42,729 nucleotides of DNA, taken from Acidobacteriota bacterium. GTDB lineage: Bacteria > Acidobacteriota > Vicinamibacteria > Vicinamibacterales > Vicinamibacteraceae. The first letter of the stretch is position 1; every line of letters starts with the position of its first letter. The notes beneath the pieces were generated by a model. The model had not been told where the DNA came from. It saw only the letters and a program-made list of their open reading frames with translations, and searched no databases. Made by a program: the position numbers and the translations under genes. Positions 1 through 42,729 of this stretch are shown here, one piece after another. Location of the stretch: the NCBI GenBank assembly GCA_020845575.1, contig JADLFL010000043.1, positions 1 to 42,729 of the forward strand, in the 5' to 3' direction.

Positions 1-442
1 CCGCATCCGTGAGCGCCCGCTTCACCTTGCCGGGACTGCCCATGACCATCGACCGCGGGGGAATGACAGTGCCTTCGGTGACGAGCGTCCCGGCGGCGAC
101 GATGGAATCGCTGCCCACCACCGCACCGTTCAGCACGATCGCGCCCATGCCGATGAGGACGCGGTCTTCGATCGTGCACCCGTGGACAAGTGCGCCATGC
201 CCGATTGTCACCGCATCCCCGATCATCGTCGGATGCGTGCCGCGCATCACGTGCACGACGGTACCGTCCTGGATGTTGGTCCGCGCCCCGATCCGGATCC
301 GGTGCACGTCGCCGCGCACCACGCAGTTCATCCAGACGCTGGACTCCGCCCCAATCACCACGTCGCCGATGACCTGCGCGCTCTGATCCACGAAGACCGA
401 AGCGTCGAGTTGAGGCCACAGGCCACGATACGGGCGAAGCAT
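1..442 (-). CDS. Gamma-class carbonic anhydrase family protein (partial, cut at left edge)
   Basis: The 147 visible residues begin at the ATG at 442 and form a left-handed beta-helix of hexapeptide repeats (for example VIGDVVIGAESSVW and MIGDAVTIGHGALVHGCTI). The three zinc-ligand histidines of the family are in place: H64 in TVVHV, and H82 and H87 in GHGALVH. The RGD (residues 43-45) and NIQDG motifs are also present. Family members are about 165-180 residues, so only a short C-terminus is missing. Known members either hydrate CO2 or have unclear roles (YrdA/PaaY type); which applies here cannot be told. A perfect TATAAT lies at 457-452 on the same strand, 9 nt before the ATG, and there is no Shine-Dalgarno, so the mRNA may be leaderless. 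The gene is divergent from the next one across a repeat-filled gap. Confidence 0.9.
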   Translation of the reverse strand, partial: MLRPYRGLWPQLDASVFVDQSAQVIGDVVIGAESSVWMNCVVRGDVHRIRIGARTNIQDGTVVHVMRGTHPTMIGDAVTIGHGALVHGCTIEDRVLIGMGAIVLNGAVVGSDSIVAAGTLVTEGTVIPPRSMVMGSPGKVKRALTDA

Positions 443-451
443 GGACGAAAC

Positions 452-457
452 ATTATA
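452..457 (-). promoter_or_regulatory. -10 box TATAAT for the carbonic anhydrase gene
   Basis: On the minus strand the sequence reads TATAAT followed by 9 nt and the ATG at 442. Transcription starting about 7 nt after the box would leave only 2-3 nt of leader. No TTGACA-like -35 box was seen. Confidence 0.5.
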
Positions 458-470
458 CGGGGCGAACAAC

Positions 471-541
471 CGGCAATGGGCAACCGGCAACCGGCAACCG
501 GCAACCGGACGGACGGCGGACGGACGGCGGACGGCGGACGG
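471..541. repeat. Heptanucleotide array (CCGGCAA units) followed by ACGGCGG-type units
   Basis: At 471-508 the unit CCGGCAA/GGCAACC repeats about five times, with one variant unit (GGCAATG). It runs directly into a second short tandem array of ACGGACGGCGG and ACGGCGG units up to the hairpin element at 540. It fills the intergenic space between two divergent genes and has no coding potential. Confidence 0.85.
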
Positions 542-618
542 CCGGGCTCGGCGAGCCGGCCCTACCAGCTACGGTCGCAGGTTGGCCGGTAGGTAGGGCC
601 GGCCCTCCGGGCCCGGCC
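540..618. repeat. Inverted pair of GTAG-headed hairpin (REP-like) elements
   Basis: Two 27-nt copies of the same element face each other. Copy 1 (540-566) is read on the minus strand and copy 2 (592-618) on the plus strand. Each has a GTAG head next to a GC-rich palindrome; copy 2 has a doubled head, GTAGGTAG (589-596). The GTAG ends point inward across 25 nt. The copies differ at only a few positions, mostly as compensating stem changes. This layout matches REP/BIME elements. There is no gene between 443 and 688. Confidence 0.75.
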
Positions 619-688
619 GCAATGGACATCGCCAACTGCAGGACAAGGTCCGTCTACACCGACGCGGGGCCGACCTCATTCGACGTTC

Positions 689-1777
689 GTGAAAAGATCG
701 CGTACCGCAATGGCTATCACCGAGAGGGTCGGACGCAGCGCGCTGATCGAGACGTTGCGGTCCTGTCGCGAGCCGTTCGACGTGCTGGCGGCTGGCGACG
801 GCGAGGTACTGCGCCTCCGTCGAGGGGCGCGCGTGCTCGGGCTGTTCACGGCCGGGAGCGAGGAGAACCTGCTGTGGACACATCCGGCGCTCGGTAACGT
901 CGACAGCGCTGGTGCCCTGTTGGCCAACGCCGCGTCATGGAATGTCGGCGGCGACCGCACGTGGATCGCGCCTGAAGTGGACGTGTTCTTCCCCGCGTTT
1001 CCCGACACGTCGATCTGCGAATGCCCCGCGGCGCTCGACCCGGGCGCGTATCAGGTCACAGACTCGGGACTGGTCAATCGGTTCGAACTGCGCCTCTCTC
1101 GAACCGAGGCCACTGTGTCCCTCGAGCTGGCCAAGACGTGGGACGCTGCCACCGCCCCACCGTCTGGCGTCGAGTCGTTGCCGGCCGACGTCAGCCATGT
1201 TGGCTACGTCCAGACGACTACCCTGACTGCGCTGGCGTGCGATCGCGACGTGGCCATTGGCATGTGGGGCCTGCTGCAGGTGCCTTCCGGTGCCGAGTGT
1301 CTCGTCTCGACGCGTGCCGCGGCAGATGTCGTGTCGTACGTCGGCGGCGTGACGCCTGGCGAACTGCACTCGAGCACACGACTGCTTCGCTATCGCCCTT
1401 CCACGCCAGGCATCCACAAGATCGGCGTGCACGCCCCGGTTCTGACGGGGCGCATCGGCTGCCTCCACCGGGAGGGCGACACCGCGATGCTCGTGGTGCG
1501 CACCTTCGACGTCGACTCGTCAGGCACCTACATCGACACCGCGTGGCGAACGCCCGACGACCTCGCCTCGCCCGGATGCGCTGCCCAGCTTTGCGCCGTC
1601 GACACGCCTGCACTCGGCCGCTTCATCGAACTGGAGCACCACACGCCCGCCTTGCGCATCCCGCCGACGTCCAGCAGTGCCTCCTCGACCCGACTCGCTG
1701 ACGCGAGCCACGTCTGGGCCTGCCGCGGCCCCGGCCAGCAGATCCGCACGATCGCCGAACGGCTGTTCGGGGAATGA
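689..1777 (+). CDS. Unassigned protein, possibly mutarotase-fold (DUF6786/DUF4380-like)
   Basis: The 362-residue reading frame starts at a GTG (689); an ATG at 710 is an equally plausible start, and neither has a clear ribosome binding site. There is no signal peptide or membrane segment. The sequence VGGDRTWIAPE (about residues 84-95) and the alternating beta-strand pattern recall the galactose-mutarotase-like proteins DUF6786/DUF4380, which bind or modify carbohydrates, but the match is from memory and weak. The C-terminus has several His and Cys residues (EHHTP and a late WACRGPG). The stop codon lies inside the first unit of a GAATGAC heptamer array, so the end of the gene may have been set by repeat insertion. 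The gene is expressed on its own, divergent from the carbonic anhydrase gene. Confidence 0.65.
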   Translation: MKRSRTAMAITERVGRSALIETLRSCREPFDVLAAGDGEVLRLRRGARVLGLFTAGSEENLLWTHPALGNVDSAGALLANAASWNVGGDRTWIAPEVDVFFPAFPDTSICECPAALDPGAYQVTDSGLVNRFELRLSRTEATVSLELAKTWDAATAPPSGVESLPADVSHVGYVQTTTLTALACDRDVAIGMWGLLQVPSGAECLVSTRAAADVVSYVGGVTPGELHSSTRLLRYRPSTPGIHKIGVHAPVLTGRIGCLHREGDTAMLVVRTFDVDSSGTYIDTAWRTPDDLASPGCAAQLCAVDTPALGRFIELEHHTPALRIPPTSSSASSTRLADASHVWACRGPGQQIRTIAERLFGE

Positions 1778-1801
1778 CGAATGCTGAATGACGAATGACG
1801 G
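1772..1801. repeat. GAATGAC heptanucleotide array
   Basis: Four consecutive 7-nt units: GAATGAC, GAATGCT, GAATGAC, GAATGAC. The TGA stop of the preceding gene (1775-1777) falls within the first unit. Confidence 0.75.
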
Positions 1802-1838
1802 AAACCCTGGCCTCCATGCCCCTTGGGGCTGCGCCGTA

Positions 1839-1860
1839 GGTAGGGCTCTCCGAGCCCGGC
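1839..1860 (+). repeat. GTAG-headed hairpin element (REP-like), single copy
   Basis: A doubled head GTAGGTAG (1836-1843) precedes the stem GGGCTC (1843-1848), loop TCC and GAGCCC (1852-1857). It lies downstream of the 689-1777 gene and could also act as an attenuating or terminating hairpin, although no T-run follows. Confidence 0.65.
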
Positions 1861-1880
1861 ATCCGTGTCCGAGCCCGTTC

Positions 1881-1911
1881 CGGTTGCCGGTTGCCCATTG
1901 CCGGTTGCCGA
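1881..1911. repeat. TTGCCGG heptanucleotide array
   Basis: About four units of GGTTGCC, one of them the variant CATTGCC. This is the reverse orientation of the CCGGCAA arrays elsewhere in the window. It sits about 80 nt upstream of pheA. Confidence 0.75.
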
Positions 1912-1933
1912 ACGCAATAAATATCGCGCATGT

Positions 1934-1950
1934 TTATCTAACAAAGATAA
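1934..1950. promoter_or_regulatory. Candidate operator: TTATCT/AGATAA dyad upstream of pheA
   Basis: TTATCT (1934-1939) and AGATAA (1945-1950) form a perfect 6-bp dyad with a 5-nt spacer, inside a strikingly AT-rich island (about 1913-1965) in otherwise GC-rich DNA. A TTGACT at 1953-1958 could be a -35 box, but no convincing -10 box lies 17 nt further on. The position, 40-60 nt before the first gene of the amino-acid operon, suits a regulator site; the regulator is unknown. Confidence 0.4.
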
Positions 1951-1990
1951 CTTTGACTTTCCTTGCTCCAGACGCGCACCATCGACAGGC

Positions 1991-2851
1991 ATGGTGGTGG
2001 CGTATCAGGGGGAACCGGGGGCGTACAGTGAGGCGGCGGCGCAACGCCATGCGCCCGACGCCACGGCGCGACCCTGTCCCAGCTTCGACGAGGTGTTCCG
2101 CGCGGTCGAGGCAGGCGAGGCCGCCTTCGGGGTCCTGCCGATCGAGAACTCCATCGGCGGCACCATCCACCGCAACTACGACCTCCTCCTCCAGCATCCG
2201 CTCCAGATCGTCGGCGACCTCGAACTCCGGGTCATCCACAGCCTGATCGCGCTGCCTGGCACGACGCTCGATCAGGTGAGACAGATCTATTCGCATCCGC
2301 AGGCGCTCGCCCAGTGCGACAGGTACCTGCGGAGCCTTCCGGGCGTCGAGGTGGTGGCCACGTACGACACGGCCGGTAGCGCCAAGCTCATCAAGGACAA
2401 GCAGATCGCCGGTGCGGCCGCGATCGCCTCCGAGCGCGCCGCCGCCGTCTTCGGCCTCCAGATCCTCGAGTCGGGGATCCAGGACTTCGCCGACAACATC
2501 ACCCGCTTCATCGTCGTGGCGCCGGTGGGCAAGGCCGGCATCACCGGGGCGCCGAGCAACAAGACGACAGTCGTGTTCACGCTGGCCAACGAGGCCGGCG
2601 CGCTGTTCAAGGCGCTCAGCGTGTTCGCGCTCCGCGGCATCGACCTGACCAAGCTCGAGTCGCGGCCGATTCCCGGGCGCCCCTGGGAATACCTGTTCTA
2701 CGTGGACCTGGCCGTGGGTGCCGACGATGCGCGCTGCGATCGCGCGCTCGCGCACCTGGCCGAGTTCGCGCCGATGTTCCGCAATCTCGGGTCGTACGCG
2801 TCGACGCTGCTGCCCCGTTCCGTGCCCGTGGCGGCAGGAGATCCCGCATGA
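1991..2851 (+). CDS. pheA: Prephenate dehydratase
   Basis: This 286-residue monofunctional enzyme converts prephenate to phenylpyruvate, the step that commits to phenylalanine. The catalytic PDT domain covers about residues 1-180 and opens with VAYQGEPGAYSE; it has the conserved TRF (171-173) needed for catalysis. An ACT regulatory domain follows (about 193-280) with GALF (203-206) and ESRP (223-226), the phenylalanine-binding motifs, so feedback inhibition is expected. There is no chorismate mutase domain. The ATG at 1991 is chosen because the fold starts immediately after it; the frame stays open further upstream but runs through a heptamer array. The stop overlaps the ilvD start (ATGA at 2848-2851), so the two are translationally coupled, which puts phenylalanine synthesis at the head of a branched-chain operon. 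Confidence 0.95.
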   Translation: MVVAYQGEPGAYSEAAAQRHAPDATARPCPSFDEVFRAVEAGEAAFGVLPIENSIGGTIHRNYDLLLQHPLQIVGDLELRVIHSLIALPGTTLDQVRQIYSHPQALAQCDRYLRSLPGVEVVATYDTAGSAKLIKDKQIAGAAAIASERAAAVFGLQILESGIQDFADNITRFIVVAPVGKAGITGAPSNKTTVVFTLANEAGALFKALSVFALRGIDLTKLESRPIPGRPWEYLFYVDLAVGADDARCDRALAHLAEFAPMFRNLGSYASTLLPRSVPVAAGDPA

Positions 2852-4542
2852 CCGACCTCAACAAGCACAAGAGCGCCGCGCTCACCGACGGCCCGAACCG
2901 CGCCGCCGCGCGCGCGATGCTCAAGGCCTGCGCGTTCACCGACGAGGACCTCGCCAAGCCGCTGGTGGGGATCGCCAACACGTGGACCGAGATCGGGCCA
3001 TGCAACTTCCACCTGCGTGAGCTGGCCGAGCACGTGAAGGCCGGCGTGCGCGCGGCGGGCGGTACGCCGATGGAGTTCAACACGGTGGCCGTCTCCGACG
3101 GCATCACGATGGGCGCCGAAGGCATGCGCGCCTCGCTCGTGAGCCGCGAGGTCATCGCCGACTCCATCGAACTGGTCACGTTCGGCCATCACCTCGACGC
3201 CGTGGTGATGCTGTGCGGCTGCGACAAGACGATTCCAGGCACGATCATGGCGCTTGCCCGCCTCAACATCCCGGGCGTCATCCTCTACGGCGGGTCGATT
3301 GCGCCGGGCACGTGGCAGGGCAAGGACGTCACGGTGCAGGACGTGTTCGAGGGCATCGGCGCGCAGGCGGCCGGACGCATCTCGCTCGTCGAACTCAAGG
3401 ATCTCGAAGACAAGGCCTGCCCCGGCGTGGGCGCGTGCGGCGGCCAGTTCACGGCCAACACGATGGCGATGGTGGCCGAGTTCCTCGGCATCGCCGCGAT
3501 GGGCAGCGTGAGCATTCCGGCAACGCTGCCCGAGAAGCAGGCGGCCGCCGAACACGCGGGCCGACTGGCGCTCGATCTCCTCCACCGGGGCGTCCGTCCG
3601 CGCGACATCATCACGCGCACTGCGCTCGAGAACGCCATCACGGGCGTCGTTGCGACAGGTGGATCGACCAACGCCGTGATGCACCTGCTCGCGATCGCCC
3701 ATGAAGCCGGCGTGCCACTCGGCATCGACGACTTCAACGCGATCAACGACAAGACGCCGCTACTGGCCGACCTGAAGCCGGGCGGACGCTACGTGGCCGC
3801 CGACCTGCACTACGCCGGCGGCACCGGACTCGTGTGCCAGCGCCTCGAGACGGCAGGCCTCATCGACGGATCGGCGCCGACGGTCACCGGCCGCACCATC
3901 GGCCAAGAAGCCGCGGCGGTGCGTGAAACGCCCGGACAGGATGTGGTGCGGCCTTTCGATACGCCGCTCAAGCCCACGGGCGGGCTACTGATCCTCAAGG
4001 GCAACATCGCGCCCGACGGGTGCGTGGTGAAGGTGGCGGGTTCGTCGCTCGCCGGGCATCAGGGGCCGGCGCGCGTCTTCGAAGGCGAGGAAGCCGCGTT
4101 CGCCGCCGTGCAGGCGGGCCAGATCGTCGCCGGCGACGTGGTGGTGATCCGCCATGAAGGACCGAGGGGCGGTCCCGGCATGCGCGAGATGCTCGGCGTC
4201 ACCGCCGCCATCATGGGCGCGGGTCTCGGCAACTCCGTGGCGCTGCTCACCGACGGCCGTTTCTCCGGCGCGACGCGCGGCCTGATGGCCGGCCACGTCG
4301 CTCCCGAAGCCGTGTCGGGCGGCCCCATCGCCGCCATCCGCGACGGCGACGTCATCACGTTCGACCTGAAGCAACGCCGCCTCGACATGGCGGTGAGCGA
4401 CGAGGAGATCGCGCAACGCCTCGCGGCGTACCGCGCGCCCGCGCCGCGCTACACCACTGGTGTCATGGCCAAGTACGCCAGCCTCGTTTCATCGGCGTCG
4501 GAAGGCGCCATCACGCGGCCGGCCCCCGCCCTGCATTCCTGA
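2848..4542 (+). CDS. ilvD: Dihydroxy-acid dehydratase
   Basis: This 564-residue enzyme catalyses the third common step of valine and isoleucine synthesis, dehydrating 2,3-dihydroxy-acids to 2-keto acids. It has full family length. The iron-sulfur cluster ligands are visible: C52 in GPCNFHL, C125 in GCDKTIPG and C197 in [13 protein letters not shown]. The C-terminal half carries the conserved [12 protein letters not shown] region. Its start overlaps the pheA stop by 4 nt, and 15 nt separate its stop from ilvB. No regulatory leader peptide was seen in front of the operon. Confidence 0.97.
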
Positions 4543-4557
4543 ACCTCGAGTATCCCC

Positions 4558-6263
4558 ATGAAGAAGACCGGAGCCCAAATCCTGTGGGAGAGCCTGGTGC
4601 GCGAAGGCGTCACCTGCGTGTTCGGCTACCCTGGCGGCGCGATCCTGCCGGCGTACGACGCGATGCTCGACTACCCGATCCGTCACATCCTGGTGCGCCA
4701 TGAGCAGGGCGCCACGCACATGGCCGACGGCTATGCGCGCGCGACAGGCCAGGTCGGCGTCGCGATCGCCACGAGCGGCCCAGGCGCCACCAACATGGTC
4801 ACCGGCATCGCCACCGCCATGATGGACTCGGTCCCCATCGTCTGCATCACCGGGCAGGTGGGCAGCAAGGCGATCGGATCGGACGCCTTCCAGGAAACCG
4901 ACATCACGGGCATCACGCTGCCCGTGACCAAGCACAACTACCTTGTGACGCGTCCCGAGGACGTGGCGCGCGTGGTGCGCGAGGCGTTCTACGTGGCACG
5001 GTCGGGTCGGCCCGGTCCCGTGCTGATCGACATCACGAAGGACTGCCAGCAGTCGACCTGCGAGTTCGTGTGGCCGGAGGCACCGACGCTGCGCGGCTAT
5101 CGTCCGTCGCACACGCCGAGCACGCGCGAAGTCGATCAGGCCATCGAGCTGATTCATTCGGCCAAGCGCCCGATCATCCTCGCCGGCCGCGGCATCGAAC
5201 TGTCGGGCGCCCGCGAAACGGTGCTGACGTTCGCCGAACAGGCCAACGTGCCGATCGCGACGACGCTGCTCGGCATCGGCGCGATCCCGGCGAGCCATCC
5301 GCTGAACCTCGGCATGATGGGCATGCACGGCGAGGCGTGGGTCAACACCGCCATCCAGGAAGCCGACCTGCTGCTCGCCTTCGGGATGCGCTTCGACGAT
5401 CGCGTGACGGGCAACGTGCGCACGTACGCGCCCGATGCAAAGAAGATCCACATCGACATCGATCCCGCGGAGTTGAACAAGAACGTCCGCGTCGACGTCG
5501 GCCTCATCGGCGACCTCCGGCAGACGATCGAGCAGCTCATGCCACGCGTCGAGGCGCGCGATCGCAGCGACTGGATCGCCTACATCTCGATGCTCAAGGG
5601 CGATTCGGCCGTTCGCGACATCCAGAACCTGCCCGACAACGGTCACCTCTATGCCGCGCACGTCATCAACGACCTGTGGCGCGAGACGCGCGATCGCGAC
5701 ACGATCGTGGTCACCGACGTCGGCCAGCACCAGATGTGGGAAGCGCAGTACTACAAGCACGAGAGCCGGCGCTCCCTCATCACGTCGGGCGGACTCGGCA
5801 CGATGGGCTTCGCGCTGCCCGCCGCGATCGGCGCGAAGGTCGCGCGGCCCGATGCCGAAGTGTGGGTGGTGGTCGGCGATGGCGGCTTCCAGATGACGAT
5901 GTGCGAACTGGCGACGATCGCGCAGGAAGGCATCGACATCAACATCGCGATCATCAACAACGGCTTCCTCGGCATGGTGCGGCAGTGGCAGGAGTTCTTC
6001 TACGAGCGCCGCTATGCCGCCACGCCGCTGGTCAACCCCGACTTCGTCAAGCTCACGCAGGCGTTCGGCCTGAAGGCCATGCAGGTGACCTCGCGAGCCG
6101 AGGTGGTGCCGGCCGTGCGCGACGCAAGCGGCCACCAGGGCACGGTGCTCATCGACTTCCGCGTGGAGCAGGAAGACTCGGTGTACCCGATGGTGCCGGC
6201 GGGCAACGACCTGCACAACATGATCCGGCGCCCGAGCGCCATCATCGAAACCGGAGCTGACGC

Positions 6264-6267
<4 letters not shown>
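4558..6267 (+). CDS. ilvB: Acetolactate synthase, large (catalytic) subunit
   Basis: The 569-residue thiamine-diphosphate enzyme joins pyruvate with pyruvate or 2-ketobutyrate, the first committed step of branched-chain amino-acid synthesis. The N-terminal TPP domain has the catalytic glutamate (E49 in RHEQGATHMADGYARATG), the central FAD-binding domain follows, and the C-terminal TPP domain has the GDGGFQMTMCEL ... NNGFLGMVRQWQ binding motif. Length and motifs are typical of the biosynthetic enzyme rather than the catabolic AlsS. The last codons overlap the ilvH start by 4 nt, matching the obligate catalytic and regulatory subunit pairing. Confidence 0.96.
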
Positions 6268-7956
<1,689 letters not shown>

Positions 7957-7982
7957 GACGCGCCGGGGGGCGCTGGCTCGCC

Positions 7983-7988
7983 TACAAT
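7983..7988 (+). promoter_or_regulatory. -10 box TACAAT upstream of the S9 peptidase gene
   Basis: TACAAT in the context CGCCTACAATGCG lies about 22 nt before the chosen ATG (8011), giving a short leader that contains the GGAG ribosome binding site at 8001-8004. No -35 box is evident. It suggests the peptidase has its own promoter rather than belonging to the ilv transcript. Confidence 0.4.
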
Positions 7989-8010
7989 GCGTGTCTTCAC
8001 GGAGATGCGC

Positions 8011-10047
8011 ATGCCAGGCCCCCATATCCGAACAGTTCTCGCCGCGATCCTCGCGGCGTTCCTGGCGATCGTCACAGGTGCCGCCGGTCAGACAGCCGGC
8101 GGCACGCCTCGCGTCCCCACCATCGACGATCTCGTCAACCTGGGCTCGGTCGGCAGCGTCCAGATATCCCCCGACGGACGTTGGGTCGCCTACGAAGAAG
8201 CCACCACCAACTGGGACAAGGACGCGTTCGTCACGCAACTGATGGTTGCCGACGTATCGGCCGGCACCGTCGTGCCGCTCACGCGCGGCACCGAGTCGGT
8301 GAGCGACATCGAATGGTCGCCCGACAGCGTGTGGATCACGTTCCTGCGAACGGTCGACGGCAAGGCGCAGATCCAGGCCATCAGGCCCAACGGTGGCGAG
8401 GCGATCACGCTGTCGCGTCACGACGCGTCGATCGTCAATCACGCGTGGGCGCGCGACGGCAGGACGATCGTCTTCAGCGCACCTGAAGGCGACGCCCCGG
8501 CCGACAGGGCGCGCAAGGACGCCTATGGCGACTTCACTGTCGTCCATCGAGACTACCGGTACGCTCACCTCTGGACTCTGGTCGCGACCGACGCGTTCAC
8601 CGCGCCGATCAAGGGACGCCAGCGCACGTCCGGCACGACGCGACACGTACAGGGTTTCGACGTGTCGCCGGACGGAGCGCGCGTGGCATTCGCCGCGACG
8701 CGCACACCGGATTTGATCGACACCGGCTCGTCGGATCTCTACGTGCTGGATCTCGCGAGCGATGCCGTGCGACAACTCGTCACGCAGGACGGCCCGGACA
8801 CGTCGCCACGGTGGTCGCCGGACGGCACGCGAATCGCGTTCTCGTCGGCCATGCGCGAGCCGCGCTTCTTCCACGCGAACACGCGCGTGGCGATCGTCGA
8901 CGCCGGCGGCGGCACACCGGTGTCTGTCACCGACTCGCTCGACGAGGACGCCAGACTGGTTGCCTGGGCGCCGACCGGCCTCTACATCAGCGCCTTGCAG
9001 AAGACGGCGGCGCACCTGTTCCGCGTCGACCCGGCGACGCGCGCCATTGCCCGCGTCTCGTCGCCCGATGCACTCCTCCTGCTGGCGGCATCGTTCAGTG
9101 CCGACGGCCGCACGCTCGCGTTCTCGTCCTCGTCGGCCACCACGCTGCCCGAGGTGAGCGTGACGAGCCTGGCACCATTCACGCCCCGCGTCCTGACAGC
9201 GCGCTCGAAGGTGCTGGGGGACTGGACGCTGGCCACGCGTGAAGTCGTGTCATGGAAGAGCCAGGATGGCGAGACGATCGAAGGCATCCTCGCCAAGCCG
9301 CGAGACTTCGACCCGACGCGGAAGTATCCGCTGCTGTGCGTGATTCACGGCGGTCCGACGGGCATCGATCGTCCGCAGGCGATCGATGCGCGCTACTACC
9401 CCGTCGATATCTGGACCGCGCGTGGAGCGCTCGTCCTGAAGGTGAACTATCGCGGCAGCGCGGGCTACGGCCAGCGTTTCAGGCAGTTGAACGTCCGCAA
9501 TCTCGGCGTCGGCGACGCATGGGATGTGCTGTCTGGCATCGACGCACTCATCGCCAAGGGCATCGTCGATCCCGAACGGCTCGGATGCATGGGATGGAGC
9601 CAGGGCGGCTACATCTCGGCGTTCCTGACCACGTCGACAACGCGGTTCAAGGCGATCTCGGTGGGTGCAGGCATCTCGAACTGGGCGACGTACTACTACA
9701 ACACCGACATCACGCCGTTCACGATCCAGTACCTCGGCGCGGACCCGGCGAAGGATGCGGAGATCTATCGCAAGACGTCGCCGATGTCGTACGTGATGGG
9801 CGCGAAGACGCCCACGCTCATCCAGCACGGCGAGTTCGATCGTCGCGTGCCGATCGCCAACGCGTACGAGCTGCGCCAGGGGCTCGAAGACCGGGGCGTG
9901 CCGGTGGAGATGGTGGTGTACAAGGGCTTCGGTCACGGCATCACCAAGCCGAAGTCCATGCGCGCCACCATGCAGCACAACCTGCTCTGGTTCAACCACC
10001 ACATCTTCGGCGACTCCGCCCCGAACCTGGCGTTGCCTCCTCGGTAA
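8011..10047 (+). CDS. Secreted S9-family peptidase (prolyl oligopeptidase/acylaminoacyl peptidase type)
   Basis: The 678-residue protein begins with a signal peptide (PGPHIRTVLAAILAAFLAIV, cut near GAAGQ), so it works in the periplasm or outside. A TolB/WD40-like beta-propeller (about residues 40-400, with repeated SPDG and WSPDG segments) gates a C-terminal alpha/beta-hydrolase domain. The catalytic triad is visible: Ser530 in GWSQGG, Asp610 in HGEFDRRVP and His642 in GFGHG. The family cleaves short peptides, often after proline or from blocked N-termini; the specificity here is unknown. Of several in-frame ATGs (7987, 8005, 8011), 8011 is preferred because GGAG (8001-8004) is 6 nt upstream and the signal peptide follows at once. 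Confidence 0.9.
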   Translation: MPGPHIRTVLAAILAAFLAIVTGAAGQTAGGTPRVPTIDDLVNLGSVGSVQISPDGRWVAYEEATTNWDKDAFVTQLMVADVSAGTVVPLTRGTESVSDIEWSPDSVWITFLRTVDGKAQIQAIRPNGGEAITLSRHDASIVNHAWARDGRTIVFSAPEGDAPADRARKDAYGDFTVVHRDYRYAHLWTLVATDAFTAPIKGRQRTSGTTRHVQGFDVSPDGARVAFAATRTPDLIDTGSSDLYVLDLASDAVRQLVTQDGPDTSPRWSPDGTRIAFSSAMREPRFFHANTRVAIVDAGGGTPVSVTDSLDEDARLVAWAPTGLYISALQKTAAHLFRVDPATRAIARVSSPDALLLLAASFSADGRTLAFSSSSATTLPEVSVTSLAPFTPRVLTARSKVLGDWTLATREVVSWKSQDGETIEGILAKPRDFDPTRKYPLLCVIHGGPTGIDRPQAIDARYYPVDIWTARGALVLKVNYRGSAGYGQRFRQLNVRNLGVGDAWDVLSGIDALIAKGIVDPERLGCMGWSQGGYISAFLTTSTTRFKAISVGAGISNWATYYYNTDITPFTIQYLGADPAKDAEIYRKTSPMSYVMGAKTPTLIQHGEFDRRVPIANAYELRQGLEDRGVPVEMVVYKGFGHGITKPKSMRATMQHNLLWFNHHIFGDSAPNLALPPR

Positions 10048-10126
10048 TACGGCAATGCCGCGATGCCGGGAATGCCGAATGCCGCACAGGCGGCAACCGT
10101 TCGAGTGGAGGCAGGTGTAGCCGCCC

Positions 10127-12523
10127 CTATGCCGATCTCAGCGCCTGCGCGGGATCGGTGCTGGCGGCGTGGCGTGATGGCCACCACGTGGCGACGAGCG
10201 CAACGAGCGCGAACGCGACGCAACTTCCGGCGAGCGCCAGGGGATCGGCGCTCGTCACGCCGACGAGTTGTGTCGCGAGCAGCCGACCCGTCATGAGCGC
10301 GCCTCCGATGCCGAGCGTCAGTCCGACCACGAGCACCACGCTGGCTGGCCCCAGGAACAGACGCGTGATGCGTCCCGGTCCAGCGCCGATCGCCACGCGG
10401 ATGGCGATCTCCCGCTCGCGCTGACGCACCGCGTATGCCACGAGGCCATACAACCCCACGAGGGCCAGTACAGAGGCGGCGAGCGCCAGCGTCGAGAGCA
10501 GCGCACTCATGAACCGCGGACGCGCCATGTCCGCAGCCATCAGGTCCTGAAGCGGCCGGATCCTGTCGATGGCGATCTCCGGATCGACGTCGCGAACCGC
10601 ACGCCGAAGTGACTCGTCGGGATCCACCGACGCGCCGCCCGGCGTGACAGCCATGCGCACGATGGCAGACGCGAAGCGGCCGGGCTGCTGCATCAGCGGC
10701 ACGTAGACGTCGGCCTGCTCCTCGTCGGTGCCGCCCTGCCTCACGTCGGCCGCCACACCAATCGTGGTGCGCACCACCCGCCGCGGTTCATCCTCGTCAT
10801 CCTCTTCAAGAGTCACGACACGCTTACCTATTGCCACATCGTCTCGCCACAGCCGTCGCGCGAGCGTCGCACTGACCACGACCACCGCCTCTCGCCCCTC
10901 GACATCGTCTCGCTCGATGGGCCGGCCGGTCACGATCGGAATTCCCAGCGTCGAGAAGTAGCCGTCCGACACGACGTGAACCGACGTGCGTGCGACACCG
11001 ACATCCGTGGTGTCCGTGCCCACGTCGATGAGGCGCGGCTGTTGCGTGAGGGACGCCGACGTCAGCCCCACCGACGCGACGCCTGGCATCGCACGCAGCG
11101 ACGTCAGGAGCCTGTCGAACACGTGCGCGCGATCCGAGGGGTTCGGATAACGCGACTGCCGCAGCGCGAGACCAGTGGTCGTGACGCCGCCACTGGCAAT
11201 GCCCCAGTCCATGGCGGTGAGCACGGAGACGGTCCTGAGCATCAGCGTCGCGCCCGTCAGGAGCGACAGCGAGATCGCCACCTGCGCGACGATGAGCGCC
11301 GTACGCGTGCGCTGACTCGCCCCGCCTGCTGTCGACGTCCGACCGGCCTGCGCGAGCACGACCGAGGGCTTCAGCAGACGCATGCCCATCACGGGCACCA
11401 ACGCACAGATCAGTGTCGTCGCCAGGCCGACGATGCCGATGATCGCGGCTGTCCTGCCCGAGATGGCCAGGAGTCCACCAGGCGCCGACCGCCCGCGGTG
11501 TTCCTGCATCGTCGGTCCCAGCCACGAGATCGCCATCGCCGCCACGACGATGGCGAGCACGCTGGCGCTCGTCACGAGCAGCGCGGCCTCGGCAACCGAC
11601 GACCTGATGAGCGCCAGCCGACCTGCTCCGAGTGCCACGCGTACGGCGAGGTCGCGTTCGCGCGCCGCCGCACGCACGAGGAGCAGGCCCGCGACGTTCG
11701 CGCACGCCACCAGCAGCACGAGCGCCGCGGCCGTCATCGCGGCTCGAAGCATGGGTCGTACGGTCGCCGTATAGCGGCCGTGCGCCGGCTCCAATCGCAC
11801 CGGCACCGGCGCCGCGCCCGCATCGCTCACGAGCCCCGAGATGCGCGCGGCAACATCCTGTGGCGACGCGTGCGGCCGCAGGCGTACGAAATAGGGATAC
11901 GTGGGTGCGCGCAGTGGAACGAGCACGCTGGTGAACGGGTTGAAGTGCCAGAATCCGGCGGGCAGGACGCCCACGATGGTGAAGGTCTCGGCCTCGTCCG
12001 GCCTGTCGCTCACATAGGCCGTGAACGTCCTGCCGATCGCATCAGCGTCGCCACCAAACTGCGTCGTCCACAGCGCATGGCTGATGATCGCGACGTTCGG
12101 ACCACCTGATGTGAACGCCTCGGCGTCGAATCCACGTCCGAGCACAGGACGGATACCGAATGCCTCCATGAATCCCGGCGTGACCCACGCGCCGGACACC
12201 TGCTCGGTGTGTTCGCGCCCGAGCAGGTAGAACATGTCGAGATCCCACGCAACCGGGTGCTCGACGAGATCGTCGAGCGACGTCCAGTCGCGCCCCTCCA
12301 TCCCGCGCGGCGGGGACTGCCCCGGCTGGCCATACTGCACCGAATACAGCCTGTCTGCCCCGGCATAGGGGAATCCACGCCACAGGTATGCGTCGAGCAG
12401 CGCCAGGGTGAGGGCGCACAGCGCCATGCCGATCCCCAACGTGGCGATGACCGTCGCGGTGAACCCCGGCGCACGCCGCAGCGCGCGGAGTGATGTCCGA
12501 ACCTCGCTCAGGATGTCTGCCAT
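10127..12523 (-). CDS. MacB/FtsX-family ABC transporter permease, orphan acidobacterial (ADOP) type
   Basis: The 798-residue membrane protein has the ADOP plan. A short cytoplasmic N-terminus with ALRRAPGFTATVIATLGIGM precedes TM1, followed by a large periplasmic MacB_PCD domain (about 50-240), three TM helices, and a duplicated second periplasmic domain and FtsX domain ending near the C-terminus. There is no ATPase domain and no ATPase gene next door, as is usual for these orphan permeases. Family relatives use ATP hydrolysis in the cytoplasm to drive periplasmic events such as efflux; the substrate is unknown. The ATG at 12523 is chosen because GAGGAGA lies just upstream. It is convergent with the S9 peptidase gene. 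Confidence 0.88.
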   Translation of the reverse strand: MADILSEVRTSLRALRRAPGFTATVIATLGIGMALCALTLALLDAYLWRGFPYAGADRLYSVQYGQPGQSPPRGMEGRDWTSLDDLVEHPVAWDLDMFYLLGREHTEQVSGAWVTPGFMEAFGIRPVLGRGFDAEAFTSGGPNVAIISHALWTTQFGGDADAIGRTFTAYVSDRPDEAETFTIVGVLPAGFWHFNPFTSVLVPLRAPTYPYFVRLRPHASPQDVAARISGLVSDAGAAPVPVRLEPAHGRYTATVRPMLRAAMTAAALVLLVACANVAGLLLVRAAARERDLAVRVALGAGRLALIRSSVAEAALLVTSASVLAIVVAAMAISWLGPTMQEHRGRSAPGGLLAISGRTAAIIGIVGLATTLICALVPVMGMRLLKPSVVLAQAGRTSTAGGASQRTRTALIVAQVAISLSLLTGATLMLRTVSVLTAMDWGIASGGVTTTGLALRQSRYPNPSDRAHVFDRLLTSLRAMPGVASVGLTSASLTQQPRLIDVGTDTTDVGVARTSVHVVSDGYFSTLGIPIVTGRPIERDDVEGREAVVVVSATLARRLWRDDVAIGKRVVTLEEDDEDEPRRVVRTTIGVAADVRQGGTDEEQADVYVPLMQQPGRFASAIVRMAVTPGGASVDPDESLRRAVRDVDPEIAIDRIRPLQDLMAADMARPRFMSALLSTLALAASVLALVGLYGLVAYAVRQREREIAIRVAIGAGPGRITRLFLGPASVVLVVGLTLGIGGALMTGRLLATQLVGVTSADPLALAGSCVAFALVALVATWWPSRHAASTDPAQALRSA

Positions 12524-12580
12524 GCGTCTCCTCGAACGAGGACGCAGCACGGGAGGGTGGCGTTAACGCGGACTCTCTCC

Positions 12581-12622
12581 GGCAACCGCCAACCGGCAAC
12601 CGGCAACCGGCAACCGGCAACC
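12581..12622. repeat. CCGGCAA heptanucleotide array
   Basis: About six GGCAACC units with one variant, between the end of pabBC and the start of the permease gene on the minus strand. Nothing else is seen between 12524 and 12650. Confidence 0.8.
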
Positions 12623-12650
12623 TGACAGATGCCACCACCGTCGAGCGTAG

Positions 12651-12677
12651 GGCCGGGCTCGGAGCGCCGGCGCTACC
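12651..12677 (-). repeat. GTAG-headed hairpin element (REP-like) overlapping the pabBC stop codon
   Basis: On the minus strand GTAG (12676-12673) is followed by a GC-rich palindrome. The TAG of the head (12675-12673) is the stop codon of pabBC. One base in each arm differs from the consensus (CGCCGGCGCTC). Confidence 0.7.
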
Positions 12678-14562
12678 ACCCAGCGAGAGGTTCCGCCTCG
12701 ATCCACTCGCGGAGGCTGTTGACGAGCCAGAGGCGGGTGGCACGCTGCATGTCGTCGACGTGGACGATACGTTCGGTCACCTCGCCGCTGGCGAGCAGGG
12801 TGGCGCGGAAGATGCCCGGCAACAGACCGCACGACACGGGCGGCGTCACCCGCGCGCCATCGATCTCGACGATGAGGTTCGCGATGGTGGACTCGGTGAG
12901 CTCGCCACGCGCGTTCCAGAGGAGGACATCGTCGGCGTCTGGTGCCGCGGCTCGAGCGCGCTCGTAGACCTCCCGGCACGTCGTCTTGTTGAACAGGAGC
13001 GGACTACGCGTGTCGATGGGCGAACCAGCAAGCGCCACGCGCCACATGCGGGCGTCCGGCGTGAACGGCGACACCGTCGTGCGAATACGCCCCTCTCGCG
13101 ATGCCACGAGCCTGACGCGCCACGTGCCATCCCGGTGTTCGCGCGCAACAGCATCCAGCGCAACATCGAGCGCCGCACGTTCGACCGGCCAACCGAACAA
13201 CGCGGCTGAATCGAGCAGCCGACGCACGTGACCCTCGCGACGCACGATCGCGCCCGCGTCCGATCGCATCGTCTCCAGGAGTTCGGCCTCGGCAGGAACG
13301 GCAGCCGGACGGACGACGCGCGCCTTGGCGAGACACTCGGCCCATTCGTCGGCCGCGTCCGAGTCCGACGTGATCCCCGCGCCGACGCTGAACGTCGCGC
13401 GCTGCGTCAGACGATCGAGCACCGCCGTGCGAATCGGCACGCTCGCCATCAGATCCCCGCCTGGCTTCAGCAGGCAGATCGCGCCCGTATAGATGCCGCG
13501 TGGCGCGATTTCGAGGTCCGCGATGATCTGCATGGTGCGCACCTTGGGCGCACCGGTCACCGACCCGCACGGGAACACCGCGGAGAGGAGCGCCCACAGA
13601 TCGGTGCCGCCGCTCACACGCGCGTCGACGCGCGACGTCATCTGCCATACCGTCGGGTAGCGCTCGATCGCGCAGAGATCCGATACGCGCACCGAGCCCG
13701 GCTGCGCGAGCCGTCCGAGGTCGTTGCGCAGCAGATCGACGATCATCACGTTCTCGGCGCGCGCCTTGTCGCTCGCCTGCAGCGCGTCGGCCAGCGCCAC
13801 GTCTTCGGCGAGCCAGCGCCCGCGTCGTGTGGTGCCCTTCATCGGCCGCGTGCGCACGTCACCACCAGTGCGTTCGATGAAGAGCTCCGGCGACAGGCTG
13901 ATCACCACCGCGGCGCCCATGTCGATGCACGCCGCGAAGGGCACGCGCGCCTCGCGCGCGCACGCCGCGAACCACGGCCACGGATCGTGCGGGAATGAGG
14001 CGTCCAGCGGGAACGTGTAGTTGACCTGATACGTGTCGCCGGCGGTGATGTGCGCGAGGATGCGCGCGATGTCGGCGTCGAATCGTGTCTCGTCGAGCCG
14101 CGGCATCCAGTCGACGGCGCCTACCGGGGACCGGGCACCGGGCATCGGGCACCGGGCACCGGGAATCGGGACGGAGATACCGGGCACCGGCGACCTGGCG
14201 TCGGGTGCCGGCAGCGGACACCAGGCGCTCACATCAGCGGCGTCGAGGGGCGCGTCGTAGGCGGCCGCCCAGGCCAGCGGCACGCTCGCGCGGCGTGTTC
14301 CCGCTGGATCCGGCGTGCGCACGACGAGTGCGGGATCGAACGCGGGCGCCGACTCATACGCGAGCAGCAGCACGCCCCACTGCCCGGCCCGCGTCCGGCC
14401 GTCGATCCAGTCGACGAGGCGGCGCACCTCGTCGAGGTTCCGGGCCTCCTCGATGGCCAGCGGCCTGTCGAACGCCGCGCGCCATCCGTCCTCCGCCAGT
14501 CCGGCACCAAAGCAGGCGCGCCCAGCCTTCCGCACGGCGCCCACGATACATCGAGCGGCCAC
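12673..14562 (-). CDS. pabBC: Aminodeoxychorismate synthase component I fused to aminodeoxychorismate lyase
   Basis: The 629-residue fusion makes p-aminobenzoate for folate. The PabB part (about 1-415) turns chorismate plus ammonia into aminodeoxychorismate; its chorismate-binding motifs are RPMKGTTRRG, ENVMIVDLLRNDLGR, SVTGAPK and FSVGAGI. The PabC part (about 423-629) is a fold-type IV PLP lyase that releases pyruvate, with the lysine in LLFNKTT and the GELTESTIANL and VSCGLLPG motifs. No pabA glutaminase gene is adjacent. Residues about 119-148 are an in-frame run of a heptanucleotide repeat (see the repeat at 14123) placed between the N-terminal segment and the chorismate-binding core. 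The GTG at 14562 is chosen by homology; upstream starts would add an unconserved tail. The stop codon comes from a REP-like element. Confidence 0.9.
   Translation of the reverse strand: MAARCIVGAVRKAGRACFGAGLAEDGWRAAFDRPLAIEEARNLDEVRRLVDWIDGRTRAGQWGVLLLAYESAPAFDPALVVRTPDPAGTRRASVPLAWAAAYDAPLDAADVSAWCPLPAPDARSPVPGISVPIPGARCPMPGARSPVGAVDWMPRLDETRFDADIARILAHITAGDTYQVNYTFPLDASFPHDPWPWFAACAREARVPFAACIDMGAAVVISLSPELFIERTGGDVRTRPMKGTTRRGRWLAEDVALADALQASDKARAENVMIVDLLRNDLGRLAQPGSVRVSDLCAIERYPTVWQMTSRVDARVSGGTDLWALLSAVFPCGSVTGAPKVRTMQIIADLEIAPRGIYTGAICLLKPGGDLMASVPIRTAVLDRLTQRATFSVGAGITSDSDAADEWAECLAKARVVRPAAVPAEAELLETMRSDAGAIVRREGHVRRLLDSAALFGWPVERAALDVALDAVAREHRDGTWRVRLVASREGRIRTTVSPFTPDARMWRVALAGSPIDTRSPLLFNKTTCREVYERARAAAPDADDVLLWNARGELTESTIANLIVEIDGARVTPPVSCGLLPGIFRATLLASGEVTERIVHVDDMQRATRLWLVNSLREWIEAEPLAGW
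14123..14189 (-). repeat. GGTGCCC heptanucleotide array inside the pabBC coding region
   Basis: On the coding strand about nine or ten units of GGTGCCC with variants (GATTCCC, GATGCCC, GGTCCCC) run without breaking the frame. Because 3 x 7 nt gives 7 codons, the translation has a 7-residue period: ARSPVPG, ISVPIPG, ARCPMPG, ARSPVGA. Confidence 0.85.
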
Positions 14563-14654
14563 CGGTGATTCGTCTCGACGGGCCGGCCAAGCCAGTCTGC
14601 ATAACCTACGAATCACCAGACAGAGCACGAATCGATGGACAGTCGCCCCAACAA

Positions 14655-14679
14655 CATCACTTTGTTGTTTAAAGTGATG
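14655..14679. promoter_or_regulatory. Perfect 9-bp inverted repeat between pabBC and amtB (candidate operator)
   Basis: CATCACTTT (14655-14663) and AAAGTGATG (14671-14679) are perfect complements around a 7-nt AT-rich spacer. The dyad lies in the 197-bp divergent gap, about 80 nt before amtB and about 95 nt before pabBC. It is followed neither by a T-run nor by a gene end, so an operator is likelier than a terminator. The rest of the gap shows nothing recognisable; a sigma-54 site was looked for and not found. Confidence 0.5.
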
Positions 14680-14759
14680 GCCAAACATTGATCGTTCCGC
14701 ACATTCGACGTACGCTCTGTGCTGCTTTGCTTCGCAGCCCTGCTGCATCTGGAGGTTCC

Positions 14760-16106
14760 GTGAACGTTCGTGCCCTGCCCTTCCTCGTCCTCACCGCCGT
14801 CGCGGTGGCAGCCTTGTTTCCGCGGAGTGCTCCGCCCGTCCCCGTGGGGGATCCCTGGGTCGCCGGCGACGTCGCCTGGATGCTCACGGCCACCGGCCTC
14901 GTCCTGCTCATGACGCCAGGCCTGTCCTTCTTCTATGGCGGCATGGTGCGCTTCAAGAACGTCGTGTCCACGATGCTCCAGAGCTTCGTCGCGCTCGGCG
15001 TCATCAGCCTGCTCTGGGTCGTTGTGGGTTTCAGCCTCGCCTTCGGCGACAGCATCGGCGGCGTCATCGGGAATCCGCTCACCTTCTTCATGTTCGATGG
15101 CGTAGGGTCGGCCACCCACCCGGATCTGGCGCCGACGATCCCGCTCCTGCTCTTCGCCCTCTTCCAGTTGAAGTTCGCGATCATCACGCCGGCGCTCATC
15201 ACGGGCGCCTTCGCCGAGCGCGTCCGCTTCTCCAGCTACCTCCTGTTCATGGTGCTGTTCAGCATCTTCATCTACTCGCCGCTCGCGCACATGACGTGGC
15301 ATCCGCAGGGCTGGCTGCGGCAGATGGGCGTGCTCGACTTCGCCGGCGGCACCGTGGTCCACATGTCGGCCGGCCTCGCAGCCATCGCCGGCGCGCTGGT
15401 GCTCGGTCGACGCCAGAGCCACATGGCCAGCGAGACGCACGAGCCCGCCAACATCCCGTACGTGCTGCTCGGCACGGGCATGCTCTGGTTCGGGTGGTTC
15501 GGCTTCAATGCCGGTTCCGCGTTGTCGGCAGGGGACGCCGCCGTGAGTGCGTTCGCCACCACCAACACGGCATCGGCCGCGGCCATGCTCGGGTGGGTGT
15601 TCTTCGACATGGTGCGCGGCCGCAAGCCGTCGGCGATGGGCGCGTGCATCGGCGCGGTGGTGGGCCTGGTGGCCATCACGCCGGCGGCCGGTTTCGTCTC
15701 CGTGCGCCACAGCATCGCCATCGGCCTCATCGCCAGCATCGTCAGCAACGTGGCCGTGCACTGGAAGTCGCGGAGCACGCTGGACGACACGCTCGACGTC
15801 TTCCCCTGCCACGGTGTGGGCGGCATGGTCGGCATGGTGCTCACGGGCGTGTTCGCCAGGGACGTAGGCCTCATCAACGGCACGTGGCACACGTTCGGCG
15901 TCCACCTCTTCGCCCTCGTGGTGGTGTCGGTCTTCGCGTTCGTGGGCTCGTGGCTGCTCTACCGGATCGTCGATACGGCATGGCCGATGCGCGTTTCTCC
16001 CGACGCCGAACTCGATGGGCTCGACGCGAGCCAGCACGACGAGGTGGCCGCCACGTTCGACGCCGCCACGCCATGCCCCACCGGCGTACTCGACCGCGTG
16101 GCCTGA
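14760..16106 (+). CDS. amtB: Ammonium transporter (Amt/MEP/Rh family)
   Basis: The 448-residue inner-membrane channel imports ammonium. After an N-terminal hydrophobic segment it shows the 11-helix Amt core, beginning at WMLTATGLVLLMTPGLSFFYGGMV. The pore twin histidines are visible in LAHMTWHPQGW and in FPCHGVGGMVGM, and the signature DFAGGTVVHMSAG is intact. The start is the GTG at 14760, which has GGAGG at 14751-14755; earlier in-frame codons would add a tail without signal character. No PII gene (glnB/glnK) follows, unlike the usual glnK-amtB pair; instead a clear intrinsic terminator ends the transcript. Confidence 0.93.
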   Translation: MNVRALPFLVLTAVAVAALFPRSAPPVPVGDPWVAGDVAWMLTATGLVLLMTPGLSFFYGGMVRFKNVVSTMLQSFVALGVISLLWVVVGFSLAFGDSIGGVIGNPLTFFMFDGVGSATHPDLAPTIPLLLFALFQLKFAIITPALITGAFAERVRFSSYLLFMVLFSIFIYSPLAHMTWHPQGWLRQMGVLDFAGGTVVHMSAGLAAIAGALVLGRRQSHMASETHEPANIPYVLLGTGMLWFGWFGFNAGSALSAGDAAVSAFATTNTASAAAMLGWVFFDMVRGRKPSAMGACIGAVVGLVAITPAAGFVSVRHSIAIGLIASIVSNVAVHWKSRSTLDDTLDVFPCHGVGGMVGMVLTGVFARDVGLINGTWHTFGVHLFALVVVSVFAFVGSWLLYRIVDTAWPMRVSPDAELDGLDASQHDEVAATFDAATPCPTGVLDRVA

Positions 16107-16174
16107 CCCGTCAGACGTCCCTTTCGCAATTCCCTGCGCTTCCGCTTCCGTCGCCTCGTGCGTCGAAGCCTGAC

Positions 16175-16212
16175 GCCTCCGATCCGCGGGCACCGGATCG
16201 GGGGCCTTTTTT
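16175..16212 (+). terminator. Intrinsic terminator of amtB
   Basis: Stem GCCTCCGATCCG (16175-16186), 7-nt loop, and CGGATCGGGGGC (16194-16205) with a single G-T wobble, followed by six T (16207-16212). It is the best rho-independent terminator in the window. Confidence 0.88.
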
Positions 16213-16279
16213 CAGGGCGGCGGGGATTCGCGGGCCTGAGGGACGAGGACGGAGGAAGTGGCCGACGAGAGGCAGGAAG

Positions 16280-16285
16280 TACAAT
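16280..16285 (+). promoter_or_regulatory. -10 box TACAAT immediately upstream of moaA
   Basis: TACAAT is followed by 7 nt (CGGCGGC) and then the GTG start of moaA at 16293. A start of transcription about 7 nt after the box would fall on the GTG itself, implying a leaderless mRNA. No Shine-Dalgarno and no -35 box are visible. Confidence 0.55.
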
Positions 16286-16292
16286 CGGCGGC

Positions 16293-17309
16293 GTGCTTCT
16301 CGATCGGTGGCGGCGTCCGCTGGGCCACCTGCGCATCTCGGTCACTGACCGCTGCAACCTCCGGTGTGCGTACTGCATGCCGGACGCCGACTATGTCTGG
16401 CTGCCGAAGGCCACGCTGCTCACGTTCGAGGAACTGACGCGCGTCACGCGGGTGTGTCTCGGGCTCGGCGTACGGCGCGTGCGCCTGACGGGGGGCGAGC
16501 CGCTCCTGCGCGCACACGTGAGCGATCTCGTCTCGGCGCTCGCGACGCTGACGCCGCTCGACGACCTCGCGATGACCACCAACGGCGTGCTCCTCGCGCC
16601 ACACGTCGAACACCTCCGCAACGCCGGACTCCACCGCCTCACCGTCAGTCTCGATACGCTGCGCCGCGACAGGTTCGAAGCGCTCACGCGACGCGACCAT
16701 CTCTCCGCCGTGCTCGATGGCATCGCAGCCGCGTCCGCGACGTTCGGCTCGATCAAGATCGACACCGTCCTCATGCGCGGCGTGAACGACGACGAATTGG
16801 AAGCGCTGCTCGCCTACGCGGCGTCGATCCGTGCCGAGATGCGCCTCATCGAGTACATGGACGTCCCAGGCGCCACGCACTGGTCGCTCGCAGCCGTCAT
16901 CTCGCACGCCGAGATCCTCACGCGCGTACGCGACGCCTTCGGCGAGTTCGAGACGCTGCCGCCAGACGGTCCGGCTCCCGCGTCACGCTACAGACTGCGA
17001 TCGGGCCAGACGTTCGGCATCATCGCATCGACGACGCGGCCGTTCTGTGACACCTGCGACCGCCTGCGCCTGACGGCCGACGGCCACCTCTTCTCCTGCC
17101 TCTATGCGACGCAGGGACTCGACATCAGAACGCCGTTGCGCGACGGTGCCTCGGACGCTGAACTCGGCGCGCTCATCGCCAACGCCTGGCAGCAACGCAC
17201 CGACCGCGGGGCCGAAGCCCGCCTGGCCGCCTCCTCGCGCACGGCGTTCATCCGTCCCGCCGGCACCCGCCTCGACCCACACGTCGAGATGCATACCAAA
17301 GGGGGATAG
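16293..17309 (+). CDS. moaA: GTP 3',8-cyclase (molybdenum cofactor biosynthesis protein A)
   Basis: The 338-residue radical SAM enzyme converts GTP to 3',8-cyclo-GTP, the first step of molybdopterin synthesis. The SAM cluster motif is DRCNLRCAYC (C21, C25, C28). The second cluster is held by FCDTC and a third cysteine 13 residues on (C-x2-C-x13-C), which binds GTP. The protein ends in the conserved Gly-Gly tail (MHTKGG). The GTG at 16293 is chosen because the protein then starts at family length and directly behind a TACAAT box; the open frame upstream runs back through the amtB terminator. No other moa or moe genes are nearby. Confidence 0.93.
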   Translation: MLLDRWRRPLGHLRISVTDRCNLRCAYCMPDADYVWLPKATLLTFEELTRVTRVCLGLGVRRVRLTGGEPLLRAHVSDLVSALATLTPLDDLAMTTNGVLLAPHVEHLRNAGLHRLTVSLDTLRRDRFEALTRRDHLSAVLDGIAAASATFGSIKIDTVLMRGVNDDELEALLAYAASIRAEMRLIEYMDVPGATHWSLAAVISHAEILTRVRDAFGEFETLPPDGPAPASRYRLRSGQTFGIIASTTRPFCDTCDRLRLTADGHLFSCLYATQGLDIRTPLRDGASDAELGALIANAWQQRTDRGAEARLAASSRTAFIRPAGTRLDPHVEMHTKGG

Positions 17310-17317
17310 GGAGCGAC

Positions 17318-17368
17318 AACGGGCAACCCGGCAACCGGAAAGGCCGGGCTCGGAGAGCCGGCCCTAAG
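17318..17368. repeat. Short CCGGCAA array next to a REP-like hairpin element
   Basis: Three GGCAACC-type units (17318-17338) are followed by a hairpin copy (17342-17368) in minus-strand orientation. Its head has drifted from GTAG to TTAG, and that TAG (17366-17364) is the stop codon of the DUF1080-like gene. The pair sits between the convergent ends of moaA and that gene and may serve both as terminator. Confidence 0.7.
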
Positions 17369-18026
17369 CCGACTGTCTCTCCGTCATCGTGATGTTCCGG
17401 AGGTCGGCGGTGGTGCGCCAGCTCGCGATGCCGAGGGGACGGCAGGCCAGCATCTCGATTCGCACGTCCACGTCGCGGCCGGCCAGCTTCGCGTCGGCAA
17501 CGACCACATCGTCGATGCTCCCCTGCAGACGATCGGGCGTCACGTCCACGGCGATGCGATACCAGCGCTTGTCGTCCAGGTGCATGGCACGACTGGTGTC
17601 GTTCTCCGAGGCATCGAGACCGTCTAGATTCGAGAAGCCCACCACGGTGCCGCCCCAGCCACCCACCACGAACGTGCAGTGGTTGCGGCCGACGGGTACC
17701 GTGACGGCGCAGAAGAAATCGGTGCCGTCCACGCGCATGGCGTCCATCTCGATGCGGAAACTCGGCCCCGGAAGCGCCCCGGTCCACACGATGCCCGTCA
17801 GGTCGTTGCCACGTTCGAGGCGAATCGCACCGTCCACGACCGACACCGCGCCCTCGCCGCCGAAGACCACGGACTTCCAGGCACCGAGAGACGCACCGTC
17901 GAACAACGACACGGATGTGGCAGCCGATGTGGCCGGCGGCTGCAACAGACACGGGCTGACGCCGAGCAGAGCGAGCGCCTGACGACGGGACAGAGACGAT
18001 GGGCGGGTGTGCATGCGATGAAACAC
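17364..18026 (-). CDS. Secreted DUF1080 (3-keto-disaccharide hydrolase-type) domain protein
   Basis: The protein of about 220 residues has a Tat-like N-terminus (SLSRRQALALLGVSPC, then an alanine-rich cut region), so it is probably exported folded. The rest is one concanavalin-like jelly-roll domain that opens with VSLFDGASLGAWKS and includes GGWGGTVVGFSNL, typical of DUF1080 proteins; related enzymes act on sugars or glycosides. Activity cannot be assigned. The start is uncertain: the GTG at 18026 has GAGGG 5 nt upstream, while the ATG at 18014 is also possible. The TAG stop belongs to a REP-like element. The gene is divergent from the aminotransferase cluster. Confidence 0.75.
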   Translation of the reverse strand: MFHRMHTRPSSLSRRQALALLGVSPCLLQPPATSAATSVSLFDGASLGAWKSVVFGGEGAVSVVDGAIRLERGNDLTGIVWTGALPGPSFRIEMDAMRVDGTDFFCAVTVPVGRNHCTFVVGGWGGTVVGFSNLDGLDASENDTSRAMHLDDKRWYRIAVDVTPDRLQGSIDDVVVADAKLAGRDVDVRIEMLACRPLGIASWRTTADLRNITMTERQSA

Positions 18027-18091
18027 CGTGGCCCTCAAGCCTACAGGAATTGGTCAGGCACCACGGCCATCCGGCTCGTCCGACCGCGATG

Positions 18092-18097
18092 TACAAT
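18092..18097 (+). promoter_or_regulatory. -10 box TACAAT upstream of the aminotransferase cluster
   Basis: GTACAATGCG lies about 90 nt before the chosen ATG (18187), leaving a leader of roughly 80 nt. There is no clear -35 box. It is the only -10-like element in the 160-bp divergent gap. Confidence 0.35.
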
Positions 18098-18186
18098 GCG
18101 CCGGTCTCGACCAGGCACCCAGCCGGTCCGGCTCCACTTGACGCCCGTTGGAGCCACGCGCGCCGCTGGCGATTGGGCGCGTTCCG

Positions 18187-19338
18187 ATGAGCCGCTTCAT
18201 CCCCACCCACAGACCCGCCATCGGCGACCAGGAACTCGCGGCCGTGGCGTGCGTGTTCGACAGCCGGTGGCTCGGCGCCGGCGCCGCGACGGCGGCGTTC
18301 GAGGACGCCCTGCGCGCGCAGCTCGGCGTCCCGCACGTCGTGGCCGTGAGCAGTGGAACGGCCGCGCTGCATCTCGCGCTCGAGGCACTGGCGCTTCCTC
18401 CGGGGAGCGGAGTGCTCGTGCCCTCGCTCACCTTCGTCGCCTCCGTGCAGGCCATCGTGGCGGCGCGGCTCAGGCCGGTGTTCTGCGACGTGGTGGCCGA
18501 CACATTGCAAGTCGATCTGGAGGATTGCGCCACACGCCTGCGCGCTGCCGGACGTGACGGCATCGGCGTTCGTGCCGTCATGCCCGTGCACTTCGGCGGG
18601 ACGAGCTGCGACATCACGCAACTGGTCACCCTGGCCACCGACAACGGCCTGCGCATCGTGGAGGACGCCGCGCACGCCTTCGGCTCGAACCGCAGCGGCC
18701 GGGCGCTCGGAACCATCGGCGATGCCGGCTGCTACAGCTTCGATCCGATCAAGACCATCACGTGCGGAGAAGGCGGGGCCATCGTCACGGCGTCCGATGC
18801 TCTCGCGGCGCGCCTGCGACCGGCGCGCACGCTCGGGATTTCCGCCGACGGCTGGCGGCGCCACACGGGTGCGGCGGCGTGGGCGTACACCGTCGAGTCC
18901 CACGGCTGGCGGGCGCACATGCCCGACATCAACGCCGCCATCGGTCTGACGCAGTTGTCGCGCCTGCCGGACTTCCGCGCACGCCGGCAGGCCATCGTCT
19001 CCCGATACGACAGCGCGCTCGCACGAGTACGTGGACTCACGCCGGTGACACGGCCACATCCGGACGCGTGCCCTTTCACGTACACGGTGCGCGTACACGA
19101 TGGGCGTCGCGACGATCTGATGGCCTGGCTGCGCGCGCGCGACATCGGGACGTCTGTGGAGTACATCCCGAATCACCTGCAGCCGGCCTTTGCGGCGTTT
19201 CGCACGCCGCTGCCCGCCACCGAACAGGTGTTCACCGACATCCTCAGCCTGCCGCTCTACAGCGACCTCGTCGACGAGGACGTCGACCTCGTCGTGAGCG
19301 CGATACACGAGTTCTTCGACGGAGACCGCGTGCCGTGA
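18187..19338 (+). CDS. DegT/DnrJ/EryC1-family sugar aminotransferase
   Basis: The 383-residue PLP enzyme transfers an amino group, usually from glutamate, to a nucleotide-linked keto sugar. Family motifs are SSGTAALHLALEAL (substrate and PLP phosphate loop), EDAAHAFGS (the aspartate that contacts the PLP ring nitrogen) and SFDPIKTITCGEGG with the Schiff-base Lys189. The ATG at 18187 opens on SRFIPTHRPAIGDQE, the usual beginning of the family; an upstream in-frame ATG (18148) would add 13 unconserved residues. The stop overlaps the next start (GTGA), so it is coupled to the acyltransferase, a pairing known from bacillosamine, legionaminic-acid and N-acyl perosamine pathways. Confidence 0.9.
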   Translation: MSRFIPTHRPAIGDQELAAVACVFDSRWLGAGAATAAFEDALRAQLGVPHVVAVSSGTAALHLALEALALPPGSGVLVPSLTFVASVQAIVAARLRPVFCDVVADTLQVDLEDCATRLRAAGRDGIGVRAVMPVHFGGTSCDITQLVTLATDNGLRIVEDAAHAFGSNRSGRALGTIGDAGCYSFDPIKTITCGEGGAIVTASDALAARLRPARTLGISADGWRRHTGAAAWAYTVESHGWRAHMPDINAAIGLTQLSRLPDFRARRQAIVSRYDSALARVRGLTPVTRPHPDACPFTYTVRVHDGRRDDLMAWLRARDIGTSVEYIPNHLQPAFAAFRTPLPATEQVFTDILSLPLYSDLVDEDVDLVVSAIHEFFDGDRVP

Positions 19339-19982
19339 GTACGCCGCAACGACTGCTCGTCCTCGGCACACGCACCTTCGCCGTGGAGGTCGCCGACCTC
19401 GCATCGGACATCGACGGGATCGTCGTCGCGGGCTTTGTCGAGAACATGGAGCGCGACCGCGTCGGCACGAGCCTCGAAGGCCTCCCGATCCACTGGATCG
19501 ACGAGGTTGCGGCACTGGCGCCGACGCACGTCGGTGTCTGCGCACTCAGCACGACGCACCGTCGCCGGTTCGTCGACCAGGCCGCCGCGCTCGGCCTGCG
19601 GTTTGCGACACTCATCCACCCGAGCGCGCGCGTGTCACGCACCGCGCACATCGGCGAGGGCGCGATCGTCAGTGCCGGCGCGATCCTCGGCGCGCACGCG
19701 CGAATCGGTCGTCACGCGATCGTCAACCGTGGCGCGCTCATCGGCCACCACACCGCTGTCGGCGATTGCGCAACACTTGGCCCCGGCGCCAACATCGGCG
19801 GCTGCTGCGACATCGGCGCGTCGAGTTACGTCGGCATCGGCGCCATCGTGCTGGACAAGCTGACCGTCGGGCATCACAGCCTCGTCGGCGCCGGTGCGCT
19901 CGTCACCAAGCCCGTCGCCAACCATGTGCAGGTGATGGGCGTCCCCGCGCGCGTGGTGCGCGAAGGCATCGAGGGCCGCTGA
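19335..19982 (+). CDS. PglD/NeuD-like sugar O/N-acyltransferase
   Basis: This 215-residue protein has a small N-terminal Rossmann-like domain (RLLVLGTRTFAVEVADLA) that in relatives binds the sugar nucleotide, and a C-terminal left-handed beta-helix of hexapeptide repeats (about 100-200) ending in VMGVPARVV. The likely catalytic histidine lies in ALIGHHTAVGD. Relatives move an acetyl or other acyl group from acyl-CoA to the new amino group of a nucleotide sugar. The start is the GTG at 19335, overlapping the aminotransferase stop by 4 nt. The acyl donor is open: the next gene may make an unusual acyl-CoA. Confidence 0.88.
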   Translation: MSTPQRLLVLGTRTFAVEVADLASDIDGIVVAGFVENMERDRVGTSLEGLPIHWIDEVAALAPTHVGVCALSTTHRRRFVDQAAALGLRFATLIHPSARVSRTAHIGEGAIVSAGAILGAHARIGRHAIVNRGALIGHHTAVGDCATLGPGANIGGCCDIGASSYVGIGAIVLDKLTVGHHSLVGAGALVTKPVANHVQVMGVPARVVREGIEGR

Positions 19983-19986
19983 CCCC

Positions 19987-20838
19987 ATGGCTCCGCTGAT
20001 CGTCAATCTCGCGCCGACAGGCATGGTGCCGACGCCGCGCGACAACGAATCGCTTCCGGTGACGCCCGACACGATCGCGCGTGATGCCGCGGCGTGCCGT
20101 GCGCTCGGTGCATCGATCGTCCACCTCCACGCGCGCGACACCGATGGTGTCCCGACGTGGCGCCCTGACATCTTCCGCGACGTGATCATCGCGGTCCGTC
20201 GTGCGGCACCCGACCTCATCGTGTGCGTGTCCACGAGCGGACGGACGTTCGGTGCGTTGGAACAGCGCGCGGCCGTGCTCGACCTCGACGATGAGACCCG
20301 GCCAGACATGGCCTCGCTGACGCTCGGCTCGATGAACTTTCCGACGCAGGCGTCGGTGAACGAGCCGGCGATGATCGAAGCCCTCGCCACGCGCATGCAG
20401 GAACGTGGCATCGTGCCCGAGCTCGAGGTGTTCGACCTCGGGATGCTCGACTACGCACGCTACCTGATCGACAAGGGCGTGCTGCGGCCGCCGTTCTACG
20501 TCAACCTCCTGCTCGGCTCGCGCGGCACGCTGGCGGCTACGCCGCTCAGTCTGGCACTGATGGCGCACGCGGTCCCCGCGGGCGCCACGTGGGCGGCCAC
20601 GGGTATCGGCCGCTTCCAGTTCCCCGTGAACGCGATGGCCATCACGATGGGCGGCCACGTCCGTGTGGGACTGGAAGACAGCCTGTTCATGGATGCCGGC
20701 AAATCGATACCGGCGTCGAATGTCGCGCTGGTGCAGCGACTCGTGGCGCTCGGGCGCGCCGCGGGCAGGGAACCCGCCACACCCGACGAGGCACGCGCCA
20801 TCATCGGCCTGCCGCCACGAACGGCCGGCGGCACGTGA
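19987..20838 (+). CDS. BKACE-family (DUF849) beta-keto acid cleavage enzyme
   Basis: The 283-residue zinc TIM-barrel protein belongs to the family of 3-keto-5-aminohexanoate cleavage enzyme (Kce), which reacts a beta-keto acid with acetyl-CoA to give acetoacetate and a new acyl-CoA. The metal ligands fall at the Kce positions: H46 and H48 in VHLHARD and E230 in HVRVGLEDS; S82, R226 and D231 are also conserved. Residue 14 is valine instead of the glutamate that in Kce holds the substrate amino group, so the natural substrate probably lacks that amine. It starts 4 nt after the acyltransferase stop and overlaps the next gene. It is likely to serve the sugar pathway rather than lysine breakdown. 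Confidence 0.88.
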   Translation: MAPLIVNLAPTGMVPTPRDNESLPVTPDTIARDAAACRALGASIVHLHARDTDGVPTWRPDIFRDVIIAVRRAAPDLIVCVSTSGRTFGALEQRAAVLDLDDETRPDMASLTLGSMNFPTQASVNEPAMIEALATRMQERGIVPELEVFDLGMLDYARYLIDKGVLRPPFYVNLLLGSRGTLAATPLSLALMAHAVPAGATWAATGIGRFQFPVNAMAITMGGHVRVGLEDSLFMDAGKSIPASNVALVQRLVALGRAAGREPATPDEARAIIGLPPRTAGGT

Positions 20839-22217
20839 CACGCGACGGTGTCGGCGGCGCGCCGGTGTGGCGGCGCGTCGTGCGCCACATTCCGGCGATC
20901 CTCGTGACGCTGCTCGTCGCGCTCTACGCCGTCGACGTGCCCTACTGGGACACGTGGGATTGGCTGGACAGACTCTATCCGGACGTCGCACAGGGACCGG
21001 CGACGAGCGACCTCGCCCTGTTCAACGGTCATCGCGTCACCATCCCGCTGGCGATCGACAGGGCGCTCTTCGCGGCGTCGTCGATCGACGTGCTCCCTCG
21101 CATCTGGCTGAAGATCCCCCTGTCGCTCGCCACGCTGTGGCTGCTGGTCCGCCTGCTGCGGCGAACGGCGCCGGCGCCACCCGGAACGCTCGTGCAGTCC
21201 GGTATCGCCGCGTTCGTGTTCACGCTCGCGTACTGGCCGATGTGGATGGACCCACGTCAGTATTCGATACACATCGTGGTGCTCGCACTCGTGGCCGCCG
21301 TCGACATCGTCACGGGGCGCGGCACCGGCACGGCGCGGGCCGCAGCGGCGGCCGGCCTCTGCCTCGTGGCGTCGCTGTCGTACGGACCGGGCCTGTTCAC
21401 GTGGCCGTTCGTGCTGGTCCTGCTCTGGGTACGCGTGCCTCGGCCACCTCCCACCGTCCTCGCGCTCTTGCTTGCCGTGGCCATGACGACAATCGGGCTG
21501 CACCTGGCCGACGCCCGCGGTGCGGCACCGTTTGCGCCGACAGCACCGCCAAGCGTCGAGGCTGTCGTGCATGGCATCGCCGCCGTCGCCGGACTGCCGG
21601 CAGCGCTCGCGTCGCCGTCACTCGGGTATCGCGCAACGCGCGTCATGGGTGTCGTGGGTCTCGCGCTCTTCGCGGCGCTGACGGCGTTCGCCCTGCGACG
21701 CCCCTGGCGCGCGCGGGCCCTGCCCTGGATCGCCATCGGTGGTTGGGCGGCCACCTACGCGGTGGCCGTTGGCCTGGCGCGCGGTGGCCTGGCGCTTCCG
21801 TCGATGCACGAACCGCGATTCGCTTACGGTGGCGCTTTCCTCTGGGTCGCCATCACTGCGTTGTTGCATGTGACGGCCACGGCTGACGCAGCGAACGGTC
21901 AGCCGGTCTCTCGCCGGCGGGCGGGCGCAATGCAGGCGGCCGCGTGCCTCCTTGCCGCGGGGTGCCTGATGGCGAGCGTGTCGCCATTCACGGCGTCAGG
22001 CGGCATCGGTGCCCTGCACGCGCAACTGGTTGCGGGACGCGCGTGCCTGATGCACATCGACACCGCCGAGGACAGCTGCTTGGAACGGCTCTATCCGTCA
22101 GCGGTGCGACTGCGCGCGATTGCCCTGCGCATGGAACGCCGCGGCGCGGCGTTCCTGCCGTCTCCGTCCAGCGAGTCCGGCAACACCAAGCCCGACGAGC
22201 GCGCTCCCGTGCAGTGA
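20835..22217 (+). CDS. Multi-pass membrane protein, possible GT-C-type glycosyltransferase
   Basis: The protein has 460 residues and roughly nine to eleven hydrophobic helices (for example HIPAILVTLLVALYAV at the start). The first external loop has VPYWDTWDWLDRLYPD and, some 25 residues on, LFNGHRVTIPL; acidic residues just after TM1 followed by an N-x-H-R segment recall uncharacterised membrane glycosyltransferases that use polyprenyl-phosphate sugars. This assignment is inference. The GTG start (20835) overlaps the BKACE stop, so it is the fourth gene of the cluster. Its last 120 bp lie antisense to the end of the glycosyltransferase gene on the other strand. Confidence 0.7.
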   Translation: MTRDGVGGAPVWRRVVRHIPAILVTLLVALYAVDVPYWDTWDWLDRLYPDVAQGPATSDLALFNGHRVTIPLAIDRALFAASSIDVLPRIWLKIPLSLATLWLLVRLLRRTAPAPPGTLVQSGIAAFVFTLAYWPMWMDPRQYSIHIVVLALVAAVDIVTGRGTGTARAAAAAGLCLVASLSYGPGLFTWPFVLVLLWVRVPRPPPTVLALLLAVAMTTIGLHLADARGAAPFAPTAPPSVEAVVHGIAAVAGLPAALASPSLGYRATRVMGVVGLALFAALTAFALRRPWRARALPWIAIGGWAATYAVAVGLARGGLALPSMHEPRFAYGGAFLWVAITALLHVTATADAANGQPVSRRRAGAMQAAACLLAAGCLMASVSPFTASGGIGALHAQLVAGRACLMHIDTAEDSCLERLYPSAVRLRAIALRMERRGAAFLPSPSSESGNTKPDERAPVQ

Positions 22218-22988
22218 CAGCAGCACCATGAGTCCACTGATTGGGGGATCGGCCAGGCGGTACCAGCCCGCAGCGGCCGCGAGGAACACCATTCCAACCG
22301 TGAGGCAGCACCACGCCGGAACCGCCGACCATTCCAGCAGGACACGCATCGTCACGCCAATCAAGGCCATCGGCGTGTAGCTGCTGGCACTTGCGCGACC
22401 GGCATGCTCGACGTCCACGTTGGCGGGCGTGCGGGAGGCACGCAGGATCTGTCCGCGTACGAATGGCGATGTGCCGCGATACGCGCACACGCGATCGACC
22501 ACGTCGCGCCGCATCGCCCGGAAGCTGCTCACCGCCAGCCCCGACGGCGCACCGAATACGCCGCGATCGATGGCGCGCATGAGAAGACTGCCTCCCTGCC
22601 GCCACCAGGCATGGCGCGGCCGCTCGAATCGCGCGAAGACCGCGTCGTGCCCCGCACGTATCCGCTCGACGAGGCGCGGAATCGCCTCCGGCGCGTGCTG
22701 CATGTCGTCATCCATGCAGACGACAATCTCGCCGGAACAGGCCCGGAGGCCGACCAGCAGCGCCGCGTGCTGGCCGGCATTGGCATCCAGGCCGATGACG
22801 CGTATCGCTCGATGCCGTCTCGCCGCCGCCTCCAGCACGCGCAGGCTCCCGTCGCGGCTGGCATCGTCGACGACAAGCACCTCGAACGTCTCGCCCATGG
22901 CCTCACAGGCCGCCACGACGCGGTTCAGCGTCTGTCCGACGATCGACGCGCTGTTGTAGACGGGAATGACGATGGAGACTATCGTCAC
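22098..22988 (-). CDS. Glycosyltransferase family 2, polyprenyl-phosphate sugar transferase type (GtrB/ArnC/DPM1-like)
   Basis: The 296-residue protein has a GT-A domain with SIVIPVYNSA at the start, VVDDASRDGS, an N-A-G-Q-H-A-A loop and the metal-binding CMDDDMQH (D93-D95), followed by two C-terminal TM helices (about 220-280). This is the plan of enzymes that load a sugar from a nucleotide donor onto undecaprenyl phosphate. The start is the GTG at 22988 with GAGG 5 nt upstream. The last 25 or so residues are Arg/Gln-rich and unconserved, and are encoded antisense to the neighbouring membrane-protein gene. It fits as the loading enzyme for the cluster at 18.2-22.2 kb. Confidence 0.88.
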   Translation of the reverse strand: MTIVSIVIPVYNSASIVGQTLNRVVAACEAMGETFEVLVVDDASRDGSLRVLEAAARRHRAIRVIGLDANAGQHAALLVGLRACSGEIVVCMDDDMQHAPEAIPRLVERIRAGHDAVFARFERPRHAWWRQGGSLLMRAIDRGVFGAPSGLAVSSFRAMRRDVVDRVCAYRGTSPFVRGQILRASRTPANVDVEHAGRASASSYTPMALIGVTMRVLLEWSAVPAWCCLTVGMVFLAAAAGWYRLADPPISGLMVLLSLHGSALVGLGVAGLAGRRRQERRAAAFHAQGNRAQSHR

Positions 22989-23085
22989 ATGTGCCTCGAG
23001 CAACGCCTGGTGTTCATCCCGGCGGGCCGGTGCGTTGAGGACAATGGACGAGGCACGTTCGCCTCAAGCCTACAGGAGATCGTGC

Positions 23086-23775
23086 GTGAAGAAATTCGTC
23101 ATCGGATGTGCGGTCGCGCTCGTGCTGATGGTCATCGGCGGCAGCGCGGCGGTCTACTACTTCGTCTACAAACCGGCGAAGTCCTTCGTCTCGTCGATGA
23201 CCGAGTTCGGCGCACTCGCCGAGGCCGATGAGAAGGTCGCCAACACCGCCACCTTCACGCCGCCGGAGTCGGACACGCTCACCGAGGCGCAGGTACGGCG
23301 GTTCGCGGCCGTCCAGGAGAGCCTCCACGCGAAGATGGGTGCGCGAGCCACCGAACTCCGCACGAAGTACGAGGCCCTCAGCGCGCGAGGGAAGGATGCC
23401 GGTCTCACCGAAGTCGTCGGGGCCTACAAGGACATCTTCAGCATCGTCGGCGACGCAAAGCGCGCGCAGGTCGACGCGCTCAACTCGCAGCAGTTCTCGC
23501 TCGCCGAGTACGGGTGGGTGAAGGCGCGCGTCTACGAAGCGGCAGGCGTCTCGGTGTCGGGCATCGACTTCAGGGAACTCGCCGGCAAGCTCCAGTCGGG
23601 CGACCTGCAGGCTCTCCAGCAGATGGTGTCGAAAGCCGGCGACGCGGTCGCTGACGCGCCGAAGGTGGAGACGGACATGCCGGAGGTCGGCGTCCCCGAG
23701 GCCAACAAGACACTGGTCGCGCCATACAAGGACAAGATCTCCACCTGGATGATCTACGGCGCGTTCGGACTCTAG
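23086..23775 (+). CDS. Hypothetical single-pass membrane-anchored protein
   Basis: The 229-residue protein begins with KKFVIGCAVALVLMVIGGSAAVYYFVY, a positively charged N-terminus and one TM helix (about 5-27), leaving a mostly helical domain in the periplasm. Heptad-like runs (about 65-120) suggest a helical bundle. The only cysteine is in the TM segment. I do not recognise a family. The GTG start has GGAG at 23075-23078 and is preceded by CCTCAAGCCTACAGGA, which also occurs near 18.04 kb. The next gene is convergent, with a hairpin between. Confidence 0.65.
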   Translation: MKKFVIGCAVALVLMVIGGSAAVYYFVYKPAKSFVSSMTEFGALAEADEKVANTATFTPPESDTLTEAQVRRFAAVQESLHAKMGARATELRTKYEALSARGKDAGLTEVVGAYKDIFSIVGDAKRAQVDALNSQQFSLAEYGWVKARVYEAAGVSVSGIDFRELAGKLQSGDLQALQQMVSKAGDAVADAPKVETDMPEVGVPEANKTLVAPYKDKISTWMIYGAFGL

Positions 23776-23809
23776 GAAGGACAGAGGCGAGCACCCGTTC
23801 TGATGGAGG

Positions 23810-23829
23810 CCAGGGGCTTCAACCCCTGG
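23810..23829. terminator. Bidirectional hairpin between convergent genes
   Basis: CCAGGGG (23810-23816) and CCCCTGG (23823-23829) pair around a 6-nt loop. There is no long T-run. The stop codon of the methyltransferase gene lies in the loop and right arm. It could serve both genes or be another repeat family. Confidence 0.5.
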
Positions 23830-24412
23830 CGCGGGCGTGCCAGCGGAGGTAGCGGCCCATCGTCGAAACGTCGAGGACGTCGAAGCCGACGGCTTCGAGT
23901 TCGTCCTTCCACTGCCTGGGCTCGACAGGCGCGAACGTATCGCCGAGATGGAAGAGACGCAACCCGATGGTCCACAGCGCGTCGCATCCTGCAAAGCTTC
24001 CGCCCGGCAGCAGCACGCGCCACACCTCGGACAAGAGCGCGCGCTGACGCGTGAGGCCTGGCAGGTGGTGCACCATCGTGAACGCCGCGACGGAGGTGAA
24101 CGCGCCGTTCACGAACGGCAGCGCCGCGGCGTCAGCGGTGGCAGCAGGGACTCGTGTGGGGATACGCCCACCCGACACCAACGGGACACTGGTGCGCGCT
24201 CTGAGCCGTCGCAGCGCGTGTGTGTCGACGTCGACCGCCGTGACCCGGGCGACACGCTGGCGCAGGTGCGTGGTCACCGTACCGGCGCCGGCTCCCAGTT
24301 CGAGGAGCGACTCCCCCAGCGACACATGCGCGAGCGTCCACTCCAGCAGATCGTGTTCGACGGTGCGGGCCCAGTGCTCCGAGTTGCAGTACCACGCGTG
24401 CAGCCGGTTCAT
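23819..24412 (-). CDS. Class I SAM-dependent methyltransferase
   Basis: The 197-residue protein has the seven-strand Rossmann methyltransferase fold. Motif I is LLELGAGAGTV (37-46), motif II is VTAVDVD, and ADAAALPFVNGAFTSV and LLPGG mark motifs IV and VI; this resembles the UbiE/Methyltransf_11 type with VHHL after the fourth strand. The substrate is unknown. It starts at the ATG at 24412 (RLHAWYCNSEHW). No obvious ribosome binding site is seen. It is transcribed in the same direction as the DUF1684 gene upstream, 85 bp away across a short repeat. Confidence 0.82.
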   Translation of the reverse strand: MNRLHAWYCNSEHWARTVEHDLLEWTLAHVSLGESLLELGAGAGTVTTHLRQRVARVTAVDVDTHALRRLRARTSVPLVSGGRIPTRVPAATADAAALPFVNGAFTSVAAFTMVHHLPGLTRQRALLSEVWRVLLPGGSFAGCDALWTIGLRLFHLGDTFAPVEPRQWKDELEAVGFDVLDVSTMGRYLRWHARARG

Positions 24413-24465
24413 GACAGGTGAATCATGTCTCGACTATCGGCCTTCGTGACCTCCGGCCGCCGAGC

Positions 24466-24496
24466 GGCATTCCCGGCATTCCCGGCATCGCGGCAT
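24466..24496. repeat. GGCATTCCC tandem repeat
   Basis: Two perfect 9-nt units and two shortened ones (GGCATCGC, GGCATG) immediately after the DUF1684 gene stop. It differs from the other arrays in unit length. Confidence 0.6.
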
Positions 24497-24497
24497 G

Positions 24498-25469
24498 TCA
24501 GCTGTAAATCTTCTCCCCCGCGCGGATCGGCACCTTCAACACGTTCTGCGCGGGCGGGGTCGGGCACGTGGTGTACGGGTTGTACGCGCACGGCGGATTG
24601 TAGGCCTTGTTGAAGTCGATCACGTACCGGCCGTCGCCCGTGGGTTCCGCGTATGCGAAGCGCGTACCGTAGGTCTCGCGGCCGACGCCCGCGTCCCTGA
24701 AGATCACCTGGAGGCGTCCCTTGCTCGCCGTGAAGGCCAGCAACCGCACCTTCTTTCCGTCGAACGTGAACTCCAGCGTGCCTGGAGCCTTGTAGGGCTC
24801 GGGATCGCCGAGCACGTTGCGCACCTCGACGGCCTTCGGCTCATCGAAGGTCTTCAGCGTGGCAACCACGCGAGCCTGGTCGGCGACCGGATACCACTTC
24901 GTGCCCTGGAAACCCGTACGGATCGGCGACTCGGGATCGCGCACGCGCAACGCCAGTCGCGGTCCGCTCCGGTGCAGGTGGAACTGGACGCCCTGCCCCA
25001 CGCTCACGCGATCGGCGGAGGTCCCCGGCGCGCCATTCACGCCAGGCTGGTTCCCGCGAAGCACGATCGTCGTCGACGACGCGGGCTCGCCGTTGACCGT
25101 CGCCACGACACCCGGAGTCAGGTGGAGGGTGACACCCTCGGGCGTCACCTCGAGCCGTCCCACGTGCGACGGCGCATGCCCTGCCGGCAGGACGATGTCG
25201 CTCGATGGATCGCCGCCGATCGTGTGTGAGCCCTCGGGCAGGAACGCCAGGCCCGCCACGCTCAGCCAGCCGTACTCGGCGCGCAGGCTCGTGTCGTACT
25301 GCTGGCGCCACGCGGCCACGTCGGCAGGCGGGCCGGGCGCCGCGTCGGCTGTCGTGACAACAGGAGGCGCAGGCGACGCGGCCGCGGCAGGGCGTGTGAA
25401 GCGGGCGGCGGCGACGGCGCCCGAGGTGACAACAGCGAATACGGCAAGCCAGGTGAAGGACGTACGCAT
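24498..25469 (-). CDS. Exported DUF1684 family protein
   Basis: The 323-residue protein has a signal-anchor or signal peptide (RTSFTWLAVFAVVTSGAVAAA) and the DUF1684 core: WLSVAGLAFLPEGSHTIGG, an FHA-like beta-sandwich (GGDPSSDIVLP ... VGRLEVTPEGV), then the family's hallmark C-terminus YNPPCAYNPYTTCPTPP and LKVPIRAGEK. The two cysteines in that motif are conserved in the family. The biochemical role is unknown. The ATG at 25469 starts the signal peptide. Upstream, 25470-25737 holds no convincing gene. Confidence 0.85.
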   Translation of the reverse strand: MRTSFTWLAVFAVVTSGAVAAARFTRPAAAASPAPPVVTTADAAPGPPADVAAWRQQYDTSLRAEYGWLSVAGLAFLPEGSHTIGGDPSSDIVLPAGHAPSHVGRLEVTPEGVTLHLTPGVVATVNGEPASSTTIVLRGNQPGVNGAPGTSADRVSVGQGVQFHLHRSGPRLALRVRDPESPIRTGFQGTKWYPVADQARVVATLKTFDEPKAVEVRNVLGDPEPYKAPGTLEFTFDGKKVRLLAFTASKGRLQVIFRDAGVGRETYGTRFAYAEPTGDGRYVIDFNKAYNPPCAYNPYTTCPTPPAQNVLKVPIRAGEKIYS

Positions 25470-25737
25470 CGAACCATCCGGACGTCGGCCCCTGCGCGCC
25501 AGCGCGCGGGATCGACATCGAGCCCTGCGCATGACGCGGGGCGAACCATGAGTGAACGCGGCCAGGCCGGCGTTCAGAATTCGTGAGGGAGAGAACGCAG
25601 GATCAACAACAACAGGCGCAGCGCCGGGCGGCGCTGGCACACATCGACGGCACGCGAGGCGAAGGCGTCGAAGACATGTTCATGACGGTACCGCGCAGGC
25701 GTCGCGCACCGCAAGGCGTATGACGCACTCGCGCCCC

Positions 25738-25743
25738 TACAAT
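25738..25743 (+). promoter_or_regulatory. -10 box TACAAT immediately upstream of the helicase gene
   Basis: CCCCTACAATGATGTGTGG: the box is followed by 5 nt and the GTG start at 25749, without a Shine-Dalgarno, again suggesting a leaderless mRNA. Confidence 0.5.
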
Positions 25744-25748
25744 GATGT

Positions 25749-28313
25749 GTGGCTGCCCTGCTCGGCGACCTTGTTCCTCGCCCCGTTGACGTCTCTCCCG
25801 ACACGCTCCTCGACGGGTTCCTCGCATACGCGTCAGACCGGAGGCTCACGCTCTACCCCGCGCAGGAAGAGGCGATCCTCGCCCTGCTCGACGGCCAGAA
25901 CGTGATCCTCAACACGCCGACGGGATCCGGCAAGTCGCTGGTCGCCTCGGCGCTGCTCTTTGCCGCCATCGCGCGCGGCGAACGCGCCGTCTACACCTGC
26001 CCGATCAAGGCGCTCGTCAACGAACGCTGGATGGATCTGTGCCGCGAGTTCGGTCCCGAGTACGTGGGCCTCTCGACGGGCGACGCCACCGTCAATCGTG
26101 AGGCGCCCATTCTCTGCTGCACCGCGGAGATCCTCGCCAACATGGCGCTGCGCGAAGGCGCGGGGGCACCGGTCCACCACGTGGTGATGGACGAAGTCCA
26201 CTACTACGCGGACCGCGACCGCGGCGTCGCCTGGCAGACGCCGCTGCTCACGCTGCCGCAGGCGCGCTTCCTCCTGATGTCGGCCACGCTCGGCGACACC
26301 GCCCCCTTCGAGCGCGCGCTCACGGCGCTCAACGGACTCCCGACAGTCACGATCACGTCTGCCGTCAGGCCCGTGCCCCTCGAGTTCAGCTACGCCGAAG
26401 TGCCGCTGGCCCACACGATCGAGACGCTCGTGGCGGAGGGGCGCACGCCGGCCTACGTCGTGCACTTCACGCAGGCCGACGCGGCAGGCAGCGCGCAGGA
26501 CTTCACGAGCCTGAAGATCTGCACGCGCGAGCAGAAGGCCGAGATCGCCGACCGCATCGCCACGTTCGACTTCTCGAGTCCGTACGGGGGATCGGTACGC
26601 AAATGGTTACGCCATGGCATCGGCCTGCACCATGCCGGGCTGCTGCCGAAGTATCGCGTGCTCGTGGAACAGCTCGCGCAGCGCGGGCTGCTCCACGTGA
26701 TCTGCGGCACCGACACGCTCGGAGCCGGCATCAACGTGCCGATCCGCACGGTTGTCTTCACGCGGCTGTGCAAGTTCGACGGCCAGAAGACCACGCACCT
26801 CACCGCGCGCGATTTCCACCAGATTGCCGGCCGTGCCGGCCGCAAGGGCTTCGACGATCGCGGCTTCGTGGTGGTGCAGGCGCCCGAACACGTCATCGAG
26901 AACCTGCGACTCAGCGAGAAGGCCGCACGCGACGGACGGCGCGTGGTGAAGCGCAAACCGCCCGAGCACAACTACGTCCACTGGGACCAGAACACACTCA
27001 CCCGCCTGATCGGCGCCGCACCCGAGTCGCTCGTGTCGCGCTTCCACGTCACGCACGGCATGCTGCTCAACGTCCTGAGCCGCCGGACAGACGGCGCACG
27101 CGCGATGCAGCAGCTCATTCGCGACAGTCACGAGTCCGACGCCGCCAAGGCCGCGCACCGCCGGCGCGCCTGGCAGTTGTTCCGCGCGCTCGCCCGGCGA
27201 CGCATCGTCGAGATCGTGCCGCGCACGGCCGAGGGATCGCGCGTGCGGGTGAACGTGGACCTGCAGGACGACTTCTCGATGAACCAGGCGCTGTCGCTCT
27301 ACCTGATCGAGACGCTGCCGCTGCTCGATCCCGACGCGCCCACCCATGCGCTCGACGTGCTCACGCTCGTCGAGTCGATCGTCGAGAACCCGGAGCTCAT
27401 CCTCCGGCGACAGCTCGATCGCGTGAAGGATCGCGCCATCGCGCAGATGAAGGCCGACGGCATGGAGTACGACCAGCGCATGGAGGAGCTCGAGAAGCTC
27501 GAGTATCCCAAGCCGCTGCGCGACTTCGTCTACGACACGTTCAACGCGTTCGCCGACAGGCATCCATGGGTCGGCGAGGAGAACATCAAGCCGAAGTCCA
27601 TCGCACGCGAGATGGTCGAGAGGTATGCGTCGTTTGCCGAATACGTGATGGCGTACGACCTCGAACGGTCGGAGGGTCTGCTGCTGCGCCACCTGTCGGG
27701 CGTATACAAGGTGCTGAGCCAGACGGTGCCAGACGGCGCCAAGACCGACGAGGTACTCGACATCGAGTGGTACCTGCGCACGCTGGTGCGCGGCGTCGAT
27801 GCGAGTCTGGCCGACGAATGGGAGCGCATGCGCGATCCCGACTACGTGCCTGTCAGCGGCAGCGGACGGGCTGCCATCGATGCGCGACCGCCGCAGACGG
27901 TCGCCTACGACATCACCACCGACGCGCGCGCGTTCGGTGCGGCACTTCGCAGCCGGATCTTCACGGTCCTCAAGGCATGGTCGCGCGCCGACGCAGACGC
28001 GCTGCGCGCAGCCCTCGGCCTCGCGTCAGGCGATGAGGGTGCCGACGAGTGGTCGAGCGAGCGCCTGCGAGAGACACTCGACGCATTCGCCATCGAGCAC
28101 GGCCAGCTCCGGTTCGATCCCGAAGCGCGCAACGCCCGGCACACGCACGTCGCGGTACATGAGGACGACACACGCCAGCGCGTGCTGCAGATGCTGGTGG
28201 ATCAGGAAGGCCTGAACGACTGGGTCGCCGAGTTCAGCGTCGACATCGCCGCATCGCGCGCACGACAGGAGCCCGTCCTCACGCTCGTGAGGATCGGGAG
28301 ATTAGGGGAATGA
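25749..28313 (+). CDS. Ski2-like superfamily II helicase with DUF3516-type C-terminus
   Basis: The 854-residue ATPase shows the SF2 motifs in order: Q-like YPAQEEAIL, motif I TPTGSGKS (56-63), Ia [11 protein letters not shown], motif II DEVH (148-151), motif III SAT (178-180) and motif [17 protein letters not shown]. The helicase core resembles eukaryotic Ski2/Mtr4 and bacterial HelY RNA helicases; the remaining half (about 400-854) resembles DUF3516, found with this helicase in actinobacteria and some other phyla. It probably unwinds structured RNA, but no substrate is proven. The GTG start at 25749 follows a TACAAT box by 5 nt. It is convergent with the peroxiredoxin gene. Confidence 0.88.
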
Positions 28314-28321
28314 AGCGAGAG

Positions 28322-28412
28322 CGGCAACGGGCAACAGGCAACCGGCAACCGGAAGGCTCCGGCGAGATGGGTATCCCATCCTGTTGCCGGTTGCCCGTTG
28401 CCGGTTGCCGGT
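28322..28412. terminator. Two CCGGCAA arrays in opposite orientation flanking a small palindrome, bidirectional terminator-like
   Basis: Left array 28322-28352 (GGCAACC-type units) and right array 28383-28412 (GGTTGCC units) are inverted copies that can pair over some 25-30 nt. Between them GATGGG-TAT-CCCATC (28366-28380) forms a second small hairpin. The structure fills the gap between the convergent ends of the helicase and peroxiredoxin genes. Confidence 0.6.
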
Positions 28413-28419
28413 CCCTTTC

Positions 28420-29088
28420 TCAGCGTTCAGGCTGCGGGACGTAGCGCAGGTAGGGCTTCTCGGCGCGCCAGCCGTTCGGGTAGATCGTCTTCGCTTCCTC
28501 GTCGGACACGGCGGGAACGATGATCACGTCACCGCCCTGTTGCCAGTCGGCGGGTGTCGCCACGCGATGCGCGGTGGTGAGCTGGAGCGCGTCGATGATG
28601 CGCAGGATCTCCGGGAAGCTGCGGCCAGCCACCATCGGGTACGACAGCACCACCTTGATCTTCTTGTCCGGACCGATCACGTACACGTTGCGCACGGTGG
28701 CGTTGTCGGCGGCGGTGCGGCCCTCGCACGTCTCGCCCGCGTCGGCCGGCAGCATCCCGTACAACTTCGACACCGCGAGCGTGGGGTCGCCGATCATCGG
28801 GAAGTCGGGCTCGGCCCCCTGCGTCTCGGCGATGTCCTTGCTCCACAGCGCGTGCCGCTCGACGGGATCGACGCTCAGGCCCAGCACCTTCACGTTGCGT
28901 CTCGCGAACTCGTCCTTCAACCGCGCCACGGCACCAAGCTCGGTGGTACAGACAGGCGTGAAGTCCTTCGGGTGCGAGAACAGCACGCCCCACGCGTCGC
29001 CGAGCCACTCGTGAAAGCGGATGGCCCCCTGCGTCGTGGTGGCTTCGAAATCTGGTGCGGCGCTGTTGATGGGCAACGGACCTGACAT
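28420..29088 (-). CDS. 1-Cys peroxiredoxin (Prx6 type)
   Basis: This 222-residue cytosolic enzyme reduces peroxides and peroxynitrite. The peroxidatic cysteine is C47 in HPKDFTPVCTTELG, with the active-site Pro and Thr upstream in DFTP. The long C-terminal arm (NGWRAEKPYLRYVPQPER) is that of the Prx6 class, which forms dimers and has no resolving cysteine within the protein. The ATG at 29088 has GAGGAGGAAG upstream. The gene lies downstream of the radical SAM gene, from which it is separated by 214 bp that include a hairpin element, so it is likely transcribed independently. Confidence 0.93.
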   Translation of the reverse strand: MSGPLPINSAAPDFEATTTQGAIRFHEWLGDAWGVLFSHPKDFTPVCTTELGAVARLKDEFARRNVKVLGLSVDPVERHALWSKDIAETQGAEPDFPMIGDPTLAVSKLYGMLPADAGETCEGRTAADNATVRNVYVIGPDKKIKVVLSYPMVAGRSFPEILRIIDALQLTTAHRVATPADWQQGGDVIIVPAVSDEEAKTIYPNGWRAEKPYLRYVPQPER

Positions 29089-29261
29089 TGCGCGTCTTCC
29101 TCCTCGCCGGCGCGCGTGAGTGCGCACCCGGCATCTTCGCGATTCTCCGAGCCACGCGTCGCGAACGTCAATGACGAGTTGCGACATGGTGGTCCCGAAC
29201 GCGATACGGGCGTGAGCGGCACCCGCCACTCACGCCCGTGTCCCTGATTGACGCCAGAGGT

Positions 29262-29284
29262 GGCCGGGCTCTCCGAGCCCGGCC
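29262..29284. repeat. Perfect hairpin copy of the REP-like element, possible terminator
   Basis: GGCCGGGCTC (29262-29271), loop TCC, GAGCCCGGCC (29275-29284): a perfect 10-bp stem. The GTAG head has changed to GTGG or is lost. It sits 19 nt after the stop of the radical SAM gene, so it can act as that gene's terminator although no T-run follows. The rest of 29089-29302 shows nothing recognisable. Confidence 0.65.
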
Positions 29285-29302
29285 CCTGCATCCGAACGCG
29301 GA

Positions 29303-31399
<2,097 letters not shown>

Positions 31400-31679
31400 C
31401 TCGGTCCTCTGCGTCGTTGTCCTCGCGCCGGCGCATCCGGTCGCGATCGGCTCGAATTCCAGCCCGGGGCAGTATGACGAACTCCGTGTCGGGCGTGGCG
31501 CCGAAATCTGCAAGCAGGCAGAATCCTGCGGCGAATGGGCAGGATAGCCGGCCGACGGGCCGCGGCCGAGGTCGAGCGGGCGTCGTCTGATCGCGAGGGG
31601 GTCGACACCGCGGGTACACTGGCACGGGACAACGGCCGGGCTCGCTCTACTTGTCGACTGGTGTCCGCCCCGCTCCGTG

Positions 31680-32513
31680 ATGCTCGAACCCGTCTGGTTG
31701 CTCCTCGCTCTGCTGTATGGGCCGGCTCCCGTTGCCGCGTCGCCGCTGCCGTCAACCGTCGACGTCGCCATGCTCCCCGACTCGGCCGTCGCAGTGGCGC
31801 ACCTCGCGCCACCGCCGGTTCCGCCCCCTGTGGCGCTTGCCGCGGCACGACCGACGAAGAAACCGGGACGCGTGAAGAGCAAGGCCGAGCTCTCCTACGT
31901 CTCCACGGACGGCACCACGAGCACACTCACGCTCGGGACCGGCGGCGAATTGACGTTCACCGATGGCCCCTGGCGCCTCGAAGCCCGCGCGGCCTACCTC
32001 CGCGCCAGTACCGACGATGTGGTGCGCGCCCGTCGAATCACGGGCCAGGTGAAGTCGGCCAGGCGGGTGGGCGATCGCGCCGAACTGTTCGCCCGCGGCA
32101 CGTACCTCCGCAACACGTTCGCCGGTATCGACCATTCGGTCGAGGGTGCGGTCGGCGTTACCGCGCTTCTCATCAGCGGCTCGCCGCAGCGGTTGTCGCT
32201 CGACTCGGGCTTCGGCTACATCGGCGAGGACCGGACGGCGGGGATCAGCAGGTCCGTGGGCACCTTCGACATGGGGCTGCGCCACCAGTGGGAGTTCAGC
32301 AAGCGGAACCGCTTCTCCAACGACGCCTCCGTCAAGACCGATATCGAACGCACCAGCGACTGGCGGCTGTCGCACGTCGCGGCGCTGCAGGCCTCGCTCA
32401 ACGCCGTGCTCGCCCTCAAGTTGTCGCACGAGATCAACTACAGGAACGAGCCGGTGCCGGGGTTCACGCGCGCCGACACCATCACCGCCGCCAGCATCGT
32501 GGCCACGTTCTGA
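31680..32513 (+). CDS. Outer-membrane DUF481 family protein
   Basis: The 277-residue protein starts with a signal peptide (LEPVWLLLALLYGPAPVAAS). A Pro/Ala-rich linker follows, then a series of amphipathic beta-strands (KAELSYVSTDGTTSTLTLG, RLEARAAYLRAS, RFSNDASVKTD) ending in a terminal strand with the C-terminal phenylalanine (IVATF) required for barrel insertion. This is the DUF481/YdiY pattern, a small outer-membrane beta-barrel without a proven function. GTG 31677 and ATG 31680 are both possible starts. The 280-bp divergent gap to the radical SAM gene shows no clear promoter boxes. Confidence 0.8.
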   Translation: MLEPVWLLLALLYGPAPVAASPLPSTVDVAMLPDSAVAVAHLAPPPVPPPVALAAARPTKKPGRVKSKAELSYVSTDGTTSTLTLGTGGELTFTDGPWRLEARAAYLRASTDDVVRARRITGQVKSARRVGDRAELFARGTYLRNTFAGIDHSVEGAVGVTALLISGSPQRLSLDSGFGYIGEDRTAGISRSVGTFDMGLRHQWEFSKRNRFSNDASVKTDIERTSDWRLSHVAALQASLNAVLALKLSHEINYRNEPVPGFTRADTITAASIVATF

Positions 32514-32560
32514 ATGCTGCAGTGAAGGGTCGCGCGGCTGCTGCCGATAAGGTAGACACG

Positions 32561-33439
32561 ATGGTGTCCCCAGACCCTCGCTCCTCGTCGTCCTCCTCTG
32601 CGCTCACGCGCGAACGCCTTCTTCGGCATGCCGACGCGATCGAGCCGCTGCCGGGAACGGCCACGCACCTGGTCACGCTACTGAGTCAGTCCGAGTGGAT
32701 GATTCGCGAGGTGGAAGAGATCGTCCGGCTCGACCTGGGACTCACCGCCCGCATCCTCCGCTTCGCCAACTCGGCGTGGACCGCGCACCTGCCGTCGGTG
32801 ACGACAGTCAGGGACGCGCTGATGCGCATCGGCGTCGGGACGGCGCTGTCGCTGGCCATCGCCGAAGGCGTCCGCCCGCGGTTGCTCAAGCCGCTGCCGG
32901 CGTTCGACCTGCAACCGGGCCGTCTCTGGCAGCACGCTGTCGCCAGCGCCTTGGCCGCCGAAATCGTGACCAAGCGCGCCCGGATGCCGATTCCTCCCGA
33001 GGCGGTCACCGCCGCCCTCTTGCACGACATGGGGAAAGTGGTGCTCGACGAGGCGATGGACAACGCCACGCTCACCGCCCTGCGTGCCGCGTGGGCATCC
33101 AGTGCGCAGTCACGCCTCGAGATCGAGCGTCAGGTGCTCGGACTCGATCACGGCGAACTGGGCGGCTATATCGCCCGCCATTGGGGGCTGTCCGAGCGTG
33201 TGGCCGCCGCCATCACGCATCACCACGATCCCGCGTCGGCCCGGAGCGTCATCTGCGACGTCGTGCATCTCTCGAACGGCATCGCCAAGCTGGCCGGCTT
33301 CGGCCCGCTCGTCGCCGAGATCGACGGCCCCATCGAAGGGGATGTCCTCGCGCGCCTGTCGTTCTCGCCTGGCGACCTGCACACCTTCTGCACCGACCTC
33401 ATCGAACGCATGCGGACGGGACAGGAACGCTTCCACTGA
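32561..33439 (+). CDS. HDOD domain protein
   Basis: The 292-residue protein is an almost complete HDOD domain, a catalytically uncertain relative of HD phosphohydrolases used in signalling. Typical segments are LPGTATHLVTLL, VRLDLGLTARILRFANSA, VRDALMRIGVGTALSLA, the HD pair in LLHDMGK (154-155) and ITHHHDP. No receiver, GGDEF or EAL domain is attached. The N-terminal 12 residues are serine-rich. It starts at the ATG at 32561 with AAGGTAG upstream; 47 bp separate it from the DUF481 gene, so the two may be co-transcribed. It is convergent with udk, with only 13 bp between the stops. Confidence 0.85.
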   Translation: MVSPDPRSSSSSSALTRERLLRHADAIEPLPGTATHLVTLLSQSEWMIREVEEIVRLDLGLTARILRFANSAWTAHLPSVTTVRDALMRIGVGTALSLAIAEGVRPRLLKPLPAFDLQPGRLWQHAVASALAAEIVTKRARMPIPPEAVTAALLHDMGKVVLDEAMDNATLTALRAAWASSAQSRLEIERQVLGLDHGELGGYIARHWGLSERVAAAITHHHDPASARSVICDVVHLSNGIAKLAGFGPLVAEIDGPIEGDVLARLSFSPGDLHTFCTDLIERMRTGQERFH

Positions 33440-33452
33440 CGCTGCGTGGCCT

Positions 33453-34118
33453 CTACGGGTGCGGCGAGGCCGGCGTGACGAGACCGCGTGCGAGCGTGAG
33501 CAGCATCTCGATGGCCACGTCGTTGTGCCCGCCCTGCGGCACGATGATGTCCGCATAGCGCTTGCTCGGTTCCACGAATTCGAGGTGCATCGGCTTGACC
33601 GTACTCAGGTACTGGTCGATGACCGACTGCACGGTGCGGCCGCGTTCGGCGACGTCGCGCTGCAGGCGACGGATGAACCGCGTGTCGTCGTCGGCGTCGA
33701 CAAACACCTTCACGTCCATCAGTGCGCGCAACGGGGCGTCGGCGAAGATGAGGATGCCTTCGACGATCAACGCTGGACGCGGGAGGACGGGATCGCGTTC
33801 GTCCAGACGATTGTGTCGCGCGAAATCGTACTGCGGCGCGTCGATCGCTTCGCCCGATCGCAGGCGTCGCACGTGCTCGACCAGCAGGTCGGTTTCCAGC
33901 GAGTCGGGGTGGTCGTAGTTGAGCGCCGCGCGTTCCTCGAGACGCAACTCGCTGCGTTCCCTGTAGTACCTGTCGTGCTCGAGCACCGATACCTTGTCGT
34001 CGCCGAGCGACGCCTTCAAGCGTCGCACGACAGTCGTCTTCCCCGACCCCGACCCGCCCGCGATCCCGATCACCACCGGCCGCACGGACGCCTCGCCCAC
34101 ACGCAGTTCAGCACTCAC
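33453..34118 (-). CDS. udk: Uridine kinase
   Basis: The 221-residue P-loop kinase phosphorylates uridine and cytidine in nucleoside salvage. The Walker A motif is GGSGSGKTT (21-29), followed by SVLEHDRYY with the conserved aspartate, the NYDHPDS substrate motif, and RFIRRLQRD in the lid. Length is normal. The GTG at 34118 follows TAATTT (34129-34124) by 5 nt without a Shine-Dalgarno, the same spacing as at the helicase gene, so the mRNA may be leaderless. Confidence 0.92.
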   Translation of the reverse strand: MSAELRVGEASVRPVVIGIAGGSGSGKTTVVRRLKASLGDDKVSVLEHDRYYRERSELRLEERAALNYDHPDSLETDLLVEHVRRLRSGEAIDAPQYDFARHNRLDERDPVLPRPALIVEGILIFADAPLRALMDVKVFVDADDDTRFIRRLQRDVAERGRTVQSVIDQYLSTVKPMHLEFVEPSKRYADIIVPQGGHNDVAIEMLLTLARGLVTPASPHP

Positions 34119-34137
34119 GGGGGAAATTAGAACAGAT

Positions 34138-34157
34138 CGGCAACCGGCAACCGGGCA
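34138..34157. repeat. Short CCGGCAA heptanucleotide array
   Basis: About three GGCAACC units between the udk start and the end of the metalloprotease gene on the minus strand. Confidence 0.7.
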
Positions 34158-34172
34158 CAGCCCCTCGTCAGA

Positions 34173-37100
34173 TCACGGCAGGCGCGTGGCGACCGCGTTG
34201 GTGCCGGCGGCCCAGGCCTGCCCCCCGGCGTCGCTGTACATCGCGCGCTCGACGACAATCGGGACGCCGGCGCTCTCGATGAGCAGACCCACGCGCCGGC
34301 CGCGGGCGTTCGGGAAGAACTGCGGTGCGCCGAGCGCGATGTTGAAGCGACTGTTGGCCGGCACCGTGTACGTCATCGATTCCGGTGCCGCGTCCTCGGC
34401 GAGCATCGTCACGACGATCGTGGCGGCACCGCCCGTCGGGTTGACCACGAGCGCGTAGGTGCTCGTGTTGCGCGGCCCGCCCACTTCTCCCTCGGCGAGT
34501 GCCCACCGCGTGGCTGGCGTCGTGACGCCGCCGCTGTTGTGCGCTTCGCCCCATGTCGCCGACGTGCCCGGCCACCACATCGATCGCTCGACGAGGATGC
34601 CCACGCCGTTGTCCACGATCACGTCAGTGGACAGTGACGCATCGGCCAGGCGGGCGTAGTCGGGATTCTGCGCGATGCGTTCCGCGTCGCGTCCGAGCGC
34701 ATCCACCCATACGGTGGCCCGCGACTCGCCGGACACCTGCTCGCGATGTTCGACGACCGTCCCGTCGCCGAGCAGGAAGCGCAGCCGCACGTCGGCGGCG
34801 TCGCGCGACGGATTCGCGATCAGCACGAAGAGGTCGAAGTACGGCCCCGTCGCTCCCTCGGCGAGCAGCCACCGCTCGGCCGGCGCCGGGAGGCCGACGC
34901 TGTCGTGACCCGCCGTGAACAACTGCCCGTTGCGATCGAGGTACATCGCGCGCTCGGCGATGATCGGTGCCGTCGCGTCGATGCGCGCCGACACCTCCGC
35001 CGACGCGAGGGAATCCCCATCGTCCCAGCGCTCCATGTCCACCCACACCGTATGCCGGGCACCCGGCGCCACCGCGTAGGTTCGCGTGCGGGGCGCGTGT
35101 CCCGCGCGAAGGTACGTGATGGTCGCCTGCGCGGGGACGGTGCCGGGGTTGAGCAGCAGGTAGAACGTGTTGAACCCGCCACCCGTCGCACCTTCGGCGA
35201 AGTACCACGTCGTGCGCGGCGCCTCGGTGGCCGACTCGGCATGACTGCCGTAACCGGAACCATCCCACGACACCGTCCGATCGGCAACAACGAGCGTGTT
35301 GGCCTCGATGGTCGTGGCAAACGCGTCGATCGCGCCAACCGCGGCTCCCACGTCGACGGTGGCCCGCCGTCGCGGCTGGATCGTCACCCAGTGCGCGCGC
35401 GTCGCAACGGCGCCGTTGGCGTCAGGCGGGCTCGCGAATCGCAGTTGTACGTTCGCCACGGTCGTGACGCTCGGGTTCACGAGCGCAATCCGGGTCGAGA
35501 AGAACGCGTTCTGCACCCCTTCGGCGAAATACCGCTGAACGACGCCGCGGGGATGCAGCCCCCGCTGGTACTCCTGCAGATTGGTGAGGCCATCGCCGTC
35601 CGGATCGCCGCCCGGCCCGTCGTTCCCTGTGGCGACCAACGGATTGAGACCCGCGGCAATTTCCCACGCGTCGGGAAGGCCGTCGTTGTCGGAGTCCGTG
35701 GGAGGAGGCGGCGGCGGTGGCGGCGCGGCGGCCTGCGCCACGGTCACGCCAACTCCGCCGATCGTGACGTTCCCTGTGCGCGCGCTCCCGCCGTTGGCCG
35801 CCGCCGTGTACGACACCGTACCCGGTCCCGTTCGTGTCACGGGCCCCGACAGCGTGAGCCATGACGCGCTCGTCGACACCGACCACGTGCAGGCGCTGCC
35901 CGTGTTCACGGTGAACGGCGCGACGGCTCCGCCGCCGTAGCCGACGGCGCGCGTCGCCGGCGTCACGTCGTATGTGCACGCGGGCGGAGCGGCAGACGCC
36001 GGGTAGATGAACCGGAGGCCCGCCAGATCGTCGGGGCCGATCGCCGGCGGGATCGGCGTCGCCGCGTAGCAGCACGACGGATACATGACGTTGGAGTTCG
36101 CGTTGGCCACCGAGCCGTCCGTCGGCGTATGGCCCAACCCGATCGCATGACCGATCTCGTGCTCCAGCACTCGCGCCAGGAATTGCGACTGCCCGAGCGA
36201 CGGCATCTCCGCCTTCGTCGTGAAGATCACGAAGCCGTACGTGATCTTGTAGAACGTCGTCCCGTTGACCGTACGCGTCGTGCCGTTCGAGCACGCCCCG
36301 CCGATCGCGATCACGCCGCTCGTCGTGATGTCGTCGGCGGGATCCTCGTACGTGATGATGCCGCCGCCGGGCGTGGGTGGCGCGCCGCAATCGAGCAGCG
36401 ATGCCGCCGACGCGAGTCGCGTGCCGCCATGCGAGAGCGAGAGCGACGCGCCTGTCGGATTGGTCCACCCCGCCAGCGCTTGCGTGATCTCGGCGTCGCT
36501 GTTGCCGCTCGCCAGCGGCGACGGCGTCAACGTGTTGCGATACCACCGCACCGTCTGGTCGCTGTCGGCCTCGTGCCAGCGCATGGTGCCGAGCAGACGG
36601 AACGTCTCGACGGTCGGCGTGGCTGGCGCGAGCGCGCCAGACGACGACGTGGCGGTCGCGGGCGTCCAGAGGCGCACTGCCGCCGTCCCTCGCACCTGAC
36701 GGACCGCAGCGGCAAAACCGGCCAGCGACCGGGTCGACATGCCGGCGTCGGAGGCAGCGGCCTCCGACTGCTGGACCAGTTGCGTGCCCGTCGCCGAGTC
36801 GCGCACGCCGAACACCGACCGCGCCATGGCCGATGGCCGCCACGCGCCGCCGCGACGCTCGACGAGCGCCAGGATGTCGTCACCGACGATGAACCGCGCC
36901 GCGCCCGGAATGGCGAGCGTGGTGGACCCTATGGTGCCGCCGATCTCCCGGATCTCGATCACGCGGTCCGCGCCACCCGAGTAGTCGTCGACGATGCGGA
37001 TCGACGCGACGGTCTCGATCGCGCCGCTGCCCGCACGCCGTTCCGTACGCACCGCCTCCACGCGGCCGCGCACGATGCGATCGGCGGCCGCAATGGCCTC

Positions 37101-37223
37101 GGCGTCGGTCCGTACCTTCAGCGTCGAGGCGTCGGCAGGACTGGCGAGCGACACGCTCGCGATGCATGTCAGCAGCGTGGCGACACGCACGAGATGGGAA
37201 CGCCGTGGGGGGAGCAAGAACAT
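34173..37223 (-). CDS. Secreted matrixin-type metalloprotease with BACON, calcium-binding and four AEG modules
   Basis: The 1016-residue exported protein has a signal peptide (residues 1 to about 32) and an N-terminal beta domain (about 35-150). The zinc-protease domain follows, with HEIGHAIGLGH (355-365) and a Met-turn SNVMYPS (about 377-383), the matrixin (M10) signature. A BACON domain (about 414-499), a proline run, and a calcium-binding DSDNDGLPD/DPDGDGLTN segment (about 510-563) come next. Four repeats of about 100 residues then follow, each opening with W/Y-x-AEG and most closing with (V/A)ERAMY. It probably cleaves extracellular protein and binds glycan or surface through its modules. 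The ATG at 37223 begins the signal peptide; a Gly-rich extended frame lies upstream. It is divergent from two other AEG proteins. Confidence 0.85.
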   Translation of the reverse strand: MFLLPPRRSHLVRVATLLTCIASVSLASPADASTLKVRTDAEAIAAADRIVRGRVEAVRTERRAGSGAIETVASIRIVDDYSGGADRVIEIREIGGTIGSTTLAIPGAARFIVGDDILALVERRGGAWRPSAMARSVFGVRDSATGTQLVQQSEAAASDAGMSTRSLAGFAAAVRQVRGTAAVRLWTPATATSSSGALAPATPTVETFRLLGTMRWHEADSDQTVRWYRNTLTPSPLASGNSDAEITQALAGWTNPTGASLSLSHGGTRLASAASLLDCGAPPTPGGGIITYEDPADDITTSGVIAIGGACSNGTTRTVNGTTFYKITYGFVIFTTKAEMPSLGQSQFLARVLEHEIGHAIGLGHTPTDGSVANANSNVMYPSCCYAATPIPPAIGPDDLAGLRFIYPASAAPPACTYDVTPATRAVGYGGGAVAPFTVNTGSACTWSVSTSASWLTLSGPVTRTGPGTVSYTAAANGGSARTGNVTIGGVGVTVAQAAAPPPPPPPPTDSDNDGLPDAWEIAAGLNPLVATGNDGPGGDPDGDGLTNLQEYQRGLHPRGVVQRYFAEGVQNAFFSTRIALVNPSVTTVANVQLRFASPPDANGAVATRAHWVTIQPRRRATVDVGAAVGAIDAFATTIEANTLVVADRTVSWDGSGYGSHAESATEAPRTTWYFAEGATGGGFNTFYLLLNPGTVPAQATITYLRAGHAPRTRTYAVAPGARHTVWVDMERWDDGDSLASAEVSARIDATAPIIAERAMYLDRNGQLFTAGHDSVGLPAPAERWLLAEGATGPYFDLFVLIANPSRDAADVRLRFLLGDGTVVEHREQVSGESRATVWVDALGRDAERIAQNPDYARLADASLSTDVIVDNGVGILVERSMWWPGTSATWGEAHNSGGVTTPATRWALAEGEVGGPRNTSTYALVVNPTGGAATIVVTMLAEDAAPESMTYTVPANSRFNIALGAPQFFPNARGRRVGLLIESAGVPIVVERAMYSDAGGQAWAAGTNAVATRLP

Positions 37224-37372
37224 GCCGCCCCCCCGCGTTGCAACTCGGCTGCCGTGCAAGCGACACGGTGCGCGTAGCCCGAATCGGCCGGTGCGTGCCC
37301 GCACACGACATCACGACGAGCCGCCAATGACGCTTTCGTATCCCGAATCACGAAACTGACGGCGTCTGCTGT

Positions 37373-37488
37373 GCCGGTCTTCGAACAACCCCTGCAATTG
37401 TTTCCAAGTAAATCGTCGGGATGGGTTTTTGTTTCGACGTATTTATACTGGCGGGGTTCGCCCGGCTTCCGATGGACGGAAGACCGGC
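37373..37488. promoter_or_regulatory. Distant perfect inverted repeat and leader hairpin between divergent AEG genes
   Basis: GCCGGTCTTC (37373-37382) and GAAGACCGGC (37479-37488) are perfect complements 96 bp apart. The right arm also pairs locally with CCGGCTTCC, giving a leader hairpin just before the GGAGG of the next gene. A TATACT at 37444-37449 could be the -10 box for the plus-strand gene; no good -35 box is present. Confidence 0.4.
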
Positions 37489-37504
37489 GCTGGAGGCTTC
37501 CTGC

Positions 37505-40045
37505 ATGACCTGCATCCGCCGGGTGGCCCTGACGGCCCTCATCCTTCTCACGTCCGCGTCGTACGCCGCCGCGCAAGGTGCATCCACGTGGTTGCTCGCC
37601 GAAGGCGCCAACAACGCCACCTTCGCGCAGGAAATCCTCGTGGGCAACCCCGGCGCGCAGGCGTTGAAAGTGACGGTGACGCTACTGCCCCAGTCCGACG
37701 CGCTGCTCACCTGGGAATCCAGGACGTTCGACCTCGCCGGGACCTCGCGTCTCACCGTACGCCTCGGGCCCGACTTCGGCCTGAACGGCAGTGCCTCCGC
37801 ACGCGTCACGGCCGTCCTCGCCAGCGACAACAGCACGCCGGCCGACATCGTCGTCGAGCGGACGATGTACTTCCAGAGCGTGGGTCAGCAGGGGTCTCAC
37901 AACGCGAGCGGCGTGACGCAGGCGCAACTCGCGTCCAAGTGGACCCTGGCCGAAGGCTCCGGCGGGATGTTCGAGACGTTCATCCTCGTGGGGAACCCGA
38001 ACGGCACGCCGACCACCGTGAAGGCCACGTACCTGACCGGCACCGGTGGGGTGTTCGAGACCACGCAGACCGCACCGGCGAACGGCCGCGTGACCTTCTA
38101 CCCGAAGGGCGAACACGCCGGCCTGATGAACGCCGACTTCTCCACCGAGATCGAATCGCTCACCGGCGGGAACCTCGTGGTGGCCGAACGCGCGATGTAC
38201 TTCGACGGCTTCCTCAGCGGCCACGACGCCATCGGCGTGACCAGTCCGAGCACCACGTGGCTCTTCGCGGAAGGCTTCACCGGCGGTAACGCGGAGACGG
38301 CGTTCGAGACGTACCTGCTCCTGGTCAACACCAACGCGACGCCAACGGACGCGACGGTGGATTTCCTCCTCGACAGCGGCGAAGTCGTCAGCCGGACGTA
38401 CACGCTCGCTCCACGACAGCGCTTCAACGTGTGGGTGGATCACGAGGGCCGCACGTACGACGCGCGCCTCAATGGCGCGGCGTTCGGCATGCGCGTGACG
38501 TCCACGCAGCCCATCGTCGCCGAGCGCGCGATGTACTGGGGCACCCCGTCTGCGAGCGATCCCACGGTCCCCACGGTCCCCTGGCGCGAAGGGCACGCAG
38601 CCGCCGGCGTCGCGGCAGGCAATGCCCGATGGGCGTTCGCCGAAGGCCAGCAGGGCCGGTTCGGCGCCGCCGCGACGGGTTTCGAGACGTTCTTCCTGCT
38701 CGCCAACCCAACCGCCACGCCGATCACGGTACGGGCGACGTTCATGCGCGAGGACGGCAAGGGCATCGTGCGCACCGTCTGCCTGGCGGCCAACGCGCGT
38801 ACCAACATCTGGACCGCGGTCTACAGCGAGCTGGCGGGGCGACGATTCGCGACGTTCCTCGAGTCGGTGGCCAGCGCCGATATCTCGTGCCCGTCCTCTG
38901 CCGGTACGCCGTTCGTAGCCGAACGCGCCGTCTATTCGGGCCCGTCGTTCCTGGCCGGTCACGTCAACGGCGGGACGCCCTGGACGGGAACCATCGCCAC
39001 GCCGCCCGTGGCCCCCGCGTTCGCCATCGCCAACGTGTCGCCGTCGAGCGGACGCCTCGGTGGCGGGCAGACGATCACCATCACGGGCGCGGGGTTCCAG
39101 TCCGGCGCGAAGGTCTACTTCGACAACCCGGCGTGGACCGGCGACAGGAACGCCAACACCCACACGGCCGCCGTCGACCAGGCCACCGACGTGGTGGTCT
39201 CCTCCGATGGCGCGACCATCACGGCCAAGACGCCTCCGCGCGGTTTCTACACCGGCTACCAGACGGCCGGGCCGGTGACCGTACGCGTCGTGAACCCCGG
39301 CAACGAGAGTACGACGCTCCCCAATGGCTACACGTTCAAGCTGAACGTGCTCGCGTTCGGCGATGACTACGTCTACGGCTCCACGTCTGGCGGCCGCGCG
39401 GCCACACCGTTCCCGGCCAGCCTCCAGAACCGCCTGCGCGCCTACCAGAAGGACCTGCTGAATGTGTCGACGGGTGCGCCAACGGGAACCAGGGTGCTGC
39501 AGTTCGGCGAGTACGTCACGGTGACCAACGCCGGCGTGGTCGGCGAGTGCGCCTCGGCGACAGGCGGCGGGTGCCTCGCAACTGCCGGCGTCGCACGGTT
39601 CCCGGCGCTGGCCGATGCAGCCGCGAGCGCGGACAAGTACGACGCCGTCGTGTTCGTGGAAGGCGTCAATGACATCCGTGCCGGTAGGGTTGCGGGCAGC
39701 GTGGCGTTCGCCTACCGCGACATGGTGGCCCGGGCGCGCGACAGGAAGATCGTCATCGTCATGACCAAGTTCGAGGGGAACGGCCTCGGGATCGGCGGGC
39801 TCTCGGACGGACAACTCAAGGAGCTCGGCGACGCGCTCTGGGGCGTCACGGAAGACACGTCGCTCAACGTCGAGATCTACAGACAGTCGCTGTTCAATTT
39901 CGAAACGTCAGGCAGTTCCCCCACGCAGAGTGGATACGACCGCATGTCGCAGCTCATTTTCGAGAAGGTGGCGCGCGAGTTCCCGCTCCAGCCGTGCGAC
40001 GCGCGCAACGACAAGCCCGGCAAGGGTTGCCCGCGTAACCCGTAA
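37505..40045 (+). CDS. Secreted AEG-module protein with IPT/TIG and degenerate SGNH-hydrolase domain
   Basis: The 846-residue exported protein has a signal peptide (1-24, ending ASYAAAQ). Four AEG modules begin at about 29, 146, 252 and 376 (W-x-x-AEG ... VERTMYF/VAERAMYF), each about 105-125 residues. An IPT/TIG-like Ig domain follows (about 505-612: NVSPSSGRLGGGQTITITGAGF), then a C-terminal SGNH fold (about 613-830). In that domain the nucleophile motif GDS is GDD (619-621), and the D-x-x-H dyad before PTQSGY is replaced by Ser residues (SGSSPTQSGY); only the block-III VND remains. It is therefore probably not a hydrolase. ATG 37505 has GGAGG 8 nt upstream. The next gene is a close paralogue 3-6 nt away. 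Confidence 0.85.
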   Translation: MTCIRRVALTALILLTSASYAAAQGASTWLLAEGANNATFAQEILVGNPGAQALKVTVTLLPQSDALLTWESRTFDLAGTSRLTVRLGPDFGLNGSASARVTAVLASDNSTPADIVVERTMYFQSVGQQGSHNASGVTQAQLASKWTLAEGSGGMFETFILVGNPNGTPTTVKATYLTGTGGVFETTQTAPANGRVTFYPKGEHAGLMNADFSTEIESLTGGNLVVAERAMYFDGFLSGHDAIGVTSPSTTWLFAEGFTGGNAETAFETYLLLVNTNATPTDATVDFLLDSGEVVSRTYTLAPRQRFNVWVDHEGRTYDARLNGAAFGMRVTSTQPIVAERAMYWGTPSASDPTVPTVPWREGHAAAGVAAGNARWAFAEGQQGRFGAAATGFETFFLLANPTATPITVRATFMREDGKGIVRTVCLAANARTNIWTAVYSELAGRRFATFLESVASADISCPSSAGTPFVAERAVYSGPSFLAGHVNGGTPWTGTIATPPVAPAFAIANVSPSSGRLGGGQTITITGAGFQSGAKVYFDNPAWTGDRNANTHTAAVDQATDVVVSSDGATITAKTPPRGFYTGYQTAGPVTVRVVNPGNESTTLPNGYTFKLNVLAFGDDYVYGSTSGGRAATPFPASLQNRLRAYQKDLLNVSTGAPTGTRVLQFGEYVTVTNAGVVGECASATGGGCLATAGVARFPALADAAASADKYDAVVFVEGVNDIRAGRVAGSVAFAYRDMVARARDRKIVIVMTKFEGNGLGIGGLSDGQLKELGDALWGVTEDTSLNVEIYRQSLFNFETSGSSPTQSGYDRMSQLIFEKVAREFPLQPCDARNDKPGKGCPRNP

Positions 40046-40051
40046 GCCGTG

Positions 40052-42487
40052 ATGCACAATTGCTCAACCGCGCGAACAGCGCTCCTGGTCATCGCCGTCG
40101 CATTCTGGTCGGCCGCTCCCGCGGCCGGCCAGGGCGCGTCCCGCTGGTTCCTCGCCGAAGGCGCGAGCAACGCGATCCTCGAGCAGGAGATCCTCGTCGT
40201 CAATCCCTCGTCGACGCCCCTTGACGTCACGGTCAAGCTGCTGCCGGACGCGTCGGCACACGTCACCGGCAGCACGCAGAAGGTGTTTCCCCTCGGGGCG
40301 ACGAGCCGGCTCACCGTCCATGTCGGCAAGGAGTTCCCGGGCCTGAACGGCGCCGCGTCGGCGGATGTGTCGGCCGTGCGCTCGGGCTCGGCGACACCCG
40401 CCGACATCGTCGTCGAACGAACGATGTACTTCCCTGACGGCACGCGCGCCGGCTCGCACAATGCGAGCGGCGTGACGGCGCCAGCCACGCAATGGATCCT
40501 CGCGGAAGGCGCCAGCGGCATCTTCAGCACGTTCATCCTCGTGGCAAACCCCAATCCGATCGCGGCGCCGATCCGCGTGCGCTACCTGAAGAACACCGGG
40601 GAGGTCGTCACGATGACCGACACGGTGCCGGCCAACAGCCGTCGCACGTTCTGGCCGCAGAACGACTTCCCCGACGAGATGGCCAACGCGGAGTTCTCGA
40701 CGGTGGTCGAGAGTCTGAACTCCGCCGCGCCCGTCGTCGCCGAGCGTGCGATGTACTTCGATCCCGCGAGTTCGGGCAGCCACTTCGCGACGAGCGGCCA
40801 CGACGCCATCGGCGTCCCGAACGCCAGCACCACGTGGTACTTCGCCGAGGGATATACCGGCGGCAATGACGCCATGGCGTTCGAGACCTTCCTCCTGCTC
40901 GCCAACACGCAGGCCAGCGCCGTCACGGCCACCGTCACGTATCAACTGGACTCGGGTGAGACGGTGGTGCGCGACTACGCGCTGGCGCCCAACGAGCGGT
41001 TCACCGTGTGGGTCGATCAGGAAGGCCGCACGTTCGATCCACGCCTGAGCGCGAGTGCCTTCGGCATGACCGTCGAGGCGACCGCGCCGATCGTCGCCGA
41101 GCGCGCGATGTACTGGGGCACGCCATCGGCAGCCGATCCCATGACGCCCACGTTCCCCTGGACCGAAGGGCACGCGACCGCCGGATCGCCGGGGCGCGCC
41201 GCGACGTGGGGCTTTGCCGAGGGTGCGCAGGACTTCATCGACGGGTCGGGTCTGCGCTATCAGACCTTCCTGCTGTTTGCCAATCCCAACGACGCCGCCA
41301 TCGCCGTGCAGGCCACATACATGCGCAGCGACGGTACCGGCGTCCGCCGTTCGGTGTGCGTGCCTGCGGGCGGGAGGGCGAACCTGTGGTCGGCCACCAT
41401 CCCCGAAGTGAGCAATGCGCGGTTCGGCGTCTTCGTCGAGTCCGTCGCGACGGCTGCCGGTGCCGTGTGCCCGGGCGCGACGGCTGGCGGCGAGTCGTAC
41501 GTCGCCGAGCGGGCGATGTATGCGGGTGCAGGGTTCACCAGCGGTCACGTCAACATGGGCGTGCCCTGGGTCGGCACGATCGCGACGCCGCCGGCGCCGG
41601 ACATGACGTACACGGTGACCGCGTTGTCACTCGAACAACAGCCCGGCGGCCGTGTGGGCCGCCTGAGCGGCGGCGAGTACGTCACCGTCACCGGGACGAA
41701 TTTCACCGCCGGCGTCCGCGTGTTCTTCGGCGATCGCGAAGGTGTCGTCGGCTTCGGCGCCAATCCCACCACGACGCTGCGCGTGCGCACGCCCGGGGCG
41801 GTCGGCGGCAGATATGGTGGCGCGCGAACGGTTCCCGTGACGGTACGGCGCGAAGCATCGTCGGTCCCTGCAGGTGACTTCTCGTTCACGTTCCGCGTGA
41901 TGGCCATCGGCGACAGCTTCACCGAAGGCATGCTCGTCGAGCGGATCCCGCCGGTACCGCCGGCCACCACTCCGACGCAGATCTACTCGTACGCCTCGCC
42001 GCCCTATCCCGGATCGCTGCTCGATCTGCTGCGCGGTGATGGCCAGTTCGGTGGCGCCACGATCGTGACCAACGAGGGCTACTCGGGCGAATGCGCCGCA
42101 TTGCGCGGCTGCTCGGCCAATCCGACGAGCGGCGCAAGCCGTATCGAAGGGCTTGTCGCGGCACGGGCGTACGACGCGGTGATCGTGATGGAAGGCTTCA
42201 ACGACCTCAACGCAGGCGGCAACGTCGGCAGCGCGGTCAATGCGCTCCGCTTCATGGCCCAGACGGTCAGGGCCTCAGGCGCAACGCCCATCCTCGGTAT
42301 CCTCGACGGCCCGATGTCGGGCGCGCTCGGCGACGGCATTCGAGGCATGGCCGATGCCAACGGCTTCGCGCGACACAACTTCCGCGACATCGACATCGGC
42401 AGCGACGACATTCACCCGACGCAGTCCGGCTACGACGACATGGCCCGCCAGGCCTACGACAAGCTCAAGGCGCTGTTCCCGTTCTGA
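40052..42487 (+). CDS. Secreted AEG-module protein with IPT/TIG and intact SGNH-hydrolase domain
   Basis: The 811-residue paralogue of the preceding protein has the same plan: signal peptide (1 to about 26, ending AAGQ), four AEG modules (from about 31, 147, 261 and 385), an IPT/TIG-like domain (about 519-613) and a C-terminal SGNH/GDSL-type domain (about 615-811). The catalytic residues are present here: Ser622 in AIGDSFTEG, FND in block III (716-718), and Asp785 and His788 in SDDIHPTQSGY. The family cleaves acyl esters, often acetyl groups on polysaccharides; the substrate is unknown. The start may be GTG 40049 or ATG 40052; neither has a clear ribosome binding site, and the gene probably relies on translation of its neighbour. 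Confidence 0.87.
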   Translation: MHNCSTARTALLVIAVAFWSAAPAAGQGASRWFLAEGASNAILEQEILVVNPSSTPLDVTVKLLPDASAHVTGSTQKVFPLGATSRLTVHVGKEFPGLNGAASADVSAVRSGSATPADIVVERTMYFPDGTRAGSHNASGVTAPATQWILAEGASGIFSTFILVANPNPIAAPIRVRYLKNTGEVVTMTDTVPANSRRTFWPQNDFPDEMANAEFSTVVESLNSAAPVVAERAMYFDPASSGSHFATSGHDAIGVPNASTTWYFAEGYTGGNDAMAFETFLLLANTQASAVTATVTYQLDSGETVVRDYALAPNERFTVWVDQEGRTFDPRLSASAFGMTVEATAPIVAERAMYWGTPSAADPMTPTFPWTEGHATAGSPGRAATWGFAEGAQDFIDGSGLRYQTFLLFANPNDAAIAVQATYMRSDGTGVRRSVCVPAGGRANLWSATIPEVSNARFGVFVESVATAAGAVCPGATAGGESYVAERAMYAGAGFTSGHVNMGVPWVGTIATPPAPDMTYTVTALSLEQQPGGRVGRLSGGEYVTVTGTNFTAGVRVFFGDREGVVGFGANPTTTLRVRTPGAVGGRYGGARTVPVTVRREASSVPAGDFSFTFRVMAIGDSFTEGMLVERIPPVPPATTPTQIYSYASPPYPGSLLDLLRGDGQFGGATIVTNEGYSGECAALRGCSANPTSGASRIEGLVAARAYDAVIVMEGFNDLNAGGNVGSAVNALRFMAQTVRASGATPILGILDGPMSGALGDGIRGMADANGFARHNFRDIDIGSDDIHPTQSGYDDMARQAYDKLKALFPF

Positions 42488-42557
42488 CGGTTGCCGGTTG
42501 CCGGTTGCCGGTTGCCGGTCGTCGGTTGCCGGTTGCCGGTTGCTGATTGCCGGTTCT
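42488..42557. repeat. Long TTGCCGG heptanucleotide array
   Basis: About nine units of GGTTGCC, with variants GGTCGTC and GCTGATT, directly after the stop of the SGNH gene. It is the longest array in the window and has no coding continuation. Confidence 0.85.
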
Positions 42558-42573
42558 GCTAACGTGTTCGCCC

Positions 42574-42729
42574 GTGCCGTGGCGTCTCCTGCGTGGCCCG
42601 TTCGGATGGGCGTTGCTGCTGGCCGCGGTGGCCGTCATCGGCAGCGTCGTGGCGCGGGTGACGGCAGACACGTCGGCGAGTGGGCTGACAGCCGTTCTCG
42701 AAGAACCCCGCGACGACGCCTGGCGGACC
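42574..42729 (+). CDS. Start of an unassigned membrane-anchored protein (cut at right edge)
   Basis: Only 52 residues are visible, starting at the GTG at 42574: a short basic N-terminus (PWRLLRGPFG) and one hydrophobic segment (WALLLAAVAVIGSVVA), then a polar stretch (EEPRDDAWRT). It may be a signal anchor. A TAACGT (42560-42565) lies 8 nt before the GTG, matching the short-spaced -10 pattern of other genes here. No family can be named. Confidence 0.45.
   Translation, partial: MPWRLLRGPFGWALLLAAVAVIGSVVARVTADTSASGLTAVLEEPRDDAWRT

Follow-up and report, generated by a model that had tools for sequence, protein, structure and literature searches.

Enzymes of the Kce/BKACE family (PF05853, DUF849) are known chiefly from catabolism, including lysine fermentation. 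The BKACE encoded in the window (the whole 42,729-nt stretch of Acidobacteriota DNA analysed here) has the fold, the zinc ligands, Arg226 and Asp231 in common with this family, but it belongs to a clade of its own (support 99), carries R86, T112 and N173, and scores below the cut-offs of the named BKACEs. Members of its clade adjoin or are fused with acyltransferases, whereas a NeuD-type gene was absent from the ~1.5-kb flanks of all 16 BKACEs examined from outside it. Sugar N-acetyltransferases of the NeuD/PglD/VioB/PerB kind share with the window acyltransferase the TIGR03570 cut-off, the catalytic His and a DegT partner, while R132, G137 and a BKACE partner gene set the window protein apart. 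The Arn pathway, which places 4-amino-arabinose on lipid A, supplies the best solved relatives of the DegT and GT2 proteins (ArnB and ArnC) and the top fold match of the membrane protein (ArnT), although the window proteins score below the curated cut-offs or match by fold only. ArnA carries a formyltransferase domain, and where Arn has this domain the window has a CoA-dependent-type acyltransferase and a BKACE. A biosynthetic DUF849 enzyme of divergent chemistry is BsfD of the flavophos cluster, whose product is a phosphonate diketone and which has Phe at the position of a conserved Tyr (available text of PMC12871164). The biosynthetic setting and this Phe are common to BsfD and the window BKACE; BsfD differs in its longer loop after strand 3, which is short in the model of the window protein, and the available text of PMC12871164 describes no acyltransferase partner for it.

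Against this background, we consider it fairly likely that the window holds an operon-like array in which the BKACE feeds a non-acetyl acyl-CoA to the adjoining acyltransferase for a 4-amino-deoxy sugar. The array is likely an undescribed way of decorating surface sugars: a BKACE tied to glycan acylation was not found in the literature titles and abstract openings searched, a coverage in which subscription papers are mostly absent.

Layout and predicted functions of the gene array

The gene coordinates (Table 1) agree with the initial annotation, which had the DegT, PglD-like, BKACE and membrane-protein genes chained by 4-nt overlaps or a 4-nt gap; all three same-strand junctions are within 4 nt, an operon-like pattern. 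A scan of 17900-23300 for sigma-70-type promoter and terminator patterns gave no match, which is weak evidence in a GC-rich genome. The GT2 gene had been described as meeting the array tail to tail; it does converge on it, but the two genes do more than meet, since the 3' ends of the GT2 and membrane-protein genes overlap by 120 nt. The probable start of the GT2 frame is the GTG at 22988.

Table 1 Genes of the array, with positions in the window.
Gene	Position	Strand	Family match and junction
DegT aminotransferase	18187-19338	+	PF01041, 321 bits
PglD/NeuD acyltransferase	19335-19982	+	GTG start within DegT stop; 4-nt overlap
BKACE	19987-20838	+	PF05853; 4-nt gap after PglD/NeuD gene
Multi-pass membrane protein	20835-22217	+	GTGA, 4-nt overlap with BKACE gene
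GT2, ArnC/GtrB kind	22098-23003	-	PF00535, 108.8 bits; converges on array

The genome has no PF05853 match besides the BKACE gene, whose product belongs to that family at 315.5 bits (curated cut-off 24.8). Residue tables showed that the zinc ligands H46, H48 and E230 are kept, as are R226 and D231, which we take to be the catalytic Arg and Asp. The structure model (pLDDT 92) has 3NO5 as its best Foldseek match, with a TM of ~0.9 to both 3NO5 and Kce. Zinc ligands were assigned from the available text of PMC12871164. Identity with the lysine-fermentation Kce (NF052387, 268 bits, equivalog cut-off 382) or the 3-oxoadipate BKACE (NF053568, 234.8 bits, equivalog cut-off 350) was rejected, both scores lying under the curated cut-offs. 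The possibility raised at the outset, that the enzyme is confined to lysine- or carnitine-type catabolism, is thereby answered in part: the scores suggest an enzyme apart from the lysine-fermentation and 3-oxoadipate models.

The acyltransferase scores 166.1 bits against TIGR03570 (NeuD_NnaD), above the subfamily cut-off of 160.8, and is of the NeuD/PglD/VioB type with a left-handed beta-helix, its best solved relative being VioB (7TXP, 93.9 bits). The DegT/DnrJ/EryC1 protein would be a C4-type sugar aminotransferase, judging by its relatives: the best curated models are PseC (290.2 bits, cut-off 423.5) and ArnB (266.8 bits, cut-off 631), both below their equivalog cut-offs, and the best solved relative is ArnB (1MDO, 231 bits). 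A dTDP-glucose 4,6-dehydratase gene (492.5 bits) is present in the genome. The GT2 is predicted to load a sugar onto polyprenyl phosphate; its best solved relatives are ArnC (9HWJ, 116 bits) and sll0501 (GtrB; 5EKE, 73.8 bits), and it reaches 127.7 bits against the ArnC model, below the equivalog cut-off of 529. The membrane protein matched no Pfam or NCBIfam family, and its predicted structure has a GT-C glycosyltransferase fold with ArnT as the top Foldseek match (E 0.002). This fold and the neighbouring GT2 suggest that it uses a polyprenyl-linked donor, and the modelled fold together with the ArnC-like GT2 lends support to the earlier prediction that this protein takes a sugar from a polyprenyl carrier and transfers it.

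Recurrence of the BKACE-acyltransferase pair

A pattern scan of 84,980 species genomes returned 149 BKACE relatives, of which the best 80 were analysed; the scan pattern was clade-based, so the sample is enriched for the clade, and the neighbour counts are based on profile matches and not on gene calls, the gene caller being rough. Among these 80 loci, a NeuD-type gene lay within 500 bp of the BKACE gene at 37 (35 on the same strand, 2 on the opposite one), a GNAT acyltransferase was within 500 bp of the BKACE or fused to it at 19, and NeuD lay 0.5-3 kb away at 4 further loci, giving 60 of 80 loci with either acyltransferase within 3 kb. A single NeuD or GNAT model match of at least 30 bits lay farther than 3 kb from the BKACE. 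By the profile rule 20 of the 80 loci were without such an acyltransferase; L028 and L073 failed the 35% model-coverage rule and hence were not counted as paired. L073 has a short hexapeptide protein 9 bp from the BKACE. A DegT gene was found within 3 kb of the BKACE at 20 of the 80 loci, RmlA- and RmlB-type genes near one (L038) and a PseB-like dehydratase near another (L057). The neighbourhood survey had been set beforehand as the test that could refute a conserved association, and the association recurred: the pairing with NeuD spans 15 named phyla and that with GNAT 11, fusions included, with gaps of a few bases between BKACE and acyltransferase in unrelated phyla. In a set of 396 Acidobacteriota genomes whose choice did not depend on the pair, 34 BKACE matches were near full length, covering 250 or more of the 274 profile positions, and at least 9 of these had a NeuD match no more than 1.3 kb away, the comparison being made by eye on the NeuD matches listed and a scored subset of the candidates. 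A plasmid search covered 627 records, and every match was below 60% identity.

Ten long BKACE frames, picked by length, were all BKACE-GNAT fusions, with the GNAT domain first in six and last in four; a further long frame (L065) is counted as fused on the custom GNAT profile alone. This profile was built from nine fused domains and L034, and finds those by construction. The other long frames L062, L044, L050 and L048, searched with the GNAT profile, gave no match to it. Three of the 19 GNAT loci (L046, L074 and L081) are included on Pfam matches alone, which are weak at 21.2-24.6 bits against a cut-off of 20.7.

The coupled BKACEs formed one clade (support 99) against 18 other BKACEs in the tree, and in the residue tables R86, T112 and N173 set this clade apart from other BKACEs. 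R86 and N173 are present in 87 of 87 clade members, while among Acidobacteriota BKACEs outside the clade R86 occurs in 0 of 22 and N173 in 2 of 21. Six sequences (L088, L091, L097, L098, L112 and L114) were dropped from residue table and tree by the length rule and checked afterwards; L113, a poor match, was omitted from the tree and the clade residue counts. The linked acyltransferases are related as well: BKACE-linked NeuDs of many phyla cluster, the label on the tree changing 5 times against 22.7 when shuffled (the tree left out the copies of the window, L005 and L006), and the window NeuD has closer relatives in Nitrospinota and Zixiibacteriota than among the unlinked NeuDs of its class. 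Across 45 pairs, BKACE distances are correlated with NeuD distances (r = 0.66, against a permutation maximum of 0.22 in 2000).

The catalytic His138 of the window acyltransferase is kept in 27 of 27 clade rows and 27 of 27 unlinked rows, and its neighbours R132 and G137 are characteristic of the clade linked to BKACE. R132 is found in 37 of 45 linked rows against 2 of 27 unlinked ones, where T or S takes the position in 24 of 27; G137 is found in 41 of 45 linked rows, and 16 of 27 unlinked rows have D or E there. At positions 36 and 37, 20 and 22 of the 45 linked rows have E and N, respectively, and D is commonest in the unlinked ones. As eight linked rows carry other letters at position 132, R132 was rejected as a general mark of BKACE-linked acyltransferases; it mostly marks one acyltransferase clade, and may relate to the sugar and not to the acyl group. 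At one further locus (G147), a cassette-clade NeuD is accompanied by DegT and GT2, with no adjoining BKACE.

Readings of the pairing

Glycan islands often exchange genes, and a catabolic BKACE could have been caught in such variable islands with no biochemical tie to its neighbours, a reading that would also accommodate the 20 of 80 loci without the pair. This is hard to hold, and we think it very unlikely, given the few-base gaps in unrelated phyla, the BKACE-GNAT fusions, the rate of at least 9 of 34 in genomes chosen independently of the pair, the common ancestry of the linked acyltransferases, and cassettes that, inspected by eye, have few other glycan genes around them (L013, L018 and L041). 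The fusions and these cassettes also led us to reject a shared polysaccharide island as the whole cause of the link. A different reaction of the BKACE, acting on the sugar or another pathway molecule by hydrolysis, aldol cleavage or similar and supplying no acyl donor, appears unlikely. It draws on a cis-epoxysuccinate hydrolase among the family's sequence and fold matches, on active-site letters peculiar to the clade, and on the divergent chemistry of family groups G6 and G7, which are called decarboxylating or not BKACE in the available text of PMC4922564; yet the zinc ligands, R226 and D231 are conserved, and GNAT fusions in both orders, like the pairing with two acyltransferase superfamilies that are unrelated, favour a shared acyl-CoA over a shared sugar.

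Chemistry like that of BsfD, in which acetyl-CoA donates an acetyl group to a beta-keto acid or malonyl amide at the alpha carbon, with loss of CO2, is in our view improbable. In a variant, the acyltransferase would first add malonyl to the amino sugar; an N-acetoacetyl sugar would result, without release of an acyl-CoA from the BKACE. No source of a beta-keto acid was seen among the array genes, judged by the families known to make one, an absence harmless to this reading since malonyl-CoA and acetyl-CoA are always available. Phe149 stands where two characterised BKACEs have a conserved Tyr, as does Phe166 in BsfD, and R86 follows strand 3 (78-81 in the model) in the region of BsfD Arg91 (available text of PMC12871164). 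Phe149 was nevertheless rejected as proof of such chemistry, Phe being common in the family: it occurs in 13 of 21 other Acidobacteriota BKACEs and in 3NO5, which passes the NCBIfam 3-oxoadipate BKACE cut-off (492.7 bits against 350). The nearest solved structure is this same 3NO5, with no BsfD among the best 50 Foldseek matches listed; the stretch linking strand 78-81 to helix 91-99 is nine residues long in the model, against about 20 inserted residues behind strand 3 in BsfD (available text of PMC12871164); and a nucleotide sugar is large for this pocket.

In the reading that we prefer, a BKACE supplying the acyltransferase, each step follows the chemistry of its family. Weighing against this reading are the lack of a beta-keto acid source among the array genes, the 20 of 80 loci without the pair, the BKACE-free G147 cassette, and Phe149, an argument weakened by the Phe of 3NO5 and other Acidobacteriota BKACEs. 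The DegT protein would aminate a 4-keto-6-deoxy nucleotide sugar, for which the genome has the dTDP-glucose 4,6-dehydratase gene; the BKACE would react acetyl-CoA with a beta-keto acid, releasing acetoacetate together with a non-acetyl acyl-CoA; the acyltransferase would put that acyl group on the amino group of the sugar; the GT2 would shift the sugar to undecaprenyl phosphate; and the GT-C protein would pass the sugar to a surface acceptor. The arrangement is like that of the Arn pathway (ArnB, ArnC, ArnT), the formyl group being replaced by an acyl group carried on CoA. From R86 of the BKACE and R132 of the acyltransferase, one might guess that the acyl group ends in a carboxylate or is otherwise polar at its far end. 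If the preferred reading is true, the BKACE family has a second trade, a short way to make acyl-CoAs that may be missing from core metabolism and that serve to vary surface sugars. The fused BKACE-GNAT proteins, assayable as one unit, offer a handle on the identity of the beta-keto acid, and the marker letters R86/N173 of the BKACE and NRGxxxGH of the acyltransferase would be useful in searching other genomes for the system.

For the cross-phylum clade as a whole, we put at about even the wider proposal that it is biosynthetic, making an uncatalogued acyl-CoA for two N-acyltransferase superfamilies (as a single BKACE-GNAT protein in some) and probably a polar or anionic mark on amino sugars, perhaps on other amines. 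The initial annotation had seen the BKACE as a glycan-acylation partner of DegT and PglD; the pairing stands, but that scope was too narrow, the clade occurring also with GNATs and in actinobacterial flavin-related clusters. Seven of the 20 loci without an acyltransferase form a group from actinobacteria, in which the genes around the BKACE resemble those of flavin clusters, which implies at least one other use of the clade; in one of the group (L044), genes for GTP cyclohydrolase II and gamma-glutamyltransferase were confirmed.

Pairing of BKACE with acyltransferases across genomes

An alignment of 39 relatives of the window's beta-keto acid cleavage enzyme (BKACE) was used to scan genome contigs, where 149 stretches encoded a relative, and neighbours were counted with profiles made from the proteins of the window together with related sequences. 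Among the best 80 of these 149 loci, a NeuD/PglD-type acyltransferase (NeuD, TIGR03570) lay within 500 bp of BKACE on the same strand in 35 and on the opposite strand in two, with four more at 0.5–3 kb; 19 had an acyltransferase of the unrelated GNAT superfamily fused to BKACE or no more than 500 bp away, and 20 had neither by the profile rule. Beyond 3 kb, a sole profile match of at least 30 bits was detected in the 80 loci, for which a looser earlier rule gave a same-strand NeuD count of 36 + 5. The 41 NeuD-linked loci cover 15 named phyla (one represented by an archaeal MAG, possibly mis-binned) plus five loci without rank, and the 19 GNAT-linked loci cover 11 plus one without rank.

The strongest evidence of coupling in our data comes from fusions, which join a family that makes acyl-CoA to one that uses it. 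A Pfam scan of ten hand-picked long BKACE frames identified a GNAT domain in all ten, either N-terminal (L066, L071, L075, L076, L084, L085) or C-terminal (L043, L055, L078, L080), and the presence of both domain orders implies more than one fusion event. The active-site letters of the fused BKACEs are identical to those of the NeuD-linked ones. Near GNAT-linked BKACEs we also observed weak AMP-binding matches, below the Pfam cut-off (L034, 3933-5312 -; L078, 6562-7938 +; L055, 5373-6656 +), whose proteins could serve acid activation or be CapK-like.

Chance proximity was assessed in 396 Acidobacteriota genomes selected independently of the pair, where 34 BKACE matches, among those listed, covered at least 250 of the 274 profile positions. 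By coordinates, eight of the 34 lay within 300 bp of a same-strand NeuD match, and a ninth (genome G056) was 1268 bp from one. Among the matches listed for the 396 genomes, in a survey that scored part of the candidates, fewer than 100 NeuD matches reached the strength of those nine (≥138 bits), so that by our estimate chance would pair well under 1% of BKACE genes in this way. The ~1.5-kb flanks of 16 BKACEs outside the acyltransferase-coupled clade (hereafter the clade, which includes the window's copy) contained no NeuD.

Ancestry and spread of the pair

A quick tree covering 105 BKACEs separated the 87 clade members from the 18 others with support 99, and NeuD-linked, GNAT-linked and flavin-cluster members were all nested within the clade. 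For 73 acyltransferases, likewise placed on a quick tree, linkage to BKACE required 5 label changes (three forced by starred branches) versus 22.7 with shuffled labels. The nearest copies to the window's acyltransferase came from locus L006, Nitrospinota and Zixiibacteriota rather than from unlinked ones of its own class; the linked/unlinked contrast is partly one of sampling, since one class supplied most of the unlinked rows, as its top TIGR03570 matches. BKACE and acyltransferase distances correlated over 45 pairs (r 0.66, left uncorrected for shared species history and near-identical pairs), a value reached in 0 of 2000 permutations.

The window-type BKACE was absent from the six other searched genomes of the window's family, except for one 31-bit fragment, and among 193 genomes of its class just three, the window's own among them, carried a close BKACE. 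Such patchiness is expected of a gene set moving between lineages. In genome G147, cassette-type NeuD genes occur with DegT and GT2 and without an adjoining BKACE (L154, G147:C25; L155, G147:C38), and the sole BKACE match is divergent and on a different contig. By eye, BKACE lies near dnaN-like and dnaA-like genes, and hence near a likely replication origin, in three Chloroflexota loci (L018, L041, L069), accompanied by NeuD and DegT in the first two.

The clade also includes an actinobacterial branch with common neighbours (L036, L039, L042, L044, L048, L050, L051); in L044 these neighbours are GTP cyclohydrolase II, which scores 221.6 bits, and a gene resembling gamma-glutamyltransferase. 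On the Streptomyces camelliae plasmid NZ_CP115301.1 (L153), genes annotated RosB, RibX, RibA and riboflavin synthase neighbour BKACE in a roseoflavin-like cluster. BsfD from the cluster for flavophos, which inhibits lumazine synthase, likewise belongs to DUF849 (PMC12871164).

Active-site residues of the two enzymes

The zinc ligands and the Arg/Asp pair are conserved in BKACE (group names G1-G7 come from PMC4922564). Within the clade, R86, F149, N173, R226 and E230 occur in 87 of 87 sequences and N7 and T112 in 86; among Acidobacteriota BKACEs outside it, R86 was found in 0 of 22 and N173 in 2 of the 21 with a letter at that position. 3NO5, which scores above the 3-oxoadipate BKACE cut-off and is the top Foldseek match to the BKACE model, also carries R86. 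The window's enzyme has F149 in place of the Tyr that PMC12871164 describes as general in BKACEs. F149 was rejected as a mark of the divergent BsfD chemistry, because Phe also occupies this position in 3NO5 and, outside the clade, in 13 of 21 BKACEs from Acidobacteriota.

In the acyltransferase, R132 lies six residues N-terminal of the catalytic His138, the base according to PMC8040287, and is present in 37 of 45 linked versus 2 of 27 unlinked rows. Just before the catalytic His, 41 of 45 linked rows have Gly, and 16 of 27 unlinked ones have Asp or Glu. We speculate that BKACE R86 and acyltransferase R132 both meet an acidic acyl end. Claims of novelty are based on literature searches, in part among the matches listed.

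The array and its surroundings

Pfam and NCBIfam assigned four of the five array genes to families, and the window's own genome encodes one BKACE. A dTDP-glucose 4,6-dehydratase gene elsewhere in this genome (492.5 bits, cut-off 365.1) makes a 4-keto-6-deoxy sugar a plausible predicted substrate for DegT; no source of the beta-keto acid was visible. Across the 80 loci, DegT lay within 3 kb of BKACE in 20, and one protein cluster has member genes near the pair in twelve, its one scanned member (L064) matching PF13524 (glycosyl transferase-like). L038 encodes an RmlB-type gene above cut-off, with RmlA-type and cupin-like genes that fall short of their own. In L057, a PseB-like dehydratase occurs with a LegC-like aminotransferase, both under cut-off; together these genes place the pair within amino-sugar pathways.

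Array genes and other features of the window
Feature	Coordinates	Strand	Junction or remark
DegT aminotransferase	18187-19338	+	
PglD/NeuD	19335-19982	+	-4 nt with DegT
BKACE	19987-20838	+	+4 nt with PglD/NeuD
Membrane protein	20835-22217	+	-4 nt with BKACE
GT2 frame	22098-23003	-	120-nt overlap with membrane protein gene
Short 7-base tandem arrays	467-508, 1880-1910, 12579-12622, 28322-28352, 28383-28412, 42488-42555		
7-base tandem array	14123-14190		within PabB/PabC-like gene
PabB/PabC-like gene	12673-14748	-	named by eye
Repeat protein	34173-37304	-	
Repeat protein	37421-40045	+	
Repeat protein	40049-42487	+	
Partial hexapeptide acyltransferase match	2-295	-	left edge, 61 bits

Short tandem arrays of 7-base units (e.g. 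CCGGTTG, CGGCAAC) recur in the window, mostly between genes, and the intragenic one adds a Pro/Gly/Ser-rich stretch to the PabB/PabC-like protein. The three repeat proteins are large, apparently exported and have repeats around W(Y/F)FAEG in common, two of them ending, by eye, in a GDSL-like part.
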